From a virus, in the IMG/VR virus record IMGVR_UViG_3300031566_000014, positions 1 through 64,000 of that record: 64,000 bases of DNA; one strand, written 5' to 3'. Shown one piece after another: positions 1-64,000 of this stretch. Within the stretch, counting starts at the first letter, position 1. Each line of letters starts with the position of its first letter. Below the pieces are notes generated by a model. The model saw only the letters and a list, made by a program, of their open reading frames with translations. It ran no database searches and was not told the origin of the DNA. A program made the position numbers and the translations under genes.

Positions 1-1
1 T

Positions 2-277
2 TCATTCTGGCTGCTCCTTTCTCTCATTGCGGCTGCCCACCGCCGCGTCGAGCGCGAGGTAGAGCAAGTCCCACGGGCCGCGCGTCTTGCGGCGGAAACC
101 CGCCACCGTCGAGTGCTTCCACGCCTCAGAGGGGCGCCCCCATTTCGAGAACGTCGCTTCGTAGGCGCCGACCGTGCCCTGCTCGGACACGCCCTTGAGG
201 CTGATCGTCGCCGTGCCCATGTGGCGGGCGCGCGCCTTGTCGCCCCCTGGCAGAAGCTCAACGGTGATTCTGAGCAT
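2..277 (-). CDS. Hypothetical phage protein, 91 aa
   Basis: Last gene of the leftward block inside the window; its stop is at bases 2-4, so it is complete. ATG at 277 follows an AAAGGAG ribosome site, and its first 20 bases overlap the end of the upstream gene. The N-terminus (LRITVELLPGG) looks like a beta strand and the centre is basic and aromatic (KWGRPSEAW, WDLLYLALDAA). No catalytic motif or membrane segment is visible. Function unknown. Confidence 0.75.
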   Translation of the reverse strand: MLRITVELLPGGDKARARHMGTATISLKGVSEQGTVGAYEATFSKWGRPSEAWKHSTVAGFRRKTRGPWDLLYLALDAAVGSRNERKEQPE

Positions 278-515
278 CGGTAGGCCACTCCTTTCTCCTG
301 AGGCCCTCGGGGAACTTCGCCGCGTCGTGCAGCACCTTGGCCCCCGCCGGTGTCACCACCCCGCATTGGTCTGTCAGCCCACGCTTGAAGACGCTCAGCC
401 GCGCTCCCGGCGGGCAGAGGAGCACGACGGCGGATTGAAGGCCGTCAGCGCAGCCCGTGAGCACTGCGAACTCGTCGGCACTCAGGGCGGCGTTCGCGTT
501 ACTCGGCCTTGGCAT
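258..515 (-). CDS. Hypothetical protein, 85 aa
   Basis: The open frame extends further upstream, but the ATG at 515 is preceded by GAAGGAGGCGGGC, an excellent ribosome site, and codons before it look like antisense of the neighbour, so I start here. The protein begins MPRPSNANAALSADEF and has a mixed alpha/beta look without motifs. Its first residues (MPRPS) match those of the next upstream gene (MPRPSDRR), suggesting a shared gene-start segment. Function unknown. Confidence 0.75.
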   Translation of the reverse strand: MPRPSNANAALSADEFAVLTGCADGLQSAVVLLCPPGARLSVFKRGLTDQCGVVTPAGAKVLHDAAKFPEGLRRKEWPTDAQNHR

Positions 516-741
516 GTGCCCGCCTCCTTCGCAGCAGTTGCGCCTCGACGGCTTCACACGCCGCGCAGATGAACTCCGCGAGTTCCTCGGAGTCCACTTC
601 GCCAACGTGGGTGCCGGTCGAGGATTCCAGCAGGCTTCTGCCGTTCGGTTCAAGCGGCAGATAGGACGGGACGGTTAGCTGTTGGTCGTACAGCGAGTCC
701 AACTCGTTCCAGTTGATGCGTCGATCACTCGGCCTTGGCAT
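499..741 (-). CDS. Hypothetical protein, 80 aa
   Basis: Start chosen at the ATG at 741, seven bases after AAGGAGGA; upstream codons in the same frame are arginine/glycine-rich shadow. The product is acidic in the middle (EVDSEELAEFICAACEAVEAQ) with one CAAC Cys pair and a basic tail (LLRRRRAHAKAE). Overlaps both neighbours by 17 bases, so translation is probably coupled. Function unknown. Confidence 0.75.
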   Translation of the reverse strand: MPRPSDRRINWNELDSLYDQQLTVPSYLPLEPNGRSLLESSTGTHVGEVDSEELAEFICAACEAVEAQLLRRRRAHAKAE

Positions 742-1018
742 TGGAGTCCTCCTTGAGCGCTTCGGCTCCTGAGATTGTGATAGTCCATACGCCGCCCCTA
801 CACCACACCAGTCCCTTGCGTTCGAGCTTCCATAGCCACGACCCTGCGGCTCTCCACATTCCGCAGCCCCTCCGCGCCGCGTTGTAGGCCCCCGCACGGC
901 TGACCTTCTTCCACCCGTGGGCATCTGGCCACATGTGCCCGGCAAACTCGGTAGAGCTCATTCCTCTTTTGCCAGCAGCGGATAGGATGCTCAGGGCTTC
1001 ATGCGCCTTGGGAGTCAT
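725..1018 (-). CDS. Winged-helix-like hypothetical protein, 97 aa
   Basis: ATG at 1018 overlaps the end of the upstream gene by 20 bases. The sequence MTPKAHEALSILSAAGKRGM followed by a central basic helix and a terminal beta pair (LERKGLVWCRGGVWTITISG) has the layout of a small winged helix-turn-helix domain of the MarR/phage type. This is inferred from pattern only. It could be a DNA-binding regulator; the nature of any site is unknown. Confidence 0.75.
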   Translation of the reverse strand: MTPKAHEALSILSAAGKRGMSSTEFAGHMWPDAHGWKKVSRAGAYNAARRGCGMWRAAGSWLWKLERKGLVWCRGGVWTITISGAEALKEDSNAKAE

Positions 1019-1349
1019 CACGGTCCTCCTTGGCATCGGGGGCCTCCTGGTTCTTGGCATCGGCCAGTTTCTTCGCATAGTAGGCATTGCACAGAGGGCA
1101 TCCCACATCGCCATGCCCCCACGGGAACATCTGCCGGCCACGGGCGGGCGACAGATAGGCCCCGCGCCGCTTGACCTCCCGCCGGAGGTCGGTAATCGCC
1201 TTGGCCGTGCCGTGCACATGCGCCAGCGCGACCGCCGAAAAGCAGTGCTTTGTCGAGCCGGAGATGTCCAGCCCGATCTTTTCTGCGAACGACCAGATGG
1301 CGCGCCAGTCATTATCCAGAGCATTGAATACGATGTGCGCCATGCTCAC
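999..1349 (-). CDS. Hypothetical protein with Cys pair, 116 aa
   Basis: GTG at 1349 overlaps the upstream stop as GTGA and sits seven bases after GGAGG; an in-frame ATG six bases further in is the alternative. The N-terminal half (MAHIVFNALDNDWRAIWSFAEKIG) looks like an alpha-helical domain. A CPLC pair near residue 85 follows the segment GRQMFPWGHGDVG. The tail is charged (DAKEDRDDSQGA). Function unknown. Confidence 0.75.
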   Translation of the reverse strand: MSMAHIVFNALDNDWRAIWSFAEKIGLDISGSTKHCFSAVALAHVHGTAKAITDLRREVKRRGAYLSPARGRQMFPWGHGDVGCPLCNAYYAKKLADAKNQEAPDAKEDRDDSQGA

Positions 1350-1558
1350 TGTTCGTCCTCCTCCCCCTCGCCTTCAGCCACGAAATCGTCAGCCACGAAC
1401 TCGTCGTACCCGAAGTCGTGCTCATCGAGCGTCACCCTCCCATGAACGGCGCAGACGCCAGTCACGGAAACGAGGCGCTCGATGTTCAGAAGGCCAATCA
1501 CGTCCCGCACGAAGCGGCCGCAGAGGGGACAGCGTGCGAGGAGACGTTCACTGTCCAC
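1346..1558 (-). CDS. Small zinc-ribbon-like protein, 70 aa
   Basis: The long open frame has no internal ATG at the coding-like start; GTG at 1558 preceded by GGAAGGAGGAA gives VDSERLLARCPLCGRF and exactly 70 codons. CPLC near residue 10 with a later CAVHG suggests a half or atypical zinc ribbon. The C-terminus is very acidic (EGEGEEDEQ). One of many small Cys-pair proteins in this leftward block. Function unknown. Confidence 0.75.
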   Translation of the reverse strand: MDSERLLARCPLCGRFVRDVIGLLNIERLVSVTGVCAVHGRVTLDEHDFGYDEFVADDFVAEGEGEEDEQ

Positions 1559-2669
1559 GCGATTCCTCCTTCCCCTCGCCCGCGGCCTTGGCTGGTCCAA
1601 AGTAGCGCGCGGGTTGGTGCCCACACTGCGGCGAATTGCCTGGGCACTTGTGCTCCCAGATGTTCCCGTTCCACCGCCATGCAGGGTCCGAAGCATCGTC
1701 GTGCAATTCGCCGCAGCACGAGCAGCGCCACACGCCGGCCATCGCTGCGTCGCCTGCGCCCTCGCGGAGCGCGGCTAGTTCGCAGACAGGGCGCATCCGC
1801 TCGATTCGGGCCTCAAGCTCGGCAACGCGCGCACCGCGCTGCCCAATGTCGCCTTGAAGGCTGGCGATCACCGCGTCCTTCTCTGCCAGGCAGTTCTCAA
1901 ACCACGCCTGGCCCGTGGTCCGCACCTCATAGGGCGGGCAGGCCGTATCTACGGGGTGGCGCTCATAGCACGCCCCGCACAGGCGGCTGTTGGCGAGAGC
2001 CTCAAGTTCGGCCACGCGCGACTTCATCGCCCGCCACTCCTCGGCGGCCGCTGAGGCGGGGACAGAGAGGGCGGCGGCTGCGGCGCAAACGATGCGTTCC
2101 GCCCAATCTTCCCCGCTCAGTGTGTCTACGTCAGGGTCGTCGGACAGGTAGTACTCCGCATCCCGCTTCAAGCTGGCCCACGCCTCGGCCAGCCTCCCGC
2201 AGAGCTCCTTGAGGCGTTCATATTCACGGATGACTACCGCGTCGATATTCTCTGGGTCGAGCGGTAGCAGACCGTCACGGCGCGCGATCTCAGACAGCGC
2301 CGCGCACATCTCTCGGCGACTTGTTTCCATCGCCCGCAGCGCCCGCCACTCCTTGCCGGCCTCCGAGGCGGTGGTGGAGAGGGCGGCGCGGCCAGTGTCG
2401 CTCAGCCCATCGCCGCCGCATTGGGGGCAGTCGTCATGCGATCTCTGGCCGTTCGGCCCAGCCGTGATACTCACGCTGTAGCCCATGCCCCCACACCGCA
2501 TGCACCGCCCGAAGCGGACCGCATCGGCCAGCCTCCCGCAGAGCGCCTTGTAGGCGAGGGCCTCGCGGGCTGCATCGAATAGCTCGCTCGCGTCCAACAC
2601 GCGCCCATTGCTCATGGCGAGGCCATTCACATCCCCTTGCAGGTCGGCAATCCTCTCAGCGGTCAACAT
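1548..2669 (-). CDS. Coiled-coil protein with DnaJ-type and other zinc-knuckle motifs, 373 aa
   Basis: Starts at ATG 2669 after GGAAAGGAGGCC; about 65 upstream codons in frame are shadow. Visible order: a helical N-terminus, two CxxCGG.G repeats at about residues 53-93 (CMRCGGMG and CPQCGGDG), the pattern of DnaJ central zinc fingers, then long alanine/glutamate-rich helices, a further Cys cluster (LCGACYERHPVDTACP) and a final CSCCGELH segment. It resembles a modular phage scaffold made of coiled coil plus zinc knuckles. The rightward protein at 25.2 kb has the same architecture. No enzymatic motif seen; role unknown, possibly host interaction. Confidence 0.75.
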   Translation of the reverse strand: MLTAERIADLQGDVNGLAMSNGRVLDASELFDAAREALAYKALCGRLADAVRFGRCMRCGGMGYSVSITAGPNGQRSHDDCPQCGGDGLSDTGRAALSTTASEAGKEWRALRAMETSRREMCAALSEIARRDGLLPLDPENIDAVVIREYERLKELCGRLAEAWASLKRDAEYYLSDDPDVDTLSGEDWAERIVCAAAAALSVPASAAAEEWRAMKSRVAELEALANSRLCGACYERHPVDTACPPYEVRTTGQAWFENCLAEKDAVIASLQGDIGQRGARVAELEARIERMRPVCELAALREGAGDAAMAGVWRCSCCGELHDDASDPAWRWNGNIWEHKCPGNSPQCGHQPARYFGPAKAAGEGKEESRGQ

Positions 2670-2913
2670 TGTCGGCCTCCTTTCCTTCAAGGGCGTGGAG
2701 GGCCTCCTTGAGGCCCAGGATGTTGCCGCCGGTCTCGGCGGTCTCCTGCGCCGCCTCCACCACGGCGAGGAGTTTGGGGAGGGCGTCTCTCGCCGCGTCG
2801 AAAGCGCTGGCGAGGGCGTCGCGCATATCCTCTGTGGTGCCGTAGCTGGCAATGCAGTCGCCATCGAACTCTGCCAGCATCTCCGCCGCCGCCTTGAGTT
2901 CCGCGATGTTCAT
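2656..2913 (-). CDS. Helical hypothetical protein, 85 aa
   Basis: ATG at 2913, overlapping the upstream stop (ATGA) and the downstream start. Almost entirely predicted helix (MNIAELKAAAEMLAEF, DAARDALPKLLAVVEAAQE). The pattern LLAVVEAAQE..G is common in small phage proteins of unknown function that share a helical hairpin. No Cys, no membrane segment. Function unknown. Confidence 0.8.
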   Translation of the reverse strand: MNIAELKAAAEMLAEFDGDCIASYGTTEDMRDALASAFDAARDALPKLLAVVEAAQETAETGGNILGLKEALHALEGKEADNVDR

Positions 2914-3119
2914 TCGGCCTTCTCCTTTGCTTGCTTGTGGCCTTCGATGAAGCCGAGCGCCTTGTAGAAGGTGCGGTGGCCGTCCAGCGCCTTGCCCACG
3001 GCCACCTGCATGCAGCCGTCGCCCAAGGGCACGCCGGCGCAGGCGCGGTCAAACGCCTGCGCGGCGGCATCAACCGCTTTCGCGTTGTCCAGAATCACAC
3101 GGGCCTGTTCGTAGGTCAT
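2910..3119 (-). CDS. Helical hypothetical protein, 69 aa
   Basis: ATG at 3119 after GGAGAAAGCCCA; the stop overlaps the next start as ATGA. Helical, charged C-terminus (GHKQAKEKAE). Contains one central GVPLGDGCMQVAVGKAL segment. No recognisable family. Part of a tightly coupled chain of genes from 5.8 down to 2.6 kb. Confidence 0.75.
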   Translation of the reverse strand: MTYEQARVILDNAKAVDAAAQAFDRACAGVPLGDGCMQVAVGKALDGHRTFYKALGFIEGHKQAKEKAE

Positions 3120-3313
3120 TGGGCTTTCTCCTTGTAGGCTTCGCAGGGTTCGGCGTCGGCGCGCTGCTGCCCGCCTCTGCCGCCGATTGCGGCGCAGTCG
3201 CGGACCTCGCGCGTCACGCGCACGTTGGGCCAGGGCAGCACGACGGCCACCGTTCGCGGCGGCATCCCCAGCCGCTTCCAGTGGGAGCAGGTGCCGCAGC
3301 GCTTGTCAGGCAT
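3116..3313 (-). CDS. Small Cys-rich protein, 65 aa
   Basis: Start at ATG 3313 (MPDKRCGTCSHWKRLG); the frame is open further up but not coding-like. The CGTCSHW motif followed by later Cys (VRDCAAIGG, EPCEAY) is the typical layout of short phage CxxC..H-W proteins that bind one metal ion. Overlaps the upstream gene by eight bases. Function unknown. Confidence 0.75.
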   Translation of the reverse strand: MPDKRCGTCSHWKRLGMPPRTVAVVLPWPNVRVTREVRDCAAIGGRGGQQRADAEPCEAYKEKAQ

Positions 3314-3515
3314 TGGTGGCCCCCTTCGGTTCCCCCAGATCGAGACAGGTTTCACCATCGCTGGCGATGTTCCATCCCTCTGGCAGATTCTTGCCAGTCT
3401 CCCGCATGAACGCCTCGTTGAGCATCTGTACGACATCCCCGTGAGCAGGCCCAAAGTCGGCGTTGCACCGGAACCATGTCAGGTATTCCAATGCCGTTGC
3501 ACGCTCTCTAGCCAT
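3306..3515 (-). CDS. Hypothetical protein, 69 aa
   Basis: ATG at 3515, overlapping the rusA stop by eight bases. Sequence MARERATALEYLTWFRCNADFGPAHGDVV, then a helical centre and an acidic tail. The YLTWFRCNADFGPAHGDV stretch is a pattern I associate with small phage proteins of unknown function. No catalytic motif. Probably co-translated with rusA. Confidence 0.75.
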   Translation of the reverse strand: MARERATALEYLTWFRCNADFGPAHGDVVQMLNEAFMRETGKNLPEGWNIASDGETCLDLGEPKGATNA

Positions 3516-3888
3516 CCGTGGCCTCCTTCACTGTCTGGCAGGCGTTCACGACGAGGCTCACGATCTGCCTGTCGTCGCGGTACGCCAGCGTGTTCAAGGC
3601 ATCTTCCACCGCTTTCGCAATGTTGGACAGATCGCCGCGCACCTTCGGCGTCTTGCTGTCGAGGAAATGCAGCGTGACGCGCACCCCGTCGGGAGCTACG
3701 TCGAGTTCCATGCGCACGTCGCCAGCGTGCGGGGGCCTGCCCTTCCGAACCGTGGCATACCACTGCGCCACGACCTTCTCATATGCCTTCGTCTCGCGCG
3801 GGGTGTAGAAGTTGTCGTACTTGCCCTTGCGCGGGCGGTCCTTCGGCACTGGCGGACGCGGCACGGTGAAGGTGACGCTTGAGGCCAT
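3508..3888 (-). CDS. rusA: RusA-family Holliday junction resolvase
   Basis: Homodimeric endonuclease that resolves four-way junctions and clears branched DNA before packaging. The N-terminus (TFTVPRPPVPKDRPR, then FYTPRETKAYE) is the characteristic RusA opening. The core GDLSNIAKAVEDALNTLAYRDDRQI (about residues 85-109) holds the conserved acidic set (D86, D96 and D105/D106) with N89, as in the D-x-(D/S)-N-x-x-K family signature. Length 126 aa is normal for the family (about 120-140). ATG at 3888 lies eight bases after GGAGGG; the GTG just before it is an alternative. It lies in the same early block as ERF, so it probably acts in the same recombination-dependent replication pathway. Confidence 0.92.
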   Translation of the reverse strand: MASSVTFTVPRPPVPKDRPRKGKYDNFYTPRETKAYEKVVAQWYATVRKGRPPHAGDVRMELDVAPDGVRVTLHFLDSKTPKVRGDLSNIAKAVEDALNTLAYRDDRQIVSLVVNACQTVKEATDG

Positions 3889-4187
3889 CACTTGCCCTCC
3901 TTCTTGTCGCGCAGCGCGGCGACGGCCTTGGGGAGCGATCGGTCGCAGAAGAACATGGTCGGGTCTTCCTCGTCCGGCTTGGCGTCTACCTCCCAGATGC
4001 CGCCGCCATAGTCGCGTTTGACCTCTACCTCGCGGTTGGCGTCAAGCCACTCGACCGCCTCGGCCACGGCGACCGCCTCCTTGAGCGCGGCGATAACCTC
4101 TTGGGTGAAGGCGGCCAGCCCCGCCAGCCCCATGAGCAGCTTGCCCTCCTCAAAGAGCCGAACCTTGCGTTTCAGTTCATCCTTCAT
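3888..4187 (-). CDS. Hypothetical protein, 99 aa
   Basis: ATG at 4187, overlapping the upstream gene by 11 bases; the stop overlaps the rusA start. N-terminal charged helix (MKDELKRKVRLFEEGKLL), hydrophobic middle (MGLAGLAAFTQEVIAALKEAVAVAEAVEWLDANR), then beta-like VEVKRDYGGGIWEVDAKPDEED. No family recognised. Its place next to rusA suggests an accessory role in DNA metabolism, which is only inference. Confidence 0.78.
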   Translation of the reverse strand: MKDELKRKVRLFEEGKLLMGLAGLAAFTQEVIAALKEAVAVAEAVEWLDANREVEVKRDYGGGIWEVDAKPDEEDPTMFFCDRSLPKAVAALRDKKEGK

Positions 4188-4734
4188 CGGGGGCCTCCTC
4201 GCAGGCGGCGCGGAAGGCGGCGGTCAACTCGTGCCACTCGCATCCAGGTGCCGGCTGATTCTTGGGACGCCCACACAGAATGCAGGTGATGCGGTTGCCC
4301 TCCGGCGCGTTCTCGTCGAAGCCCGCGAGTCCAAGCGCAGCTTCCGCCAGCCGCATGGCCGCCTTCCACTTCGCGCCGGGCGAGGGCGAGGAGAGGGCGG
4401 TGCGGAGCCATTTGACCGCTTGGTAAAGGCAATCGGGCGTGTGTCCCGTCGCATCGTGGGGTCCGTAGGCTTCATCGGGGTTGCAGAACGAACAGTCGCC
4501 GTGCGTCTCCTCGATGCCCTCTAGTTCCTCGACGATGGCAAGGGCAGGCTTCCTCAGCCGCTTGTTGGCAGCCGCCAGCGCGGCAAGCTCCGCCTTGAGG
4601 CGGGCGTTGTCGGCCTTGAGCGTGTTCGCTTCTTTGGCGTGAAGGATGGCGCAGCGGATAGCGTTCCAATCGAGAGGCGAACGCGATTCATTCACGGCCC
4701 GTAGCAGGGCGTCCCATTCCTCATTCGTGGGCAT
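4177..4734 (-). CDS. Coiled-coil protein with two Cys clusters, 185 aa
   Basis: Start at ATG 4734 (MPTNEEWDALLRAVNESR). A heptad-like helix (ADNARLKAELAALAAANKRLRK, residues about 42-64) precedes CSFCNPDEAYG..H and a later CILCGRPKNQPAPGC cluster. The closing segment HELTAAFRAACEEA resembles the end of the next upstream gene (ALAAFRAACNEEKE), suggesting these two genes are related by duplication of a 3' segment. Function unknown. Confidence 0.78.
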   Translation of the reverse strand: MPTNEEWDALLRAVNESRSPLDWNAIRCAILHAKEANTLKADNARLKAELAALAAANKRLRKPALAIVEELEGIEETHGDCSFCNPDEAYGPHDATGHTPDCLYQAVKWLRTALSSPSPGAKWKAAMRLAEAALGLAGFDENAPEGNRITCILCGRPKNQPAPGCEWHELTAAFRAACEEAPDEG

Positions 4735-5140
4735 TTTCCTTCTCCTCATTGCAGGCGGCGCGGAAGGCGGCGAGCGCACGCGCCTTCGCGTTGAAGGCCG
4801 CGCCGTGGGCCTCAAAGAGTTGCTTGCCCTCTGGCTGCGCCCACATCAGCGTCGGAGTCGTTGACCGTGCGTAGGTTGCCCACGACTGCCACGCATCATC
4901 GGCGGCAACGTCTGCTAGGGCGCACGCCATGGCCGCCTCCCACTTCGCAACGGCCGGGGAGGGAGAAGAAAGGGCGGCGCGGGCAAGCCTGTCCGCAGCG
5001 TCTAGGTCTGCCAGCGGGACAGAACAATGCCCGGCCCATGGCGTGAGAGCAACTACGAAGGCTCGGCATGCCCCCCTCAGCTTCGCGCACTCCGCCGCGA
5101 GGGCGGCGATCTCGGCACGCAGGCGGGCGAGTTCATCCAT
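4721..5140 (-). CDS. Coiled-coil hypothetical protein, 139 aa
   Basis: ATG at 5140 gives MDELARLRAEIAALAAECAKLRG, a clear heptad helix, followed by a second helical half. It shares the AALSSPSP block and the terminal FRAACNEE/FRAACEEA tail with the downstream gene at 4177-4734, so both probably descend from one ancestor. No enzymatic motif. Confidence 0.78.
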   Translation of the reverse strand: MDELARLRAEIAALAAECAKLRGACRAFVVALTPWAGHCSVPLADLDAADRLARAALSSPSPAVAKWEAAMACALADVAADDAWQSWATYARSTTPTLMWAQPEGKQLFEAHGAAFNAKARALAAFRAACNEEKENAHE

Positions 5141-5360
5141 CAGTTGGCTCCTCTCTTACAACAACGCCCGGCAGATCGCGGATGGCCGCGATGCAAGGCT
5201 CGTCGCGTTCGCTACCGTTGTCCTCAATCCATGCCCCGCGCCGAGCGTCCCAATGCCAGCCCCACGAGATGAACTCCTCGCGGTGCGGATAGGTGTCGCC
5301 GGTCGCAATGAATGTGATATGCCTACAAGACAAGAGCGCGTCAGCGTCAAGGGGTTCCAT
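5133..5360 (-). CDS. Hypothetical protein, 75 aa
   Basis: ATG at 5360, stop overlapping the next start by eight bases. Aromatic-rich centre (REEFISWGWHWDARRGAWIEDNGSERDEP) looks like a small beta domain; no Cys pair, no membrane segment. Compact soluble protein of unknown function. Confidence 0.75.
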   Translation of the reverse strand: MEPLDADALLSCRHITFIATGDTYPHREEFISWGWHWDARRGAWIEDNGSERDEPCIAAIRDLPGVVVREEPTDG

Positions 5361-5766
5361 CGCTAGGCTCCTCTGTCAAAAGCCCGGCCGCCGCCATGGC
5401 CGCGCCGGCGGCGCGGTGGGGGCTGGACTGGTTGCTGCACTTGCCTTCACGAATGCGTTCTACCGAGCCGGCCACGATGCGAAAGAACGTTGAAAACTCG
5501 GCGGACACGGGGCCGCGGCTATGCAGCGCCTTGACCATCTTAGCGAGCCACTGCCAGCCCGCGAAGGGGTCGGAGTCCCCAGCCGTGACGTAGGGGGGAG
5601 GCTGGATGTCCATTGTGGTCCCCTGCGGCGAGTACCACGTTTCATGCGTGGTGCCGTCGCTAGGCCAATGCCTGCGCTCGCAGCGCCATCCCCTCGCCCT
5701 CGCCACGGCGGCGTTCTTCTCAGCGTCGGGCAGGGCCTCGTAGGCTTCGGGCGTCAGCGTGCTCAT
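5347..5766 (-). CDS. Hypothetical phage protein of the ABA-sandwich type, 139 aa
   Basis: ATG at 5766 overlapping the upstream stop (ATGA). The first half (MSTLTPEAYEALPDAEKNAAVARARGW, then HETWYSPQGTTMDIQPPPYVTAGD) resembles the small phage ABA-sandwich family, where W/Y-rich strands follow a short helix. The C-terminal half is helical (FSTFFRIVAGSVERIREG, GAAMAAAGLL). Family match is from pattern memory only. Confidence 0.78.
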   Translation of the reverse strand: MSTLTPEAYEALPDAEKNAAVARARGWRCERRHWPSDGTTHETWYSPQGTTMDIQPPPYVTAGDSDPFAGWQWLAKMVKALHSRGPVSAEFSTFFRIVAGSVERIREGKCSNQSSPHRAAGAAMAAAGLLTEEPSDGTP

Positions 5767-5966
5767 TGCGGGGGCTCCTTGAAGCGTCTCGGTACGAAGC
5801 GTCTTTCGGCTCTAGCGCGCGCCCGCGCCGCCGTTTTGCTGTCGCACTCCTTGTGGCCCTCGCCGGAATGCGCCTCGCGGAACACTCCGACGATCTCCTC
5901 AATGACGGCAACGGGTGCCTCTAGGACCATTGAGCCGCCACATGTGCAGTAAACGGACACCTTCAT
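5763..5966 (-). CDS. Small protein with Cys motif, 67 aa
   Basis: Start set at ATG 5966 (MKVSVYCTCGGSMVLEAP) because GGAAGGAGG lies just upstream and the stop of the preceding tiny gene overlaps it as ATGA. CTCGGSM plus a later HKECDS give three Cys and one His, a possible metal site. The C-terminal third is strongly basic (ARARARAERRFVPRRF). Function unknown. Confidence 0.75.
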   Translation of the reverse strand: MKVSVYCTCGGSMVLEAPVAVIEEIVGVFREAHSGEGHKECDSKTAARARARAERRFVPRRFKEPPQ

Positions 5967-6130
5967 TTCTTCCTCCTTCCGCGCGTCTTGATGGGCGCGG
6001 CCAGCGGCTTCCCACGCAGCGCCGCGAACTTCTCGGCGCAGCCCTTGCACACGAGCGCGAGGTAGCGGATGCGCGCAGGCTCTCGGCAGGCGTCACAGCG
6101 CTGCAGCTCGCGCTTCGGCTTACGCTTCAT
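5963..6130 (-). CDS. Very small zinc-finger-like protein, 55 aa
   Basis: Found by hand: ATG at 6130 to a TGA overlapping the next ATG. The product begins MKRKPKRELQRCDACREPAR and continues with a CKGC pair about 20 residues later, then ends GRRKK. Two CxxC pairs 19 residues apart in a very basic 55-residue chain are typical of a single treble-clef or ribbon zinc finger that binds nucleic acid. Overlaps both neighbours, as is usual here. Confidence 0.7.
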   Translation of the reverse strand: MKRKPKRELQRCDACREPARIRYLALVCKGCAEKFAALRGKPLAAPIKTRGRRKK

Positions 6131-6353
6131 AGCCTGCCTCCTCGCTGCTGACGAAGCAGACCGCGTGGGACTTCGCCATCGGCGGCATACCGTCCGCCAC
6201 CCGCGAGCACGGCGGGCACAGTCGGTTCCACGGCCCCTCGGACAGGAAGGGCCTATTGCACCCGAGACATGTCCGCATCGCCACCGTGGGGCCGCGACGC
6301 TCGGCCGCCGTGTTGTGTCGGCCCCGGAACTGCTTCTGCTTGCCCTTTCCCAT
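6120..6353 (-). CDS. Zinc-ribbon protein, 77 aa
   Basis: ATG at 6353 (MGKGKQKQFRGRHNTAAERR). A single ribbon is visible: CLGCNRPF then CPPC 16 residues on (about residues 30-50), the usual two-knuckle spacing. Basic N-terminus and ribbon suggest nucleic-acid contact. The stop overlaps the next small gene's start region by 11 bases. Function unknown. Confidence 0.75.
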   Translation of the reverse strand: MGKGKQKQFRGRHNTAAERRGPTVAMRTCLGCNRPFLSEGPWNRLCPPCSRVADGMPPMAKSHAVCFVSSEEAGYEA

Positions 6354-6367
6354 CAGAAGCCCTCCTG

Positions 6368-6664
6368 TTAGCAGAACATGTACAACGAATCTGTGTCGGA
6401 CGACAGGGCGACCCCGCAGCGGCTCAGGTACACGGCGTCCTCCTGCGTAATGTTCCGCAGGTCGTCGGCCTGTGCGAGATACACGCAATCGTGCTCGGCA
6501 CAGACATCGAATGACTTCGGGCCTTTCTTGAGCAGGCTTGCCACCTTCATCATCCCGCAGACGCAAGCGCTGGGGTGCAGCCGCTCGCCCTCCGGGATGC
6601 GCTCAAAGTGAAGGAACTCGTCGTCATCGTCCGAAAACAGCGCAGCCAACTTCTCACTGTCCAT
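6368..6664 (-). CDS. Acidic hypothetical protein, 98 aa
   Basis: I start at ATG 6664 (MDSEKLAALFSDDDDEFLHFE) because GGGAGA sits seven bases upstream; ATG 6670 is almost as good, and the frame is open to 6763. Acidic N-terminus, CVCGMM then CAEHDC in the centre, and a C-terminal CGVALSSDTDSLYMFC. Cysteine spacing suggests one metal site. Function unknown. The region just upstream may hold a disrupted small gene (see 6654-6763). Confidence 0.7.
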   Translation of the reverse strand: MDSEKLAALFSDDDDEFLHFERIPEGERLHPSACVCGMMKVASLLKKGPKSFDVCAEHDCVYLAQADDLRNITQEDAVYLSRCGVALSSDTDSLYMFC

Positions 6665-6763
6665 TGTCATTCTCCCGTGCGAAGGTGAAGGTGCGGACAG
6701 GGGCCGCGGCCTTGTAGACACCGGGTACAGTGGGCGACTGCGCGGCCCCCGCCCCGTCTGCAT
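6654..6763 (-). other. Possible small gene with a one-base frameshift at its start
   Basis: Directly after the ERF stop there is a perfect AGGAGGAG ribosome site and ATG at 6763, but the ATG frame reads as shadow (arginine/proline-rich). One base over, the frame reads as a plausible peptide, ADGAGAAQSPTVPGVYKAAA and so on, ending FTFARENDNGQ with a stop that overlaps the next ATG, exactly the local style. A single missing G after the ATG would restore a 36-residue gene. Could be a real inactivation, a sequencing slip, or coincidence. Confidence 0.35.
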
Positions 6764-6777
6764 GTCGGCTCCTCCTA

Positions 6778-8133
6778 TTACATTTCCAGGACGTCCATGT
6801 GCTTGTGAACGTCCTCAGCCGTCATCGGCGGCGTGTTGTCCCGCAGCCACGCCTGGGCGCTCGCCGTGAAGGCGTCCCAAGTCGCCACGTCCTGGCACAC
6901 GCCCGGCAGCGTCGTGGGGTTCCGCACCGTCAGCGCGCGCGCGTCGATCCCGCCGGCCTTGAGCAGTTGGGCGGCGGCCTCCGGGGCGAGCTTCTCCACG
7001 TCGCGGAGCGCGTTCCAAGCGGCCCGCGTGGCCTCCACGATGGTCCGCGCGGGCGGCGCGCTGGTGCCAGGACCCTTCGGAGGCTCCCCGGACGCATCCT
7101 GGGGCTTCTCAGGGGCACTGGCGGCCTTGCCGTCGAAGGCATCCTCCGGCACGTCCATGAACTGCACGAGGTCGGCTAGGAACATGAACGGTTTGCTGCT
7201 CGTCTTGCTCTCGCCGGTGTAGGCCACGGTAGCCTCCATACCGATGCCGACATGCACCCAGGCTGGCACCATCGCCTTGCTACCCCGTGGTTTGCTGAGG
7301 GCGCATCCCGCATTGATGTGCTCCAGACGCCACCAGCCAGTCTCCTCCAGTTCCGTCACCTTCCCGCGCACCTTGTCGCCCTTCTTGAGCGCGTCGATCT
7401 GGAGCGGCTGCGCTTCGGTGCCGATAAAGACCTTGGCGTCGGCCTTGGCCGGGGCAGGGGAGGTGGCGCGGCGGGTGCCTTCCTCCTTTCTCGACTCCGC
7501 GCCCCCTGCCCCGGTATCCTCTTGCCGCGCCGCCCCGTCCCGGTCCGGCCGCCCATCCGTGTCCTCCGTGTCGCTCAGGCCAAGGGCCGGGACCAGCGTG
7601 TAGCGCCGAAGGTACGTCTGCCCGCTGCCGATGGCTTGAAGCGGGTTCTTGCTCCCGCTGTCGTCTGCGGGGGCCGTCATGCTCGTGCGTTCGGAATGGC
7701 CCTGCACATGTGTCACGATGCAGGTCACGGTCAACCGGCCATCATCATGCGGGGTGGTCTCCCACCGGTAACTCAGCCCGTTCGCTTCCAAGGCGTCGCG
7801 GATGGTGTTGGCGATGGCGCCGAGACTCGCGTGCCGGTAATGCGTCCTGATGCCAGACTTGGAGGTATAGTCCACGGTCGAGTCCTTCGGAAGCGCGGGC
7901 ACTTCCTTTTGGAACTTCGCCATAGCCTCGAAGAATGCCCGCTTGGCGCTTCTGTCCTCGAAGTCCTTGTAGAGCGTCGCCAGCCGCTCGATCACGTCGA
8001 TTCCCGCGCCCTTCTCCAGCGCCAGTGTCATCAGTTGGGCCGGCGGGCCGCCCTCCCGCACGGCGGGCGGCAGAAAGCGGGCCTCGCCCGTGCGTTCGTC
8101 TACCTCGATGGTCTTGGGGCTGTCAGTCGCCAT
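6778..8133 (-). CDS. erf: ERF-family single-strand annealing recombinase
   Basis: Single-strand annealing protein that pairs complementary strands during phage recombination, replication and circularisation. The family core spans about residues 30-195: RLATLYKDFEDRSAKRAFFEAMAKFQKEVP, then a YRHASLGAIANTIRDAL helix, and the diagnostic SKNPLQAIGSGQTYLRRYTL segment ending LGLSDTEDTDG. After residue 200 a Pro/Ala/Glu linker leads to a C-terminal extension of roughly 200 residues (VFIGTEAQPLQIDALKKGDK, MFLADLVQFMDVPEDAF), making this protein (451 aa) about twice the usual ERF length. The tail may bind partners. Runs in the same direction as rusA and the initiator, as expected of a recombination module. 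Confidence 0.93.
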   Translation of the reverse strand: MATDSPKTIEVDERTGEARFLPPAVREGGPPAQLMTLALEKGAGIDVIERLATLYKDFEDRSAKRAFFEAMAKFQKEVPALPKDSTVDYTSKSGIRTHYRHASLGAIANTIRDALEANGLSYRWETTPHDDGRLTVTCIVTHVQGHSERTSMTAPADDSGSKNPLQAIGSGQTYLRRYTLVPALGLSDTEDTDGRPDRDGAARQEDTGAGGAESRKEEGTRRATSPAPAKADAKVFIGTEAQPLQIDALKKGDKVRGKVTELEETGWWRLEHINAGCALSKPRGSKAMVPAWVHVGIGMEATVAYTGESKTSSKPFMFLADLVQFMDVPEDAFDGKAASAPEKPQDASGEPPKGPGTSAPPARTIVEATRAAWNALRDVEKLAPEAAAQLLKAGGIDARALTVRNPTTLPGVCQDVATWDAFTASAQAWLRDNTPPMTAEDVHKHMDVLEM

Positions 8134-8136
8134 TGC

Positions 8137-8298
8137 TCAGTCCTCCTTTTCGTCGTCGGGCGGGAACTCCGCCGGGTTCGCGTGAAGGCCGGTGCGCTGC
8201 CAGGGGCGCCGCTTCGGCGGGCGCCAGCCCTCCTCCGGCGGCGGGCACTCCGGCTCGTCGCGCCTGTCGTCAAGTTCCAGAAGCTCGCGGGAAAGCAT
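8137..8298 (-). CDS. Small Pro/Arg-rich protein, 53 aa
   Basis: ATG at 8298 overlaps the upstream stop as TGATG. The product MLSRELLELDDRRDEPECPPPEEG is acidic, then basic (WRPPKRRPWQR), then acidic again. Looks unstructured. The long open frame upstream of the ATG is shadow. Immediately precedes erf and is probably co-translated with it. Confidence 0.65.
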   Translation of the reverse strand: MLSRELLELDDRRDEPECPPPEEGWRPPKRRPWQRTGLHANPAEFPPDDEKED

Positions 8299-8576
8299 CA
8301 GAAGCTCCTTTCGTGGTATGCTTCGTCGCCCCTGTCGGCCTCCCTGTCCTCGCGGCTCGCCAGAATGGGGACGCATGTCCAGCTTCGGCACGAGCGGCAC
8401 CAGAAGTTCACGTGGAAGTTGTCGTGGTCGTCGTACATCGTCGGCTCCCCGCACCGGCACCGGGGGGCAGGCCCCTCCCTGATGGCCCTCAGCGCGTCGA
8501 GGAACGGCCCGTCGTCGCGCCCGCCGGCGCTGTCGTCGTCGCTCGGCTCGGGGTGCGAGGATTGGTACACGCTCAT
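8298..8576 (-). CDS. Zinc-ribbon protein, 92 aa
   Basis: ATG at 8576 chosen over 8606 because AAGGAGA lies seven bases upstream and the upstream stop overlaps as ATGA. Acidic N-terminus (SDDDSAGGRDDG), then CRCGEP...FWCRSCRSWTC: two CxC/CxxC knuckles 18 residues apart forming a ribbon at about residues 39-66. Function unknown. Confidence 0.75.
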   Translation of the reverse strand: MSVYQSSHPEPSDDDSAGGRDDGPFLDALRAIREGPAPRCRCGEPTMYDDHDNFHVNFWCRSCRSWTCVPILASREDREADRGDEAYHERSF

Positions 8577-8752
8577 CGCCGGGTCTCCTTGAGCGTGTTC
8601 TTGCACCGTTCGATGACGAAGCGATAGTCCTTCTTCGTTTCCATTCGCAGCACGTCGGCATCCAGAAACCGCTCCATCATGGAATTCATGCAGTTGACAG
8701 CGTCCTCAAGGGCAGTTCTCAGCATGGCGAGACGCATGTTGTCATCTATCAT
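8573..8752 (-). CDS. Helical hypothetical protein, 59 aa
   Basis: ATG at 8752 after AAGGAAGGAGGCGTGAC. All-helical (MIDDNMRLAMLRTALEDAVN, FVIERCKNTLKETRR). Its ribosome site and start lie in a 77-bp segment that is repeated almost exactly at 9211-9287, at the start of another gene. Function unknown. Confidence 0.72.
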   Translation of the reverse strand: MIDDNMRLAMLRTALEDAVNCMNSMMERFLDADVLRMETKKDYRFVIERCKNTLKETRR

Positions 8753-8826
8753 GTCACGCCTCCTTCCTTTCCGCCTCGCACCGCTCGGCGGCGCGGGCGG
8801 CTCTGTCGGCCTCCCGTTCGCTCGCG
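8750..8826 (-). repeat. 77-bp gene-junction repeat, copy A
   Basis: Aligns without gaps to 9211-9287 with only about eight mismatches by eye. Both copies span the 3' end of one gene (ADRAARAAERCEAE), its stop, the AGGAGGCGTGAC leader and the ATG of the next gene, so the duplicated unit is a gene junction rather than a gene. Confidence 0.8.
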
Positions 8827-8879
8827 TCGTCGCCCTGGCCGGGCAGCCCGTAGCTAAGACCGAAGGGCACGCGGGGCAT
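8754..8879 (-). CDS. Very small protein, 41 aa, partial paralogue of the 9.2 kb gene
   Basis: Found by hand: ATG at 8879 to TGA at 8754. It reads MPRVPFGLSYGLPGQGDDAS and then EREADRAARAAERCEAE, a C-terminal helix nearly identical to the tail of the membrane protein at 9215-9571 (EAEADRAARAAERCEAE). It appears to be a new N-terminus fused to a duplicated gene end. Function unknown. Confidence 0.6.
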   Translation of the reverse strand: MPRVPFGLSYGLPGQGDDASEREADRAARAAERCEAERKEA

Positions 8880-8880
8880 G

Positions 8881-9213
8881 TCACTCCACCTCCATTACCA
8901 TCGTTCCGTCTGCGCGCATAGGGCGCCAGCGGGTGGACGACGTTGGCAGTTCGTGCTTTCCCTTGCGCAGCATGGTTCCGAAATGGCTCGGCTTGGGGAG
9001 CACATGGACAGGCCCCCCGCCCGGTTCGGCAAACTCCCGCTTGCCAACCCGCTTGTAGCCGACGGCCTCCAAGTATCGGCAGTGGCAGGCAAAAGCGTCC
9101 TGTGGGGTGCCGTGGATGCGCGCGGTGTACACGCCCCCGGCAATGTCGAGTTGCGTCTGACCGCCCGTGCAGTGGTCCTCTGGTGTACCACAGAGCCAGC
9201 GTCTTGGGTTCAT
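8881..9213 (-). CDS. Hypothetical protein, 110 aa
   Basis: ATG at 9213 preferred over the GTG 15 bases upstream because the GAGGAGG ribosome site would lie inside that longer reading. MNPRRWLCGTPEDHCTGGQT, then GVYTARIHGTPQDAFACHCRYLEAVGYKRVG, a pattern of strand-helix-strand with several Cys. The RIHGTPQDAFACHCRYLEALGY type segment recurs in phage proteins of unknown function. No active-site motif seen. Confidence 0.75.
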   Translation of the reverse strand: MNPRRWLCGTPEDHCTGGQTQLDIAGGVYTARIHGTPQDAFACHCRYLEAVGYKRVGKREFAEPGGGPVHVLPKPSHFGTMLRKGKHELPTSSTRWRPMRADGTMVMEVE

Positions 9214-9287
9214 GTCACGCCTCCTCACTTTCTGCCTCGCACCGCTCTGCGGCGCGGGCGGCTCTGTCGGCCTCTGCCTCGCTCGCG
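9211..9287 (-). repeat. 77-bp gene-junction repeat, copy B
   Basis: Second copy of the element at 8750-8826. It carries the 3' end of the membrane protein gene and the ribosome site and start codon of the gene at 8881-9213. Confidence 0.8.
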
Positions 9288-9571
9288 GCGGCGCGCTCGC
9301 TGTCGCCCACGACGCGCCAGACGCGCGCCGACTGACGCCAGTAGCCCTCGTAGCCGCGCTCGTACTCGGCGCAGTCGGCCAGCACGGCGGCGCGCTCCGT
9401 CAGCCCGTGGTTCATTGCCATGGCCTTCCCCTTTGCAGGATAGGTGGTCCGCTCGCGGCAAAAGCCCAGGAAGCGCAAGACCAGCACCAGCAGCCCCAGG
9501 TAGCACAGCCCGCCCACGATGGCGAGCAAGGGCCTGTGCTCAGCACACCAGCGCGCGAACTCGCTGCTCAT
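9215..9571 (-). CDS. Single-pass membrane protein, 118 aa
   Basis: ATG at 9571. One clear hydrophobic segment (LLAIVGGLCYLGLLVLVLRF, residues about 15-34) follows a short polar N-terminus; the remainder is soluble, ending in a charged helix (ASEAEADRAARAAERCEAES). The 3' 70 bases are duplicated at 8.8 kb. Could be a small early membrane effector; function unknown. Confidence 0.75.
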   Translation of the reverse strand: MSSEFARWCAEHRPLLAIVGGLCYLGLLVLVLRFLGFCRERTTYPAKGKAMAMNHGLTERAAVLADCAEYERGYEGYWRQSARVWRVVGDSERAAASEAEADRAARAAERCEAESEEA

Positions 9572-9855
9572 GCCTTCGCTCCTTCAGTGTTGCTCCCCTC
9601 GAAAAGCCCCTCGGCCACGCCCAGCCGCTCGCCATCCTCCCGCAGTAGCCGCGCCAGTTTCCGATTGCCGGGCAGGAGAAGCTGGTAGGCCGTCCCAACG
9701 AGCACAGACAGGCCATAGACCTTCGTGCGCGCAGCCTTGATGTCGGCCTCGCGCGCCTTAGCCTCGGCCTCAAGGACGTCGATCCGCTCCCTGAGTTCGT
9801 TCATGGTCACGGAGCCGGAGCGGTGGTTGACGACGCGCGGGCTACGGCGACTCAT
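9568..9855 (-). CDS. Coiled-coil hypothetical protein, 95 aa
   Basis: ATG at 9855 after AAAGGAG and overlapping the methylase stop as ATGA; an internal ATG at 9804 is a weaker option. MNELRERIDVLEAEAKAREADIKAA is a heptad helix; a hydrophobic stretch (VYGLSVLVGTAYQLLLPG) follows. May associate with membrane or another protein. Function unknown. Confidence 0.72.
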   Translation of the reverse strand: MSRRSPRVVNHRSGSVTMNELRERIDVLEAEAKAREADIKAARTKVYGLSVLVGTAYQLLLPGNRKLARLLREDGERLGVAEGLFEGSNTEGAKA

Positions 9856-11924
9856 TCGTTGGCTCCTTTGACGGCCCAGATAGTTTGCTCGAAGTCGATG
9901 CGCGGCGAACCCTTCGCCTCGGCCAGTCGGCGAAAGAAGCCCTTACTCTCCTTCTGCGGTACGGCTCCGCTCCACATCGTCTCCTGCTTGGTGCGGGAGA
10001 CCTGCCACATTCGCCAGCGCTCGAAGACGCGGAATCCGCAGGCTTCGAGGAGCCGGCACCAGTCGTCACAGAAGGGGATGCGCTGCTTGTTGCGAACGAA
10101 GTCCTTGCAGACCCAGGCGGTGACGGCTCCGGGCTTGAGCACTTGGGCGCATTGGAGCACGATGTCGCGGGCGGCCTGCCAGAAGGTCTCGCCCCGCTCG
10201 TTGCCGAGCTGGCCCGCGGTGGAGCCGTAATCCGCGCCGTTCTGCCGCTCCATTGACGCCCGAATGGCCTCAGCGCTCGCAGGATGGCCTTTGAGTTCGC
10301 CCGACCGGTAACGGCGCGCCTGCTCAGCGGCGAACGCCTCTGGGTCCGCGAACTTCTTGGCAGCGAAGGCTCCCTCAGTTCCCTCAAACGGCGGGCTAGC
10401 GACTGCCCCGTCCACGGTCCCGGCGGGCATTTCCCCGAGTTGGCCTGGGCTTTCGCCGTAGGCGGTCACGTCGGGCTGACTAGGGCCGGCGGCGCGTCCC
10501 GTCTGATCGTCGCTGCCCTCGCGCGGAGGGAGCGTGTTGAGGCCGCCCTGGCCGGGCGTGATCGCCGCGTAGGGGGGCGACGACACCGCGCCCTCCACGG
10601 AGCCGGGCTTGAGCGCCCCAAGCTGGCCGGGGCTTGCGCCGTAGGACGTATGCTCAGGGCGCTTGCCGGCGTGTTCTGGATGCGCTTGCCGATAGCGCTC
10701 CTGTGCCGCGCGAGCCTTGTCCTGGTCACGGTACTCTTGCGTGAGGCTTTCTGAGTATGGCGGGCTAGACACGACGCCTGCTGTGCTCCTGCCGAGCTTG
10801 AAGCCTTCGGGGGCGTTGGGCGTGCGCGACCCGCCGGGGTTCTGTAGGCTCTCGGCGTAGGGCGGCGAGGTCGCCAGCCCGTCGCCCATCGGCAGCGCCG
10901 CGAGGTTGCCAGGTGAACTCTGCCCGCCCCCGTTCCAGCCCTGCGCCTTGAGCATCTTGGCGGCGGTCGCGTCGGTGCGCGTGTGCAGGCTCTCAGGGCC
11001 GGCGCTGTCCTTGGAGCCGAAGGGCGGAGAGCACACGGCCCCCTCGACGCTCCCAGGGCGAAGGTTCCCGAGGTTGCCAGGGGTCGATCCGTACTCTGCC
11101 TGCGTCCCGTTGAAGGATTCCCTTCCAAAGCGGGCGCTGTCAGGTTGCGTTGCGCGCTTTCTGTCAAACTCATCTTGACCCGGCAGAATACCCTGAAAGG
11201 GCGGGCTCGTCGCCAGCCCCGCCGCGGCCCCCAGCAGCTTCGCAAGTTCCCGGCTGTCCCCGTGCAGCATCGTCGGGCGCGGGCACTCATCGCCCCATCG
11301 GTGTATCTCGACGCTGCCCGTGATATGATGGGCCTCGTGCGATTCCTGCTGGCCGCAGAGAGCGGGCTTCGTGCAGACCCATTTTGGGCTGGGCGGCTCT
11401 GCGTCGAAGTGCACTGCCCTGTACGATTCTGGCCGCCACACGTCCTCGTCGCTGTTCATAACCCGTCGAACGGCCTGCTCCGCGAGTGCTTTGGACGCGA
11501 AACCATCGCTCTGAGGACCTCCATTGCTCTCCTCCATGTCGGCGCCCCAATAGCGGGCGGTGCCGCGGTGCCGGACGAACCACCCGCTCCAGGGTTGACC
11601 GGGGTTGCCGGTGGGGTTGATGTGACCTTCGACTTTGCCATCGCACTCGCCGCCCCTGGTCAAGGCGACGAAGCGCTCCTCAAGCTCCGCCCCCACCATC
11701 CGAAGGCCCGCCCACGCGCCCGTCAGCAGGAAGCCGCCGATGCCCGCGAAGGGGTCGATCAGTGTGCTGCCCTTGGGCCAGTAGCCTTGACTGATGCCGT
11801 GCTCGAAGATCGCACGGGCGACGGCCGGCCGCACCTTGGCCGGGTGCGCCATGGCCTCGGGCACGAGGCGGTCGCCCCAGGACTCAGAGTAAAGCCCGTA
11901 GATGTCGCGCCACTTCACGCTCAC
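9852..11924 (-). CDS. DNA methylase with six tandem SPP[YF] catalytic motifs
   Basis: Amino-methyltransferase of the N4-cytosine/N6-adenine type (S/D/N-PP-Y/F motif IV). Motif I is IDPFAGIGGF at about residues 56-65 with GAELE at 78-82. Instead of one motif IV there are six: SPPF 240, SPPF 299, SPPY 353, SPPY 387, SPPY 449, SPPF 510. Copies 2, 5 and 6 are each preceded by an (R/K/A)-PG-(S/T)-V-(E/D)-GAV strand, and most spacers contain YG-x-(S/T)-PG-(Q/N)-LG. The loops between copies (20-60 residues) are unrelated to each other. The fold then closes once (ARDIVLQCAQVLKPG...VCKDF, residues 585-609) and ends KGANE. At 690 aa it is far longer than typical single-domain enzymes. GTG start overlaps the initiator gene (GTGA). 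It may protect phage DNA or modify regulatory sites; whether one or all motifs are active is unknown. Confidence 0.85.
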   Translation of the reverse strand: MSVKWRDIYGLYSESWGDRLVPEAMAHPAKVRPAVARAIFEHGISQGYWPKGSTLIDPFAGIGGFLLTGAWAGLRMVGAELEERFVALTRGGECDGKVEGHINPTGNPGQPWSGWFVRHRGTARYWGADMEESNGGPQSDGFASKALAEQAVRRVMNSDEDVWRPESYRAVHFDAEPPSPKWVCTKPALCGQQESHEAHHITGSVEIHRWGDECPRPTMLHGDSRELAKLLGAAAGLATSPPFQGILPGQDEFDRKRATQPDSARFGRESFNGTQAEYGSTPGNLGNLRPGSVEGAVCSPPFGSKDSAGPESLHTRTDATAAKMLKAQGWNGGGQSSPGNLAALPMGDGLATSPPYAESLQNPGGSRTPNAPEGFKLGRSTAGVVSSPPYSESLTQEYRDQDKARAAQERYRQAHPEHAGKRPEHTSYGASPGQLGALKPGSVEGAVSSPPYAAITPGQGGLNTLPPREGSDDQTGRAAGPSQPDVTAYGESPGQLGEMPAGTVDGAVASPPFEGTEGAFAAKKFADPEAFAAEQARRYRSGELKGHPASAEAIRASMERQNGADYGSTAGQLGNERGETFWQAARDIVLQCAQVLKPGAVTAWVCKDFVRNKQRIPFCDDWCRLLEACGFRVFERWRMWQVSRTKQETMWSGAVPQKESKGFFRRLAEAKGSPRIDFEQTIWAVKGANE

Positions 11925-12547
11925 TGCGCTTCCCCCTTCTCTGTTCGGGGCTTGCCCCCCCCTGCACCCCCCGGAAGAGAACTGCCAGTACGGCGCAGAC
12001 TCTTAGAACCCAAGAGAACCCCAGAAGAACTTCTTCTCTTCTCTTCTTCTTCAGAGCGTAAGCGATCTTCCATGGGGTTCTCTTTGCTTCTCTTGGGTTT
12101 CTCTTTGTCTTCATGGGGGGTCTGGGGGGGGACGGTCTCGGCAAGCGCGCCCGAAATGTGGGTAACTTGTGGATAACTCGGCTTGCCGTGTCGGCTATCC
12201 TGACATGGCCCTTGTCGGCTGTCCTTACATGCTTCTTCTTTATATGTGGGCAGACGAGTGGGCCTGCCCTTGTCGTCTGTGCTGACATGGAGCACGTAGG
12301 CTTTCGGCTCCCAGCGCCCGTTCGGTTTCCGCTCCTCGGCGGACTCGATCAGCCCCTGGCTTTCGAGCGTGGCGAGCGCGGCGGTGACGCTGGGGCGGGT
12401 CATCTGGGTGTCAGCGGCCAAGGCGGCGTGGCTCGGCCAGGCGCGGTGCTGGCGGTCGGCGTATGTGGCGAGATGCACGAGCACTGACTTGTCTCCCGGT
12501 GTATCACAGCGTTGTAGCTTCGCCCAGCGGACCGTCAGCCACGACAT
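11921..12547 (-). CDS. Winged-helix replication initiator-like protein (lambda O type)
   Basis: ATG at 12547 after GGGAG. Residues 1-75 form a HTH_36/replication-O-like domain: MSWLTVRWAKLQRCDTPGDK, then VLVHLATYADRQHRAWPSHAALAADTQMTRPSVTAALATLESQGLI, where the two helices and wing are easy to place. The middle (residues about 87-118) contains a repeated peptide (STDDKGR, CKDSRQG, CQDSRHG), the translation of three DNA iterons in the gene. The C-terminal third is low-complexity and charged (EDKEKPKRSKENPMEDRLRS). This organisation, DNA-binding domain, iteron-encoded linker and interaction tail, is what lambda-type O proteins show, so the protein likely binds the iterons in its own gene. It overlaps the methylase by four bases. 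Confidence 0.82.
   Translation of the reverse strand: MSWLTVRWAKLQRCDTPGDKSVLVHLATYADRQHRAWPSHAALAADTQMTRPSVTAALATLESQGLIESAEERKPNGRWEPKAYVLHVSTDDKGRPTRLPTYKEEACKDSRQGPCQDSRHGKPSYPQVTHISGALAETVPPQTPHEDKEKPKRSKENPMEDRLRSEEEEKRRSSSGVLLGSKSLRRTGSSLPGGAGGGKPRTEKGEAQ
12168..12176 (-). promoter_or_regulatory. Perfect DnaA box inside the initiator gene
   Basis: On the minus strand these nine bases read TTATCCACA, the exact bacterial DnaA-box consensus. It lies 12 bases from the first of three iterons, inside the coding region of the winged-helix initiator. The position supports a replication origin that recruits host DnaA. Confidence 0.7.
12189..12289. repeat. Three 19-bp iterons, candidate replication origin
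   Basis: Copies at 12189-12207, 12213-12231 and 12271-12289 follow the pattern TGTCG-(G/T)-CT-(A/G)-T-(C/G)-CT-(G/T)-ACATG. Each differs from the others at only two to four positions. The first two are 24 bases apart, roughly two helical turns. They lie within the initiator gene next to a DnaA box; a pyrimidine-rich tract (12027-12055) and an AT-richer stretch (12230-12246) flank them and could serve as unwinding sites. Confidence 0.7.
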
Positions 12548-12814
12548 GGGCTACTCCCATCAGAGGGCGGGCGCGGCCCTTGGGCGTCCCCGTGTTCGAG
12601 GGCAGGTGCGCCCGCCGTGAATGGGGGCCGGCCCGCGCCGCGCCTCTGGAGGGGCATAGGGCACGTTGCGGCGGAGGGCGCGGGCCGGGAGGGATTGGGG
12701 AGCGGCGGCTGGCACCCTGCGAGGTCGGGAGGTGCCGCGGCGTTAGGTGACGGGCCGCTTTGAGTTCGGCCACGCCCGACGTTCGCCCCGTTAGGGAGCC
12801 GCCGCGTTGATAAG
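12548..12814. other. Intergenic segment without a confident gene
   Basis: GC-rich stretch upstream of the initiator. It has an open frame of 40 codons on the minus strand (ATG 12657 to a stop overlapping the initiator start), but no ribosome site and a Pro/Arg/Gly composition typical of shadow. No sigma70-like promoter is obvious. Several short GC palindromes occur. It presumably holds the untranslated leader of the initiator. Confidence 0.5.
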
Positions 12815-12933
12815 GTGCCCTGCGGGAATCGAACCCGCACCTCCGGAGCCGTCCTGCCCGTCGGCAGGCATTGCCCCGGCGAGGCGTCCACAGGTGCCGT
12901 GCGCACGGTCCTGACGCTTACCTCCGAGGGCAC
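12815..12933 (-). ncRNA. tRNA-like element, 119 nt
   Basis: The minus strand has a perfect 7-bp acceptor-like stem (GTGCCCT at 12933-12927 with AGGGCAC at 12821-12815) and, immediately before the 3' half, a perfect T-arm: GCGGG, loop TTCGATT, CCCGC (12838-12822). Spacing of T-arm to acceptor is exactly that of a tRNA. However, 88 bases lie between acceptor and T-arm instead of about 45-60; they fold into hairpins (for example CCTGCC-GACG-GGCAGG) and I cannot find a standard seven-base anticodon loop. No CCA follows. It could be a degenerate or intron-bearing tRNA, a tRNA mimic, or an attachment-site remnant. Confidence 0.4.
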
Positions 12934-13031
12934 CAAAGAGAGAGCGGGCGCGCCGTGCCGGCTGGGGGCACAGGCTGGGGAGGGAGCAGCCTGCCTGAAG
13001 GCGGCGCGCCCGCGGGTTGTCGCTGGTGAGG

Positions 13032-13364
13032 TCACGCCACTTTCTCCGAACGCAGCCGATCCTCCATCGAGCAGTCGATCTCCCGCGCGAAATACCGCTC
13101 ACGAGGCACGTCCACGCGCAGTTTCTCGCCGGGTGCCAGTTTGTGCTTGCCCGTGGCGAGCATCGCCAGAGCCTCCGGCTCGGTGAGATCGACGGTCGCG
13201 CACTGTTTCGAGTGTTCGCGCGAAATCCACCAGCCGTCGAGAACCGGAGCGGTCGTGAACAGCGCGTAGCCGGACGTGTTCGTGACTTCCGCGCGGTGCA
13301 TGTCGAGGTCGCGCGTCAGCCAGTGATATGCCCCCGTCGGGATCGCATCGGTGGTCGGGTCCAT
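13032..13364 (-). CDS. Hypothetical protein, 110 aa
   Basis: ATG at 13364 after GAAAGGAGACGAC. Beta-rich centre (TSGYALFTTAPVLDGWWISREHS) and TVDLTEPEALAMLATGKHKLAPGEKLRVDVPRERYFAREIDC. Its last residues, SMEDRLRSEKVA, share the octapeptide MEDRLRSE with the tail of the initiator at 11.9 kb, though the codons differ. No family recognised. Confidence 0.78.
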   Translation of the reverse strand: MDPTTDAIPTGAYHWLTRDLDMHRAEVTNTSGYALFTTAPVLDGWWISREHSKQCATVDLTEPEALAMLATGKHKLAPGEKLRVDVPRERYFAREIDCSMEDRLRSEKVA

Positions 13365-13417
13365 GTCGTCTCCTTTCGCCCGTCAGGGCAGTTGGGTGAA
13401 CTCGCGCCCGCGGAGTG

Positions 13418-14137
13418 TCATGGGGGAGACTCCTGATATGGAGCGGTCCCCGGGGGTTGAACCCGGCTCTCAGCGCTGGAAGCGCCGCGTGTCACCATCG
13501 ACACTTGGACCGCTGGCTTTGGGTAGGGGGAACATCGCAGGCCAAGGCGAGTGGCCTTTTTCATGCCATGGCGAGACAGCGCCCGCCAGTACAGGTGCTT
13601 GCCTTCGTCGTAGTGGGGCTGAATATCCCAGCGGCGGTGTTCATGCCTGAGTTGGTTCGGACTACGGGTGCCCCACAGGTTGAAACACATACGCCCCGGC
13701 ACAAACTTGCCGTTCACGACGAGGCCGTCTTGCGCCCGTTCGCGCTGGCCGTCGTAGTTCCATGAAGCGGCTTGGTAGATGCCGCCGTGGTGTCCTTGAG
13801 TCCAATCGGCGTAAGACACTAGCAAGTCGAAGGTTCCGCGTCGTCGCACATCTTCGCAAGTCGCAGAGATCAGCCCTGTCAATGGCACGGAAACATCGTC
13901 ACGCCGCACCAAGCGTTCGAGTTCCAGCACGGCTTCTGACCAGCGTGTGGGGGGTATGCCGAACACACAGGCGGCGACGGCTTCCCCAAGGTTCCCGAAT
14001 AGGCCGCCAGGCTGGTGCAGGGTGCCACAGGCTTCTATGACAGAAGGCCAGCGGTGGCTGTAGTGGTACTTCATCACCAGCGCCTTGGCAGCGTCCAGTT
14101 GCCCAAAGGAGACATGAAGCGCGCATGTGGGCTTCAT
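13418..14137 (-). CDS. mom: Mom-like DNA-modification protein (GNAT-type fold)
   Basis: Mom of phage Mu converts adenine in DNA to a carbamoylmethyl form that resists restriction. The family hallmarks are here: KYHYSHRWP (residues 23-31), a GNLGEAVAACVFGIPP strand pair, LELERLVRRDD, and VSYADWTQGHHGGIYQAASW (107-126). Start at ATG 14137 after CAGGAGTC; it overlaps the HNH gene (ATGA). Length 239 aa matches Mu Mom (about 240), but residues 209-233 are encoded by the tRNA-Gly, so the natural C-terminus may have been replaced when the tRNA arrived. A methylase on the same early block offers a second modification activity. Confidence 0.72.
   Translation of the reverse strand: MKPTCALHVSFGQLDAAKALVMKYHYSHRWPSVIEACGTLHQPGGLFGNLGEAVAACVFGIPPTRWSEAVLELERLVRRDDVSVPLTGLISATCEDVRRRGTFDLLVSYADWTQGHHGGIYQAASWNYDGQRERAQDGLVVNGKFVPGRMCFNLWGTRSPNQLRHEHRRWDIQPHYDEGKHLYWRALSRHGMKKATRLGLRCSPYPKPAVQVSMVTRGASSAESRVQPPGTAPYQESPP
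13439..13513 (-). tRNA. tRNA-Gly (anticodon TCC)
   Basis: Complete cloverleaf on the minus strand: acceptor GCGGTCC/GGACCGC (7 bp), D-stem GTGT/ACAC with a GG-containing loop, anticodon stem CGGCG/CGCTG with loop CTTCCAG (T33, anticodon TCC, A37), four-base variable loop, T-arm CCGGG-TTCAACC-CCCGG, discriminator T and an encoded CCA (13441-13439). It decodes GGA. It lies entirely within the 3' coding end of the mom-like gene, on the same strand. Confidence 0.9.
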
Positions 14138-14607
14138 TGGGCAGACTCCTGATAGCTCCGCTTCCCGTGCGCGGCGTTGTGGCAGCGCCGGCACAGCCGC
14201 CGCGGCTTCCTGCCGTCGTAGGCTTCATGGTGATTCTGGGAGACGTGCCGCCCGCACACCTCGCACGGGCCAGCGGGCAGGGTGCCGCGCTGCACCCGCT
14301 TGTTGTCGGTGTCCTGGTGTCGAGCTTCGATGGGGTGATTGTGCCGCCAGCGCTTCACGGCGGCGTAGCCCGTGGCGTAGCCGTGTCTCTGCTGGCTGAT
14401 GACGTTCTCGGCGCTTTGGCAGGCTCGGCAGCGCCCCGATGGCGTGCCGTCCTTGCGGAAGCGCCAGAACTCATCGCTCGGTTTTTCTTGGCCGCACTTG
14501 GAGCAGACAAAGAGGGGACCTGGCCGGGCCGGTGGACACACTCGGTCGAGGGCAACGAGAGGGGCGGCGCCGGCCAGGAGCTTGTCGTTTTGCGTCGTCA
14601 CGGTCAC
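14134..14607 (-). CDS. HNH endonuclease-like protein with N-terminal zinc ribbon, 157 aa
   Basis: GTG at 14607 is the first plausible start after a strong promoter; a GAGGG site precedes it. N-terminal CSKCGQEKPSDEFWRF...CRACQ is the zinc knuckle found at the front of many phage HNH proteins. The C-terminal CEVCGRHVSQNHHEAYDGRK followed by LCRRCHNAAHG is an HNH (beta-beta-alpha metal) motif with the central HH and final H. Such proteins nick DNA or home. It begins a transcript that continues into mom. The exact start is uncertain. Confidence 0.75.
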   Translation of the reverse strand: MTVTTQNDKLLAGAAPLVALDRVCPPARPGPLFVCSKCGQEKPSDEFWRFRKDGTPSGRCRACQSAENVISQQRHGYATGYAAVKRWRHNHPIEARHQDTDNKRVQRGTLPAGPCEVCGRHVSQNHHEAYDGRKPRRLCRRCHNAAHGKRSYQESAQ

Positions 14608-14638
14608 TGGGGAACCCTCGACTCGTGTGTCCAAGAGG

Positions 14639-14667
14639 AGTATACCCCACGCGTTGGCGCTTGTCAA
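14639..14667 (-). promoter_or_regulatory. Sigma70-type promoter, leftward
   Basis: Minus strand: TTGACA (14667-14662), 17 bases, TATACT (14644-14639). Perfect -35, near-perfect -10 and optimal spacing. Drives the HNH and mom-like genes and probably the tRNA-Gly and genes further left. Confidence 0.85.
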
Positions 14668-14699
14668 GGGCCGGAAACAAAATCGGCGCGCCCTTTCTC

Positions 14700-14942
14700 C
14701 TACTCGCCGGCCTTGTCGAGGATCGCGCGGGCGGCGTTCACGGCGTCGTACAGCAGGCTCCAATCCTCCATGTGCACCGGTCCGCCCGCATGGTGCTTTG
14801 CGTCCACGGTGCGAGCGCAGCGCGCCAACTCCCTCAGTGCCTCCTTGGTCCCCTTGGGGCAGACCTCGGCCTCTCGATAGAGGGGGTAGTGACAGGCTTG
14901 GCACTCAAAGCCGGTGGGTTCGCCGCAGATTGGGCATTTCAC
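14700..14942 (-). CDS. Zinc-ribbon protein, 80 aa
   Basis: GTG at 14942 overlaps the upstream stop (GTGA); translation MKCPICGEPTGFECQACHYPL gives two CxxC pairs 11 residues apart, a compact zinc ribbon at residues 3-17. The rest is helical (GTKEALRELARCARTVD, LLYDAVNAARAILDK). Function unknown. The strong promoter for the next genes lies just after its stop. Confidence 0.78.
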   Translation of the reverse strand: MKCPICGEPTGFECQACHYPLYREAEVCPKGTKEALRELARCARTVDAKHHAGGPVHMEDWSLLYDAVNAARAILDKAGE

Positions 14943-15289
14943 GGCTTGTCTCCTTTCCCAAGGGCGAGGGCGGCACGGAACACGCCCAGCGCCTCGTCGC
15001 GCTGGCGATTGTGCGCCGTTCGCATCTCGTCATCTGGTTCGGCGTAATACCCGTGAAAGGCCCCTAGCTCGTAAAGTCGCTCGGCTCCCTCGCAGGCATC
15101 CACAAGGGCGGCGTACGCCTTCCAGCGGCGATCCAACTCCCGGACCAGCGCCTCCAGGTACCGGCACTGAGCGTCCTGCGTCGCGGGGTATGGGTGCGGC
15201 GGAATCAAGGGCGCGCAGCGCACGCTGAGCGGTTCACAGTCGGCGTCAAAGGCGAGCGCGTCAGGGGGCCTCGGTATCGCTTCGCTCAT
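14939..15289 (-). CDS. Helical hypothetical protein, 116 aa
   Basis: ATG at 15289. Proline-rich N-terminus (CAPLIPPHPYPATQDAQ) then a helical domain (CRYLEALVRELDRRWKAYAALVDACEGAERLYELG). The CRYLEALVRELDRR segment looks like a short coiled coil. Overlaps its downstream neighbour by four bases. No family recognised. Confidence 0.75.
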   Translation of the reverse strand: MSEAIPRPPDALAFDADCEPLSVRCAPLIPPHPYPATQDAQCRYLEALVRELDRRWKAYAALVDACEGAERLYELGAFHGYYAEPDDEMRTAHNRQRDEALGVFRAALALGKGDKP

Positions 15290-15301
15290 TGCCTTTCCCT
15301 T

Positions 15302-15382
15302 TCACTTGGCGGCGTAGAGCCACAGGATGAGCGCCAGCGCGGCGAGCGCCAGCGCGACGAGAAGGCGGTCAGTCCAGGTCAC
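15302..15382 (-). CDS. Single-span small membrane protein, 26 aa
   Basis: Found by hand: GTG at 15382 preceded by AAGGAGG eight bases upstream, TGA at 15302. The product VTWTDRLLVALALAALALIL plus WLYAAK is one hydrophobic helix with a charged residue on either side. It sits between two normal genes and has its own ribosome site, so I think it is translated. Possible small membrane effector. Confidence 0.6.
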   Translation of the reverse strand: MTWTDRLLVALALAALALILWLYAAK

Positions 15383-15399
15383 GGCTGCGCCCTCCTTAG

Positions 15400-15447
15400 G
15401 CCCCCGGCCGTGGGCGCCGGGGGCTGCCGGCGTGGGGGAGCGCCGGC
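15400..15447. repeat. Two intercistronic GC hairpins
   Basis: GCCCCCGG (15400-15407) pairs with CCGGGGGC (15417-15424); next to it GCCGGCG pairs with CGCCGGC across an eight-base loop. They lie between a stop and the next ribosome site. First of a series of such hairpins between small genes from 15.4 to 20.3 kb. Confidence 0.6.
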
Positions 15448-15456
15448 GGTTGTGTG

Positions 15457-15744
15457 TCAGTGGCCCGCCATGGCCTCATGGTTCGCCAGGGCGTCGGCGG
15501 CGGGGTCGTCGGCGTCACAGCCGCCGTAGGCGTCCCACAGCTTCACCATGTCGGCCACGGTCGGATCGATCTCGATTGCCGCCTCCCACACATTGGCGTC
15601 GTCGCCGTCGGGCAGCCGTGCAAGGTCGCCATCATCGCCGTCAGTGTCCTTGTCCACGACGATGATCCGCAGGTCCGTGGGCGGTTGCTCCGCCGCGTAG
15701 ACTCCGCGCAACGCGCCGCCCTCGATCTCGATTACCAGGTTCAT
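15457..15744 (-). CDS. Acidic hypothetical protein, 95 aa
   Basis: ATG at 15744 after AAGGAGAACC; the frame is open 33 bases further but those codons lie over the ribosome site. MNLVIEIEGGALRGVYA starts a small beta domain (LRIIVVDKDTDGDDGD), followed by an acidic helix. Resembles small phage proteins with a 'G.A.GVY....D..I.VVD.D' pattern. Function unknown. Confidence 0.78.
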   Translation of the reverse strand: MNLVIEIEGGALRGVYAAEQPPTDLRIIVVDKDTDGDDGDLARLPDGDDANVWEAAIEIDPTVADMVKLWDAYGGCDADDPAADALANHEAMAGH

Positions 15745-15773
15745 GGTTCTCTCCTTCTGCCCCTTGGGGCGTT

Positions 15774-16121
15774 TCACTCCCCCTCAGCCGCCGCGAGGGC
15801 GGGGCGGAGTATGGCCTGAATCCTGTCGAGCAACTCGCGCTTGGCCTCAAGCGCAGGGGCTATCTCTCGCGCCCACTTCTTCGGCGGCGGCCCCTGGTAC
15901 GCGCAAGCCTTTAGGGCGCTTGGGACGTACATGCAAAGGACGGCCTTGCACGCCGCGAGGAGGGCCGGGGCGGCCGCGATCTGCTGCGCGTTCGCCGCTC
16001 GTTCGGTGTCAACGTGCGTGTCGTGGACCTCGCAGATCACGAGGCCCCCGCTCGCCTCGACGGTACGCCTGCCTGTAGTCCACACATTCACTGTCCACGG
16101 TCCCGGTGTCGCTGTTCCCAT
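15774..16121 (-). CDS. Common phage protein with APALLAA motif, 115 aa
   Basis: ATG at 16121 preferred to the TTG that overlaps the ribosome site. It has the very common phage arrangement: TPGPWTVN at the start, GLVICEVHDT strand, then NAQQIAAAPALLAACKAVL. This family occurs widely in tailed phages, usually near recombination genes, and has no assigned function. Length (115 aa) fits. Confidence 0.8.
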   Translation of the reverse strand: MGTATPGPWTVNVWTTGRRTVEASGGLVICEVHDTHVDTERAANAQQIAAAPALLAACKAVLCMYVPSALKACAYQGPPPKKWAREIAPALEAKRELLDRIQAILRPALAAAEGE

Positions 16122-16206
16122 CGTCGTATCCCTCAAAAGGTTCCAGGTCGGTCACAGCGGCCCTCACTCCTTCCCCCCGCAGTGCAGGGGGTCGGGGAGG
16201 GTCGTG

Positions 16207-16476
16207 TCAGGTAGTGTGCAGAAGCCGCCCTGCCATCCGAGCAATCCCCGCCAGTTCGTCGGCGGCCTGCAATTCCATGCAGATGTGGCAGAGAGCGCCG
16301 GGCACGAGCCACGTCCCGCATTCGGGGCATTCTCGCGCTCCGCCCTCATAGGCGGCCTCCTCCATTTCCCTTTTCAGATCGTCGGACAGATCGCACCCGC
16401 CGTCGGATACGCTGTCGCTCTGCGTGTTGAGCGCCCACAGCACAGCCCCCAAGATGCGTTCATTCGTCGCGGTCAT
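16207..16476 (-). CDS. Zinc-ribbon protein, 89 aa
   Basis: ATG at 16476 (MTATNERILGAVLWALNTQS); the TTG upstream overlaps the ribosome site. Central acidic helix (DLSDDLKREMEEAAYEGG) then CPECGTWLVPGALCHIC, two CxxC pairs 11 residues apart, forming a ribbon near residues 55-70. Function unknown. Confidence 0.75.
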   Translation of the reverse strand: MTATNERILGAVLWALNTQSDSVSDGGCDLSDDLKREMEEAAYEGGARECPECGTWLVPGALCHICMELQAADELAGIARMAGRLLHTT

Positions 16477-16521
16477 CGTCCAATCCCCCAAAAGTGCCCC
16501 AGGTCAGAGCCGCCGCGCGGC

Positions 16522-16560
16522 CCGCTCGCCGTGGCCCCGCCCCTCAGGGGCCACGAGCGG
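16522..16560. repeat. Intercistronic GC hairpin
   Basis: GTGGCCCC (16531-16538) pairs with GGGGCCAC (16547-16554); outer CCGCTC/GAGCGG extend the stem across a three-base bulge. No U run, so not a classic terminator. Lies between a stop and a ribosome site. Confidence 0.6.
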
Positions 16561-16571
16561 CCGGGCAGGGG

Positions 16572-16781
16572 CTAGTCCTTGCGGCACAGGGGGCAGGTCG
16601 CCTGCCGCGCTTCGCCGGAGTGCTCGTACCGCTCCTTGGAGTCGGCAGAACCGAGGTAGTGGTCAATGGCCTCGTGGACCTCGGCGAGGTTGCATGCCTT
16701 TGTCGAGAAGCCGCGGCAGCCGCTGCCCGGGTCCGAGAAAGCCACCTTGTAGCCGTTGCCGGCGCGCGTGATTCGGATCAT
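16572..16781 (-). CDS. Hypothetical protein, 69 aa
   Basis: ATG at 16781. MIRITRAGNGYKVAFSDPGSG is a beta hairpin, then a helix (NLAEVHEAIDHYLG), and a terminal CPLC. The 'I.I.R..NGY.V...D' pattern with a later helix is typical of small phage proteins with a double-stranded RNA-binding-like fold, but this is guesswork. Function unknown. Confidence 0.75.
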   Translation of the reverse strand: MIRITRAGNGYKVAFSDPGSGCRGFSTKACNLAEVHEAIDHYLGSADSKERYEHSGEARQATCPLCRKD

Positions 16782-16824
16782 CGTTGTCTCTCCTGTCTGG
16801 CGGAATGCGCCGCCGCGCTCGGTG

Positions 16825-17061
16825 TCATGCCCTATGTCTCAGCGCCCAGGCGTTCTCGATGCACGGATCGGGCCGCGGCAGGCTGGTGGGCGGGAGTTCG
16901 CTGCCGTGCCCCTGCCCGATCCGCCGCCGCCCGTCCAGGGTGAACAGTATCCAGGCGCGCCCGTTGCCATTCGCTTGCACGTAGCGCCGCGCCCGGCGCA
17001 AGCTGCGTAGCGGCAGGCGGCCACCGTCCTCGAAGCGAAGCTCGTAGCGGTATACCACCAT
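16825..17061 (-). CDS. Basic hypothetical protein, 78 aa
   Basis: ATG at 17061 (MVVYRYELRFEDGGRLPLRS). Strands followed by RARRYVQANGNGRAWILFTLDGRRRIGQG. The segment before the ATG (GTCTGGCGG hairpin) is repeated before the gene at 16572, so the two leaders are related. Function unknown. Confidence 0.72.
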   Translation of the reverse strand: MVVYRYELRFEDGGRLPLRSLRRARRYVQANGNGRAWILFTLDGRRRIGQGHGSELPPTSLPRPDPCIENAWALRHRA

Positions 17062-17104
17062 CGTCAACCCCCTGTCTGGCGGGAAGCGCCGCCGCGCGTA
17101 GAGG

Positions 17105-17281
17105 TCAGGCTTTTTCTTCTTCTTCCGCCTCAGAGAGGCATTCTTGAATCGCCCAGGCCCGTTCGTCGAGTTCCGCGAGTTCCTCCGTCATGCCCTCGTA
17201 AGTGTTGCCCTGCCTGACGAGGGTTTGCAGTTGCGCCAGTGCCTCAATGGTTGAGCACACGTACTCTGCCGCGGTTGCCAT
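17105..17281 (-). CDS. Acidic helical protein, 58 aa
   Basis: ATG at 17281 after CAGGAGGA, three bases beyond the upstream stop. Helical (MATAAEYVCSTIEALAQLQT) with an acidic end (LSEAEEEEKA). No motif. Function unknown. Confidence 0.72.
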   Translation of the reverse strand: MATAAEYVCSTIEALAQLQTLVRQGNTYEGMTEELAELDERAWAIQECLSEAEEEEKA

Positions 17282-17283
17282 GC

Positions 17284-17691
17284 TCAATCCTCCTGTGTCA
17301 CGAGTAGCCGCTGCGCGGGCGGGGGCTCGACAAAGAGCCGCCCTTGCTCCCGCGCAGCGCGATCGGTCCAGCCCCGGCGCGCGGGGCGGTCCTTAGGCCA
17401 GTTGCATTGGAACATTCGCCCCAAGTCGTCTCGAGGGGCCACTTGGCAAGGCGCGGCCAGCGGCTTTGTCTCGTCGGCCCTTCGGTGCCAGGCGCACGGC
17501 GAATCATCGAAGTCCCGCGAGTAGCCCGCGAACGGCGATCCGATATGCCGGCACTGGCCGCTGCCGCGCTCCGGCTTGCGGGCCTTCAGGTGCCGGCAAT
17601 CTCCGCACGTCCGGTCCGTCGGGGCAGGATCGTGCCGCTCCAGGCTCCACAGAGCGGCCCCAGTGCGTCGGCGGGCGGGCGATAGGGTCAT
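17284..17691 (-). CDS. Cys-rich protein, 135 aa
   Basis: ATG at 17691. TCGDCRHLKARKPERGSGQC then CAWHRRADE: a CxxC..C..C arrangement common in phage proteins that carry CxxCxH clusters. The C-terminal half (FQCNWPKDRPARRGWTDRAAREQGRLF) is basic and aromatic. Possible metal-binding protein; function unknown. Confidence 0.76.
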   Translation of the reverse strand: MTLSPARRRTGAALWSLERHDPAPTDRTCGDCRHLKARKPERGSGQCRHIGSPFAGYSRDFDDSPCAWHRRADETKPLAAPCQVAPRDDLGRMFQCNWPKDRPARRGWTDRAAREQGRLFVEPPPAQRLLVTQED

Positions 17692-17694
17692 GGC

Positions 17695-17895
17695 TCATTC
17701 CCCCTCATTCAGTTCCACAGGATAGGCGTCCGCGTAGTCTCGCGGGCGCCCGACGCGCTCTGCCTCATCCAAGGCACGCCGAACCGATGCGGCCATGTCC
17801 ACGGCGGCGGCGGCCGTCTGCGCCCGTGCGATCAGTAACTCGCGGCCGGACCAGAGCCGGCACACTACGCCATGGCTGAAACGCTTGCGCTGCAT
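17695..17895 (-). CDS. Hypothetical protein, 66 aa
   Basis: ATG at 17895 (MQRKRFSHGVVCRLWSGREL); the TTG six bases before it is part of the leader, whose GATTGAGC block also precedes the start of the gene at 17281. Mixed strand-helix. No motif. Lies directly after the ATPase gene and is probably translated with it. Confidence 0.72.
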   Translation of the reverse strand: MQRKRFSHGVVCRLWSGRELLIARAQTAAAAVDMAASVRRALDEAERVGRPRDYADAYPVELNEGE

Positions 17896-17897
17896 GC

Positions 17898-18593
17898 TCA
17901 ATCCCCTTCGCTCATGGCCTCTTGATAGGCCAGCACGATTGCCAAGCCGATGTTCGTTTCCGCCTTGCGCACGATCCCTTGATAGTACTCTAGCGGCCGG
18001 CCGTCAAGCCCTTCCTCAGTGAGCACGGCGCGGACCAGCTCGGCGGCCGGGCCGGGCACGCGCTCCCCGCCAACCGTGCGCGTCTGCAAGCCATCCTTGC
18101 CGAACTTGATCGCGGTGACTCTCCTGTGAAACGCGATCCCGTGGGCGCCGGGCAGCAAGCTCCCCGGCTCCAGGTTGCTCGTCATCACGACGATACAGCG
18201 CTTCGGCAAGCGCTCTAGCCACGTCAACAGCCGCCCGATAGCCGCGGCGCTTCCCGTGTCCACTTCCTCGATGATGTACGCCCGCGTCCCATACAGGCTG
18301 GTATAGCCCGACTCCGCAATGATGGAGTCGATGCGGCCCACGTCAAGCGCCCCGCTTGACACCTCATCGACCTGCGCTTCGCACGCGCCCGCTTCGCGCG
18401 CCGCCAGCGCCGCGCAGAGCGACTTCCCCGTTCCCGACTCCCCCCATAGCAGGATAGCATCAGACTCACCGGTCCGCGCCACGTTCTGCGCGAGCCGCCG
18501 CACGAGTCTGACTGACTTCTCATTCCCCACGACTCCCTGCCAGCGCGGGCCGGCCAGTATCCGTTGACGGTGACGGTCCAGTACGACGGCCAT
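17898..18593 (-). CDS. AAA+ ATPase, clamp-loader/helicase-loader-like
   Basis: P-loop ATPase of 231 aa. Walker A GESGTGKS at 51-58, Walker B AYIIEEVD at 105-112, sensor-1 region CIVVMTSNLEP with N140. The opening GPRWQGVVGNEKSVRLVRRL resembles the box II/III start of clamp-loader (RFC/DnaX) proteins, where a V-V-G-(N/Q)-E precedes the P loop. The C-terminal half (ELVRAVLTEEGLDGRPLEYYQGIVRKAETNIG) looks like the small lid domain. It could load a helicase or clamp at the origin at 12.2 kb, or be a regulator of DNA machinery; there is no finger or AAA signature to decide. Start ATG 18593. Confidence 0.8.
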   Translation of the reverse strand: MAVVLDRHRQRILAGPRWQGVVGNEKSVRLVRRLAQNVARTGESDAILLWGESGTGKSLCAALAAREAGACEAQVDEVSSGALDVGRIDSIIAESGYTSLYGTRAYIIEEVDTGSAAAIGRLLTWLERLPKRCIVVMTSNLEPGSLLPGAHGIAFHRRVTAIKFGKDGLQTRTVGGERVPGPAAELVRAVLTEEGLDGRPLEYYQGIVRKAETNIGLAIVLAYQEAMSEGD

Positions 18594-18626
18594 GTCGAGT
18601 CCCCCAAAGTTTCCGCTCCCCTATGA

Positions 18627-18672
18627 GGCCCGCCGGGGCATTGCACCCCGTAGCCGGCTCCGCCGGCGGGCC
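18627..18672. repeat. Intercistronic GC hairpin
   Basis: GGCCCGCCGG (18627-18636) is exactly complementary to CCGGCGGGCC (18663-18672), a 10-bp stem around a 26-base loop, just upstream of the ATPase gene. No U tract. Confidence 0.6.
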
Positions 18673-18679
18673 GAAGGCG

Positions 18680-18925
18680 CTAGGCCAAGCGCCCGTTCTG
18701 CCACCAGCCGTACCATTCAAAGCCGACGGACGCCACCGAGCACCAGCGCGGCGCTACGATCTCGCCGCTGGGCAGGGACACGAGGGAAAGCCGAAGGGAG
18801 GTGCCGTAGGGGTGATGCGAGTCGACGGCCAGCACCTTTACCCGAGCGCCTAGCGGCACGAAGATGTTGTTGACTACGTAGGCGGCAGCTTGCACGGTCG
18901 CAACGGTTCCGGGGGTTACGTCCAT
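18680..18925 (-). CDS. Hypothetical protein, 81 aa
   Basis: ATG at 18925, in the shared leader GGAG-N-AAAGACA-ATG. Beta-rich (VAYVVNN type: VQAAAYVVNNIFVPLGARVKV, LRLSLVSLPSGEIVAPRWCSV) ending WYGWWQNGRLA. Probably a small beta barrel such as an SH3-like fold. Function unknown. Confidence 0.76.
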   Translation of the reverse strand: MDVTPGTVATVQAAAYVVNNIFVPLGARVKVLAVDSHHPYGTSLRLSLVSLPSGEIVAPRWCSVASVGFEWYGWWQNGRLA

Positions 18926-18942
18926 TGTCTTTGCTCCTATTG

Positions 18943-18963
18943 GCCGGGCCGCGGGCGCCCGGC
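18943..18963. repeat. Intercistronic GC hairpin
   Basis: GCCGGGC (18943-18949) pairs with GCCCGGC (18957-18963). Lies between the stop of the 18.97 kb gene and the ribosome site of the 18.92 kb gene. Confidence 0.55.
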
Positions 18964-18973
18964 GGTGAGGGTG

Positions 18974-19267
18974 TCAAGCTACGTGCGCCCCGCCGATCTG
19001 ATTGTGCTTCGGCGAGCACCACATCCGCGTCGTGCCGTGATCAACGTCCATGAGATAGACGCGCTGCGCCCCGTTCGCATGGCGCCACTTGATCCCGCCC
19101 GCGAGCACTTCGGCCACTGTGAAGCGCTGCACCACGTTGCCGAAGTTGTTGCACCGCACGGCACCCGCGCACGTCCACTGCCCGGACGGGGCCACACCCG
19201 GGCGGGAGATCATCCCATTGTCGTGGATTGTGAAGTAGTTTGAGCCGCTAAGGATCGTGATCGCCAT
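18974..19267 (-). CDS. Hypothetical protein, 97 aa
   Basis: ATG at 19267 behind the shared GGAG...GACA leader. Beta-rich (MAITILSGSNYFTIHDNGMIS, AGGIKWRHANGAQRVYLMDVD) with scattered Cys. No motif assigned. Second of four consecutive small genes with nearly the same 5' leader. Confidence 0.76.
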   Translation of the reverse strand: MAITILSGSNYFTIHDNGMISRPGVAPSGQWTCAGAVRCNNFGNVVQRFTVAEVLAGGIKWRHANGAQRVYLMDVDHGTTRMWCSPKHNQIGGAHVA

Positions 19268-19285
19268 TGTCTGATTCTCCAGATT

Positions 19286-19307
19286 GCCGGGGCCACGTGG
19301 CCCCGGC
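19286..19307. repeat. Perfect 22-bp palindrome between genes
   Basis: The sequence GCCGGGGCCAC and its exact complement meet at the centre ACGT, giving an uninterrupted inverted repeat. It lies in the leader of the 19.27 kb gene. Confidence 0.6.
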
Positions 19308-19317
19308 GGGTTGCGGG

Positions 19318-19566
19318 TCAGACCTCGATATCGGTGTCTTCGGCTACGTCGCGCTCCGTCAAGCCGCGCTCGATAGCCGTGCAGATCGCGGTTTCCCGCG
19401 CATACCGCGCCAAGGTTGCCTTGCCGAGCGTACCCGCCGTGCCCGGCTCAAGCCGCGCCGTCGAATCGTGTTGCGAGTTGCCGGCCTCAATCTCCTCGAT
19501 GATCTGTCCCGCGTCAATCACCTCGACGCGGTAGCCGTAGCCGCTGGAGTTGTAAAGGACGTGCAT
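19318..19566 (-). CDS. Hypothetical protein, 82 aa
   Basis: ATG at 19566 (MHVLYNSSGYGYRVEVIDAG); upstream codons are shadow. Strand-rich start, then a helical end (LGKATLARYARETAICTAIE). The C-terminus is acidic (DVAEDTDIEV). Third of the genes with the shared leader. Function unknown. Confidence 0.76.
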   Translation of the reverse strand: MHVLYNSSGYGYRVEVIDAGQIIEEIEAGNSQHDSTARLEPGTAGTLGKATLARYARETAICTAIERGLTERDVAEDTDIEV

Positions 19567-19583
19567 TGTCTTTTCTCCTGTAA

Positions 19584-19607
19584 GGCCGGGCCGCGGGCGC
19601 CCCGGCC
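19584..19607. repeat. Intercistronic GC hairpin
   Basis: GGCCGGG (19584-19590) pairs with CCCGGCC (19601-19607) around a ten-base loop in the leader of the 19.57 kb gene. Confidence 0.55.
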
Positions 19608-19618
19608 GGGGAAGGGGA

Positions 19619-19834
19619 TCAGAGCTCGTCATTCTCCGCGAGCGCCGCGTCAACGTCGAACTCCCCGCGCTTCTCGTAAGCGTAGTCGTCGGCGCGGGGC
19701 TTGCGCCGCATCGCATCGGGCCGGCAGTAGGAGCACAGAGCGCCCCAGCGCCACCCGTCGTCGGGCGCCCACCAGGCACGGTCGGGGTATCTCACGTCAG
19801 ACTCGGTATCGCCGCAGATCGCACAGTAAGCCAT
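19619..19834 (-). CDS. Zinc-ribbon protein, 71 aa
   Basis: ATG at 19834 after ATAGGAGAAACGACA. MAYCAICGDTESDVRYPDRA with a later CSYC gives two CxxC pairs about 30 residues apart, a long ribbon. Acidic C-terminus. Fourth gene with the shared leader. Function unknown. Confidence 0.76.
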   Translation of the reverse strand: MAYCAICGDTESDVRYPDRAWWAPDDGWRWGALCSYCRPDAMRRKPRADDYAYEKRGEFDVDAALAENDEL

Positions 19835-19853
19835 TGTCGTTTCTCCTATCAAG

Positions 19854-19869
19854 GCCGGGGAGGCCCGGC
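19854..19869. repeat. Intercistronic GC hairpin
   Basis: GCCGGG pairs with CCCGGC around a four-base loop, in the leader of the 19.83 kb zinc-ribbon gene. Confidence 0.5.
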
Positions 19870-19879
19870 GGGTGGGGGA

Positions 19880-20272
19880 TCAAACCTTGCACGCCGCGAG
19901 CCGGCAATAGTCGCCCGCGCTCTTGTAGTACGTGCCGTGGTAGCGCCGGCCATTGCTCCCGCGCACTGACACCGGCACGCGGGTTCCGCCGAAGTTGTCG
20001 CGCCACTCGCGCCCGAATGATACCGCGCCGAGCACATCGCCCATCCAAGTCGTGATCTGGCCGGTCGACTCCTTGACATAGGCGAAGTATCGCACCGGCG
20101 GGTCAACGAGCCATTCGTATAACTCCATCTCTGAGCGCTCCTCATTCGTGATCTGCGCGTCTGCCGGCCACTGCGCGATCTCCGCGCTGGCAACGGCGCA
20201 GCGCCCCGCCCACATGGCCTCATGCCGAGCCGAGCGGGCCTTGCACTCCCTGTACTCTTCTGCCGTCAACAT
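19880..20272 (-). CDS. Hypothetical protein, 130 aa
   Basis: First gene of the leftward block. ATG at 20272 after TAGGAGTCTGGAC; a second start at 20377 (MPKTDNRGRRPRAG) with GGAGTCTG is in the same frame and would add 35 residues over an intercistronic-type GC palindrome (20294-20309). Helical N-terminus (MLTAEEYRECKARSARHEAMW), then beta-rich (VRYFAYVKESTGQITTWMGDVLG) and RVPVSVRGSNGRRYHGTYYK. Function unknown. Confidence 0.75.
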   Translation of the reverse strand: MLTAEEYRECKARSARHEAMWAGRCAVASAEIAQWPADAQITNEERSEMELYEWLVDPPVRYFAYVKESTGQITTWMGDVLGAVSFGREWRDNFGGTRVPVSVRGSNGRRYHGTYYKSAGDYCRLAACKV

Positions 20273-20471
20273 GTCCAGACTCCTACATGGGCCGGCCCCG
20301 GCGGGGGCCTTGAAGGAGTCAAGGTAGGCTCCTAATCCCGCGCGGGGCCGGCGACCACGATTGTCAGTTTTGGGCATTTCAGACTCCTTCAAGGCTACCT
20401 GTAGCACAAGCAATCCTCATGCCAAACTGCATCACGCAAGCAAGTATCAACGCAAGCCCTTGACAGCGCAG

Positions 20472-20499
20472 AGCATACGGCGATACCAGCCAATTGTAA
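20472..20499 (-). promoter_or_regulatory. Candidate leftward promoter
   Basis: Minus strand TTACAA (20499-20494), 16 bases, TATGCT (20477-20472). The -10 equals that of the clear promoter at 25.1 kb; the -35 is imperfect. Best candidate for starting the large leftward block. Confidence 0.35.
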
Positions 20500-21009
20500 C
20501 ACGACCCGCGAGTCTGAACCCAACTTCACACTTTCCGGGGCATTCCGCCGCGCCAGCAACGCAAACATAACCCACCACACGACTTAGCACACCTGCACGA
20601 TAGCACACAAGTCGGAATACAAGTGCAGACTCCAAAAGGTGAACGCACCGCTACACTGTCTGAACCTGACTTCCGACTGTGCGATATCACACAGCCCAGT
20701 GGGGGAAAGGGGGTAAGGGGGTATAGGGGTCTTCCGGAGAGACTCCATGAAACCCGAGACTCTAAGACAGAGAGAGTAGATACCAGTAAGGGGATGAGTC
20801 CCAGATAGAGGGCATGGTAAGTCAACGGGCGCTCCCTCGCCCCTACCCCCGCCATGGGTCAAGGGGGTGCGCCAGGTGTGCGCAGTGGCCGCGCGGGGCT
20901 TGCGCCGTGTCCAGTGGGCGGATAGCTCGAGGGGCCGTCGAGGGCGTCGCGCCAGGCAGGCGCATTCCCCGACGCGCCCGACGAGCCGATGCCGCTATTC
21001 CCTGACCGT

Positions 21010-21110
21010 TGAATATAATAGTGAGATCGGGCGCTACCCGCATCGCCATAAGTCTAGCAGTAGCAAGGCGCTGCGCCCGTGGCTATACCATATAACTACT
21101 ATTATATTCA
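21010..21110. repeat. AT-rich 13-bp inverted repeat
   Basis: TGAATATAATAGT (21010-21022) and its exact complement ACTATTATATTCA (21098-21110) flank 75 bases. Each arm contains a TATAAT hexamer, striking in a region otherwise GC-rich. Neither arm has a matching -35 at proper spacing, so an operator, unwinding site or plasmid-like partition site is as likely as a promoter. Confidence 0.7.
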
Positions 21111-21272
21111 GGGCCGTGGGCGCTGGCCTCGCGCGAGGGTCGCGCACCCCCTGCGCACCAGCCGCGCACGATCTGCGCAGATTCCTCGATCATGCCCCTT
21201 GACAAACAGTGGGCGCGCGGGTACAGACTCATAGCTTGCGCTTGGGGTGCAGAAGGGGCCGGGGGCGTTAGG

Positions 21273-21289
21273 AAAAAAGGGGAAACCCC
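21273..21289 (-). terminator. Intrinsic terminator of the second leftward operon
   Basis: Minus strand: GGGG-TTT-CCCC followed at once by TTTTTT. Short but GC-only stem with a six-U tail, 45 bases after the stop of the last gene of the 24.8-21.3 kb operon. Confidence 0.55.
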
Positions 21290-21333
21290 GCGCGATGCTA
21301 CGTTATACGGGTCTGGTGCGGGGGTCTGGTTCC

Positions 21334-21663
21334 CTAAGTCGTATTCGGGTCATGCTTTGCGGGGGATGGATTGGAATAGGTGATTGGTTGTTTTGGTTCG
21401 TCTGGTGAGATGAGGTCGGCGAGTGACCTTAGCCCTTCGACAACGGCTTCACGTTCTGTTTCGACCCATCCTATGTCGTATGGTGCCAGTTCGGAAGGTG
21501 AATTGGGCTTATTATCGAGGCAGGTCATCCATATCCACGGGAGTTTTCCTGGTACCGCGTTTTCTCTGACGAACCATGCGAGTCGAGCATCAGCGACAAT
21601 GATTCCCCTGACGCAGGTGGCCTGATCGGGGACTTCGGTATCGTATCGGCAGTTGGTGCACAT
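21334..21663 (-). CDS. Hypothetical protein, 109 aa
   Basis: ATG at 21663 (MCTNCRYDTEVPDQATC). CxxC with a third Cys near residue 17 suggests a metal site. Then a beta-rich domain (GIIVADARLAWFVRENAVPG) and a helix (EREAVVEGLRSLADLI). Codons here use more A/T than the first leftward block. Last gene before the terminator. Function unknown. Confidence 0.75.
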   Translation of the reverse strand: MCTNCRYDTEVPDQATCVRGIIVADARLAWFVRENAVPGKLPWIWMTCLDNKPNSPSELAPYDIGWVETEREAVVEGLRSLADLISPDEPKQPITYSNPSPAKHDPNTT

Positions 21664-21732
21664 GGGAGGGGTTGTCCTAAGGGTTGGGTGTGGAGCGGGG
21701 GTTGTATCCCTGGGTGAGGTGCGGGTTGGGGC

Positions 21733-21960
21733 TCACGGGACATCTCCGATCTGTGCGCGGATTCGCTTGCCCTCGACTTGGCTGGGGAAGTCGATAGCAA
21801 TCCTCCTGCACTCGTGCTTGGCGTGGTCGATAGCGGCGTAGAGGGCAGGGAGGTTGGATGCGTAGAACCTCAGTGCGACTGATGGGTCGTTGACATCAGA
21901 GAGTTCGATCCAGATGGGGGAAGGGCATCCGATGGTGACGTTGAAGGGTCCGAATGTCAT
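21733..21960 (-). CDS. Hypothetical protein, 75 aa
   Basis: ATG at 21960 overlaps the upstream stop (ATGA). MTFGPFNVTIGCPSPIWIEL then SVALRFYASNLPALYAAIDHAK: strand-strand-helix. The AAIDHAK...RRIAIDFPSQ pattern has no known function to me. Followed by about 70 bases without features. Confidence 0.72.
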   Translation of the reverse strand: MTFGPFNVTIGCPSPIWIELSDVNDPSVALRFYASNLPALYAAIDHAKHECRRIAIDFPSQVEGKRIRAQIGDVP

Positions 21961-22217
21961 GGTTTGGCCTCGAAGCGGTTGCATGTGAAGGCGAACTGGC
22001 CTGGCATGCAGATGGGGAGTGCTGGGACAGCGCGTTGGATTTCATCGGGGTCTCGCCAGGGGTAGAGGGTTCGCGGGCAGCAGTTGCATCCGCGCCAGCG
22101 GCAGTCCCCGCAGGTTGCGGTCTTGACTGCGTTTCTGCGGGTGAGCCACCCGGCCAACAGGACATATCCGACAGTGCTCATGCAGCCGAACAGGAAGCCC
22201 CATGATGCCGCGTTCAT
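21957..22217 (-). CDS. Membrane-anchored Cys-rich protein, 86 aa
   Basis: ATG at 22217. One hydrophobic segment (WGFLFGCMSTVGYVLLAGWL, residues about 6-25) then CGDCRWRGCNCCPRTLYP, a dense Cys cluster, and a final CNRF. The cluster resembles the CxxC..W.G.N.C group of small phage proteins. Function unknown. Confidence 0.74.
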   Translation of the reverse strand: MNAASWGFLFGCMSTVGYVLLAGWLTRRNAVKTATCGDCRWRGCNCCPRTLYPWRDPDEIQRAVPALPICMPGQFAFTCNRFEAKP

Positions 22218-22258
22218 TGTGGCTAGTCCTTACTGTCCCTTCGGGGGCTTGAAGTCGC

Positions 22259-22546
22259 TCACGGGGTTCTCCTTCCAAGCTCTTGGGGCGGGAGCAGCTG
22301 TGCGCCGGGTCGGTGGCCGTGCAGGGTGCCGTCGGTGGCTGCCCAGTTATCGAGGCCGAGTCGGATGGTGACGTTCATGAGGGCGCATGCGACAGCGGCT
22401 CGTTGGCATGGGGTTCCGTGCGGATCGGTGGCGTGGAGGATTTGGTCGAAGGTCACTGGGCCTGCCGGCGTGAGGAACACGGTCTCGTCGTGTGCGGCGA
22501 GCTTCTGCTCCTTGATCATCTTGGCGAGGGGGTCGAGCGGGTTCAC
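22259..22546 (-). CDS. Hypothetical protein, 95 aa
   Basis: GTG at 22546 overlapping the upstream stop (GTGA). VNPLDPLAKMIKEQKLAAHD then ETVFLTPAGPVTFDQILHAT and a helical ALMNVTIRLG. Shares the VNP start and GTGAACCCGC sequence with the next gene upstream, again hinting at reused start segments. Function unknown. Confidence 0.72.
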   Translation of the reverse strand: MNPLDPLAKMIKEQKLAAHDETVFLTPAGPVTFDQILHATDPHGTPCQRAAVACALMNVTIRLGLDNWAATDGTLHGHRPGAQLLPPQELGRRTP

Positions 22547-22875
22547 TGCGGGGTCTCCCCTGGGTTCATCAGCGGCATTGTCGTGCCGCATTTGTTGCAC
22601 ACGGGCACGTCCCCGCCATTCGGGGCTGTGCGGAAGATGCTGAAGCTCTCGTGTCTTTCGCCGCAATCGCCGCAGGGGGGCCATTCGGGATGTTCGAGAG
22701 CCCTTCGCTTCTCAGCGAGCTTCGGATGCTGCCAGCACCAGTCGTCGGCCCCCATGGATACCTGGACGGGCATCAGGCGGCATTTCCTATAACCGGGCGG
22801 GAGAAGTCCACCATCGAGGCTTTCGCAGAGGAACGGGCAGGTGGCGCAGGTGGCGCCAGGGACGGGCGGGTTCAC
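22543..22875 (-). CDS. Zinc-binding protein with two ribbons, 110 aa
   Basis: GTG at 22875 (GTGA overlap); upstream codons are Arg-rich shadow. CATCPFLCESLDGG...C then CGDCGERHESF and CNKCGTTM: three CxxC units, enough for one and a half zinc ribbons, the last two about 24 residues apart. Basic helix AEKRRALEHPEW between. Function unknown. Confidence 0.75.
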   Translation of the reverse strand: MNPPVPGATCATCPFLCESLDGGLLPPGYRKCRLMPVQVSMGADDWCWQHPKLAEKRRALEHPEWPPCGDCGERHESFSIFRTAPNGGDVPVCNKCGTTMPLMNPGETPQ

Positions 22876-23381
22876 TTGGGCTTCTCCTTCCCTTCGCGGG
22901 CCTTGAGCCAGCGTTCGGCGGCCTCGGCGAGCGAACGTTCCGCAGCGTCGAACCGGCGCCTCGCAATCCGCATTACCGGCCGCGGCGGGTTGGCGTCGTA
23001 GAGCTCGATCCATTCCCTTGCCCACTCCTTCAATGCCTCGGCGAGTTCGTCGTCGAGGGGGTCGGGCGCTGTCTGGATGGCCAAGCGTCGCGCGACGGAC
23101 TTGCTGGGTGCGATGGGCGTTTCGGGGCGCTTGCACGGCCCGAGCCAGACGCCGCCCATCGAGGCGACGGTGCGGGCGGTCATGGTGATGTTCTTGGTCC
23201 AGCAGATGTAGCGCAGCGTCAGGGGGCGGTCACGGCTGTCGGGATCTGGCCCTGGGAGCATAGGAAACCATTCCTCTGGCGGATCGCCACCCATGTATTG
23301 GCCTACATAGATGGGGAAGCGTTCGCGGCTGTCGGGCGACGGTGCCCACCACCACCATCCTGGCGCGGTCGGCAGTTTCAT
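22872..23381 (-). CDS. Hypothetical phage protein, 169 aa
   Basis: ATG at 23381 after AGGATGGGCA. The opening LPTAPGWWWWAPSPDSRERF is the PGWYWWRP pattern common in small phage proteins. Beta-rich to about residue 75, then helices (DDELAEALKEWAREWIELYD, RRRFDAAERSLAEAAERWLK). No catalytic motif. Function unknown. Confidence 0.75.
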   Translation of the reverse strand: MKLPTAPGWWWWAPSPDSRERFPIYVGQYMGGDPPEEWFPMLPGPDPDSRDRPLTLRYICWTKNITMTARTVASMGGVWLGPCKRPETPIAPSKSVARRLAIQTAPDPLDDELAEALKEWAREWIELYDANPPRPVMRIARRRFDAAERSLAEAAERWLKAREGKEKPK

Positions 23382-23827
23382 TGCCCATCCTCCTGGATGA
23401 ATCCCTTGGCCTTGAGTAAGGCGAGGGCAAGGGCTGCGTTTGGGGTCTTGCACCAACTCCCCCACCACGGGAATATCTTATCGTCGTCCTCGAAAGTGTA
23501 CGACACCCTGTATCCGATGCACTGGCCTTCCTCATCCGACGGGTTGTGCATCATGGCGGTTGTTGATCCCGCCGGTACAGACGCGAGCAGTGCCTCCCAC
23601 ATCTGGCCGAAGAGTTCCCACGAGTCGCCAGAGGCATAGCGCCCAGTGGCATCACATGGAAGTGGCTGATGTTCCCTGATTGCACGGGCCAAGGCAGCAT
23701 GCCCCAGCGCCTCGGCCACCATGGCATCGGCCTCCCTGGGCTTCTCCTTGAGCAGCGCGAGCCATTCCGATTCCGTCATCGGAATGCCCGGCGGGCCTTG
23801 AGGCCCCTGGTGCCCTTTGTAACTCAC
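23378..23827 (-). CDS. Hypothetical phage protein with a short collagen-like start, 149 aa
   Basis: GTG at 23827 overlaps the upstream stop (GTGA); ATG at 23779 is an alternative. MSYKGHQGPQGPPGIPMTES holds three Gly-x-Pro-like units. Middle helix AMVAEALGHAALARAIREHQ; the C-terminal half IGYRVSYTFEDDD followed by a W-rich stretch and ALALALLKAKGF resembles the phage ABA-sandwich family. Function unknown. Confidence 0.74.
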   Translation of the reverse strand: MSYKGHQGPQGPPGIPMTESEWLALLKEKPREADAMVAEALGHAALARAIREHQPLPCDATGRYASGDSWELFGQMWEALLASVPAGSTTAMMHNPSDEEGQCIGYRVSYTFEDDDKIFPWWGSWCKTPNAALALALLKAKGFIQEDGQ

Positions 23828-24183
23828 GGCTGGGCCTCCTTCGGCGCTGTCTTTGGAAGCGTTACGATGCCAGACGCCACCAGCGTCCTGCCGAGTGCTG
23901 TGGATAGCGTTCCGATGAACTCCTCCTCTCGTTCCCCGTTTACGCAGGTGTGGAGCAGCGGAAGCTCGTTGAACAGCGCATGTATCGTCTCGTGCAAGAT
24001 GCCGTCGAAGATTTCGGTGGCCGGGCTGTTTCTTCCGCCCTCTAGGCGCGTGGCAATGCGGATGATGCGCTTCCCGTGCTGCGCCTGTCCGAGCAGGACT
24101 CGCACATCGTCAACGACGGTGCGTTCATATCGGATGGCGTCGTCGCCTCTGAGGCAGCGGATGCGCGTCGGCCAGTCCTTCAC
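23824..24183 (-). CDS. Putative zinc metallopeptidase-like protein (HExxH), 119 aa
   Basis: GTG at 24183 (GTGA overlap). A helix FDGILHETIHALFNELPLLH at residues about 59-78 carries H-E-x-x-H, the zincin metal-binding signature, in the right hydrophobic helix setting. An EEEF follows some 18 residues later and could offer the third ligand. Small size (119 aa) resembles SprT/ImmA-like minimal metallopeptidases. Activity is inferred only from the motif. Confidence 0.7.
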   Translation of the reverse strand: MKDWPTRIRCLRGDDAIRYERTVVDDVRVLLGQAQHGKRIIRIATRLEGGRNSPATEIFDGILHETIHALFNELPLLHTCVNGEREEEFIGTLSTALGRTLVASGIVTLPKTAPKEAQP

Positions 24184-24590
24184 GACTTGGTCTCCTGAGC
24201 GAGTTGGTGAATGCAGTCGGCCTTGTGGCAGAGCGCCCCATTGTGGAACTGTCCGCTGCCGCAGTAGTGGCAGACGCGTTCTCCGTTGAGGCGGCCCAAC
24301 TCCTGCGGGTCCACGTCCGCCAGCCTCTCCAGGGCCTCCAGCCGCTCCGGCGTGGGGAGGCGGGGGCCGATCTCGATGTCCTTCTCGCTCTCATAGTGAA
24401 GCGCGTGACCGAGCCACCCAGCGAAGATGCAACGGCGTCCGTCATCGAGCGTGACCACGGCGGCGGGCCACCAAGTGCCCTCAGTCCAGCCCTCCTTCCG
24501 GCACCAGTGGAAGGTGTACTGATACCTGCTGGGGGCGGGTCCGGTGTCGGGCGCCTCGGGGGGCAGGACGATGCCATTGGCTTCGCTCAT
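24180..24590 (-). CDS. Hypothetical protein with C-terminal zinc knuckle, 136 aa
   Basis: ATG at 24590. Beta-rich N-terminal half (YQYTFHWCRKEGWTEGTWWP, AVVTLDDGRRCIFAGWLGHA) and a Leu-rich helix (LPTPERLEALERLADVD), then CHYCGSGQFHNGALCHKADC, four Cys and two His, a zinc knuckle. Function unknown. Confidence 0.75.
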   Translation of the reverse strand: MSEANGIVLPPEAPDTGPAPSRYQYTFHWCRKEGWTEGTWWPAAVVTLDDGRRCIFAGWLGHALHYESEKDIEIGPRLPTPERLEALERLADVDPQELGRLNGERVCHYCGSGQFHNGALCHKADCIHQLAQETKS

Positions 24591-24829
24591 CGGGCTTCCT
24601 CCTTGACCATCGTCCAGCGGTTTTCCGTCTCCTTCACCTCAAGCCGTGTGGGATATTCGTCACTGTCGAGCGTGATCTTCGGTTCTCCCTTGTGTTTGCC
24701 CTCCACCTCGATCCTGAAGTGGTCATACATTAGGATATGCGTCTTGCCATCCTTCTCCCAGACGTGGAATGAGCCGTTGCCCGTGTCGATGATGACGCAG
24801 TTCTTCTCACAGGGCCAGATTTGCAGCAT
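24587..24829 (-). CDS. Beta-rich hypothetical protein, 80 aa
   Basis: ATG at 24829 after GGAGGAAGCCG. Alternating strands (NCVIIDTGNGSFHVWEKDGK, THILMYDHFRIEVEGKH, TLDSDEYPTRLEVKE). Lysine-rich and less GC-biased than others. Second gene of the operon starting at the 25.04 kb promoter if the preceding tiny gene is real. Function unknown. Confidence 0.76.
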   Translation of the reverse strand: MLQIWPCEKNCVIIDTGNGSFHVWEKDGKTHILMYDHFRIEVEGKHKGEPKITLDSDEYPTRLEVKETENRWTMVKEEAR

Positions 24830-24869
24830 CGGCTTCCTCCAGGGGGCGGCGGGCGCAGAGCGGCGGTCT

Positions 24870-25004
24870 CTAGCTAGGGCTCCGCGGGAGCAGGCCCCCG
24901 ATGCACCTGCCGCCCCGTGATGTTGATGGTCCCGCCGCCCGGCCGAGTGAGAGACTCGCCGGAGGCGGGTAAGGCTCGGCGCGGGTGGCGGAGTTGTTGT
25001 TCAT
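24870..25004 (-). CDS. Possible leader peptide gene, 44 aa
   Basis: Found by hand: ATG at 25004, 10 bases after GGAGAA, first ORF downstream of the promoter at 25038-25066. It begins MNNNSATRAEPYPPPASLSL and ends RCIGGLLPRSPS. Another frame over the same bases also looks coding-like (SLTRPGGGTINITG), so the true product is uncertain. Confidence 0.4.
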   Translation of the reverse strand: MNNNSATRAEPYPPPASLSLGRAAGPSTSRGGRCIGGLLPRSPS

Positions 25005-25037
25005 TGGGCAGTTCTCCAGCTAGTCTCTCTAGTTCAG

Positions 25038-25066
25038 AGTCTACCATACAAAACGCCCCTTGTCAA
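25038..25066 (-). promoter_or_regulatory. Leftward promoter
   Basis: Minus strand TTGACA (25066-25061), 17 bases, TAGACT (25043-25038). Drives the 24.8-21.3 kb operon. Confidence 0.8.
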
Positions 25067-25136
25067 CTCCGGGCGACTCGGATTTCCGCTCCGCCAGACA
25101 GATTCTTGTGGCATTCAGAAAAATCAGACCAGCGGC

Positions 25137-25165
25137 TTGACAAACTAGCTTACCTCATGTATGCT
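25137..25165 (+). promoter_or_regulatory. Rightward promoter
   Basis: TTGACA (25137-25142), 17 bases, TATGCT (25160-25165). Drives the 25.2-28.4 kb operon; back to back with the leftward promoter 70 bases away. Confidence 0.8.
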
Positions 25166-25217
25166 TTGGATAGGCGTTGTCCAGTCCGGCTGACAGTCCG
25201 AGTTGAGGAGAAGGCCA

Positions 25218-26276
25218 GTGTGTGACGGCCCGATTCGTTGCGAGTGCTGGAAGGATGGCTTCGCCCGTGGGCGCAGTGACTACAAGGCCATTCGCGCCCG
25301 TGCCGAGAAGGTCGAGGCTGGATGGGAGCGCGCCGAGTCTGCGGTATCCGCCGAGATGGAGCGTGCCGAGAAGGCCGAGGCGAAGTTCACCGAGATGATG
25401 GATTCAGAGCACGCGCTGTCGGACGCCTACGTTCGGCTTCGTGTCATTCTAGGGGCGATGAATCCGCCGCGCACGACGCGGGATGGCGCCCTGTTTGAGT
25501 ACGTCGAGAACATCGCCGCAGATCGGATGATAGCGCTGGGAAAGGCCGAGGCGCGCGTCCGCGAAGTTGAGGCCGGCGCTCTGCCGAAGGACTGGGAGGC
25601 ACATGTCCGCGCGCTGCGCCGCGAGAATGCCGAGCGGGGGAGGCGCATCCGCGAACTTGAGAAAGAGTTCGCCGCGGCGCAAGACCTCAACCGGCGGCTT
25701 GAGGCGGAGCTTCGGCAGTTCCCCTGGCGTGCGACGGGGGACCGGCTGCGGGTGGCTCAGGCGCGGTGCAAGCGGATGGAGGAGGCGATGAGCCGCAATC
25801 CTCCCCCTGACAGTGGGCTTCCGCAGGCTTTGGCAGTCCATGCCGAGTGGGGTTGGAATGAAGCCTACGCCCACATCCGCCGCAAGGCGGGCCTCGACGC
25901 CCCCGACAGCCACATAGACGCGCAGTTGGCCGACCTGTTCAAGCAGGCGGATCGTCACTGCCGCGACTGCCGCAACCACGTGCAGGGGTTGCCGAACCCT
26001 CAGTGCGACCAGTGCTCGTTCCCGGAGCGAACGCATTTCGCCGCGAAGGAGGCGGACCGCGGCCCCAAGGGCGAGCCGGGCAAGCCCGCCGCGATCTGGG
26101 TGTGCGGCTTCTGCCACCATGCAGTCAATGAACTGCCTGACGGTGAGCCTGCCGAGTGGTGTTCGCACGATGGGGAAGCGCGCCTGTGCCACTCATGCTG
26201 CGCCACTATTCAGGAGTCGCGCCTTCGCCGCCACGTCTGGGACGGGGAGAAGTTCGCCCCGGAGGAGAAGCCATGA
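25218..26276 (+). CDS. Long coiled-coil protein with C-terminal zinc knuckles, 352 aa
   Basis: First gene after the rightward promoter. GTG at 25218 follows AGGAGAAGG; a TTG at 25203 overlaps that site. A short Cys start (VCDGPIRCECWKDGFARGRS) leads into about 200 residues of charged heptads (KAIRARAEKVEAGWERAESA, RALRRENAERGRRIRELEKE), then CRDCRNHVQGLPNPQCDQC and CGFCHHAVNELPDGEPAEWC with a final CHSCC. Same build as the leftward protein at 1548-2669. May be a multimeric scaffold that recruits nucleic acid or host protein; unknown. Confidence 0.78.
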   Translation: MCDGPIRCECWKDGFARGRSDYKAIRARAEKVEAGWERAESAVSAEMERAEKAEAKFTEMMDSEHALSDAYVRLRVILGAMNPPRTTRDGALFEYVENIAADRMIALGKAEARVREVEAGALPKDWEAHVRALRRENAERGRRIRELEKEFAAAQDLNRRLEAELRQFPWRATGDRLRVAQARCKRMEEAMSRNPPPDSGLPQALAVHAEWGWNEAYAHIRRKAGLDAPDSHIDAQLADLFKQADRHCRDCRNHVQGLPNPQCDQCSFPERTHFAAKEADRGPKGEPGKPAAIWVCGFCHHAVNELPDGEPAEWCSHDGEARLCHSCCATIQESRLRRHVWDGEKFAPEEKP

Positions 26277-26482
26277 CCTCACTGTGGCTCAGAGACGCTG
26301 CCGTCGTGCGCTTTGCCGGAGAGGGGTGGCTGAATAGGATCGGCTCGTTCTGGGATTATTCAGCCGCCCATTTCCTGTGCGAAGACGCCCTCGACTTCGC
26401 GTACGCATGTCTTGGATGGGAAGAAGCGGTTCGTCGATTTGGCATTGAGCACGAGGAGAAGCCCCCATGCCCGCCTCAGTGA
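26273..26482 (+). CDS. Hypothetical protein, 69 aa (start cassette 1)
   Basis: ATG at 26273 (ATGA overlap). Begins MTSLWLRDAAVVRFAGEG, the same first eight residues as the gene at 26730 (MTSLWLRD). Ends EEKPPCPPQ, read through the start cassette of the next gene. Aromatic, helical. Function unknown. Confidence 0.72.
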   Translation: MTSLWLRDAAVVRFAGEGWLNRIGSFWDYSAAHFLCEDALDFAYACLGWEEAVRRFGIEHEEKPPCPPQ

Positions 26483-26733
26483 AACCGAGCGTCCGCGTAG
26501 GTGTTCTGGACTGCCTCTCGACCGGCGCTCTGCTATCGGAACTTCGCAACCGAGCGTCAGACGTGCCGAACACGCTTCTGGTGCAGAACGAAGCCGGCGA
26601 GCAAAGCGAAGCGATTGTGACGGACGCTCTGTGCGTTGGCGAAGGGCGCTTTCTCGTGTCCTTCGACGGCGACGTGTACCAGCGGCTCAACATGCTCGTG
26701 CTTGAAGCGGATAAGCCCAAGGAAAAGCCATGA
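26467..26733 (+). CDS. Hypothetical protein, 88 aa (start cassette 2)
   Basis: ATG at 26467 inside the repeated GAGAAGCCCCCATGCCCGCC block. MPASVKPSVRVGVLDCLSTG, then a helix and beta strands (EAIVTDALCVGEGRFLVSFD). Function unknown. Its 3' end overlaps the MTSLWLRD gene start. Confidence 0.74.
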   Translation: MPASVKPSVRVGVLDCLSTGALLSELRNRASDVPNTLLVQNEAGEQSEAIVTDALCVGEGRFLVSFDGDVYQRLNMLVLEADKPKEKP

Positions 26734-26951
26734 CCTCGCTGTGGCTCAGAGACGAGTTCGCCAAGCCGTGGGGAGGCCCTAACGGCCCAGGAATCTGGTG
26801 CGGCAACTTCTGGGACGTGATCGTCGGCATTCACATGTGGGACATGACCACGCGCGAAGTCATTGATCCTGAGTTTGGCGTTGGCTATGAGACGACGGTG
26901 CCCATCGGTGTATGGGAAGAAAGCGGCCATGTGGCCGTGATGGAAGCATAG
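26730..26951 (+). CDS. Hypothetical protein, 73 aa (start cassette 1)
   Basis: ATG at 26730 (ATGA overlap). MTSLWLRDEFAKPWGGPNGP shares its first eight residues and about 25 bases of DNA with the 26273 gene, after which the two diverge. Aromatic-rich, beta-like (GIHMWDMTTREVIDPEFGVG). Function unknown. Confidence 0.73.
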   Translation: MTSLWLRDEFAKPWGGPNGPGIWCGNFWDVIVGIHMWDMTTREVIDPEFGVGYETTVPIGVWEESGHVAVMEA

Positions 26952-26962
26952 GAGAAGCCCCC

Positions 26963-27178
26963 ATGCCCGCCTCAGTAATCACCATTCCTGTTGGCAACCC
27001 GTCGATGTGGCACAGGAACATGACAGTTCTCGTCGTTGGCTATGCCTCCGGCAGGATTCTGTCTGTGAACCATCATGAACGGACTATTCGGGTCCTGCTT
27101 GATGGTCGTCTTGAGACTTCGATACCGAAAGGCACGCTCATCCTGCCTAGAGGGAAGCCCCCATGCCCGCCTCAGTAG
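26963..27178 (+). CDS. Small beta-barrel-like protein, 71 aa (start cassette 2)
   Basis: ATG at 26963 within the second copy of the GAAGCCCCCATGCCCGCCTC block. MPASVITIPVGNPSMWHRNM, then TVLVVGYASGRILSVNHHER, TIRVLLDGRLETSIPKGTLI: five short strands, a small barrel. Ends RGKPPCPPQ through the next cassette. Function unknown. Confidence 0.74.
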   Translation: MPASVITIPVGNPSMWHRNMTVLVVGYASGRILSVNHHERTIRVLLDGRLETSIPKGTLILPRGKPPCPPQ

Positions 27179-27345
27179 TCCGCTGCCGGTACCCAGACGG
27201 GACGCTTCAGCAGATGCGCACCAGCACGTCGAGCGGGCCGCTGGCCATTCAGGCGTTTCGGCTCTGGGAGCGCGTCCAAGCGTTGAAGCAGAGAGCAGCG
27301 ATGCCGCATCAGGGAGCAGAGCGCAGGGAGGCCCCGAATGCCTGA
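27163..27345 (+). CDS. Hypothetical protein, 60 aa (start cassette 2)
   Basis: ATG at 27163, third copy of the MPASV start cassette. MPASVVRCRYPDGTLQQMRT then a helix (PLAIQAFRLWERVQALKQRA). Function unknown. Confidence 0.7.
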   Translation: MPASVVRCRYPDGTLQQMRTSTSSGPLAIQAFRLWERVQALKQRAAMPHQGAERREAPNA

Positions 27346-27577
27346 CCGCCTGTGCCCCGGCCCGAAGGGAGAACCGCACGCCGGCATTCCGCCGCCGCTG
27401 CTGCGACGCAAGAAGCTGTGCCCAGCCTGCCGGGCCAAGGCGCGGCGCGCCGTGAACCGCCGGACGCAGCGGGCGTTCCGAGCGAGGAAGAAGCGGCGGG
27501 CCATGGAGCTGCTGGACAGTCAAATCGCCTACCTGACTCCAGACGGGCCTGTGTTCAAGGAGAAAGCCGATGGCTAG
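27338..27577 (+). CDS. Basic protein with Cys pair, 79 aa
   Basis: ATG at 27338. MPDRLCPGPKGEPHAGIPPP, then KKLCPACRAKARRAVNRRTQ and RAFRARKKRRAMELLDSQIA: a CxxC with strongly basic helix, a nucleic-acid-binding look. Function unknown. Confidence 0.74.
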   Translation: MPDRLCPGPKGEPHAGIPPPLLRRKKLCPACRAKARRAVNRRTQRAFRARKKRRAMELLDSQIAYLTPDGPVFKEKADG

Positions 27578-27941
27578 GGTCAAGTTGCTTCGCTTCGTCA
27601 ATGAGGGCGGCCTGGACGTGTGGCTGCCCGGCACCGAGGGCCTGTGCGAGTGGAGGCGGGTCGTGCATGCGCGACGCTTCATTGTCCAAGACGGTCAACC
27701 TACAATTACGGTAGAAGAGGACATTCTAGGAACTCCGAAACTGTTCATCATCCGCGGCCTCGGCCCGCGCGAGGACGACGCCCTGTGCCTGCCCGTTGTA
27801 CGGCGCGAGGACGGCACGCTCGAAGCGGACACCTCGCAGGGTGCCGCTGGCCAGGTGAAGTCCTGCCGTGAGCTTCCTGCGGGCTACTGGACGTTCATCC
27901 GCCCGCTGCAAGAGGGCGACCCCGAGATTCCAGGAGCGTGA
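27570..27941 (+). CDS. Hypothetical protein, 123 aa
   Basis: ATG at 27570. Beta-rich (MARVKLLRFVNEGGLDVWLP, GQPTITVEEDILGTPKLFII) with an aromatic end (CRELPAGYWTFIRPLQEGDP). No Cys cluster or membrane segment. Function unknown. Confidence 0.75.
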   Translation: MARVKLLRFVNEGGLDVWLPGTEGLCEWRRVVHARRFIVQDGQPTITVEEDILGTPKLFIIRGLGPREDDALCLPVVRREDGTLEADTSQGAAGQVKSCRELPAGYWTFIRPLQEGDPEIPGA

Positions 27942-27943
27942 CA

Positions 27944-28120
27944 ATGAACCCTGACTGCCTGACGCGATCCGAGAAGGACGCTTTGCGGCGCGGCGAACCG
28001 GTGCAGGTGGGCAATCACAGATACCTGCTCTGCCCCCAGTGCGGGAAGATCGTCTGCATGACGAAGCGCCTGTTCGGCGCGCTGCATGTGTGTACTGGTC
28101 GCAAGATTCCGGGGGCCTAG
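27944..28120 (+). CDS. Zinc-ribbon protein, 58 aa
   Basis: ATG at 27944, eight bases after AGGAG; a GTG six bases earlier overlaps the upstream stop. MNPDCLTRSEKDALRRGEPV, then CPQCGKIVCMTKRLFGALHV with a final C: CxxC...C...H-C, a compact ribbon. Function unknown. Confidence 0.74.
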   Translation: MNPDCLTRSEKDALRRGEPVQVGNHRYLLCPQCGKIVCMTKRLFGALHVCTGRKIPGA

Positions 28121-28148
28121 CATTCACGGGGAGGGAAAGGAGAAAGTG

Positions 28149-28367
28149 ATGATCTTTGAGATTGGTGACGTTGTAGTGCTCAAGAGCGGCGGCTCGCTGA
28201 TGACGGTAGCTGAACAAGAGCAAGTTGACGGCAGAGCCATCAAGTGTGTGTGGTTCGTCGGTAGCTACCTCCTGAGCAACACATTTCGCAACGAGTCGCT
28301 GAGAAAGGCGACTGACGCAGAGATGGCGCAGATAGTGGGTTGTGGCAAGGCCTCGCCAGAGTCTTGA
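28149..28367 (+). CDS. YodC-like/DUF2158 small protein, 72 aa
   Basis: ATG at 28149 after GGAAAGGAG. FEIGDVVVLKSGGSLMTVAE followed by KCVWFVG is the DUF2158 (YodC-like) signature: a five-stranded barrel found in many bacteria and phages, function not established. The tail (LRKATDAEMAQIVGCG) is helical. The stop lies inside the -35 of the 21-bp repeat just before the tRNA. Confidence 0.8.
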   Translation: MIFEIGDVVVLKSGGSLMTVAEQEQVDGRAIKCVWFVGSYLLSNTFRNESLRKATDAEMAQIVGCGKASPES

Positions 28368-28371
28368 CAAG
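28351..28371 (+). repeat. 21-bp direct repeat, copy 1 (upstream of tRNA)
   Basis: Identical to 28458-28478; includes GCCAGAGTCTTGACAAG. This copy has the TTGACA but no -10 at the right place, because the tRNA follows. It is also the 3' end of the DUF2158 gene. Confidence 0.9.
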
Positions 28372-28375
28372 CCCG

Positions 28376-28449
28376 CGCCGGGTAGCTCAGCGGTAGAGCA
28401 AGAAGCCTCATAAGCTTACGCGCAGGTTCGATTCCTGCCCCGGCGGCCA
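28376..28449 (+). tRNA. tRNA with CAT anticodon (Met or Ile)
   Basis: Acceptor CGCCGGG/CCCGGCG (7 bp), D-arm GCTC-AGCGGTA-GAGC, anticodon loop CTCATAA (T33, CAT, A37) on a four-base-pair stem AAGC/GCTT with a mismatched fifth pair, T-arm GCAGG-TTCGATT-CCTGC, discriminator G and encoded CCA. No initiator-type GGG/CCC anticodon stem pairs, so elongator Met or lysidine-type Ile. One extra base between D- and anticodon stems makes it slightly irregular. Confidence 0.8.
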
Positions 28450-28457
28450 TCTGCCGC

Positions 28458-28478
28458 CCTCGCCAGAGTCTTGACAAG
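28458..28478 (+). repeat. 21-bp direct repeat, copy 2 (downstream of tRNA)
   Basis: Second perfect copy, 107 bases after the first. Here TTGACA is followed by a correctly spaced TAGAAT, so this copy forms a working promoter. Confidence 0.9.
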
Positions 28479-28499
28479 GCCGCGCTGAGGCGGTAGAAT
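28471..28499 (+). promoter_or_regulatory. Rightward promoter
   Basis: TTGACA (28471-28476), 17 bases, TAGAAT (28494-28499). Starts about 30 bases before the first of three related hairpins. Confidence 0.75.
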
Positions 28500-28528
28500 T
28501 AGTAGAGCAGCCCAGCTCTATCCATGCT

Positions 28529-28562
28529 GGCGCCCTCGCTTCGGCGGGGGCGTCGGCATGTC
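28529..28562 (+). repeat. GCCCTCG hairpin element, copy 1
   Basis: CGCCCTCGC-TTCG-GCGGGGGCG stem (one G-U pair) with a TTCG tetraloop, then the conserved tail CGTCGGCATGTC. Lacks the AGGGGAGCGCGAAAGGAG extension found in the other two copies and is not followed directly by a gene. Confidence 0.65.
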
Positions 28563-28660
28563 CGCCCCGCCTTGTCAGATTCCTCCGACATTTCGGCCCG
28601 CCGAGTCCGCTCCGCCGGACTCCGCGCGTGATGCAGATTGCAAATTGCAACAAATTTCTC

Positions 28661-28689
28661 TTGCAATATGCACGATGGCGGGCCATACT
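28661..28689 (+). promoter_or_regulatory. Rightward promoter with adjoining palindrome
   Basis: TTGCAA (28661-28666), 17 bases, CATACT (28684-28689). Immediately downstream is the perfect 12-bp palindrome ACCACTGGTGGT (28692-28703), and upstream the TTGCAA motif is repeated in both orientations (ATTGCAAATTGCAAC). The palindrome overlaps the expected start point, the normal position for a repressor operator. Confidence 0.55.
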
Positions 28690-28737
28690 ATACCACTGGT
28701 GGTGGATACTACGCCCTGAGCGCCCAAGAGGGAAGCA

Positions 28738-29127
28738 ATGCCAGAGGCGAGCGTCTACGAGGCAATGCGGTGTCTCATCTGCACCCGCGAGCTTGACGGC
28801 CTCGAAAACCTGTCGCTCTACGGGCGGCGGAACATCACGGATCACTGGCTCCCTGGAATATGTGTGTTTTGTGCCCCACGGCTGCATAGGGCGTGGCGAA
28901 AGCCGAAAATGACACCACGGAGCGGGGGGCCGCGCGAGCCATTGAGCGGGCTTCTGCGGCGGTGCGGGTGCGGGGCGATCCTTCGCAAGTGGCGGAAGAA
29001 GTGCAACGTGTGCGCGGGCGTGGCACGCAAGGCGACGTATCGTGCCGCGAACGCCCGACGGAAGCGGGGTACAACAAAACCTTTCCGCCGCCGGCGGCAC
29101 GCGCGGAAAAGTCACGCAGCAGGGTAG
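28738..29127 (+). CDS. Basic zinc-finger protein, 129 aa
   Basis: ATG at 28738 after AGAGGGAAGC. CLICTRELDGLENLSLYGRR and then CVFCAPRLHRAWRK form one ribbon (CxxC pairs about 30 apart). A second cluster, RCGCGAILRKWRKKCNVC, follows, and the C-terminus is extremely basic (ANARRKRGTTKPFRRRRHAR). Likely binds nucleic acid. The last ten bases lie inside the next tRNA. Confidence 0.72.
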   Translation: MPEASVYEAMRCLICTRELDGLENLSLYGRRNITDHWLPGICVFCAPRLHRAWRKPKMTPRSGGPREPLSGLLRRCGCGAILRKWRKKCNVCAGVARKATYRAANARRKRGTTKPFRRRRHARKSHAAG

Positions 29128-29193
29128 AGAAGCGGCCTCTCGCCGGCCCCATAAGTCGGAGATACGTGGGTTCGACTCCCACCCCTGCCACCA
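29118..29193 (+). tRNA. tRNA with CAT anticodon, second copy type
   Basis: Acceptor AGCAGGG/CCCTGCC with a mismatch at the first pair (A-C), T8 A9, D-arm GAGA-AGCGGCC-TCTC, anticodon stem CCGGC/GTCGG, loop CCCATAA (CAT, but C at position 33 instead of U), T-arm GTGGG-TTCGACT-CCCAC, discriminator A, encoded CCA. An unpaired 1-72 pair is an initiator trait, yet the stem lacks the initiator GGG/CCC. Overlaps the end of the preceding CDS. Sequence differs from the 28.4 kb tRNA. Confidence 0.75.
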
Positions 29194-29200
29194 TCTACGG

Positions 29201-29254
29201 TGACGCCCTCGCATCCTGCGGGGGCGTTGGCATGTCAGGGGAGCGCGAAAGGAG
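29201..29254 (+). repeat. GCCCTCG hairpin plus ribosome-site element, copy 2
   Basis: ACGCCCTCGC/GCGGGGGCGT stem (10 bp) with a TATCCT-type loop, then GGCATGTCAGGGGAGCGCG and AAAGGAG. Lies eight bases after the tRNA and ends as the ribosome site of the 29.26 kb gene. Confidence 0.75.
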
Positions 29255-29260
29255 CCAAAT

Positions 29261-29563
29261 GTGTCTGACGAACAGGTCGTGTCTGACGAGGAAAAGCTGG
29301 CCGGGTTGGTTGGTTTGACTCGTGACACACTGGAGGATGCCAGGACCATTGAGGAGTTTGGTGAGCGCTTGAGCAAGCATCTCATCCACAAGAGAGCCGA
29401 CGACGAAGTGAGGCCCAGGGTGCGCGGCCATTATCACAACGTCGAGAAGAACGTGAAGGCAATCCACTGTTGCATCAAGCGGGTGTTCTACCAGCTTGGT
29501 GAACTGCTGAATTGCGTCATCCCGGAGATGCAGGACGACCAAGAACCTGCTGCCAAGGGATGA
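29261..29563 (+). CDS. Helical hypothetical protein, 100 aa
   Basis: GTG at 29261 after GAAAGGAGCC. Acidic helix start (MSDEQVVSDEEKLAGLVG), then DTLEDARTIEEFGERLSKHL and VEKNVKAIHCCIKRVFYQLG. Looks like a small all-helical protein. Function unknown; just before packaging genes. Confidence 0.76.
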   Translation: MSDEQVVSDEEKLAGLVGLTRDTLEDARTIEEFGERLSKHLIHKRADDEVRPRVRGHYHNVEKNVKAIHCCIKRVFYQLGELLNCVIPEMQDDQEPAAKG

Positions 29564-29617
29564 GTCCCCGATTGCCTGTGTTGGATTAGCTGACCGCCCA
29601 CGTGGCGGAACAGTACA

Positions 29618-29673
29618 GGCGCCCTCGGCTAGACAGCCGGGGGCGTCGGCATGTCAGGGGAGCGCGAAAGGAG
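29618..29673 (+). repeat. GCCCTCG hairpin plus ribosome-site element, copy 3
   Basis: GCGCCCTCGGCT/AGCCGGGGGCGT stem (12 pairs including G-U) with loop AGAC, then CGTCGGCATGTCAGGGGAGC and GCGAAAGGAG. Identical tail to copy 2; supplies the ribosome site of the 29.68 kb gene. Confidence 0.75.
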
Positions 29674-29679
29674 AAGTCG

Positions 29680-29811
29680 GTGCCTAAGAAGCTGCACGAC
29701 AAGCTAGCGCGCGAGGCCCGCCAGAAGGGCTACACCGGTGAGCGCGCGGACCGCTACATCTACGGCACGATGGAGAACATTGCGAAGGCCAAGAAGCGGA
29801 AGGGCAAGTAG
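29680..29811 (+). CDS. Small basic protein, 43 aa
   Basis: GTG at 29680, six bases after AAGGAGAA. VPKKLHDKLAREARQKGYTG then ERADRYIYGTMENIAKAKKR: the K-L-x-x-A-R-x-K-G-(Y)-T-x-x-R-x-x-R-Y-(I)-Y-G-T pattern common to small phage proteins located next to terminase genes. Probable packaging-associated DNA-binding protein, role unproven. Confidence 0.75.
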   Translation: MPKKLHDKLAREARQKGYTGERADRYIYGTMENIAKAKKRKGK

Positions 29812-29812
29812 C

Positions 29813-30361
29813 ATGGCCCGTCTCAGCCTCCCAGAGCAAGCCTTCCTTCGCAAGCTGGCGCGGATCGACCCGCGCGATCACAAGGCCGTCTACGCTGCCT
29901 ACCGCGAGGCGTTCAAGCTGCCGGAGGACACGCCGGCGGACAAACTGGCTCCGAGCGTCAGGAAGATTCGCGGCAAGTTCGAGGCGTTGGACTTCCTTGA
30001 GAACGAGCGGGCGCGTGCGGAGGAAGGGCAGGCGGCGGCGGCGGCGCGTCAGGACGTGGCTATGTTCGACCGCGACAGAGCGTTGGCGGAGATGGAGCAG
30101 GTGACAATCAATGCCGTCACGGAGAAGTTGCGCGATCCGGAGACGGGAGCGCGCGGCGTTTCGGACCTCGGCGGAACGGCGGTGAAGTTGCTCGCGCGCA
30201 CGAAGCAGGGCAAGTTCGACGCGGCGGTCATCCGCCAGAAGTCGGCGCTCCTTCGCCAGTTGACGGATGCGAAGAAGCAGCGCGACGAGGACGCCGCGCA
30301 TGGCGAGAAGCCGGAAGACCCCCCCATCATCGCACCTGGGCAAGACTATGGCACAGCCTGA
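29813..30361 (+). CDS. Candidate small terminase subunit, 182 aa
   Basis: ATG at 29813, two bases after the previous stop. Helical throughout: MARLSLPEQAFLRKLARIDP, AVYAAYREAFKLPEDTPADK, then a coiled-coil-like ARAEEGQAAAAARQDVAMFD and MEQVTINAVTEKLRDPETGA. The position directly before the large terminase and the helix-turn-helix-like start followed by an oligomerisation helix are how small subunits look. They bind the packaging site. No sequence family is certain. Confidence 0.62.
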   Translation: MARLSLPEQAFLRKLARIDPRDHKAVYAAYREAFKLPEDTPADKLAPSVRKIRGKFEALDFLENERARAEEGQAAAAARQDVAMFDRDRALAEMEQVTINAVTEKLRDPETGARGVSDLGGTAVKLLARTKQGKFDAAVIRQKSALLRQLTDAKKQRDEDAAHGEKPEDPPIIAPGQDYGTA

Positions 30362-32042
30362 AGCTGACGTGCTGGATGCAGAGCTTGAGGGTGACGACCT
30401 CGACGCGCGGATCGCGCGCCTCACACGCGAGCTTCTACTGGACAATCCAGCGGCGGCGCTCAGCGGCTTCGAGCCGTGGAAGTCCCAGCGGCCGTTCTTC
30501 TACGACGACCACATGGTCTGCTACGTGACGGGCGGGAACAAGTCGGGGAAGGACTACATCCTGTGCACGCGGCTGGCGATTGCGGTGACGCGGATCGAAC
30601 CGCTGTCACTGCCCGGTTCGCTGCGGTTCGTTCCTGAAGCGCCCATCTTCTGCCGCTACTATGTGCCCGTGGCGCAGACGTGGGAAAAGAGCATCCTGCC
30701 GATGCTCTTGGAGATGATCCCCGTCGAGTTCCGCAACAGTTCCCGCAGTTCCGATGGCAGCGGCTACAACCAGAAGGACTGCACGGTGCATCTGGTGGAC
30801 GGGGGCTGGATACAGGGCTGCACCTATACGGCGCACAAGCAGGACGAGTCCCGGTCGCAGGCGGTGCGGTTGAATCTGGCGTGTCTGAGCGAAGTTCCGC
30901 CGCAGGACTTGCACGATCAGTTGACGGGTGCCCGCACGATACTTGAGCCTGGTGCGAAGGTATGGGGCGCCATGACGATGGACAAGCGGCTGTCGAAGTA
31001 TCCGATGGGCTGGGTTCGGAAGCGGATCATCATGGGCGGCGACGGCCCGATGGTGACGCGGATGAAGATCAGCACGGTGGAGAACGTGTACGGCATGGCC
31101 GCCTTGTATGAGAAGGCAGGCCAGCCAGAGAAGGCGAAGGCCCTTATCGCAGGTCTTGAGGCGCGGCGCAGGATGCTTCCGCCGCAGGACTACGCGGCGC
31201 AGGTTCTAGGCGAGTGGGCGGGCATGGAGGGCATCGTCTACAACCGATTCGACGAGCACGACAACGCCTATCTGGACGGCGAGGACGTGGACCCGCAGGT
31301 GTGGCGGACGCTGGCCGACAAGGGCTACGGCATCATCGAAGCCGGCTGGGACTACGGGAAGGCGGCACCGACGAGCATCCAGTACTACTTCCTGTGCCGC
31401 GAGGGTGTCGAGGACTTGCAGCTTGTCGAGGGCGACGTGATTCAGTTCGCGGAGTACTACCGGGCGGGCGCGCGGGTGCCCGAGCATTTGCTCAGGGTCA
31501 TCGAGCTTCACAAGCAACTGCGGCCTTCGGCGTACTTCTTCGACCCGCACATGGACGACAGCCAGGACGACGCGCCGAGCGTCATCAAGCAGTACGTCGA
31601 GGCCATGTCGAAGGCGTGCGGCCCGATCAATGTGCATCCTGGCAACAACTCGCCGGGGTCTGTGGACGCTGGCGTCGAGTTCGTGGCCCGGCTTCTGACA
31701 AAGCGTGAGGAGCCGTTTCCGTGGCCGCAACTGCGGGTGGTGGTTCCGCGCTGCCCGAATGCCTGGGAGTCGTACATCTGCTGGGCGCTGGTGAAAGGCG
31801 CGGAGAACATGTCGTCTGGCGAGAAGTACGAGGAGGAGTACAAGCACGCCAACGACTGCACGCGGTACTTCCTGTCGCATCACGGCGAGTTGCGTCCGCC
31901 GGAGCCGGCGTGGGAGCAGCCGCGCCAGCCGCTCGTGTGGCTGATTGACGGCGAGCGGCGGCGGCCGCGCGCCGCGACTCCGAACGGCAGGCTTGCGGCG
32001 CAGATGAATTCCATGGTCGAAGCATACAGGGCGCTGGCATGA
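30348..32042 (+). CDS. terL: Large terminase subunit (packaging ATPase-nuclease)
   Basis: Motor that pumps DNA into the prohead and cuts it. The N-terminal segment FEPWKSQRPFFYDDHMVCYVTGGNKSGKD ends in the Walker A-like GGNKSGKD (residues 62-69). A GYNQKDCTVHLVDGGWIQGCTY strand region and SEVPPQDLHDQL helix follow. The C-terminal RNase H-like nuclease starts with IIEAGWDYG (D335), with further acidic residues in FFDPHMDDSQDD. ATG 30348 overlaps the candidate small subunit by 14 bases; upstream codons are shadow. Length 564 aa is normal. P22/SU10-type headful packaging is plausible but not shown. Confidence 0.88.
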   Translation: MAQPEADVLDAELEGDDLDARIARLTRELLLDNPAAALSGFEPWKSQRPFFYDDHMVCYVTGGNKSGKDYILCTRLAIAVTRIEPLSLPGSLRFVPEAPIFCRYYVPVAQTWEKSILPMLLEMIPVEFRNSSRSSDGSGYNQKDCTVHLVDGGWIQGCTYTAHKQDESRSQAVRLNLACLSEVPPQDLHDQLTGARTILEPGAKVWGAMTMDKRLSKYPMGWVRKRIIMGGDGPMVTRMKISTVENVYGMAALYEKAGQPEKAKALIAGLEARRRMLPPQDYAAQVLGEWAGMEGIVYNRFDEHDNAYLDGEDVDPQVWRTLADKGYGIIEAGWDYGKAAPTSIQYYFLCREGVEDLQLVEGDVIQFAEYYRAGARVPEHLLRVIELHKQLRPSAYFFDPHMDDSQDDAPSVIKQYVEAMSKACGPINVHPGNNSPGSVDAGVEFVARLLTKREEPFPWPQLRVVVPRCPNAWESYICWALVKGAENMSSGEKYEEEYKHANDCTRYFLSHHGELRPPEPAWEQPRQPLVWLIDGERRRPRAATPNGRLAAQMNSMVEAYRALA

Positions 32043-34261
32043 GCTACTTCGATGACAAGGTGTACGACGACGACGGCAAGCTGTCCGCCGAGATACAGCA
32101 GTTCGTGGACGACTCGAAGGCGGCCACGAGCGTCCTGCGCAACGAGGTGTGGCCGCGCGCCTACAAGTACTACCACAACATCCCCGACCCGAGCATGTTC
32201 AAGGGTTCCGACGCGCTTCCCGTGGGCGCCAACAAGTCGCCACTGGACAGTTCGGTGTTCCGCGCGCTCGTTCACCCGCAGGTGGAGAACACCGTGGCGC
32301 GGCTTCGGCCTGCAATCCTGAATGCGGACCCGCCGTGGCGTTGCGTTCCATACATCGACGACGCGGAGTTCTGCGATAAGGACGTGCTGTGGAAGTACGC
32401 CGAGGCGATGCAGCACCTTCTGCACAACCAGTGGCACCGCGACGCGAAGGCCCCGTGGCTCGTTGGCCCGGCGTTGCGCGAGGCGTGCCTGTATGGGACG
32501 TGCGTGCTGCGGGTGGAGTGGATGCGTCGGTTCGCGCCGCGCTGGCGCCAGATTGCCCACGTGGACGGGCAGGCGTACCCAGACGGCGTGCCCGATGACA
32601 TCCGGGAGAAGGGCGGGAAGCGGACGTGGGCATTTGGGAAGCTGACAAGCCGCCGTCCCGTGGAGGACAGGGCGCGGGTGAATATCGTTCCGCTATGGAA
32701 TTGGTTCCCCGATCCCTTTGGGCGCTCAATCGACGGCGAGAACGACACGCAGCCGATCCGTGGGTGCGCGGAAATGCTGATCATACCCGAGGATGGGCTT
32801 GTGGATTGGATTGCCAGTTCGCCACGGCGCGGCTGGAACAAGAAGTTCTTCAAGCGCAGCGGCGAAGTGAACGAGAAGAAGCTGCGGGAGATGCTTGAGC
32901 CGGTTCGTGGCGGCATCACGTCGGACGACGACTGGATCAAGAACCAGCAGGTTGACGTTGGCAAACTCTCGGCGGACGGCTACGGCACGACTTCGGCCAA
33001 CGAGAGGTTGGTGCGCGTCTATGCGTGGAGCGAGAACTGGCCGGAGCCGCGCTACATCCTGTCGGCAGGGAAGCCCGGCGCTGGTCTGACGCTGTTGGAT
33101 GAAAGCGGGCCGCAGCATCCCGGCCTGAATGCGGGCATCGGGTATGTGCTGATCAAACTCATTCCGTTGGCGCACGAACTTTACGGCCTGAGCAAGGTGG
33201 AGCAGATTGCGGGTATCCAGCACGAGATGAACATCCTGGTGAATCTGCGCATTTCGGCTCTGTCGCGCAGCATCAGCGGGATCACGATTATCTCGACGCA
33301 GGGCGGCCTGCACGCAAAAGACTTCCTGGCGCAGGTTGGCGGGTTTGTGGAACTGAATGGCTACTATGACCCGGCGAAGCAGGCTCACCACATCGACTTC
33401 AAGGACCCCAGTTCTAACGTCTACCGCGAGGTAGACGAGTTGCACAATGACGGCACCGTGGCCTTCGGCAATACGGACCCGATGATGGGGAACGCCGGCG
33501 GCGGCGGCGGCCAGATACCCGACACGGCGCGTGGGCTGGGCGTCATCGTGGAGCAGGGCACGGTTCGCCAGACCATGGAAGCGGAGGATGCGGGCCTGTG
33601 CTTCTGCCAGCTTGGCTACAAGCTCAAGGCATTGGACGAGCAGTTTATCACGGCTCCGAAGTACGTTCGGATCGCGGGCAAGAAGGGTGCGGACGCCTGG
33701 GACGTAATTGACCCGGACATGATCGGGACGCGCGTCGAGTTGACATTCGACACGCGCCCCGTCGTTGCGAACCCGGCGCTTGCGGAGCAGAAGTTCGTGA
33801 ACTTCGCGCAGTTGTGGGGAGAGGCTCCGGAGTTCCCGCGCGGGCTTGCGATGCGGGCGCACGCGAAGATGCTGCGGATACCTGACGCCGAGCAGTACGG
33901 CGGCCCGCCGGTGAACGACGCGGAGTGGGAGAACGTCGAGTTCCTTCGCTCGGGGAAGTTCCGTGGCGTGCTGCAGGCTGACGCGCACGACTTCCACCAG
34001 GACGTGATGAGCCGTGCGGAGATCATTCAGGCGGCGCAAACGAAGGGTGCTGAGGCGGTCGCGTCGTGGAACGCCCACTACGAGCAGCACGAGAGTTTCA
34101 AGCAGCAGGGAGCCATGGGCGCTGGCGCAGCCGCTGGCGCAGAGCCGCCGCCCCAACCGCCCGGAGCGCCAGCGCCCGAAGGCCCGCCCGCTGGCGGCGA
34201 ACCGTCGCCGCAGGGCTTGAACATCCCCCTTCCCGAACCCGGCGTTGAAGCCGCCGCCTGA
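32039..34261 (+). CDS. Portal protein
   Basis: Ring at the capsid vertex through which DNA passes. ATG at 32039 overlaps the terminase stop (ATGA). 740 aa, the upper range for P22-like portals (about 700). Opening YDDDGKLSAEIQQFVDDSKA with SVLRNEVWPRAYKYYHN, then the wing region with ALVHPQVENTVARLRPAILN, PLWNWFPDPF and a clip/stem section containing GVIVEQGTVRQTMEAEDAGL. The C-terminal 55 residues are Pro/Ala/Gly-rich and probably disordered. Position between terminase and scaffold/capsid supports the call. Confidence 0.85.
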   Translation: MSYFDDKVYDDDGKLSAEIQQFVDDSKAATSVLRNEVWPRAYKYYHNIPDPSMFKGSDALPVGANKSPLDSSVFRALVHPQVENTVARLRPAILNADPPWRCVPYIDDAEFCDKDVLWKYAEAMQHLLHNQWHRDAKAPWLVGPALREACLYGTCVLRVEWMRRFAPRWRQIAHVDGQAYPDGVPDDIREKGGKRTWAFGKLTSRRPVEDRARVNIVPLWNWFPDPFGRSIDGENDTQPIRGCAEMLIIPEDGLVDWIASSPRRGWNKKFFKRSGEVNEKKLREMLEPVRGGITSDDDWIKNQQVDVGKLSADGYGTTSANERLVRVYAWSENWPEPRYILSAGKPGAGLTLLDESGPQHPGLNAGIGYVLIKLIPLAHELYGLSKVEQIAGIQHEMNILVNLRISALSRSISGITIISTQGGLHAKDFLAQVGGFVELNGYYDPAKQAHHIDFKDPSSNVYREVDELHNDGTVAFGNTDPMMGNAGGGGGQIPDTARGLGVIVEQGTVRQTMEAEDAGLCFCQLGYKLKALDEQFITAPKYVRIAGKKGADAWDVIDPDMIGTRVELTFDTRPVVANPALAEQKFVNFAQLWGEAPEFPRGLAMRAHAKMLRIPDAEQYGGPPVNDAEWENVEFLRSGKFRGVLQADAHDFHQDVMSRAEIIQAAQTKGAEAVASWNAHYEQHESFKQQGAMGAGAAAGAEPPPQPPGAPAPEGPPAGGEPSPQGLNIPLPEPGVEAAA

Positions 34262-34272
34262 GAGGAGACCCG

Positions 34273-34896
34273 ATGACGCGCGTGAGTGCTCTGCCGGAGC
34301 CGCTTCCGTTCCGCGAGATGATCCCTGAGTTGGCCGTTCGCGTCGCGGACGAGTGCAAGGCTCTGCGGAAGTTCTTCGAGAGTCCGCTGTGGGCGGGCCT
34401 CAACGACCTGTTGCAGTCGCATCGGCAGGCGCTTCGTGGGCAGATGCTCACGACCTCGGAGGACTCCGAGTTGCTGGCGCAGCAGATCGGCGTGCTGGTC
34501 TGCGAGTTGCCGGGCCGTATCGCGGCGGAGCGTCTCGGGTTGGAGGGAGTTGCCGACGACGAGACGCAGCATCGCCAGTTGAATCGCTCGGTGACATTCG
34601 AGACGGAGCAGGCCGCAGATGCCGCTATCGCGCGTGGGCAGACTGCGGTAGAGGCCGTGGGGTCGGACGGGTACGCCGTGTGGGCGCGAATGATGACGGC
34701 GCTGACGTGGGCGCACTACTTGGCGCTGACGTGGTGCCAGCCGTCGGAACGCGCCGTTCACCAGGCGTGGATACGCGAAGTGAAGCACATGTTCGACCGC
34801 ATACAGGACACAATTGACCTCGGCATTGTAGCCGAGGAGTTCCGAGAGAGGCAAGTGAAGGAGCAGATCGCAAAGGAGAAGGGCAATGGCAGATGA
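34273..34896 (+). CDS. Hypothetical head-module protein, 207 aa
   Basis: ATG at 34273 after AGGAGACCCG. Mostly helical (MIPELAVRVADECKALRKFF, ADNITTxxx-like stretches absent), with FETEQAADAAIARGQTAVEA and HMFDRIQDTIDLGIVAEEFR. Lies between portal and scaffold; may be a minor head protein or assembly factor. No family recognised. Overlaps the scaffold gene by 11 bases. Confidence 0.75.
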   Translation: MTRVSALPEPLPFREMIPELAVRVADECKALRKFFESPLWAGLNDLLQSHRQALRGQMLTTSEDSELLAQQIGVLVCELPGRIAAERLGLEGVADDETQHRQLNRSVTFETEQAADAAIARGQTAVEAVGSDGYAVWARMMTALTWAHYLALTWCQPSERAVHQAWIREVKHMFDRIQDTIDLGIVAEEFRERQVKEQIAKEKGNGR

Positions 34897-36025
34897 GACC
34901 GGAACGGACTCCCAAGGGCAGGCTCAAGCTGGCGGCCCTGGCGCCCCGACGGGGGATGCCGGGACTCCCGCCGCGCCGGCTGCGCCCGCGGCCCCGACTG
35001 GTCCCGGAGCCGGTGCAGGCGCTTCGGCCCCCGGCGGTGCAGGCGGCGGCGAACCCGCCCCCAAGGTGCCGTCAGGGCTTCCCGACTTGCCGCCCGCCGT
35101 GTGGGACAGCGAGAAGAATCCGTACCAGAAGCGCTTCAAGGACACACGCACTGCGCTCAACCAGAGCCAGGAGCGCCTGAAGCAACTCGAAGCCGAGAAG
35201 GCCGAACTGGCAGCGAAGCTCACCGCCCCGTCTGTGACGGATTCGCGGTCAGTTTCCGCCCCAGTTCCGGCACCGTCCGCTGGCGACGCGCAGGGCTACT
35301 CCGATGAGGAGTACCTGACCGTCTGCACGCGGACGCTTGACCAGTGGAAGCAAGATGCCGTCGCGCAAGCCCAGCAGCAAAGCGACGTGAGTGGCGTTCA
35401 GGTGCAGCCCGTCTGGCCGACTGTAGAGGCCCGGCGATTCGCTGCGACCATGGACTCCGAACTCGCGCGCAGGGGCATCCCTCAACCCTGGCAAGCCTAC
35501 GGCATGCTCGTCAAGCGGCAGCAGCCGTCCAGACCTGAACCCGAACCCGTGAGGCGGGTAGACCAGCCCGCCGCTCCTACTGACCCGGACGCCGTGCGCA
35601 ACATGCTCAACGAGGAATTGAACCTCAGAGGGCAGGTTGATGAGGGTATGAATGGCGTCAGCCAGTCGTACCCGCAGGGCTTCCTTCAGCAGAAGGTGAC
35701 GCTGGACAATGGGCGGACCTCGACGCTCGGAGCGGCGCTGAAAGGCTTCTGCCTTTCCAACCGCCTCGGCGACGTTGAAGGGGCGCTCAAGGTCTACTTC
35801 ACGGGGTTCTGGGAGAAGGCGCTTGCGGCCAAGTACGAGCAGAACCGTCCCGGCATGGCAGCGGGTCAGCAGTTCACCGGCGTGCGCACCAGCCCGATTC
35901 CCCAGCACAACCCGAGCGATGACGTGCAGCGCCTCTACGAGGGCGTCGGCATGAATCGCGGCGGAACCTCGGTAGCACCGGGGGCCGATGAAGCGGACTG
36001 GGAGTACGTGCAGCCTGACCGGTAG
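34886..36025 (+). CDS. Candidate scaffolding protein, 379 aa
   Basis: ATG at 34886. About 65 Ala/Gly/Pro-rich residues, then a coiled coil (RFKDTRTALNQSQERLKQLE, AEKAELAAKL), a mixed middle and a helical C-terminus (LGDVEGALKVYFTGFWEKAL). Disordered start plus coiled coil and location immediately before the major capsid gene is the classic scaffold arrangement. An internal TDPDAVRNMLNEELNLRGQV helix could mediate dimerisation. Inferred from layout, not sequence identity. Confidence 0.65.
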   Translation: MADETGTDSQGQAQAGGPGAPTGDAGTPAAPAAPAAPTGPGAGAGASAPGGAGGGEPAPKVPSGLPDLPPAVWDSEKNPYQKRFKDTRTALNQSQERLKQLEAEKAELAAKLTAPSVTDSRSVSAPVPAPSAGDAQGYSDEEYLTVCTRTLDQWKQDAVAQAQQQSDVSGVQVQPVWPTVEARRFAATMDSELARRGIPQPWQAYGMLVKRQQPSRPEPEPVRRVDQPAAPTDPDAVRNMLNEELNLRGQVDEGMNGVSQSYPQGFLQQKVTLDNGRTSTLGAALKGFCLSNRLGDVEGALKVYFTGFWEKALAAKYEQNRPGMAAGQQFTGVRTSPIPQHNPSDDVQRLYEGVGMNRGGTSVAPGADEADWEYVQPDR

Positions 36026-36045
36026 GCTGCCACCAGCCCGCAAGG

Positions 36046-36076
36046 CTCCTTCTCATTGCCTCGCGCAATGAAGGAG
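36046..36076 (+). promoter_or_regulatory. Hairpin sequestering the capsid ribosome site
   Basis: CTCCTT-CT-CATTGC (36046-36059) pairs with GCAATGAAGGAG (36065-36076), 12 bp with a two-base bulge and a five-base loop. The right arm contains AAGGAG, the ribosome site for ATG 36084, so translation of the major capsid protein should depend on melting this stem. Confidence 0.65.
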
Positions 36077-36083
36077 AGGACAG

Positions 36084-37403
36084 ATGCCACAGTACACCCC
36101 GGGGTCCACGTTCACACCGTCCCTGGACGCCGCTGGCGTTACCACGGTGAACGATGGGTACGCGTCGACCCTCATTCAAGCGATTACGTCGATCAACGCC
36201 GACGCTACGGCGGGCGCTCTCGCCACGACCTGGCCCACTATGCAGGTCCCTATCGAGAAGACCATCTGGGTCAGGAACGCCAAGCTCGGCCCGTGTCGGG
36301 TGCTGCTCGACAAGAAGCCGATGCGGCACATTGTCTCCCACGGGAGCAAGTACTTCTGGAAGGAACGGGTGATGATGCCTGAGCGGGACCGGCCGACCGG
36401 CTCGTTCAGCGCAGGCACCACGATGACCATCGCCGTCGGCAACGCCGGCATGTGGACGGTCAACGACATCTGCGTGGGCTTCTCGCCTCAGTTCCAGGGC
36501 TGGGTGACTACTACCCCGGCAAGCGGTGGCGCTGCGGGCAGCATCACCGTGTCGTGCGGCAACAACCCGCCCGCTACGGCGCTGAGCACGAGCACCATCC
36601 TGCTCCACATCGGCAGCACCCGCCGGGAACTGGCGATCCCCTACACCAAGCCCCGCACCCAGGAGACGCAGTTCGAGAACATCTACGCCTTCCCCGAGGA
36701 CTGGCTGATCATCTCCCGCAAGGAGGCCAACACGGTCGAGGACATCACCCTGCCCGTGGGCGGCCGCTGGGAAGGTGAGATGAATCTCCTGAAGGAGGAG
36801 CACCTCACCTGCAACGAAAAGATGATCCACTGGGGCATGTCGGACATCGACACGACCGGCTCGAATGCCGTGGGCTTCCTGGACGGGCTTTACAACCTGA
36901 CCACAACCCACATCTACGACGCCGCGACCACGGTGCCCAACATCAACAGCATCGAGCAGTTCCTCAGTGACTTCTGCGCGGAGTCCATCTCGCAGGAGGG
37001 GAACATTTTCGGCTTCACTGGCCGGCATCTGTTCCAGATTCTCTCGCAGCAGGCGTCCTCGAAGCTCCAGATCGTCAACCAAGACGAGACGATGTACGGG
37101 ATGCACGTCTCGAAGTACAGGGTGGCTGCGACGGGCGAGATCATCACGCTCATGTACCACCCGCTCTACACGCAACTGGACAACACCTTCGATGGGTATG
37201 CCCAGTTCGTGCGGATGAACCCCGAAGCCGTTGCCATGGTGTGGCACCGTGCGTATCCCGCGACGAAGCGGATCGACGCTGTGCTGCCCTACGGCCTCGA
37301 CGGGCTCATGGCAGGCTTCCGCAGCGCGTTCACCGTGATGGTGAAGGACGAGGCGCTGCACCTCGCAAAGATTGAGAACATCGGCCGGCCCACCATGTCC
37401 TAG
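36084..37403 (+). CDS. Major capsid protein (HK97 fold, SU10/DUF5309-like)
   Basis: 439 aa shell protein. The N-terminal arm (TFTPSLDAAGVTTVNDGYAS) precedes an E-loop-like region (VLLDKKPMRHIVSHGSKYFW), central GRWEGEMNLLKEEHLTCNEK and the helix SIEQFLSDFCAESISQEGNI, then GMHVSKYRVAATGEIITLMY and a closing TVMVKDEALHLAKIENIG. The KYxxxxGxIxLxxHPLYxQ arrangement is found in SU10-type capsid proteins. It follows portal and scaffold, and is flanked by RNA hairpins suggestive of expression control. Cysteine content and absence of a protease gene nearby are compatible with a non-cleaved shell. Confidence 0.85.
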   Translation: MPQYTPGSTFTPSLDAAGVTTVNDGYASTLIQAITSINADATAGALATTWPTMQVPIEKTIWVRNAKLGPCRVLLDKKPMRHIVSHGSKYFWKERVMMPERDRPTGSFSAGTTMTIAVGNAGMWTVNDICVGFSPQFQGWVTTTPASGGAAGSITVSCGNNPPATALSTSTILLHIGSTRRELAIPYTKPRTQETQFENIYAFPEDWLIISRKEANTVEDITLPVGGRWEGEMNLLKEEHLTCNEKMIHWGMSDIDTTGSNAVGFLDGLYNLTTTHIYDAATTVPNINSIEQFLSDFCAESISQEGNIFGFTGRHLFQILSQQASSKLQIVNQDETMYGMHVSKYRVAATGEIITLMYHPLYTQLDNTFDGYAQFVRMNPEAVAMVWHRAYPATKRIDAVLPYGLDGLMAGFRSAFTVMVKDEALHLAKIENIGRPTMS

Positions 37404-37432
37404 TGGCCGTGGTGAAGGACGGTAGGACTGTT

Positions 37433-37468
37433 GCGGGCCGGGCGGGCCTTCGGGTCTGCCCGGCCCGC
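37433..37468 (+). promoter_or_regulatory. Stable UUCG hairpin after the capsid gene
   Basis: GCGGGCCGGGC (37433-37443) pairs perfectly with GCCCGGCCCGC (37458-37468); the stem continues through GGGCC/GGTCT to a C-TTCG-G tetraloop, about 16 pairs. No U run follows, so it may act as an mRNA 3' protector or partial terminator that sets capsid dosage. Confidence 0.7.
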
Positions 37469-37491
37469 TCCACATCAGGAGATGATTCGAG

Positions 37492-38289
37492 ATGGCGAAG
37501 TCAACTGCCCAAGAGGGTGCTTCCGGCGATGCGGGCCTGAAGTCGCTGCCAGGGCTTCAAGAGATCCAGAACGCCGAGCCTGCCCCCGGCGGCGCGCGGA
37601 AGATCAGCAACGAAGCGGCCTCGGCGGCTCAGCACAAGATGGTGGCAGGCGCTCCGCTCCTGTCGCCCAAGCCGCCCGTGCTGGACTTCCGGCAGATGGA
37701 AGCGCAACTGTCGGCTATCAAGACGAAACTCGCCAACGGCGAGGAGCCGGACGACCTCGGCCAGGAGACGTGGCAGGCGGTGGGCCACGCGCAACTGAAG
37801 CTCGCCGTCATGCAGGGCGGCTTCACGCGCTTCGGCGGGCAGCAGATGCCCTACGCACCGATCACCATTGAGTTTGGGAAGCCGAGCGGCAACCCGCCAG
37901 AGATGTACGTCACGCCTGACTACTACACCGAGTGCGCCGCCGAAACGAACAAGCGCATCCTCGCGGGCGCTGCGGTTGACGACGCGGCGCTCGATGCCAA
38001 GGCGTTTGTGGCCTACAAGGTCGGCCTCATCAAGGAGCATCTGCGCAACGCGGCGTTCTACCACCCGCAGTACGCCGGCCGGCTGCGCTGCCCTGAGAAG
38101 GAAGCCGACCACCTCGAAGACGCCCAGATTCAGGCCGGCCTCGAAGCCATGGAGCGCAAGGCGAAGAAGGCAGGCAAGAAGATCGACGTGTCGGGCATCG
38201 CGGCGCAACTGGCGAAGATCGACCAGCCATTCGACGCCGAACACCCGAACATTCGGCCTGGGATGCAGATTCCGGGCATAGCGAGGTAG
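37492..38289 (+). CDS. Structural-module hypothetical protein, 265 aa
   Basis: ATG at 37492 after CAGGAGATGATTCG. Ala/Lys-rich start, then FRQMEAQLSAIKTKLANGEE and a beta-containing middle (QMPYAPITIEFGKPSGNPPE), helices, and HPNIRPGMQIPG at the end. No catalytic motif. Position after the capsid gene suggests a decoration or minor head protein. Confidence 0.74.
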   Translation: MAKSTAQEGASGDAGLKSLPGLQEIQNAEPAPGGARKISNEAASAAQHKMVAGAPLLSPKPPVLDFRQMEAQLSAIKTKLANGEEPDDLGQETWQAVGHAQLKLAVMQGGFTRFGGQQMPYAPITIEFGKPSGNPPEMYVTPDYYTECAAETNKRILAGAAVDDAALDAKAFVAYKVGLIKEHLRNAAFYHPQYAGRLRCPEKEADHLEDAQIQAGLEAMERKAKKAGKKIDVSGIAAQLAKIDQPFDAEHPNIRPGMQIPGIAR

Positions 38290-38295
38290 CCCACG

Positions 38296-38979
38296 ATGGC
38301 GAACGACACCTTCGGTGACATCATCCAGGCGTGCCTCGACTTCCTGCCTGGGCCGACGGATGACCGCACGGAGCGCATTCTGAAGCGCCAGATCAACATG
38401 GCGCACGGGAAGTTCGTCAACATGGCGCGTTGGTCGTTCCGCCGGCGCTCATGCGTGTTGGCGATCACGTCGAGCACTACGGCGGTGACGCTGCCCGACG
38501 GGACCACGGTTCTGGACACCGACGGCGCGACGCCAGACTACTGCGCCCTCGTCACGTCGGTAAGCCTTGGAAGCAGCGGACGGCCTCTGGATTTCAGGCC
38601 GCAGGAACTCGTGGCACGGGCTGGCGGGACAATGACGTTCCGTGGTCGTGGGATGCCGCAGTGGTGGGACGTGGTTCGGCGCACGCTGATCCTCATGCCC
38701 TATCCAGGTGCCGCCGACACGATCACCCTGTCCTACCTCGCGGGGCATTCGGACATGTCTGACGACGCGGACATCCCCATCATTCCTGCCGAGCACACCG
38801 ACGTACTCATCTGGGAGCCGCTGAAGTTCATGACGCTGGCTGGCGGCAACCCCGATCTGTACCCCTTGGCGAAAGATGAGGCGCGTCGGGCCGAGGAGAA
38901 TCTGAAGTACAACGGCGACGTGATCGGGCCTGAGTACTTCGCGCAGTTGAAAATCACCGGCCTAACGAATCGGGGATGA
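38296..38979 (+). CDS. Head-tail adaptor protein, 227 aa
   Basis: Connects portal to tail. ATG at 38296. The helix-rich start (DIIQACLDFLPGPTDDRTER, LKRQINMAHGKFVNMARWSF) followed by a beta domain (TLILMPYPGAADTITLSYLA) and terminal helix (KDEARRAEENLKYNGDVIGP) is characteristic of SU10/P22-type adaptors, in which 'Y.....L..D....AI.W..L' helices alternate with a sandwich. The IPAEHTDVLIWEPLKFMTLA segment matches that pattern. Location right before the tail-hub gene fits. Confidence 0.72.
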   Translation: MANDTFGDIIQACLDFLPGPTDDRTERILKRQINMAHGKFVNMARWSFRRRSCVLAITSSTTAVTLPDGTTVLDTDGATPDYCALVTSVSLGSSGRPLDFRPQELVARAGGTMTFRGRGMPQWWDVVRRTLILMPYPGAADTITLSYLAGHSDMSDDADIPIIPAEHTDVLIWEPLKFMTLAGGNPDLYPLAKDEARRAEENLKYNGDVIGPEYFAQLKITGLTNRG

Positions 38980-38980
38980 C

Positions 38981-41308
38981 ATGCCCCAGCCTGTGCAGCC
39001 ACTCTACTTGTCTGCCTCTGCCGCCAACGGCATGCGCGACCGCGCCGAGCGGGGCCAGGCCGGCTTCGGCGACAAGCTCGAGCTCCGCAACGTCGAGGTT
39101 CGAGACGGCAACTACACGACACGCCGGGCGTGGGCGAAGACGCTGACAGCCGCCGTCGCTGGCGTCTCGCGCTGGATCGGCGGCACATTCTACAGGGACA
39201 CGACGGGCGCGCCGCACTGGCTTCTGGCGGGTGACGACGGCTACCTCTACCACTGCGGCACCGAAGCGTTGACGGCTCTGACTCAGGTGACGGTCTACGC
39301 CGATAGCGCCGTGACGTGGGACGCCACGTATCGGGCGAAGTTCGCCCCGTGGCAGGATGATTGCTTCGTATGTGTCTCTCAGCCGAGCGAGATTGCCGAT
39401 GACGTGGCCGCGACGGCGCAGAATCTCCGCTACGACGGCATGTCCGACCCGCCGGCGGCATTCGGCGTGACGGTCGCCAGACCCGCGACGGAGCCTACCC
39501 TTGCCGATGGCGGGGCGGGGGCCGTCCCCTATGGCGAGTACTACTACAAGGTCACGTTCAAGGACGTGGACACGGGGTGGGAAAGCCCGGCGTGCGATGC
39601 CGTCAACATTGAACTGGCGAGGCCCGACGCGCCCTCGATAGCGAGTATGACGGCGACGCCCGTGGCTCCCGGCGCCCTCGCGGCAGGCTACTACCTCTAC
39701 GGCGTCACGTTCTATGAGGCAACGACGCTAGTCGAGTCCGTCATGGGGCCGACGATTGGCGTGGACGTTGCGGCTGCCGAGAACGTGGACTTGGCGGGCA
39801 TCCCCAGATGCGCCGAGACGGCGGGCACGTGGCATCGGCGCATCTGGCGGTCGAGCGGCGGCGGGGCCTTCTACCTGCTCGCCACGATAGCCGACAACAC
39901 CACCGAGACGATCACGGACAACACGCTGGCAGTGCCGCCGAGTGCGACGCTCTACGCCGCCGACACCACGGGCCGCAGGGTCAATCTCACTGTTGTCCCA
40001 ACCTACGCTGGCGCGGGAAGGGACATCCACCGCTGCATCTACCGCAGCGACGACGGCGGCCTGACCTACACCATGCTCGTGCCCGTTGGCAACGCGGACT
40101 CGATAGACGACAACACCACCACAACCTATGCCGACAACGATGAGGAAGCCACTGGCGACGTGTACACGCAGGTGTGGGCAGTGCCGCCGATGGCGTTTGT
40201 CGAGGTGTTTTCTGACGGGCAGGTGGCGTGGGCGAACGACCGCGGCAATGTGGTGCCCGCCGGCATCTACCCAGCGGATGGCCCGGACACGCCCGAGGGC
40301 CTTGCTCTGCTCATTGCGGAGTCTGGAGCGGCGTCGTTGGACCGCGCCTACGCGGGTTCACACAGCGAGCCAATTACGGCCTTCAAGGCGGCGCGCGACG
40401 TCATCTTCAGCGGCAAGACGCGCAGCATCTACTTGATGGGCCGCCGCTGCAAGACGGCAGACTGCCGACGGATCATCGAAGGCGTCGGGGTGGTGAACGA
40501 CGCCAGCGTGCAGGTGATCGACTCGCGCGTGGCCTTCCTGTCGCCCGAAGGCCCGCGACTCCTGACGCACTACTCGCAGGGCGACGTGATCTTCTGCGGG
40601 AGCGACCCTTACCGATTCGACTTGGCAACGACGTGGGATAGCGTGGTCAAGGCGCGACTGCCCTACGCCTTCAGTATCCACATCCCCGACCAGACGCTCG
40701 TGATCTGGTTCCTTCAGGCGTGTTCGTCGTGGCCTCTGACGCCGCCGCACAGCGACCTCGCCATCGTGTGGGACTACGGGGCGGCGAACGACGCCAATCC
40801 AGGCGGCAAGGTGTGGGTTTCAGATTACGTCGGGCTGGACTGCGCGTGGCAATACTACCCCGTGGGCAACGGAAGTCCGGTGCCGTATGTGGGCGCGGCA
40901 TTCGGCTGGGCGGGGAAGTTGCTAGGCGAGCGCACGGGCAACACGGCCTACGGCGACGGCACGACGGGAGCGCTGACGGGCCTGGTTACGTCCATTGCGG
41001 GCAACACTGTGGTGGTGCCCACGGCCGCCCTTGGTGGGAAGAACGTCATTGGCTCGCGGCTGTTCCCGACGCGCGGGACTGGCGGGCACATCGACGACAC
41101 GGAAGTGACTGTCTGCGATGGCCCGAACGAGTTGATCACGAGCCAATGCGGCGGGACGCTGACGACGGCCGGGGCGCTCGCGCTCGCGGCGGGCACGAAG
41201 TTCTGGATTGGGGGGTTTCAGGTAGTGGACCACGGGGTTGTGAACAACAGGCGCGACCCCGACAGCGTGACGATCTGGCAGAGTTTGCAGATTCAGAGAG
41301 CACCATGA
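38981..41308 (+). CDS. Tail nozzle/hub-like protein, 775 aa
   Basis: ATG at 38981, one base after the adaptor stop. Beta-rich all along. The N-terminus (LRNVEVRDGNYTTRRAWAKT) and the closing beta-propeller-like half (FVEVFSDGQVAWANDRGNVV, KAARDVIFSGKTRSIYLMGR, DASVQVIDSRVAFLSPEGPR) resemble nozzle/stabilisation proteins of short-tailed phages. Two fibronectin-like repeats, YYYKVTFKDVDTGWESPA and YYLYGVTFYEATTLVESV, lie in the middle. Such proteins form the tube below the adaptor. Identification rests on position and pattern. Confidence 0.7.
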   Translation: MPQPVQPLYLSASAANGMRDRAERGQAGFGDKLELRNVEVRDGNYTTRRAWAKTLTAAVAGVSRWIGGTFYRDTTGAPHWLLAGDDGYLYHCGTEALTALTQVTVYADSAVTWDATYRAKFAPWQDDCFVCVSQPSEIADDVAATAQNLRYDGMSDPPAAFGVTVARPATEPTLADGGAGAVPYGEYYYKVTFKDVDTGWESPACDAVNIELARPDAPSIASMTATPVAPGALAAGYYLYGVTFYEATTLVESVMGPTIGVDVAAAENVDLAGIPRCAETAGTWHRRIWRSSGGGAFYLLATIADNTTETITDNTLAVPPSATLYAADTTGRRVNLTVVPTYAGAGRDIHRCIYRSDDGGLTYTMLVPVGNADSIDDNTTTTYADNDEEATGDVYTQVWAVPPMAFVEVFSDGQVAWANDRGNVVPAGIYPADGPDTPEGLALLIAESGAASLDRAYAGSHSEPITAFKAARDVIFSGKTRSIYLMGRRCKTADCRRIIEGVGVVNDASVQVIDSRVAFLSPEGPRLLTHYSQGDVIFCGSDPYRFDLATTWDSVVKARLPYAFSIHIPDQTLVIWFLQACSSWPLTPPHSDLAIVWDYGAANDANPGGKVWVSDYVGLDCAWQYYPVGNGSPVPYVGAAFGWAGKLLGERTGNTAYGDGTTGALTGLVTSIAGNTVVVPTAALGGKNVIGSRLFPTRGTGGHIDDTEVTVCDGPNELITSQCGGTLTTAGALALAAGTKFWIGGFQVVDHGVVNNRRDPDSVTIWQSLQIQRAP

Positions 41309-41772
41309 TAAAGCCGACTTGGGAATATCGCCTCCAGCAGTATGCCGCGTGCCAACTGGTGGCCGCGATCAACGCGCGCATCTACCTGGGCGGAGGTGAT
41401 GTATCGGATGATGAGTTTGAGCGATTGGTGGATGTGACGTTGTGCCGTTACGGGGCGGCGCTCAGAATGGAAAAGGCCGTGCCCGAATTGGGCTTGACCG
41501 CGTTGCATGGAGAACTCTCGCTGGAGTGGATTGCGGCGCATCTTCCCGTTGCGGTCTCGACGCATGAGATCGAACACCACGGGTTCCACCAAATCCTCGT
41601 GGTGCAAGTGGACGGCGACATGTTGGGAGTTGTGAACTTCTACAAACCGCGTCTCACATGGCATGAACTGGTGGACCTGCAACCGCCGCCGCACGTGAGA
41701 CAGTGCATCGCCTACACCATCGAGAAGGCGCCTGCTGCCCGTGACGCGCAGTTGCCGTTCAAGGTCGCATGA
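41305..41772 (+). CDS. Papain/C39-like cysteine peptidase-fold protein, 155 aa
   Basis: ATG at 41305 (ATGA overlap). The helix EYRLQQYAACQLVAAINARI has the C-x-(L/P)-V-A-A-x-N pattern of the catalytic cysteine helix in C39-like peptidases (C15). The beta segment HHGFHQILVVQVDGDMLGVV gives the His, and N119-F-Y-K-P the Asn or Asp place. Small phage members have unproven activity; it could cleave a virion protein or peptidoglycan cross-links. Moderate confidence. Confidence 0.6.
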   Translation: MIKPTWEYRLQQYAACQLVAAINARIYLGGGDVSDDEFERLVDVTLCRYGAALRMEKAVPELGLTALHGELSLEWIAAHLPVAVSTHEIEHHGFHQILVVQVDGDMLGVVNFYKPRLTWHELVDLQPPPHVRQCIAYTIEKAPAARDAQLPFKVA

Positions 41773-41785
41773 GAGGAACCGTTGA

Positions 41786-42109
41786 ATGCCAATGGCGAGA
41801 AGCAAGGGCGGCATCATCCTCCCCTTCGCGTGGAAGGGCGACTTCCCCGATAAGAGCGTCAACGAGGCGGCACAGGACTTGGGCCTGGCCCCCAAGGGCA
41901 TCGGGCGGCGCTCGTACCACTGCAACAGGTGCCAGCGCGACCTGACCAGCTACATCAAGGACGGCAAGCAGCCGCCGCTGGTGTGCGAGGATTGCGTGGC
42001 GGAGTTGCAGGCGCAGGTGGAAGCGCAGAACGCCGAAGGCGTGCCCATCGGCAATCGAGGCCCTGGTTTCGACATCGTGAAGGGCGGCGTGGCGCCGCCG
42101 AGAGCCTGA
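41786..42109 (+). CDS. Zinc-ribbon protein, 107 aa
   Basis: ATG at 41786 after GAGAGGAACC. MARSKGGIILPFAWKGDFPD and VNEAAQDLGLAPKGIGRRS precede CNRCQRDLTSYIKDGKQPPL with a following VCEDCVAE: one two-knuckle ribbon about 22 residues apart. Located between virion and glycan genes. Function unknown. Confidence 0.74.
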   Translation: MPMARSKGGIILPFAWKGDFPDKSVNEAAQDLGLAPKGIGRRSYHCNRCQRDLTSYIKDGKQPPLVCEDCVAELQAQVEAQNAEGVPIGNRGPGFDIVKGGVAPPRA

Positions 42110-42125
42110 AAGGAGACTCAATCGC

Positions 42126-43343
42126 ATGCGTGCCGAGTTTGCGGCGAAGATGATGTGGCTTGAGCCTGAAATCATCAAGCGGCGAAAGGGAAGGACAGCG
42201 GTTATCACGGCGGAAGGCCGTGGCGAGGTTGCCCGCGCCATCGCCACAACGGCGGCCATCCCGACGCCGAAGGGCGGCGTTGATTTCTACGTGCCATACG
42301 ACGGCACGGCGGCGAAGCACGACATGTGCGCCAAGGCCGTCGAGGACGGGATCATCGCGCAGATGATCCCGACGCCCGACCTGCCGCGCACGATGCGGCT
42401 GACGGCGCTTCTGCGGCACTACCGCGAGGTGTGGGACATGTGCTCCGTGGTTCCCGTCTGCCACGACCCCTACGGGCACATCCACATCGCGGCGGACTAC
42501 GGCGACCTGTACTACGGCTACCCGCAAGCCAACTGGCGGCTGAAGTATCTGGGGGAGCCGTGGTGGGAAATCGCGTGGCACGCGCTCGGGGTGCCTGTGG
42601 ACCCGAAGCTGCTGAAGCACGCCGCACCCGTGGGCCAGTGTTCGGCCATTGACGACGCCCTGCTGCCGCCGCCGCACCTGACGGGCAAGTGGGACGAGCG
42701 CTGCAAGGGCCAGGTGGAGAACTGGGAGAAGGTGGCGCTGCACGGGGTTCCGCGCTACGCGGTGATCTTGACGAGCGCGGGCGCTGGCAGCCAGGTCAAG
42801 TGCGCTCCGAAGGCCGTGTGGGACGCTATCGTGGGCCACTTGGGCCGACTCGGCGTGCGGTGCGTGCAGGTTGGCTTCAAGATGGACGGGCAGCCGGACG
42901 GCGACGTGATCGACCGCCGGGGTACGCGGCTTCCGCTTGTGAACCGTCTGCTTCAGGGTGCTCTCTGCTGCATCGCCAACGAGGGCTTCCTGCACTACAT
43001 GGCCTATGGCTTGCAGGTGCCCGCCGTAGCGCTCTACGGCCCGACGCCCATAGACGCCTACGGCTTGCCTGGGCATCTGCCGCTGATCCGTGGCGACGGC
43101 AAGGGGCACGCGGCCTGCCCGATGGGGACGTGCTTCTGGACGGCGCGCGAGAACTGGGGCCACGAGTGCATGATGGCAGGCGCCTACACCAGGGATGAGC
43201 AGGGCAATGAGCATCTCGTGAACCCGTGCGACAAGGTGTGCATCAACATGTCTGAGCCGGACGCTGCGGCGGGTGCCGTTGGGGAGTTCGTCATGGCCCT
43301 GATGGGCAAGTTCAAGGGCCGCGAGGAGGATGGGAAGGCATGA
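42126..43343 (+). CDS. GT9-like glycosyltransferase (heptosyltransferase fold), 405 aa
   Basis: GT-B enzyme expected to transfer a sugar from a nucleotide donor. ATG at 42126 after AAAGGAGACTC. The N-terminal Rossmann half (RTAVITAEGRGEVARAIATT, GGVDFYVPYDG) and the C-terminal half (YAVILTSAGAGSQVKCAPKA, then CCIANEGFLHYMAYGLQVPAVALYGPTP) correspond to the GT9 sites; the latter is the nucleotide-sugar loop where N-(D/E)-(S/G)-G-x-x-H-x-A is diagnostic. Several Cys in the terminal region. First gene of the glycan operon; no signal peptide. Confidence 0.78.
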   Translation: MRAEFAAKMMWLEPEIIKRRKGRTAVITAEGRGEVARAIATTAAIPTPKGGVDFYVPYDGTAAKHDMCAKAVEDGIIAQMIPTPDLPRTMRLTALLRHYREVWDMCSVVPVCHDPYGHIHIAADYGDLYYGYPQANWRLKYLGEPWWEIAWHALGVPVDPKLLKHAAPVGQCSAIDDALLPPPHLTGKWDERCKGQVENWEKVALHGVPRYAVILTSAGAGSQVKCAPKAVWDAIVGHLGRLGVRCVQVGFKMDGQPDGDVIDRRGTRLPLVNRLLQGALCCIANEGFLHYMAYGLQVPAVALYGPTPIDAYGLPGHLPLIRGDGKGHAACPMGTCFWTARENWGHECMMAGAYTRDEQGNEHLVNPCDKVCINMSEPDAAAGAVGEFVMALMGKFKGREEDGKA

Positions 43344-43639
43344 AGCCTGACCTGCCGGACATGGCGATAGAGGACGCGGCGCGCAGGGCGCTTGGCCTGC
43401 CGCCTATCGAGCGCCTAGCCATGCCTCCCGCCATTCTGCCCGACGCCGAGACGCAGCGTGAGAACCCGTGCGCCGGCTGCGAAATGGAGCAGCGAAACCT
43501 CCCGCAGTGCCAGCGCGACGCCGCCCACTGCATCTACGGCATGGGCAACAACCATCGCGGCTACTGGAACGGGCAGCTTCACAAGACGGCGCGCGGCAGG
43601 CGCAAGCCCGATGCGGACGGCCATGAAGAACGGACATAG
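43340..43639 (+). CDS. Small Cys-cluster protein, 99 aa
   Basis: ATG at 43340 (ATGA overlap). Helical start (MKPDLPDMAIEDAARRALGL), then NPCAGCEMEQRNLPQCQRDA and AHCIYGMGNNHRGYWNG: four Cys with the spacing CxxC-x9-C-x6-C. Between two glycosyltransferase genes. Possibly a metal or iron-sulfur accessory to the radical SAM enzyme that follows, but that is speculation. Confidence 0.72.
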   Translation: MKPDLPDMAIEDAARRALGLPPIERLAMPPAILPDAETQRENPCAGCEMEQRNLPQCQRDAAHCIYGMGNNHRGYWNGQLHKTARGRRKPDADGHEERT

Positions 43640-43642
43640 CGC

Positions 43643-44521
43643 ATGCCAACGCGGCGGGAACGAATCGCACAACGGCGGCAGGGCCGGAAAGGCGGGCACC
43701 TCGTCGTTGGCAAAGTGGTTGCCGAGTTCGGCTGGGAGTTGATGAGCATTGGCCCGTTGCGGTATTACGTGCACCAGCACGGCTTTGACAAGGTAACGGT
43801 TTGCACGAGGCCGGGCCGCGAGGCGCTGTACGCCGACTTCGCCACGGAGTTCAAGCCGCACGACATCCAGTGCGAGAGCGCCCTCATGTCGGGTTACAAA
43901 TTGGTGGACGGGAACCGTGTGGACTTGCCTGTTGAACGCCCGCGGATTCCCAACGCCGACGACTGGTATCGTCCGCAGACGTACAACGGAGGGCGTGCTG
44001 AATGGCGCGTCTACGGCGAAATGCGCGCAGAGCGGCTTGGCGTGACCGTGTTCCACGCTAGGAATCGCCCGCACTGCCCTGAGCGGAATTGGCCGGTGAA
44101 GAATTGGACTGCCCTAGCCGATAATCTGCGGAAGGCAAGTCTTGCGGAGAAGATCGTGTGCATCGGCACGCCAGAGGCGGCGGCGATGGTCCCTGGCTGT
44201 GATGATGCTCGTTCTGTTTCGTTGGCGGGCCAGATGGACATTTTACATTCGGCAGCCTATGCAGTGGGTGTGTCGAGCGGGCCGATGCACTTGGCGCAGC
44301 ATTGCAAGTGCCCTGTGGTGGTGTGGTGTGGTGGAGGGGCAGGTGAACAGGCGAATACGCAGCGCCGGTATAAAGAGGCGTGGAATCCTTTTCTTGTGCC
44401 ATTCATCGCCGTTCGGGAGGGTTCATGGCAGCCGCTTGTGAATGACGTTGTTGATTGGACAACGCAGTTTGGCGCCATGCTCAGTGCGCTAGAGGAGAAT
44501 GTGGCTATAGATGAACAATGA
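43643..44521 (+). CDS. GT9-like glycosyltransferase, 292 aa
   Basis: GT-B sugar transferase. ATG at 43643; weak ribosome site. The basic start (PTRRERIAQRRQGRKGG) leads to VVGKVVAEFGWELMSIGPLRYYV, a strand-loop-helix with the E-F-G-(W)-E-L type loop of phage-borne GTs; the C-terminal HSAAYAVGVSSGPMHLAQHCKCPVVVWCG is the nucleotide-sugar site (SSGxMHLA). Its relative at 49729 has the same E-F-G-(V)-Y-L start and PSSGYIHFA site. Less GC-biased codons than its flanks. Confidence 0.76.
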   Translation: MPTRRERIAQRRQGRKGGHLVVGKVVAEFGWELMSIGPLRYYVHQHGFDKVTVCTRPGREALYADFATEFKPHDIQCESALMSGYKLVDGNRVDLPVERPRIPNADDWYRPQTYNGGRAEWRVYGEMRAERLGVTVFHARNRPHCPERNWPVKNWTALADNLRKASLAEKIVCIGTPEAAAMVPGCDDARSVSLAGQMDILHSAAYAVGVSSGPMHLAQHCKCPVVVWCGGGAGEQANTQRRYKEAWNPFLVPFIAVREGSWQPLVNDVVDWTTQFGAMLSALEENVAIDEQ

Positions 44522-45185
44522 AACCCCAAGGTGCTACCTGACGCTTCGTTGCAATCTCAAGTGTTCCTACTGCTCCAACGGCCCGAGGCTGGCGGCCTAC
44601 AAGGAGATGAGCGCCTGTGAGTGGGACCAGATTCTCCACTGCCTGCCGGGCAAAGAGGTGGTGTTCACCGGCGGCGAGCCGACGCTCTACCCCGACTTCT
44701 ACGCCTTGGTCAACGGCCTGGTGCGCAGCGAGTACTACGTGAACGTCTACAGCAACTTCGCCCGGCCGCTGGACTTGGGGCGGCTGCCGCGCGGGCGCAT
44801 CCACTGGCGGGCTTCGTGCCACGCCCAGACGCCAGAGGACGGCCAGGACTGGTTGAAGAACGTCGAGGCGGCGCGGAACCGTGGCGACCTCGTGACCTGC
44901 ACGACCGTCCTGTGCCCCGGCGACGTGCTCGAAGTGCTGCGGCCCCACGAGGTCGTGGTGGACGCTCCGCAGGAGAAGCCCACCCCGCTGCCCGGCCCGG
45001 TGCGATGCACGCTTCCACGCCGCCTCATCGCGCCGGACGGGCGGCGGTTCCACTGCGTGGGGAAACTGGTGAGAGCCGATCCCACGGGCGTAGTGGGGCT
45101 GAGCGACCCCTGCGATACCGTCGTGTGCCAGACGCCAGATCAGTGCGCCAAGTGTGACTTCGCAAGCCGAAAGAGCCCAATGTGA
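44511..45185 (+). CDS. Radical SAM enzyme, 224 aa
   Basis: Iron-sulfur enzyme that generates a deoxyadenosyl radical. C14-x3-C18-x2-C21 (RCNLKCSYC) binds the 4Fe-4S cluster; VFTGGEPTLYPDF (residues 51-63) contains the GGEP motif that contacts SAM. The C-terminal third has extra Cys (FHCVGKLV, DPCDTVVC, DQCAKCDF), possibly an auxiliary cluster. At 224 aa it is a short version. ATG at 44511 overlaps the previous gene; the stop overlaps the next (GTGA). Context suggests sugar or peptide modification for the glycan; substrate unknown. Confidence 0.88.
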   Translation: MNNETPRCYLTLRCNLKCSYCSNGPRLAAYKEMSACEWDQILHCLPGKEVVFTGGEPTLYPDFYALVNGLVRSEYYVNVYSNFARPLDLGRLPRGRIHWRASCHAQTPEDGQDWLKNVEAARNRGDLVTCTTVLCPGDVLEVLRPHEVVVDAPQEKPTPLPGPVRCTLPRRLIAPDGRRFHCVGKLVRADPTGVVGLSDPCDTVVCQTPDQCAKCDFASRKSPM

Positions 45186-45715
45186 GCGTTGAAAAGGCCG
45201 AACAGGTTGTGTCCAGCATCGTTGCCGTTGTCGGCGATCAGGCGCATTCTCAGTCGTCTGTTGCCGATGGTCTTGCCAAGCAACTCGCCGGGCGCAGGTG
45301 GAACACCATCCTTGAGATTGGGACGTTGCGCGGGCTGTCCGCTGCCGTGCTGGCGTGCTTCGCAGAGAAGGTGTTCACGATTGACGTGGAGAATACTCCA
45401 GGAAGGTCCGATGTGTTCGGGGCACTGACGCGCGACATTCGCAATCGCATCTGCTCCATCATCGTGCCCGACAACGACGCGAAGGTGCTGCTGGTGCGGG
45501 CACTGTCCTTCGACTTCGCCTACATCGACGCGGGGCACACGGAGGGGCAGGTAGCCATCGACTTCAGTCTGACGCAGAAGTGCGGCGAGATGCTGTTCCA
45601 CGATTACCCTGCGTCTGGCTCCGGGGCGAATGGGGTCTCGCTGGTGCTGGACGCCCTCACCGAGGGGAAGGTGACGGCCTGCAAGCCCTTCGCGTGGTGG
45701 AGGGCGAAGGAATGA
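45182..45715 (+). CDS. Class I SAM methyltransferase (MT24-like), 177 aa
   Basis: GTG at 45182 (GTGA overlap). Motif I TILEIGTLRGLSAAVLA (about residues 41-57), acidic motif II FTIDVEN, and the metal-binding-like FAYIDAGHTEGQVAIDFSL with GEMLFHDYP: the pattern of methyltransf_24/O-methyltransferases that use D-x-x-H. Target probably a sugar hydroxyl in the operon's product. Overlaps the following gene by four bases. Confidence 0.8.
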   Translation: MSVEKAEQVVSSIVAVVGDQAHSQSSVADGLAKQLAGRRWNTILEIGTLRGLSAAVLACFAEKVFTIDVENTPGRSDVFGALTRDIRNRICSIIVPDNDAKVLLVRALSFDFAYIDAGHTEGQVAIDFSLTQKCGEMLFHDYPASGSGANGVSLVLDALTEGKVTACKPFAWWRAKE

Positions 45716-46929
45716 TCGTCCGCGTTGATGATTTCCCGCATGGCAAAGAAGGTTGCATGCAGCCGATAATGGACCATTGGGCCGTGTTATCGAGATTTCA
45801 GGATGCGGTGCGAGTTCCATTCTGTATCGGGATGATGACAGGACCGCTGTCTGACGATGAGAAGGAACGCCTACTGGCCTTTTCGGAAGACATCGAAGTC
45901 GCCTATCACGGGCACATGCACACGCACACGGATGGGGAAAAGCCCGATGAACTCAGGGCGGCGAAGCCGATGCTTGGCATAGACCCTGTATTCATCCCGC
46001 CCTACAACGCCCTCACGCAGAAGGCGGTGGATACCCTTGAGGCGGAGGGCTACCGCTACATCTGCACCGGGCCGGAGACGCCGGCTGGGTTGAAGGCGGA
46101 ATTTGCCAAGTTTGTTCCGTCGAAGTTCTACGGAACAGCGAAGGAGTTCCTGGCTCACGATCCTGACCTTCGGGCGTTTGATTGCATAACCCTGCATCTG
46201 ACGTGGGAGAACAATGACGACATGCGCAGCCTGCGCGAGTTGGGCGACGTCGTTGCCGGTGACGTATTCACATGGAAGACCTTCTTTGACGCCGCGCGCT
46301 ACAGGTTTCCAATAGTCCGAAAGGCGGTGGCGGACCTTGGCATGCACATGTGCCAGAAGATGACCTACGATTGGCTTTTGGACGCCGTTGACGTGCGTGG
46401 CCTGAAGGTATTGGATTTTGGGTGTTCTGATTACCCGCTGTCGAGTTTTCTAGCCGGCCTCGGCGCCCAAGCCTGGTGGTATGACAGGGATGCTGAGGCG
46501 TGCAAGATGCAGGCCAAACGCGCCAGCCAGGCCGGCGTTGCGACGCGCATGCTTGATGCCGATGCGGGTCCATTCGACCTCATTATCTTTTCCAATACTC
46601 TCCAGCACAACAAGGATGGCGCGCATGCGATTCTCGCATCAATGGTAGCTAGACTGAAGCCGGATGGCAGGGTGTTCATTGCGGAGAAACTGACTGGCCA
46701 AGCATCGAGGTGGGATGATGGCAGAAACGACCCATGCTGGATTCGGAACATGAAAGACCACAAGGCGCTGTGGCGAAGCGCTGGGCTTGTTCCATCCATG
46801 CGCCAACATCGGGAAGTCATAAGCTACTTGGTCTACTCATGGGAACGAGACACGGCAAACGAAGTTGGGGCGTGGACTGTTGAGACAGAAGCCGGCGAAG
46901 TGTGCGCCCTTTTGGAGCGCATCGCATGA
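45712..46929 (+). CDS. Polysaccharide deacetylase-methyltransferase fusion, 405 aa
   Basis: Two domains. Residues 1-205: NodB-like deacetylase; VRVDDFPHG gives the catalytic/metal DD (D6, D7), AYHGHMHTHTDG (65-75) gives the metal His set, FIPPYNALT the substrate loop, and LHLTW (161-165) the later His. Residues 210-405: SAM methyltransferase, motif I LKVLDFGCSDYPLSSFLAG, FDLIIFSNTLQHNKDGA as motif IV/post-I, DGRVFIAEKLTG. Upstream codons of the longer frame are shadow; start ATG 45712 after GGCGAAGGA. It may N-deacetylate a sugar and methylate it in one protein. Linked sequence is less GC-biased. Confidence 0.8.
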   Translation: MIVRVDDFPHGKEGCMQPIMDHWAVLSRFQDAVRVPFCIGMMTGPLSDDEKERLLAFSEDIEVAYHGHMHTHTDGEKPDELRAAKPMLGIDPVFIPPYNALTQKAVDTLEAEGYRYICTGPETPAGLKAEFAKFVPSKFYGTAKEFLAHDPDLRAFDCITLHLTWENNDDMRSLRELGDVVAGDVFTWKTFFDAARYRFPIVRKAVADLGMHMCQKMTYDWLLDAVDVRGLKVLDFGCSDYPLSSFLAGLGAQAWWYDRDAEACKMQAKRASQAGVATRMLDADAGPFDLIIFSNTLQHNKDGAHAILASMVARLKPDGRVFIAEKLTGQASRWDDGRNDPCWIRNMKDHKALWRSAGLVPSMRQHREVISYLVYSWERDTANEVGAWTVETEAGEVCALLERIA

Positions 46930-47912
46930 GAATCGTGTCGTGTTGTCGAGCTTATCCGACGTTCAACCCAGGCGGCATGGAAGCCGTGTGCCAAGTTCGC
47001 GCGGAAGAATTGGTTCGCCAGGGGCACGAGGTCCATGTAGTCACCGCCGGTGGCAAGGCTGCGAGCCTCGTCCATAATGGCGTGATGCTGCACTATACCG
47101 AAGGCCCGATGGCCAAGTATAGCCAAGCATACTCGGACGAATGCTACAAACTGGCATGTCAACTGCGGCCCGACGTGCTGCACCTAGACTCCTTCGATCA
47201 AGAGCGGTTGTGGTGGAAAGATCGGCCTGGTTCGCCGCGCCGAATCGCTATGACCTATCACGGGTTCGGGTGGCAACGTATCCTCACAGATTGGGCGATG
47301 TACCGCGATGGCGTGGATACGCATCCATGCAAGGTCGATCTGGACATGGTAGACAAGCAAGTGCGTGGCGTGAAGTCGTTCGATGTGGCGATCTCTATCA
47401 GCCTGTTCGAGCAATGGCAGATTCAGGACTTGTACGCGGTCGGGTCGCCGCTGGTCTACAACCCGATTGCCATCAGGTTCTTTGATGAACCGCCGGTTCC
47501 CGATAGACCCAAGCGTCCGTGGGTTGTGAATGGCAAGCGCTTTCCAGCAGTTGCGCAGAAAGTTGCCGAACGGGCCGGGATTCCCGTGATTCCCCTAAGC
47601 GGAATCAGGCCCGAGGACATGCCCAAGACCTACGATGGCGCAGCAGGGCTTGTGCTGCCAACCTACTTCTATATTGGGTTTGACTTGATGGTAGCTGAAT
47701 CGCTTGCTCGCCGCCGGCCCGTCGTGACGTTCGCGCTAGGAAGTTACTACTGGGCTGCCCGCATCTTTGAGGGCATTCATGCCGTGCTTCCCGGCGACAT
47801 TGAAGCCATGGGTGAGATGATATCGTCAGATCTGCCGCCTGTGCCTTCCGGGGTTGTCGATCAGTTTCGCCCAGAGCGGCATGTCAAGAACTGGGTGGAG
47901 GCCGTGCAATGA
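46926..47912 (+). CDS. GT4-family glycosyltransferase, 328 aa
   Basis: ATG at 46926 (ATGA overlap). RIVSCCRAYPTFNPGGMEAV is the N-terminal GT4 loop with P-G-G-M/E, then QGHEVHVVTAGG. The C-terminal half has YDGAAGLVLPTYFYIGFDLMVAESLARRRPVVTF: the E-x7-E-like GT4 motif (G-F-D-L-x-x-A-E-S-L-A). The donor is likely a nucleotide sugar. Short for a GT4 (usually 350-400 aa). Followed by an overlapping methyltransferase gene. Confidence 0.8.
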   Translation: MRIVSCCRAYPTFNPGGMEAVCQVRAEELVRQGHEVHVVTAGGKAASLVHNGVMLHYTEGPMAKYSQAYSDECYKLACQLRPDVLHLDSFDQERLWWKDRPGSPRRIAMTYHGFGWQRILTDWAMYRDGVDTHPCKVDLDMVDKQVRGVKSFDVAISISLFEQWQIQDLYAVGSPLVYNPIAIRFFDEPPVPDRPKRPWVVNGKRFPAVAQKVAERAGIPVIPLSGIRPEDMPKTYDGAAGLVLPTYFYIGFDLMVAESLARRRPVVTFALGSYYWAARIFEGIHAVLPGDIEAMGEMISSDLPPVPSGVVDQFRPERHVKNWVEAVQ

Positions 47913-48472
47913 GTTCAGCGAAGAACTGGGAGTTCCCTCATCGGATGTTGGCGTGCTATAGCCTGCTGCCTTGGGTCAACGAAGATTTCCCGCCATTGGT
48001 GCTCGATGCCTGCACGGCCTACGTGGACCCTCGATGTAAGCGCATTGCGGAGGAGCGCGGTTACAGGTTGCAGGGTTGCGACATCACTGCTGGGGACAAA
48101 CTGATTGACCTTGTGGACATCCAGCGTCTTCCCTACAAGGCTAGCCAATTCCGTGGTGTCGTGAGTTCGGACACGCTTGAGCATGTTCCCGACATGGACG
48201 TGGCTCTCCACGAGTTGCATCGCGTCACCGAGCCTGGCGGGTTTCTCGTCTTGTGTCTGCCTGTGTGCTTTCTGCCTGACGGCACAAAGCGCAAGAACAC
48301 GGAAAAGGCGGCGCCGAATCATCCTGCGCATCATTTGTGGAATCCTGGCATGGACATGGAGGCTCGCGTGATCAAGGTTGGCTACAGCCTTGTGGCTCGT
48401 CTTGAATGCGTTCGATGGGACAAGATGAAGACCTCGGCAATCTGGCTCATGGAGAAGCCGGTCACATCCTGA
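47909..48472 (+). CDS. SAM methyltransferase (MT11-like), 187 aa
   Basis: ATG at 47909 (ATGA overlap). VLDACTAYVDPRCKRIAEER stands at motif I but is altered from the usual G-x-G, LQGCDITAGDKLIDLVDIQR is motif II/III, and FRGVVSSDTLEHVPDMDVAL with HRVTEPGGFLVLCLPV are classic MT11 motifs IV-VI. The degenerate motif I makes activity less certain. Likely methylates a glycan or nucleotide sugar. Confidence 0.75.
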   Translation: MSSAKNWEFPHRMLACYSLLPWVNEDFPPLVLDACTAYVDPRCKRIAEERGYRLQGCDITAGDKLIDLVDIQRLPYKASQFRGVVSSDTLEHVPDMDVALHELHRVTEPGGFLVLCLPVCFLPDGTKRKNTEKAAPNHPAHHLWNPGMDMEARVIKVGYSLVARLECVRWDKMKTSAIWLMEKPVTS

Positions 48473-48486
48473 TTGGAGGCCGTCCA

Positions 48487-49098
48487 GTGACCTTCGATGA
48501 GATGTTCGCCATCTGCAAGCCGCACAGCGTCGTGAATCGTGAACGGATGATGGGCCTCTACGGAGCGGTGTGCCATGTTGACAAGCTGGGCATTCCTGGC
48601 GACATCGTTGAATGTGGATGTTTCAGAGGTGGCACTGCCGCGATGATGGCGCTCGCCAACGACTTCAAGCGCCACGTCTGGCTCTTTGACTCATGGGAGG
48701 GCATGCCGCCGCCTACCGCTGACGACCCGCCAGATGCGATGCATGGCACGAGCGGGTGTCGCGTGGATTGGGTGGAGGTCGTTAGCTTCCTTACGAGCGT
48801 CGGTGTGCTGCGCAACGGCACGATGGTAAAGGGCTGGTACAAGGACACCTTTCCAACGCACAAGATCAAGCAGATTGCCGTCCTGCATGTGGATTGCGAC
48901 TGGCATGACAGCGTGAAACTCTCTCTTGAGACCTTTTACGATCTCGTATCGCCCGGCGGTGTCATTCAGATTGACGACTACGGTCACTGGTCTGGAGCAC
49001 GCAAGGCGGTAGATGACTTCTTCAGGGCGCGCGCCATTGACCCGTGCTTGCACCCTCTGGACTACACCGGAGCTCAACACATCAAGGCGACCGCATGA
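48487..49098 (+). CDS. TylF-type O-methyltransferase, 203 aa
   Basis: GTG at 48487 eight bases after GGAGG. IPGDIVECGCFRGGTAAMMA is motif I, KRHVWLFDSWEGMPPPTADD the TylF D-S-(F/W)-(E)-G-(L/M)-P signature, and VLHVDCDWHDSVKLSLETFY with GVIQIDDYGHWSGARKAVDD the metal-dependent D-x-D...D-D-(Y)-G motif. Macrocin-O-methyltransferase relatives methylate deoxysugar hydroxyls. Length normal (about 220-250). High confidence in family. Confidence 0.88.
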   Translation: MTFDEMFAICKPHSVVNRERMMGLYGAVCHVDKLGIPGDIVECGCFRGGTAAMMALANDFKRHVWLFDSWEGMPPPTADDPPDAMHGTSGCRVDWVEVVSFLTSVGVLRNGTMVKGWYKDTFPTHKIKQIAVLHVDCDWHDSVKLSLETFYDLVSPGGVIQIDDYGHWSGARKAVDDFFRARAIDPCLHPLDYTGAQHIKATA

Positions 49099-49724
49099 CG
49101 CGCACAGACTACAGCCAGTGGGGCGAGCAGCAGATCATCCTCGACTTCTTCGGGGGCAAGGTCGGGCGCTTCCTCGACCTCGGTGCCTTCGACGGGTTGA
49201 CGGGCAGCAATGTGCGGGCGCTGGCTGAGGATGGCTGGTCGGGACTGTGCGTGGAGGCCAGCGCGATGACCTTCCCCTCGCTCCTTGAGAACATGGCCGA
49301 GTTCCACCGAGTCCAGTTGGTCAACGCGGCCGTCATGCCGCGCGCGGAGATCGTTCGTCTCTATGAGACCGGAAGCCAGATTTCCACCTGCATGCCGGGG
49401 CACAACGTCGGCAAGTGGGTGAAGGCATCCTACTGGGTGCCTGGGATCACGCCTGAGCAGATCGCGGAGACGTTCGGCGGGAACTTCGATTTCGTGTCCA
49501 TCGACATAGAGGGCATGGAGCTTCCGCTACTGTCCGCGATGGGGTCCACCCTCATCGAAGCCCAACTGGTCTGCGTGGAGGAGCGGATTCACAACGCACC
49601 GCGCGACGCGAGGTACGGCGACGCTCTCCTGGCGGCTCTGGCGCGGCACGGTTTTGTCCGCCAACTCGCCCGAACCAATCAGGGCAGCGGCAATCTCCTG
49701 TATGCCAAAGAAAAGGCGGTGTAG
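49095..49724 (+). CDS. FkbM-family methyltransferase, 209 aa
   Basis: ATG at 49095 (ATGA overlap). YSQWGEQQIILDFFGGKVGR then FLDLGAFDGLTGSNVRALAE (motif I), GWSGLCVEASAMTFPSLLEN (acidic E), and NFDFVSIDIEGMELPLLSAM, the FkbM I-D-(I/V)-E-G-x-E signature. These enzymes O-methylate sugars. Codons strongly GC-rich, unlike the next gene, hinting at separate origin. Confidence 0.88.
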   Translation: MTRTDYSQWGEQQIILDFFGGKVGRFLDLGAFDGLTGSNVRALAEDGWSGLCVEASAMTFPSLLENMAEFHRVQLVNAAVMPRAEIVRLYETGSQISTCMPGHNVGKWVKASYWVPGITPEQIAETFGGNFDFVSIDIEGMELPLLSAMGSTLIEAQLVCVEERIHNAPRDARYGDALLAALARHGFVRQLARTNQGSGNLLYAKEKAV

Positions 49725-49728
49725 CGCA

Positions 49729-50562
49729 ATGATCTTCGCAGGGCCATGGCTGGGCGAGTTCGGCGTCTATTTGGGCTGGATTGCAGGTGTTCGCTATCAT
49801 GCGCAGCTTACTCGTGTTCCTGTGACGGTGTGCGCTCGTCGTGGCTGGGAGTATCTCAGCGAGGATTTTCACGGTGATTACATTCCGCATAGCTTCGGCG
49901 GAATTGCCGTGGGGTCTGGTGTCAGATGTGGCACCGGGCCATCGAATGAGGCTGTCGCCGCTCTCATTCCGGCGGATGCCGACGTATTCGCTCCGGTTCA
50001 CACCTTCATGTTCGGCAACGTCTATGCCGAGCCTGTTGGCGACAAGCAGTTGTGGATCAAGTATGGGCGCACAATCTCTGGATGTGGCAATACCATCCTG
50101 TTTCATGCTCGCGCCAGGCAGGAATGGGGCGTCGCGCGTAACTGGCCTCAGCATAAGTGGGACGAGTTGGCGGATCGCTTCTCTTGTGGGCCGTGGCAAC
50201 TTGTCTCCGTTGGCACGCGGACAGCTTCCTTGCGGGTATCTGGTACAGAAGACCTGCGCGGCATACCGCTGCATGAGTTGGCAAACATTACGCGGTCATC
50301 TGCTCTGGCTGTTGGCCCATCAAGCGGCTACATACACTTTGCGGCGTTGTGTTGCTGTCCGCACGTACTCTGGTTTGGAGGAGACGACGGCTCACCATCG
50401 CAGGAGAATGACGAGGTCAAGATGCGCGTTCTGAATGAACGCTATCGAAGCGCGTGGAACCCATGGAACACTCCGGTCCACGTTATCGCTCAATCGGACT
50501 GGCAACCGAGCATTCCTCGTGTAGCAGCCGGCGTCCTATCCATGCTTACCGTGAGCGCATGA
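49729..50562 (+). CDS. GT9-like glycosyltransferase, 277 aa
   Basis: ATG at 49729. MIFAGPWLGEFGVYLGWIAG parallels the E-F-G-W-E-L start of the 43643 gene; the body has YGRTISGCGNTILFHARARQ and the nucleotide-sugar region RSSALAVGPSSGYIHFAALC with HVLWFGGDD. Same family, distant from its operon relative, so either an old duplication or separate acquisition. No signal peptide. Confidence 0.74.
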   Translation: MIFAGPWLGEFGVYLGWIAGVRYHAQLTRVPVTVCARRGWEYLSEDFHGDYIPHSFGGIAVGSGVRCGTGPSNEAVAALIPADADVFAPVHTFMFGNVYAEPVGDKQLWIKYGRTISGCGNTILFHARARQEWGVARNWPQHKWDELADRFSCGPWQLVSVGTRTASLRVSGTEDLRGIPLHELANITRSSALAVGPSSGYIHFAALCCCPHVLWFGGDDGSPSQENDEVKMRVLNERYRSAWNPWNTPVHVIAQSDWQPSIPRVAAGVLSMLTVSA

Positions 50563-50661
50563 CCAATGGGTAAATGATGCAACCAACCGAGGGGCGCTCA
50601 GTTGAGCGCGAATGACAGACGGCTTGAACGCATAAGCCGCAAACGGCAAGAGAGGAAGCAA

Positions 50662-51633
50662 ATGCCATATCCTCTGCGCGATGATACTCTATCGGGGATG
50701 CTGGGCATACCAGCGGCGATACCAGACAAAGGGCTGTCTCCACATGCAGTGCATGAGTCCAGCGCTGCGACGCCGGTTGTCGCTCCGCTTCGATTATTCT
50801 CAATGCGTGACCGCCGCCTCGAAGCGACGCGAGCGCTCGCCCGTGGACCGCTGCCCAACGAACGACCACCGCAAGGCCCAGGCGCATTCAGACCATCCTT
50901 CATGTCCAGCAAGACAATGGAAGGAATTGGGATAGGGATCATCACCTATTATGGTCTGGAAGACGTGCAGAAGGCCATTGATAGCATCTATGCAAATGGA
51001 GGGGAGAAGTACCACGTCGTTATCTTCGACAATACCGAGGACCAGAGCATTGGGGACTGGGTGATTGCCAATGCTCCTCTGGTGAAGTACATTCACAGCC
51101 CGCAGAACGTAGGTTGCTCGAACGCGCGCAACCGCCTTGCCGAAGTGTTCGCTGCCCTTGGTATCAGGCATTTCATCATCCAGGACCAGGACGTGGAGTG
51201 GCTTATTGACCCTGTACCTGAAATGCTGAAAGTGTTCACCGATTACCCAGACACCGGTCAGGTAACGGTACCACTCGCGATCCGGCAAATGCAAAGTGCT
51301 GACCCGGATTCGTGGGATGAATCTGGACTGCTGAAACTGCCTGAGACGCCTGGCATGTGCTGCATGTACAGCCTCGATTGCGTGGCTGGCATCGGCGGGT
51401 GGGAACCCACGATGTTCATGTTTCTGTTCGACACGCTGTTCAGCCTTCGGGCGAACCATGCTGGCTACAAGATTCGTACCATTCTGAATGAAGGCGACGT
51501 GGTAAAGCACGAACGCCGTGGTTCTGGCACAGGCAGGTATCCGCTCAAGATTCAGGAGCAGATGTGGTCTCGGCGGCGCTTCCGCGAAGTGATGGAGGCA
51601 GAAGGTATCCCTGCACCGTCCCGGTTCACGTAG
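50662..51633 (+). CDS. GT2-family (GT-A) glycosyltransferase, 323 aa
   Basis: ATG at 50662 follows GAGAGGAAG; an in-frame TTG at 50602 would add 20 basic residues (NDRRLERISRKRQERKQ). About 85 residues without known fold precede GIGIGIITYYGLEDVQKAID, a normal GT2 start, then YHVVIFDNTEDQSIGDWVIA, HSPQNVGCSNARNRLAEVF, and HFIIQDQDVEWLID, where DQD stands for the D-x-D metal motif. CMYSLDCVAGIGGWEPTMFM is the acceptor-side loop. The extra N-terminal part is unusual. Confidence 0.8.
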   Translation: MPYPLRDDTLSGMLGIPAAIPDKGLSPHAVHESSAATPVVAPLRLFSMRDRRLEATRALARGPLPNERPPQGPGAFRPSFMSSKTMEGIGIGIITYYGLEDVQKAIDSIYANGGEKYHVVIFDNTEDQSIGDWVIANAPLVKYIHSPQNVGCSNARNRLAEVFAALGIRHFIIQDQDVEWLIDPVPEMLKVFTDYPDTGQVTVPLAIRQMQSADPDSWDESGLLKLPETPGMCCMYSLDCVAGIGGWEPTMFMFLFDTLFSLRANHAGYKIRTILNEGDVVKHERRGSGTGRYPLKIQEQMWSRRRFREVMEAEGIPAPSRFT

Positions 51634-51646
51634 GTAGGATGCGATA

Positions 51647-52255
51647 GTGGGCACACCTGTCTGGAATCGTACCGGCGTGCCCACGCTGCGCTACTACTGG
51701 CGCCTGCTGCGCAACATTGCGAGCGTCGTCCTGCCGCGCAAGATCATCCTGATCGGCGATGGCGCCGTCAAGGAAGCGGAGCGCATCGTGTCCGGGTTCT
51801 CATTCCGGCCCAAGCGCTGCCCCAGGCCCAGCGATGTGCCACGGATTCTCGTCTTCTGCTCACGCGCCAGAGACTACGCGGAGGGCAATAGGGAGGTTGG
51901 CCGAAGCCCTGGGGTGTACCGAAGGGAGCGGCGCATCAACATCCGCTACATCGACATGCCGTGGCACGAGGCGATCCGCGAGTTGGTGGTTCCGCCGGTG
52001 AAGGATTCGCCTCACTGGGTTCCGTTTGTGGCTGGCGCGGTATTCCTGTTCGCGGACGGCGACTCGGCGCGGGCGCTGAGACGATTCAAGCTGATGAAGC
52101 CGCTGCTGGGCGACGGCACTCTGATTGTCGTCCCGCGCATCCAGGAGGAGGCGCAAGCCGAGACCGTGGAGATGCTGGGACGCCTGGGGTATGCCGGCAT
52201 CACATTGGGCGCGGTCGCTATGATGCGACGCGAAGCTGAAAGGGGCAGGGGATGA
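51647..52255 (+). CDS. Hypothetical protein, 202 aa
   Basis: GTG at 51647. A hydrophobic-basic N-terminal stretch (YYWRLLRNIASVVLPRKIIL) leads into a Rossmann-like alternation (IILIGDGAVKEAERIVSGFS, VPFVAGAVFLFADGDSARAL, GTLIVVPRIQEEAQAETVEM, LGYAGITLGAVAMMRREAER). Could be the last enzyme of the glycan operon, but no active-site motif is recognised. Confidence 0.72.
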   Translation: MGTPVWNRTGVPTLRYYWRLLRNIASVVLPRKIILIGDGAVKEAERIVSGFSFRPKRCPRPSDVPRILVFCSRARDYAEGNREVGRSPGVYRRERRINIRYIDMPWHEAIRELVVPPVKDSPHWVPFVAGAVFLFADGDSARALRRFKLMKPLLGDGTLIVVPRIQEEAQAETVEMLGRLGYAGITLGAVAMMRREAERGRG

Positions 52256-52497
52256 CAGATGCTCACTGCGAGAAGGCCCGGCGCCGCTGCCAGGGAATCA
52301 TCGGCACCATCCTGCTTCTCCTGTGGACGGCGCTGGGCGTCCTGCTCTGGCGCGGTGTGGCAACCGAGACAGCGGTTGCCTCTGGCAAGGCCACGCGCGA
52401 GGCGCAGTACGAAAGTATCAAGGGATCGCTCGAAGAAATCAAGAGGTCTCTGGCGCACCTGAAGCGCAGCGACCTTCGCGCGGAGCCAAGCCCATGA
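52252..52497 (+). CDS. Single-span membrane protein with coiled coil, 81 aa
   Basis: ATG at 52252 (ATGA overlap). Basic cytoplasmic start (DAHCEKARRRCQG), one membrane helix (IIGTILLLLWTALGVLLWRG, residues 15-34), then a heptad helix (AQYESIKGSLEEIKRSLAHL). The layout resembles small holin/spanin-type lysis proteins. Starts the lysis-like gene group. Confidence 0.72.
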   Translation: MTDAHCEKARRRCQGIIGTILLLLWTALGVLLWRGVATETAVASGKATREAQYESIKGSLEEIKRSLAHLKRSDLRAEPSP

Positions 52498-52577
52498 GCA
52501 TCCCCACCGTCGGCCCCTGCTCGGAACGCCTGCTCGCTGGGCGGCTCAAGTTCCCTGACCCTGAGAAGGAGATGTGA
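52494..52577 (+). CDS. Very small protein, 27 aa
   Basis: Found by hand: ATG at 52494 overlapping the previous stop, TGA at 52577, ending two bases before the next start. Product MSIPTVGPCSERLLAGRLKF plus PDPEKEM. No ribosome site beyond coupling. It may be real in view of the tight fit between its neighbours. Confidence 0.45.
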   Translation: MSIPTVGPCSERLLAGRLKFPDPEKEM

Positions 52578-52578
52578 C

Positions 52579-52794
52579 GTGGCTGGAGTCACATACGTTC
52601 ACGACTCTGAACTGAGCAACCTCATCACGGCCATGGAGGAACGCACCGGCGGGCCGTGGTTTGTCAGTGACATGGAATGCACCCGTTGCGGCGAACGCTG
52701 GGTGCTCGCTCACCAAGGCGCACAGGAGCGGTATCACTGCCCGAACTGCAAGTGGCTTGAGCAGTGGCCCCCAACCGCTCAGAAGGAGACGTGA
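52579..52794 (+). CDS. Zinc-ribbon protein, 71 aa
   Basis: GTG at 52579 after AAGGAGATGTGAC. Helical start (MAGVTYVHDSELSNLITAME), then MECTRCGERWVLAHQGAQER with CPNCKWLEQW: ribbon with CxxC pairs about 18 residues apart. Function unknown. Confidence 0.74.
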   Translation: MAGVTYVHDSELSNLITAMEERTGGPWFVSDMECTRCGERWVLAHQGAQERYHCPNCKWLEQWPPTAQKET

Positions 52795-52795
52795 C

Positions 52796-53323
52796 ATGGC
52801 ACAGTTGGACATGGCTCTCTTGGCTGCGATGGCTGGCGTGATCGTGTTTTTCACTCAGGCGGCGCGCAAGGCCCTCGGCGACGCGGCCATCGAGCGGTTC
52901 GGCCCCTTCATCAGCATCGGGTTCGGATTCATCGTGGCTGCGGTCTATGGCCTGTCCTTCGGCGTGATCCCGCCTGACATGTCGAAGATCGGCTACATCG
53001 TGGGCTATGGGCTGTTCGCCGGCATCTCCGCAGCGGGCGGATTCTCCGCTGGCAAGCGGCTACTCACAGGCGGGAGCAACGGCGCGGCGAAGCTCCTCAT
53101 CTTCGGGTTACTCTCCGTGGGTATGCTCCTGCCCGGCTGCGCCACAGGGATCACGACGAGCGAGAAGCCGCACGCCACGCTTCAGGTGTGCGTGCTCGCC
53201 GCCGATCCCATCATCGTTGGCGAGGTGAAACCGGCCTGCCGCGTGTGGGGCTTCGCCTACGACCGCGTGCTGCTGGGCGCGTCGATCAATAGCGCCTATG
53301 TGCGCTCGACGGGGATTTCATGA
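52796..53323 (+). CDS. Holin-like protein fused to a lipoprotein-like tail, 175 aa
   Basis: ATG at 52796 after AAGGAGACGTGAC. Residues 5-85 hold three hydrophobic segments (LLAAMAGVIVFF, FISIGFGFIVAAVYGLSFG, IGYIVGYGLFAGISAAGGF), the build of a class I holin. Then KLLIFGLLSVGMLLPGCATG (99-118) looks exactly like a lipoprotein signal with lipobox L-L-P-G-C, but it is internal to the frame. The following 60 residues are soluble. Either a natural fusion or a holin gene that lost its stop. Confidence 0.65.
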   Translation: MAQLDMALLAAMAGVIVFFTQAARKALGDAAIERFGPFISIGFGFIVAAVYGLSFGVIPPDMSKIGYIVGYGLFAGISAAGGFSAGKRLLTGGSNGAAKLLIFGLLSVGMLLPGCATGITTSEKPHATLQVCVLAADPIIVGEVKPACRVWGFAYDRVLLGASINSAYVRSTGIS

Positions 53324-53409
53324 CTGAAGCGCATCCACGTAGGCTACGTGGGCATCTTTGCGGACGTTGACTGGACTAGGCCCCTTTACTGGATTGCAGG
53401 AGGTTTGCG

Positions 53410-53862
53410 ATGAAGGTGCTGCTCTGTGTGTTGCTTGTGGTGCTCCCCGGCTGCGCGGGCATCCTGACGGCAAGGGACGCGGCGCCAGCCGTGCCCGCCG
53501 CGGCCCCCATGCCCCCCGGCTGGGCCTATGCCATGACCATCGAGTTTCTCGACACCCCTAGCACCGCGCCGCTCACCGCTGAACAGCAGAAACTCCTCGG
53601 CCTCGATGTGCAGACGAAGGATACTGCCTTCGGCATCACCGCCGCGCTGAGCAAACTGCCCCTCGTCGGCTGGATGTTCGCGGCCAGCAAGGTCGCCGAC
53701 ATCGCCCAGGGCGGCATCGGCGGAACCTCCGGCGGTGGCCCCGTGACGGACGGCGTGTTCAAGGCAGCCATCGCCAGCGGCCGCGTCAAGAGTATTCGGT
53801 GGATCCCCGTCAAGGCTGATGAAGTCGTCAAGGCGCCTGAAGTGGCCAAGGAGGTCGAATGA
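53410..53862 (+). CDS. Lipoprotein, 150 aa
   Basis: ATG at 53410 after CAGGAGGTTTGCG. MKVLLCVLLVVLPGCAGILT is a short lipoprotein signal with cleavage before Cys15 (LPGC). The mature part is Ala/Pro-rich, then GWAYAMTIEFLDTPSTAPLT and helices. Could act in lysis (Rz1-like role) or superinfection exclusion. Preceded by an 85-base gap containing a CCACGTA/TACGTGG palindrome. Confidence 0.75.
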   Translation: MKVLLCVLLVVLPGCAGILTARDAAPAVPAAAPMPPGWAYAMTIEFLDTPSTAPLTAEQQKLLGLDVQTKDTAFGITAALSKLPLVGWMFAASKVADIAQGGIGGTSGGGPVTDGVFKAAIASGRVKSIRWIPVKADEVVKAPEVAKEVE

Positions 53863-53897
53863 CCGCCCGCTCCGCAACCGCTCGAAAGGAGACCGTG

Positions 53898-54305
53898 ATG
53901 AAGCGAATCGTGACCGTGCTGGTGCTCGCCCTCGTGGCGGGCGTGGCGTTCGCCGGCGAGTTGCCGGAGAACTGGGAGACCGCGAAGTTCGGCCTCGCCG
54001 ACCTGGATGCAGCGGTCAAGACGGCCGGCGGGTTGCTCGACTCTGCTGAGAAGTCGGCCACGACCGCGAGCAACAACATGGGGACCTTGACGGAGGTCAA
54101 AAAGGCTATTTTCGACGTGATCGACGCCGGTGTGGCCGCCGCGTCCACGGATGCCAAGTGGCTCTGGGCCAAGTCGAACGCCGATAGCCTCAAGGCCCTG
54201 GCGGCGAAGCGCAAGGCCACCGCCGACGCGGTGCTGCTCCTGTTCACGAAGCTCAAGACAAACGACCCGGCGGCCATTGTGACAAAGCTCAAGGAACTCC
54301 CGTGA
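53898..54305 (+). CDS. Secreted helical protein, 135 aa
   Basis: ATG at 53898 after GAAAGGAGACCGTG. MKRIVTVLVLALVAGVAFAG is a standard Sec signal (cleavage after AFA). The mature protein is helical (NWETAKFGLADLDAAVKTAG, LLDSAEKSATTASNNMGTLT). Its stop overlaps the next start. Function unknown. Confidence 0.76.
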   Translation: MKRIVTVLVLALVAGVAFAGELPENWETAKFGLADLDAAVKTAGGLLDSAEKSATTASNNMGTLTEVKKAIFDVIDAGVAAASTDAKWLWAKSNADSLKALAAKRKATADAVLLLFTKLKTNDPAAIVTKLKELP

Positions 54306-55477
54306 TGCGCCGAGTGCTGGCCCTGCCCATCCTCGCGGTCTGCTGCCTCTCCGCCTTGGCCGTGGAGCCGTGGCGCGACGCGGCGTTTGCCAAGCGCGTC
54401 CAGATTGCGATTGACCACAACGCGGTGTCGGCCACGCTTACCTGGCATCCTCTGTTGGTCAAGGGCACAGATACCTGGCTGCCAGGTGGCGTCGGGATTC
54501 CGTTCGCGGACGTCGAAGAGGATAAGTGGGCCTTCTACGATGCGGCCGGCAACAAGATGAACTCCGACAAGGAGAAGTACGCCGACAACGCCGGCGCGGG
54601 GTATGCGAACTTCGAGATTTGGGTGAGCCTTGACGGCTGGCAGATCGACTCCGCCTCGGACACCTACATCTGGATGTACTACTCACCCACGGCGAGCGAC
54701 CCCGGCACCGCCACGGGCGTGTGGGACGTGAACTTCAAGGCCGTCTACCATCTATCCGAGGCGAGCGGCACGGTCTACGATTCGACCTCCAACAACCTCG
54801 ATCTCGCCGCGAGCGGATCTCCCTCGTATGCGCAAGCGGGCAAGATCGGCAGTTCCATGCGGTTCGTCGCCGGCACGAGCGATTATCTCTCGACAGGCAC
54901 TGCGGCACTTGCCGATTTCCCTGTGACGCTGTCATGCTGGTTCTCCGGCACGGACGCGGGCCAGAACATGATTTATGTGGGCGACAAGGACCACGCCTAC
55001 GGGAAAGTCGCACTCTCGGCATTGGGAGCGACGGCTGGCGATCCGGGCCTGAGTTACGCCGACTCCAGCGGCAAGTACACTTACTCCCATAGCACCGACG
55101 GCTTTTCTGCTGCCACATGGACTCACCTCGTCGGCACGATGGACGATGGCGACACGGCAGACGCCTACCTCAACGCCGGGACGAGCCAGGCCGAAATCAC
55201 CACCGGAACGGTTGGTCATGAGTACCCATGGGACACCACGAGCATTGGGGCGCTGCGTGATAGTACGCCCAGCTACAGCGCGGATGTCTACATAGACGAG
55301 GCCCGCATTTCTAATATTGTCCGCTCCTCCTCCTGGATCGCCTTCGAGCACAGCAACGTTTCCGAGGCCGACAACGAGCTGACCGCAGGCTCGCCTGAGA
55401 CCTACTCGCCCCCGGCGGGCGGGATTCCGGGACACCTGAACTTGCGTAACCCGCACTTGGATGGAGGTCATCTCTAA
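54305..55477 (+). CDS. Secreted LamG/concanavalin-like protein with DUF2341 start, 390 aa
   Basis: ATG at 54305 directly after an overlapping GTG. RRVLALPILAVCCLSALAVE is a signal peptide. Residues 25-130 (WRDAAFAKRVQIAIDHNAVS, YADNAGAGYANFEIWVSLDG) resemble DUF2341; residues 150-345 (VYHLSEASGTVYDSTSNNLD, TLSCWFSGTDAGQNMIYVG, HLVGTMDDGDTADAYLN, YIDEARISN) form a LamG jelly-roll that typically binds carbohydrate. A secreted carbohydrate-binding protein in a virion region is unusual. Confidence 0.8.
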   Translation: MRRVLALPILAVCCLSALAVEPWRDAAFAKRVQIAIDHNAVSATLTWHPLLVKGTDTWLPGGVGIPFADVEEDKWAFYDAAGNKMNSDKEKYADNAGAGYANFEIWVSLDGWQIDSASDTYIWMYYSPTASDPGTATGVWDVNFKAVYHLSEASGTVYDSTSNNLDLAASGSPSYAQAGKIGSSMRFVAGTSDYLSTGTAALADFPVTLSCWFSGTDAGQNMIYVGDKDHAYGKVALSALGATAGDPGLSYADSSGKYTYSHSTDGFSAATWTHLVGTMDDGDTADAYLNAGTSQAEITTGTVGHEYPWDTTSIGALRDSTPSYSADVYIDEARISNIVRSSSWIAFEHSNVSEADNELTAGSPETYSPPAGGIPGHLNLRNPHLDGGHL

Positions 55478-56700
55478 TGAAGCGCTTCCTACTCATCGTG
55501 GCGCTCGCGCTTGCTGCGATTGTGCAGGCGGCGCCCCAGGAACTCGGCAACGTTGCGGACGATTCCACCGTGATCTTCTCGTGGAACACCTTCGACGACG
55601 ACGGCGCCAGCGTGACGCGCGCCACGGACGGCACGGTCAAAGTGCTGCGCTTGGTAGACGACACTGACTGCACGGCAGGCGTCGTGACAGATAGTGAGGA
55701 TGATCCTCTGACGGGCATCCACAAATGCACGCTTGACCTCAGCGGTAGCGCGAACTGCATCGCAGATCGTGACTACATCGTCTATGTGGAAGGCATGGTG
55801 GTAGACGGCGACACGATCAACGCCGTGCTGGCGCGGTTCAGCATCCAGAAGCGGTATGACGTGGCATCCAGCGTGACGGCCGGCGTCACCCTTGCCGACG
55901 ATGCGATCACCAACGCGAAGTTTGACGAGACGACCGCCTTCCCCATCACGGGCGCGGCGCTCAACGGCACGAACGCCAACACCCTCAGCGGCCACGACCC
56001 CGGCGAAGCGATCATGGGAACGAGCGACCTCGGCACGGGCGCCGGCCTAACCAGTCTCGCCCCATCCGCCACGGCGCTCGACAACACCGTGTGGACTAAC
56101 GCCAAGGCGGCCTTCCTCACGGGCGACGCCTACGTGAGGCTCGGGGCGCCAGCGGGTGCCAGCATCGCGGCGGACATCGCGGACATCCCGACGAATGCCG
56201 AGTTGAACCTGCGGACCCTACCCACGGCCAGCTACTTCGACCCGGCGGCGGACACCGTGGCCCACGTGACGCTCTGCGATACGACCACGACGAACACCGA
56301 CATGCGCGGAACCGACAACGCGGCGCTCGCGGCTACGGCTCTGAGCACCGCGCAGTGGACGGCGGCACGCGCTGGCTACCTCGACGAACTGGCCGCCGCG
56401 AACCTGCCGGCCGACGTTGACGCCATTCTCGCGGACACCGCCGTCATCGGCGCGGCGGGCGCCGGCTTGACGGCCATCCCCTGGAATGCCGCATGGACCG
56501 CCTCGACCGCAGGTGCCGTGTGGAACGCCCTGACGGCGACCTACGGCACGGCAGGAACCTACGGCGCCCTCGTGGAAACCACACTGGATGGGACCATCAC
56601 GTCGCGCCCGACCGCCGCGCAGGTGCAGGCGGCAGTTACCGCCGCTCTGACGGCCTTCCCCGTGGCGCGGCCCGCAGATGTGATCATCATCAACAGGTGA
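55477..56700 (+). CDS. Secreted/tail-associated protein, 407 aa
   Basis: ATG at 55477 overlapping the upstream stop. MKRFLLIVALALAAIVQAAP is a signal peptide, yet the rest looks like a phage tail protein: an Ig-like first domain (TVIFSWNTFDDDGASVTRAT, YIVYVEGMVVDGDTINAVLA) and an Ala/Thr-rich repetitive region (DTTTTNTDMRGTDNAALAA, WTAARAGYLDELAAANLPAD) common in baseplate or fibre proteins. C-terminus VIIINR. The signal is the odd part. Confidence 0.72.
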   Translation: MKRFLLIVALALAAIVQAAPQELGNVADDSTVIFSWNTFDDDGASVTRATDGTVKVLRLVDDTDCTAGVVTDSEDDPLTGIHKCTLDLSGSANCIADRDYIVYVEGMVVDGDTINAVLARFSIQKRYDVASSVTAGVTLADDAITNAKFDETTAFPITGAALNGTNANTLSGHDPGEAIMGTSDLGTGAGLTSLAPSATALDNTVWTNAKAAFLTGDAYVRLGAPAGASIAADIADIPTNAELNLRTLPTASYFDPAADTVAHVTLCDTTTTNTDMRGTDNAALAATALSTAQWTAARAGYLDELAAANLPADVDAILADTAVIGAAGAGLTAIPWNAAWTASTAGAVWNALTATYGTAGTYGALVETTLDGTITSRPTAAQVQAAVTAALTAFPVARPADVIIINR

Positions 56701-56703
56701 GCC

Positions 56704-57585
56704 ATGCGCGTCTACCACAGACCCATCGAACGCTACACCCACGCCACGGGCTGGGTCTACATAGACCCCGATGCAGCGCCCAGCGTCATAACGCGGCCCG
56801 CAGGCGGCGGGGCTACCATCGAGACGCTCACCGGCGTCCGATACGCCACGGGTCTTTGGTTCATAACCATAACGGACGCGCTGTACTCTAGCGGCACTGA
56901 TTATGAAATGGTGTGGACCGTCACGATTGACGGCGACACCGGCGACGCGCCGCCAGAAATGTTCCGCCACGTCACCGCCGTCGTGTCCGGCGCGCCCACG
57001 GAAGCCGTCACCCTCAGCAGCCCGCGTCTCGCCGCTGGTGGAACGAGCGCTTCCTTCACACTTACCTTGCCCACAGACGCCAACCGCCATCACGTCCTGC
57101 TCCTGTGCATCCCGCGCACCACGGGCGGCGCCGCCATCGAGTCTACCTCGAGCACGACGGCCATAAGCAGCGGCACGCTCACGCCCGTCACAACCTACTA
57201 TGCCGTCGCCATCCCCGTGAGCGCCGACGGCAAGTACGGCCCCATCGCGCAGGGCAGCATCCGCAGCTTCACCACGCTCGGCACGACGCACGCCTACTCC
57301 AAGCCCGACGAGACGGCACCAGACGCCTGCCTGGTCATCAACACGCGCGTCAACGACTACGACTCCTTCCAAGCCGACGGCCCGCACTACCGCGACCTCG
57401 CCGACGTGGACGGCTCCCAGAGCATCCAAGTCGGCAACGACATCCGCGCCGTCGGGCAGGGCCGCAACTTCGAGTACCGCTTGACCTGTTGCGACCCCGT
57501 GGTGTTCCGCGAGCGCGGCATCGTCTTCCGCATGCGCCAGCGCGACGAAGGGCCGCGCGGCACGCAGGAGAGGAGCAAGGCGTAA
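56704..57585 (+). CDS. Tail-associated protein with fibronectin-like domain, 293 aa
   Basis: ATG at 56704. Beta-rich: ATGWVYIDPDAAPSVITRPA, ATGLWFITITDALYSSGTDY (an Ig-like sandwich), then a fibronectin III-type segment (VTTYYAVAIPVSADGKYGPI). C-terminal QSIQVGNDIRAVGQGRNFEY and Arg-rich tail. Its 3' end abuts the fibre-like gene. Confidence 0.74.
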   Translation: MRVYHRPIERYTHATGWVYIDPDAAPSVITRPAGGGATIETLTGVRYATGLWFITITDALYSSGTDYEMVWTVTIDGDTGDAPPEMFRHVTAVVSGAPTEAVTLSSPRLAAGGTSASFTLTLPTDANRHHVLLLCIPRTTGGAAIESTSSTTAISSGTLTPVTTYYAVAIPVSADGKYGPIAQGSIRSFTTLGTTHAYSKPDETAPDACLVINTRVNDYDSFQADGPHYRDLADVDGSQSIQVGNDIRAVGQGRNFEYRLTCCDPVVFRERGIVFRMRQRDEGPRGTQERSKA

Positions 57586-58961
57586 TGCCAACCCACGCCG
57601 TCAGCAAGCGCACGCTCGACGCCTTCGACGCGGCGGGCGTCTGCCTCGATTGGGACTTGACGGACATCGCAGACCCGGCCGCAGCCGCGCTGTTCAACGA
57701 CATTCTGAACCTGGTGAAGGTCCAGTTGCCGCGGGCCGTGGATAATGCGCTGCCAGAGGTGACGGCGCTGAGCGATCCCGATGATATTCAGGGCGACAAC
57801 ATCTGGACGCAGCGGGGGGGAGCGATTCCCGCTGGCCTTGGGGGAGGGGCGCAAGGCCCCAACGTCATAGGGCATGTCAACTGGGCCGTGGGCGGCCTGA
57901 CAATGGCACCCCCCGACGATGCAGCGCCGACTCACGGTCAGTACGTGGCCGACGTGATTATAGACGCGGTGAAGCATACGCATAGGGTGGTCAAGGGCGA
58001 TTTGCCGAGCAACTTCAGTGGTTTCAGTGGGCCGCCCGGAAGCGGTTTCAGTTCCCCATGGTCGGGTTATTCTTCGCCATGGTCGGGATTTAGTTCACCA
58101 TGGAGCGGATTCTCTGGCCCAAGTTCACCATGGAGCGGATTTTCAAGCCCATGGTCGGGTTGGTCCTCGCCATGGAGCGGTTTCGGAGGGCCACCAGGCA
58201 GCGGATTTTCCGGCTTCAGTTCGCCATGGTCCGGGCATTCCGCATGGCCGCAACTCAGCGGATGGTCGGGGTACTCAGCGTGGCCTCAGCTTAGTGGGTT
58301 TTCAGGATCGCCAGGACAATCCATGTCCGGCTGGAGCGGGTTCAGCGCGGGGCCACAACTCAGCGGATGGTCGGGGCCGCCGGGCGAGTCAATGTCGGGC
58401 TGGAGCGGTTTCAGCGCTCATGCCTATTCGGGCTGGAGTGGCCCTCCAGGTGCCGATGGGTCTGGACTTTCAGGATGGTCATCCTGGCCTCAACTGTCGG
58501 GTTTCAGCGGATGGTCTTCCAGCGGCTACGTGTTATCTGGCTGGAGTGGGCGCTGTGGCTGGTCGGGGAAGCAGGCGATCCTCGCCTTCACAGACGGCGT
58601 GAACCGAGCGCTGTTCTGCACCGAAGCGCCGATGGCGATCTTCGATGACATCGTGGAACTCACGGTGATTGCAGATCAAAGCTATGCGTGGGTGCCCATC
58701 GACTCCCTGTTCATCGAGGCGTGCGAGCCGGATACCATCGTTCCTACGGGGGCCGTTGCAGAAACGCCAGTGATTGGTCTGGCGGCCAGCGTGTCGGCTG
58801 GCGCAGTGCGGGTGGACTTGGCTGAACCCACAATGAAAGACGTGAAGGTTCACGTCCGGCTCACGGGCAAGCGGCGGGGGATGACCTGCCGATTCCCTGC
58901 CAGGTCGGACGAAGCGATGCGGCGCAACAGCGCTTTCTGGGCACAGGCCCACCATAACTAA
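57585..58961 (+). CDS. Tail-fibre-like protein with SG[FWY]S repeats, 458 aa
   Basis: ATG at 57585. Residues 1-140 are a globular/helical start. Residues 143-327 are a low-complexity array of units such as SGFSSPWSG, SGWSGPPG and SGYSAWPQL, with Gly, Ser, Trp, Tyr and Pro; similar SGYSG arrays occur in phage fibres and resemble collagen-like rods. Residues 330-458 form a beta domain (AILAFTDGVNRALFCTEAPM, GAVRVDLAEPTMKDVKVHVR). The array DNA is internally repetitive (for example CACCATGGAGCGGATT) so copy number may vary. Likely a receptor-contact shaft. Confidence 0.8.
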   Translation: MPTHAVSKRTLDAFDAAGVCLDWDLTDIADPAAAALFNDILNLVKVQLPRAVDNALPEVTALSDPDDIQGDNIWTQRGGAIPAGLGGGAQGPNVIGHVNWAVGGLTMAPPDDAAPTHGQYVADVIIDAVKHTHRVVKGDLPSNFSGFSGPPGSGFSSPWSGYSSPWSGFSSPWSGFSGPSSPWSGFSSPWSGWSSPWSGFGGPPGSGFSGFSSPWSGHSAWPQLSGWSGYSAWPQLSGFSGSPGQSMSGWSGFSAGPQLSGWSGPPGESMSGWSGFSAHAYSGWSGPPGADGSGLSGWSSWPQLSGFSGWSSSGYVLSGWSGRCGWSGKQAILAFTDGVNRALFCTEAPMAIFDDIVELTVIADQSYAWVPIDSLFIEACEPDTIVPTGAVAETPVIGLAASVSAGAVRVDLAEPTMKDVKVHVRLTGKRRGMTCRFPARSDEAMRRNSAFWAQAHHN

Positions 58962-58971
58962 GGAGTCGAAC

Positions 58972-61065
58972 GTGGCCTTGGTGCATTGGGATGGCGAACG
59001 ATGGAAGCCGATGACGTTCAAGGGAGCGTTCCACGGGGCAGACGTGTACCTGTGCTGCCCAGGCCCGTCGCTTGCTACTCTCGACCCGTCCCTATTGCAG
59101 AAGCCGGGCATCGTGACAATCGCAGTCAATAGTGCCTACCCAAAGGTGCGTCCGACCATCTGGGCGGGCACCGACCACCCGACGTGCTTTGACCAGAACT
59201 TCCTCTGGGAGCCGTTCATCAAGGTGCTGCGAATGTGCTGGCGCGACCAGTGGGTATTTGGCAAGCCCATCAAGGAATGCCCCGGCGTCTACTTCGCAGA
59301 CGTGGACGACAAAAGCCATGCCCTTGAGATGTGGGATAGGCAAACCGACAACTTGGCGCTCGTGGCCCCTGTGCGCAACAGCTTCGAGGCGGCGCTGCAT
59401 CTTGCTCTGTGGATAGGAGCGCGTCGCATCCACCTCGTTGGCTGCGACTTTGGCGGCGGGAAGGACTATCATGATGATCGGCAACTCACGGATCATCAGC
59501 GGGTCAACAACCAAAGGCTGTACCACCAACTCGCCCGACGGCTCATTCACCACCGCGTCGAGGGAGCGTTGCGGAAGATCGAGTTGATTAGCTGCACCGA
59601 AGGCTCGCCCATCAATTCGATCATGCCCCACGTGCCCCTCGATGACGCCATCGCGGCGTCCGTGGCGCGCGTCCCCGTCGGTTGGTCGCCAACCCTTGAT
59701 GCGCGTGACGCAATGAAGTGCCGCTGGCAGGGAGAGGTGAAGGCCGAGCAGGGCGTCGTTGTCGGCGTGATCGAGGGCCACGCATGGATGCTGGACTGGT
59801 GGTACGAGAACTTCCGCAAGCACAACCCCTCGCTGGCAGTCGTCTTCGCGGATTTTGGCTTGTCAAAGTCGAATCAGGACTGGTGTGACGCTCACGGGGG
59901 TCGCATCGTCGTCAGTTGCCCAGACACAGTAGAGGGATGGTTCCGCAAACCTTTCGCTATCCTTCAAGCGCCCTACAAGAAGATTCTGTGGCTCGACCTG
60001 GACACGGAAATCAGGAAGCCATTGACGCCCTTCTTCGATGCCATCACAGGCGACAACCTTCTGATCTGTGGCGTTGACGAAGTGCTCGGCCCGCACTACG
60101 GCACGTCCCACGACCACGGGTGGTTCCTCATGCTGCCCGAGGTCAAGGTGGATATGTGCAGTGGGATGGTTGGCGTGATGCGCGGCAATCCGCACATTCA
60201 AGAATGGGCAGCCAACTCCGTACCGCCCCGCGAGTTCAACTACAAGGGCGACCACGAGATTCTTGGCGTCGGGATTCACCGCCGCGACCCGAAACTGCAT
60301 CGGGTCAAGGGCACCGAGTATACGCTGGCTCGCTTTCCTGCATCGGATGATCCTTGCGTGCTTCATCACGCCGGCATTCCTGCCAAGGAACGCTTGCGGG
60401 CGCGCCTGTTCGGGGGCGGGCAGGCGCCCGCAAGTGGGGCACCGTTGATGCTCGCAGAGGAAACGTGGCGGCTTCAGGAACTTGTCAAGGAACTGGCAGG
60501 GCGGGCCGATCCCATCCGCATCCTTGAGATCGGCGTAGCAGAAGGCGCTACCGGTTCCGCAATGATGCAGGCTGCCATCGGCGTTGGCAGGCGATTCCTC
60601 TACGTGGGCGTGGACCCGATGACGTGGAAGCGCCCATCATTCGCCCCTTCGTTCGCCCAGGGCGGCGACGTGCATCTTGTGCCGAAACCTAGCAGCCTCG
60701 CCGTGCCCGATGTGACGGCGCTGTCAGAAGTCTTCGATCTGGTGCTCATCGACGGCTGCCACTGCGAGAAGTGTTGCCGGTTCGACTGGGAGCACTATGG
60801 GCCGCTTGTGGGAGAAGGTGGCTATCTGGCGTTCCACGACACGGCCACCCCCACCGATACGCATTCGCGCCAGCCGGGCAACAATCATGTCGGTCACGGC
60901 GTCAGGGAAGTCTACCTGCCCGCGCTCAAGACGGAGGGATGGGAGGATGCGGGCCACGTGGGCGAGTGGGGTCTTGGCAGAAAGTATGGCCTTGGCCTCT
61001 TGCGCCGCGTCAGTCCTTCGGCAGCGGCGGCGGCACTGGCGGCTTCCATACCTTGTAGGACGTAG
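58972..61065 (+). CDS. Three-domain glycosyltransferase-methyltransferase fusion, 697 aa
   Basis: GTG at 58972. Domain 1 (about 20-225): DUF115/Maf-like sugar transferase fold, DVYLCCPGPSLATLDPSLLQ then WAGTDHPTCF and RRIHLVGCDFGGG. Domain 2 (about 255-480): GT-A-like nucleotide-sugar transferase, VVGVIEGHAWMLDWWYENF, KKILWLDLDTEI with D341-x-D343, GTSHDHGWFLMLPEVK, EFNYKGDHEILG. Domain 3 (about 500-690): SAM methyltransferase, IRILEIGVAEGATGSAMMQA, LVLIDGCHCEKCCRFDWE, GGYLAFHDTATP. It overlaps the leftward gene at 61010 tail to tail. Probably belongs with the glycan operon though 6.7 kb apart. Confidence 0.8.
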   Translation: MALVHWDGERWKPMTFKGAFHGADVYLCCPGPSLATLDPSLLQKPGIVTIAVNSAYPKVRPTIWAGTDHPTCFDQNFLWEPFIKVLRMCWRDQWVFGKPIKECPGVYFADVDDKSHALEMWDRQTDNLALVAPVRNSFEAALHLALWIGARRIHLVGCDFGGGKDYHDDRQLTDHQRVNNQRLYHQLARRLIHHRVEGALRKIELISCTEGSPINSIMPHVPLDDAIAASVARVPVGWSPTLDARDAMKCRWQGEVKAEQGVVVGVIEGHAWMLDWWYENFRKHNPSLAVVFADFGLSKSNQDWCDAHGGRIVVSCPDTVEGWFRKPFAILQAPYKKILWLDLDTEIRKPLTPFFDAITGDNLLICGVDEVLGPHYGTSHDHGWFLMLPEVKVDMCSGMVGVMRGNPHIQEWAANSVPPREFNYKGDHEILGVGIHRRDPKLHRVKGTEYTLARFPASDDPCVLHHAGIPAKERLRARLFGGGQAPASGAPLMLAEETWRLQELVKELAGRADPIRILEIGVAEGATGSAMMQAAIGVGRRFLYVGVDPMTWKRPSFAPSFAQGGDVHLVPKPSSLAVPDVTALSEVFDLVLIDGCHCEKCCRFDWEHYGPLVGEGGYLAFHDTATPTDTHSRQPGNNHVGHGVREVYLPALKTEGWEDAGHVGEWGLGRKYGLGLLRRVSPSAAAAALAASIPCRT

Positions 61066-61468
61066 TGACTTGGTAGCAGTAGAGAACGGCATCCAAGGAC
61101 TTGAGATCGGGCGCGATGCAGGTGAACTTCACCGCCTTGTCGGGTGCTGGCCGCTCAATCGTCGCCCGCGCGCCGCCGCTCTGCTGTGGCATCTTGAGGG
61201 AGCCGCAATTCCGCACGAGGTTGAAATCCACATAGACGACCCAGTTGTCATTGGGAAGGTGCGTGGTGATCGTACCAGTGATGATGGTGCAGGGCTGGCT
61301 CTTCTCTGCCAGTTTGCAGGAATAGAAGGTGACGCCAGCGACCTCAATGAACTCGAAGGCGGGAAAGCGCGGGCCGGGGATGACTTCCTTGCCTTCGACT
61401 TCCTTGGTCTTCACCGTCGCCCCCATCGCAGCCGCGGCGCACAGCGCCAGAAGCATCAGAGCTTTCAT
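61010..61468 (-). CDS. Secreted protein, 152 aa (leftward cassette)
   Basis: ATG at 61468 after AGGAGGAGAAGCG. MKALMLLALCAAAAMGATVK is a signal peptide. The mature part has several Cys (YSCKLAEKSQPCTIITGTIT, LVRNCGSLKMP, VKFTCIAP, VLYCYQVTTS), a small disulfide-rich beta domain ending in a Pro-rich tail. Convergent with the 59 kb fusion gene, overlapping it by 56 bases. Confidence 0.76.
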   Translation of the reverse strand: MKALMLLALCAAAAMGATVKTKEVEGKEVIPGPRFPAFEFIEVAGVTFYSCKLAEKSQPCTIITGTITTHLPNDNWVVYVDFNLVRNCGSLKMPQQSGGARATIERPAPDKAVKFTCIAPDLKSLDAVLYCYQVTTSYKVWKPPVPPPLPKD

Positions 61469-61483
61469 CGCTTCTCCTCCTTT

Positions 61484-61990
61484 TCACGAGGACACATGTT
61501 TCAGGGTCAACTCATGCTCTTTCGCCAATGCCAAGATGGCGTCAAGCCATTCGCCGTCCAGATACCACAGGCGGTCCTTTCTCTTACCCACGCAGGGCTT
61601 CGACTCGTAGTTGCCCCGCCGCAGAATGGCGAGATCGCGCAGTTGCCCCCGCTGGGTGAATCCAGTCAGGCAACCGCCAATCGCCTTGCCAGTCGGCGCG
61701 ATCCTTCCATTGGCGCGCGCGACATGTTCGGCCAGCGCGGCGATCTGGCTTGTAGTCAGGCAGATGCTTCCTGTCTTGGTGCGAACCATCGGCTCGCCGG
61801 AAGCAGAGTAGAAGGCGCACAGGACGAACAGTTCCCCATCGGTGTTTACGGCCTCCCGCAACCTCCCAAGCATGTCCGACTTCGGACACGACTGCGTGGA
61901 TTCATGAGTGCTGACGCGCCTGCCGAGGCCCTCCAAGATGAGGCTCAGCCCGTCTCTCACCAAGTCCAGGCCATCCGCGCTAATCGTCAT
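61484..61990 (-). CDS. Hypothetical protein of a leftward cassette, 168 aa
   Basis: ATG at 61990 after AAAGGAGAAG, 38 bases from a perfect promoter -10. MTISADGLDLVRDGLSLILE, then SDMLGRLREAVNTDGELFVL, CAFYSASGEPMVRTKTGSIC and IAALAEHVARANGRIAP; ends in a helix (DAILALAKEHELTLKHV). No family recognised. Its own promoter, opposite orientation and position within the late genes fit an independently expressed accessory gene (moron). Confidence 0.76.
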   Translation of the reverse strand: MTISADGLDLVRDGLSLILEGLGRRVSTHESTQSCPKSDMLGRLREAVNTDGELFVLCAFYSASGEPMVRTKTGSICLTTSQIAALAEHVARANGRIAPTGKAIGGCLTGFTQRGQLRDLAILRRGNYESKPCVGKRKDRLWYLDGEWLDAILALAKEHELTLKHVSS

Positions 61991-62027
61991 GCGTCTTCTC
62001 CTTTCATCCGTTTCTCCCCTCGTTATG

Positions 62028-62056
62028 AGTATACCACGGGACATTGCGGATGTCAA
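62028..62056 (-). promoter_or_regulatory. Strong leftward promoter
   Basis: Minus strand TTGACA (62056-62051), 17 bases, TATACT (62033-62028). Identical hexamers and spacing to the promoter at 14.6 kb. Serves the two-gene cassette at 61.0-62.0 kb. Confidence 0.88.
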
Positions 62057-62091
62057 GGCCCCGCTCTATCCCCTTGTCAAGGAGTTCCGCC

Positions 62092-62976
62092 ATGTTGTCC
62101 CTAGCCTCGCAGAAGAAGACCTACGACCCGAATGCCGCTGGACTGACTGGCGGGCTGGGGCCTCTGGCCAGCATGGCGTCGGGCGCTCCTGGCTCGCAGG
62201 TGGCCTCGCCGTCGCCAGTGAAGCCCATCATGTCATCCGGCGGCGTGCCGCTGGGGGCGGGCTGGTCGAATGCCAGGGCCGGCGCTGGCGGCGTCGTGGC
62301 TCCCGCCTACACGACGCGGGGCGACATCGCTGCCCAGCGCGGAGTGGAAGCTGGCAGGGAGGCGCAGCGCAACGAGTATCTCTCGGGGGCCATGGCGGCG
62401 GGCGCGCCGGGCGCCTGGCAGCAGGCCGGCTACGGGCAGGAGTACTGGGAGAATGAGCGCAAGACGCAAGAGGCCCTGCTGAGCCGGCGTATCGCGGCCA
62501 AGCGGGCGCAGCTAAATGCCCGCCGCCGGGCGGGCAGCATCGACGCGGCGGATTACGACCTTGAGATGAGCAATCTGGCCGCGCAGCAGAGTTCCGGGCT
62601 TACGGCGATCCGCAACAGCATCGCGGCGCAGCGGATGGAACAGGGCCAGTCTGCGGCGATGCAGCAGGCCCAGTTGGGCATCGCGGCGGCGGGGGCCGTG
62701 CCGAGCGACCGCATGTCGCCCGTGGACACGACGCCGAAGCTGCCGAACGTGAGCGCCATGGGTGGGGGGAGGGGAGGGGGCAGCAGGACGGAACTCGGGC
62801 AGGAGATGGCGGCAATCGCCCAAGACCTCGCCAAGTATGGGAGTTGGGACAACGTTCCGAGGCCCATACAGGACGCATACAGGCAGCGATACCCGAATGC
62901 CGGGTTGCCCGCTCCGGCCCAGCCTAGTACGGGCAGTTTCGTAGATGCATCCGGCAACACGCAATGGTATGGCTAG
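62092..62976 (+). CDS. Low-complexity virion-like protein, 294 aa
   Basis: ATG at 62092 after AAGGAG. Ala/Gly/Ser/Gln-rich: KKTYDPNAAGLTGGLGPLAS, then long helices (ENERKTQEALLSRRIAAKRA, QLNARRRAGSIDAADYDLEM, AAQRMEQGQSAAMQQAQLGI). The composition fits an internal virion (ejection) protein. The C-terminus (NTQWYG) is sharply different. No family certain. Confidence 0.74.
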   Translation: MLSLASQKKTYDPNAAGLTGGLGPLASMASGAPGSQVASPSPVKPIMSSGGVPLGAGWSNARAGAGGVVAPAYTTRGDIAAQRGVEAGREAQRNEYLSGAMAAGAPGAWQQAGYGQEYWENERKTQEALLSRRIAAKRAQLNARRRAGSIDAADYDLEMSNLAAQQSSGLTAIRNSIAAQRMEQGQSAAMQQAQLGIAAAGAVPSDRMSPVDTTPKLPNVSAMGGGRGGGSRTELGQEMAAIAQDLAKYGSWDNVPRPIQDAYRQRYPNAGLPAPAQPSTGSFVDASGNTQWYG

Positions 62977-62995
62977 CAATACATAGGGGCACCCC

Positions 62996-64000
62996 ATGGA
63001 AGTTGACACCGACAAGGACATCGCCTCCTGGTCCGACGAGGAACTCGCGCGGGCCAAGAGCGAGTACGAGGCGAAGATGGCCGGCTTGCAGAGCAAGCTC
63101 TACAGCGCCCAGATCATCGGCGGCAACACGGCGGCCATGGAGGCGCTGAAGTATCAGGGGCGCGTGGCCAAGATCAACCAGGAGACGGCGAAGCGCAACG
63201 CCGCCGCAGTGAAGGGAGGGGAGGCCGCAGATGCCCAGAAGATGACGGCCCGCAGCATTCAACATCAGGGCCTGCGGGCGGCTGGGCGGACGCCGACCAT
63301 GGCCCCGTCGACTCCGAATGCTGGAGCGCCTCTTGCCGAGGCTTCGGCTGGCCCGCTGGCGCGGCCCGCTCCGCCGTCGGTGAGTGTTGCGGACTTCTTC
63401 GGGCGCGGGGCCGATGTGGGGCCGGCGGCCGGCGGGGGCACGTTCGCTTCGCTCGGCGAGGCCCCCTCGCAGGAGGGCGGCGGGGGGCAGACACTCTACA
63501 CCACGCCAGCGCCCGCGCTTCTTCCCAACGCGCCGGCCCCACGGGCGCGCATGCCGCTGGGGGTAACGCCGCCGATGCAGCGGTACGATCGCGTGGCACC
63601 TGAGCCGCGCTCGCCCGCGCAGAGGGACATCGCCCATAGTGAGTACATCGTGAAGTTGGGGATGGCCGGCCTCATGGCCCCGCCGCACAACCTGACGGCG
63701 GAGCAGGCGCAGAAGCAGCTCGCAGTGGCGATGCAGCACCTCGAAGGCGTCAAGGCCATGGAGGGCGCCGTGGCGCCCCCTATCCCCGGAGTGGGGCAAG
63801 GGGTAGGGCAGGCCGTAGACGAGTTCGGCAACCCGCTACCCACAGAGGCCGACCTTGCCGCCGCTACCCCGCGCGTCGGTATCCCAGGCACATATCGCGG
63901 CGCGACGACCATGGAGCAGACCAAGGCGGGGCAGGGGCAGTTCCTCGGAGCATATCAGAACGAGGCGCCGGGTATCAGTCACGGCGGCATGATTCCTGCC
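62996..64000 (+). CDS. Low-complexity virion-like protein, cut by the window end
   Basis: ATG at 62996; the frame runs open for 335 codons to the last base, so the gene continues beyond the window. MEVDTDKDIASWSDEELARA and a helical start (KSEYEAKMAGLQSKLYSAQI) are followed by Pro/Gly/Ala-rich stretches and helices (NLTAEQAQKQLAVAMQHLEG). Similar in style to the gene before it; probable internal virion or tail protein. Opposite-strand open frames here are shadows. Confidence 0.78.
   Translation, partial: MEVDTDKDIASWSDEELARAKSEYEAKMAGLQSKLYSAQIIGGNTAAMEALKYQGRVAKINQETAKRNAAAVKGGEAADAQKMTARSIQHQGLRAAGRTPTMAPSTPNAGAPLAEASAGPLARPAPPSVSVADFFGRGADVGPAAGGGTFASLGEAPSQEGGGGQTLYTTPAPALLPNAPAPRARMPLGVTPPMQRYDRVAPEPRSPAQRDIAHSEYIVKLGMAGLMAPPHNLTAEQAQKQLAVAMQHLEGVKAMEGAVAPPIPGVGQGVGQAVDEFGNPLPTEADLAAATPRVGIPGTYRGATTMEQTKAGQGQFLGAYQNEAPGISHGGMIPA

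Follow-up and report, generated by a model that had tools for sequence, protein, structure and literature searches.

A candidate glycan-modification cassette among the virion genes of an SU10-like phage

Why would a tailed phage carry a run of glycosyltransferase (GT) and methyltransferase genes in the midst of its virion genes, and to what would the resulting glycan be attached? These questions are raised by a 64,000-nt stretch of DNA (hereafter, the window) that belongs to a linear virus record of 78,510 bases. Its upstream virion module (30348..41308, + strand) encodes TerL, a portal protein, a probable MCP (36084-37403, +), an SU10-type adaptor (38296-38979, +; E 1.5e-13), and, as its last gene, a large tail protein (38981-41308, +). 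The cassette lies between these tail genes and the spike genes, all on the same strand. Downstream of it are a LamG-type spike, more tail-like proteins, a Ser/Trp-repeat protein, and a 697-aa protein (58972-61065). The adaptor, together with a distant (weak) match to an SU10-type portal, identifies the phage as SU10-like.

No nucleotide similarity to cultured phages was found by megablast, and TerL and the 697-aa protein have only short partial tblastn matches in cultured phages. Single-protein scans of viral contigs recovered no relatives of the MCP, TerL, the first cassette protein (42126-43343), or the 697-aa protein. Other families in the rest of the record include Mom, ERF, RusA, HNH, and AAA. 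Two tRNA-Met (CAT) genes (28376-28449 and 29118-29193, +) are found near each other, shortly before the packaging genes. Past the spike genes, a 2525-aa ORF at record positions 65063-72640 possibly encodes an internal or ejected virion protein.

Gene content of the cassette

The twelve adjacent genes described in an earlier note are present at 42126-52255 on the + strand, and become thirteen open reading frames (ORFs) if a 99-aa ORF is counted. The description of them as mostly overlapping stop to start also holds. Eight of 12 junctions overlap: six by 4 nt, one by 11 nt, and one by 67 nt (if the TylF gene starts at 48406). The others are gaps of 3, 4, and 13 nt and a 339-nt gap before the GT2 gene. 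This last gap (50563-50901) contains no clear gene or Rfam match.

The cassette opens with a weak GT9-like gene (GT9a, 405 aa, 42126..43343; Pfam GT9 E 0.008, below the cutoff), the Cys-containing 99-aa ORF (43340..43639, from the ORF list), and GT9b (43643..44521; Pfam GT9 E 6e-5, above the cutoff). These are followed by a radical SAM protein (44511..45185; Pfam 1e-11) with CxxxCxxC and GGEP motifs and a Cys-rich C terminus, an MT24-type class I methyltransferase (45182..45715; Pfam 5e-6), and a fusion of N-terminal deacetylase-like motifs with a C-terminal MT23/11 domain (45712..46929; Pfam 4e-12, C-terminal half only). Next are a GT4-type glycosyltransferase (46926..47912; Pfam 1e-8), an MT11-type protein (47909..48472; Pfam 8e-10 over the profile's C-terminal half), a TylF-family O-methyltransferase (48406..49098, start perhaps at 48487; Pfam 8e-39), and an FkbM-family methyltransferase (49095..49724; Pfam 1.5e-6; NCBIfam TIGR01444 1e-11, above the cutoff). 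GT9c (49729..50562) reaches only E 0.3 with Pfam alone. It is 32% identical to GT9b (E 4e-31), of which it is an older paralogue. The GT2 glycosyltransferase (50902..51633; Pfam 1e-9) has a DxD motif and an orthologue in a sister phage, L081 (36% identity; BLAST 9e-43). The final ORF (51647..52255) has no Pfam match, and a BLAST match of 3e-5 over 64 aa to L081 positions 19810-20367. It is possibly a degenerate MT24-like Rossmann protein.

The GT4, GT2, radical SAM, MT24, MT11, TylF, and FkbM assignments all stand at the family level in searches with Pfam, NCBIfam, and PHROGs. Five proteins of the cassette are of methyltransferase type. NovP- and MycF-type structures match the TylF protein (E 1e-17 to 1e-24), which retains the metal-site D.D and DD. 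In characterized pathways, TylF and FkbM enzymes act as sugar methyltransferases. The deacetylase previously read in the fusion protein fared less well: Pfam, NCBIfam, and PDB searches returned no deacetylase match, and a CE4/NodB profile or structural match was not found for the N-terminal part of 45712-46929, leaving DDF and HGHMH motifs only. Furthermore, in a motif scan, SAM motif I of the MT11 protein is absent or degenerate, and, by sequence reading, the first Glu of EX7E is not conserved in the GT4 protein. It is therefore not certain that all enzymes of the cassette are active.

The EFGWEL glycosyltransferases and the age of the cassette

Three GT9-like genes had been counted in the cassette. 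Two are true paralogues (GT9b and GT9c), and the third, GT9a, is weak, with no BLAST match to GT9b and no match to the subfamily HMM. The AlphaFold model of GT9b (pLDDT 84, pTM 0.84) has GT9, WaaC, WaaF, and TibC as its best PDB folds, and viral GT9 predictions match too. The model thus predicts a GT-B fold with the C-terminal nucleotide site of GT9, and GT9c is a predicted GT9 through its homology to GT9b. Both belong to a subfamily with the signature EFGWEL...RY..WNP, consisting of an N-terminal GPWVGEFGWEL and a C-terminal RY..WNP. EFG, R140, SSGPxH, and RY..WNP are invariant or nearly so in the subfamily alignment.

An alignment of the two window copies of this EFGWEL subfamily recovered 65 viral loci, and a wider alignment recovered at least 140 viral contigs versus 12 loci across 84,980 species genomes of bacteria and archaea (a rough ratio, as the peptide patterns were slightly unlike). 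Among 50,697 phage records, tblastn with GT9b and a viral GT9 homologue gave no match; the TylF protein likewise had no tblastn match in cultured phages. Full-length subfamily members score above 200 bits and occur in 2 of 289 genomes of the searched bacterial phylum, both already known. Ordinary GT9s of that phylum mostly match the C-terminal half of the model, with up to 42 bits. An EFGWEL GT9, rare in bacterial genomes, could thus serve as a marker of candidate virion- or host-modifying cassettes. None of 114 loci matched by the subfamily HMM carries two members, which makes the GT9b/GT9c pair unusual.

The nearest bacterial relatives of the window copies in the tree (L069-L078) are from PVC-group MAGs, a possible hint, from phylogenetic placement, as to the host. 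When 388 genomes from the phylum of these PVC-group members were searched for the portal, a single marginal match (7.9e-4) resulted.

Evidence on the age of the cassette comes from L081, a section of a 53-kb contig from an SU10-like phage, with matches to the SU10 portal and MCP. Its TerL, portal, capsid, adaptor, and tail proteins are 23 to 32% identical to those of the window (capsid, 23%) and are encoded in the same order. Directly after the tail genes, at the position of the window cassette, L081 has MT24-GT9-GT4-GT2, followed by spike genes, one of which is homologous to 56704-57585. The MT24 gene precedes GT9 there, and the GT9 is 40% identical to its window counterpart, GT9b. This synteny in so distant a sister phage indicates that the four-gene core is old, and its retention despite capsid divergence to 23% identity suggests lasting selection. 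In the tree, GT9b joins the L081 copy (support 100/96) and GT9c falls just outside (99/94). Thus, the duplication predates the split from L081, and the second copy may have been lost in L081 or may lie outside its examined part.

The eight cassette genes other than the core and 51647-52255 were not found at the corresponding position of L081. Judging by gene content, these extra enzymes may be expansions in the window lineage or losses in that of L081. The piecemeal acquisition proposed earlier therefore does not describe the core, which is old and syntenic, nor a GT9 that arose by old duplication; only the extra genes look later.

Candidate targets of the glycan

The earlier note had proposed that the phage builds an oligosaccharide and methylates it, on its virion or on the host surface. 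Assembly and methylation are well supported by the enzyme content; between the two surfaces, we favor the virion, with a putative acceptor. We put a probability of roughly 0.55 on the cassette being a late virion-module operon that modifies virion proteins with a methylated oligosaccharide. Host-made sugar nucleotides would feed cytoplasmic GTs, of which the GT9b/GT9c pair, GT4, and GT2 would probably start or extend the oligosaccharide. The chain might be attached to residues of the phage's capsid, tail, or spike proteins before or during assembly. The TylF, FkbM, MT24, and other methyltransferases would then O-methylate the chain, and the radical SAM protein, perhaps along with the deacetylase-like domain, might alter the sugar or the acceptor. 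Such a modification could shield the phage from host receptors or immunity.

A virion target is favored by the position of the cassette, by the same position in the sister phage, and by the lone GT9 genes that follow the portal gene in related phages. An SU10-type portal is present in 7 of 50 virus records carrying the GT9 (weakly in the window record), and in three of these (L065, L015, and L086) GT9 comes immediately after the portal gene, no more than a few hundred bases away. A probable capsid gene lies ~1 kb past GT9 in L065, with no other sugar gene recognized between. These three form one clade in the tree and so represent one event, which weakens this line of evidence. The partly degenerate look of MT11 and GT4 also counts against the virion reading. 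The virion reading is also favored because no cluster protein has a transmembrane segment and because no sugar-nucleotide synthesis, Wzx/Wzy flippase/polymerase, or base-hydroxymethylation families were recognized in the record. The GT9 fold includes TibC, a protein O-heptosyltransferase, which points the same way, as does the precedent of mycobacteriophage Corndog.

Neighborhoods of the subfamily GT9 in other phages fit a glycan pathway: in many, it is beside GDP-mannose dehydratase, UDP-glucose dehydrogenase, PfkB, and cytidylyltransferase genes. Radical SAM genes adjoin GT9 in L053/L054/L061, L091, L099, and L080, and in L065 and L086 they lie 6-7 kb upstream of it; once redundancy is taken into account, this clustering is no more than suggestive. 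In L099, a GT8-GT9 fusion and a radical SAM gene occur together with a homologue of the 697-aa protein (39%). At L099 2904-7017, the fusion is followed by a radical SAM/SPASM frame seemingly split over two ORFs, the second of which runs on into a GT9-like domain. A strict TylF DNA pattern had no match in viral contigs. One TylF neighbor (L003) was considered as a relative of the cassette and rejected: it has sugar genes, but no common cluster.

Alternatively, late in infection the enzymes might modify a glycan of the host envelope (LOS core, O-antigen, or capsule precursors), so that the receptor is altered and superinfection or the re-adsorption of progeny is prevented. We regard this as the main rival, though less likely than the virion reading. 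LPS heptosyltransferases belong to GT9, and the GT9b fold is as similar to WaaC and WaaF, both among its best matches, as to TibC. GT4, GT2, TylF, and FkbM enzymes are frequent, too, in loci for O-antigen and capsule. Some bacterial subfamily members, read by eye, adjoin a flippase-like gene, GTs, sulfotransferases, and an epimerase, a surface-polysaccharide-like neighborhood, and the nucleotide-sugar genes beside many phage relatives could be read in the same way. Host modification is also the explanation favored by the authors of a pelagimyophage study for GTs of the tail-fiber region (PMC7029224). The fold resemblance, the shared enzyme families, and the bacterial neighborhoods weaken the virion reading. 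However, no initiating transferase, flippase, polymerase, O-acetyltransferase, or membrane protein was recognized in the cassette, which in two distant phages sits inside the structural operon, and the lone GT9 follows the portal in three others.

A candidate acceptor is encoded in the virion region itself. The repeat protein at 57585..58961 (+) has a 187-aa SGFSSPW/SGWSG core with 59 Ser and 20 Trp. The gene for the 697-aa protein (58972..61065, +) begins 10 bp past it, outside the span of the earlier note, and this adjacency also favors the virion reading. The 697-aa protein has a DUF115-like domain, a GT-A-like domain with DLD, and an MT24 methyltransferase domain (Pfam MT24 3e-10, MptE-like 0.001; PHROG 4603 9e-8), and is probably a component of the cassette's machinery. 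Its AlphaFold model is poor (pLDDT 52) and too weak to use. Homologues of neither protein are in the L081 stretch examined. A self-contained protein O-glycosylation system, in which the DUF115/GT/MT protein and the GT9s place a multiply O-methylated, radical-SAM-altered chain on the Ser/aromatic repeats, seems unlikely in this exact form. If it were true, EFGWEL GT9s would be widespread virion-glycosylating enzymes of uncultured phages.

It is similarly improbable that the cassette is variable cargo without a single product, its enzymes gained independently, some decaying, and with varied substrates. Third-position GC content (GC3) is lower in the cassette than in the virion genes (0.74 versus 0.82, P = 0.010) and more variable (Levene test, P = 0.006). 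This heterogeneity would fit such cargo, as would the degenerate MT11 and GT4 motifs and the extra genes not seen in L081. Codon use had also been thought to alternate between genes; GC3 is heterogeneous but, with a lag-1 autocorrelation of 0.03, does not alternate. GC3 of the L081 cassette is like that of its own genome. Tight overlapping junctions, a core retained over deep divergence, and a maintained duplicate GT9 pair all argue against independent cargo.

Glycosylation of hypermodified DNA bases as an anti-restriction measure is very unlikely: phage GTs that act on DNA are well known, and this phage has a Mom-family DNA modification protein (13418-14194, -; PF25680, E 5e-19), but Mom is an alternative modification route, no dCMP hydroxymethylase, thymidylate-synthase-like protein, or base hydroxylase is among the 72 other predicted proteins (of a perhaps incomplete record), and neither several sugar-type methyltransferases nor the late-operon location fits. 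A doubtful tRNA-Gly, unconfirmed by Rfam, was predicted within the Mom ORF (13439-13513).

Comparison with known systems

To our knowledge, there are few cultured examples of virion glycosylation in tailed phages. The window phage resembles SU10 in its adaptor and, distantly, its portal, but its virion proteins are very divergent. WaaC, WaaF, and TibC share with the window GT9s a GT-B fold and a C-terminal SSGPxH nucleotide-site motif, but at 12-15% identity; the window proteins have their own GPWVGEFGWEL and RY..WNP signatures. The TylF-family protein resembles MycF and NovP, with the metal-site Asp kept, and is here phage-encoded. Unlike O-antigen and capsule conversion cassettes, this one has no membrane GT, flippase, polymerase, or acetyltransferase family.

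The hypervariable tail-fiber region of pelagimyophages likewise places GTs near fiber genes of uncultured phages (PMC7029224). Those GTs are GT8-rich, are accompanied by sugar-synthesis genes, belong to myophages, and have been read as modifying O-chains; methyltransferases are unmentioned in the main text of that study.

Closer is Corndog, in which an O-methyltransferase (gp35) and GTs (gp36-38) lie between the portal and protease genes (PMC4351075). For Corndog-type (cluster O) mycobacteriophages, the capsid and tail tube are reported to be modified (PMC11600133, PMC12619734). With tblastn, GT9b, the TylF protein, and the 697-aa protein had no mycobacteriophage match in the phage collection. 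What is shared is an O-methyltransferase and several GTs inside a virion gene module. The Corndog set is far simpler than the thirteen ORFs found here, with their GT9, GT4, and GT2 enzymes, radical SAM protein, TylF, FkbM, and deacetylase-like fusion. Here, moreover, the phage is SU10-like, the cassette follows a tail gene instead of lying between portal and protease, and the acceptor is putative. L081, as a small four-gene version of the cassette, is directly expressible and testable. The locus is best filed as a phage glycan-modification cassette, rather than as proven virion glycosylation, with Corndog as the closest described case.
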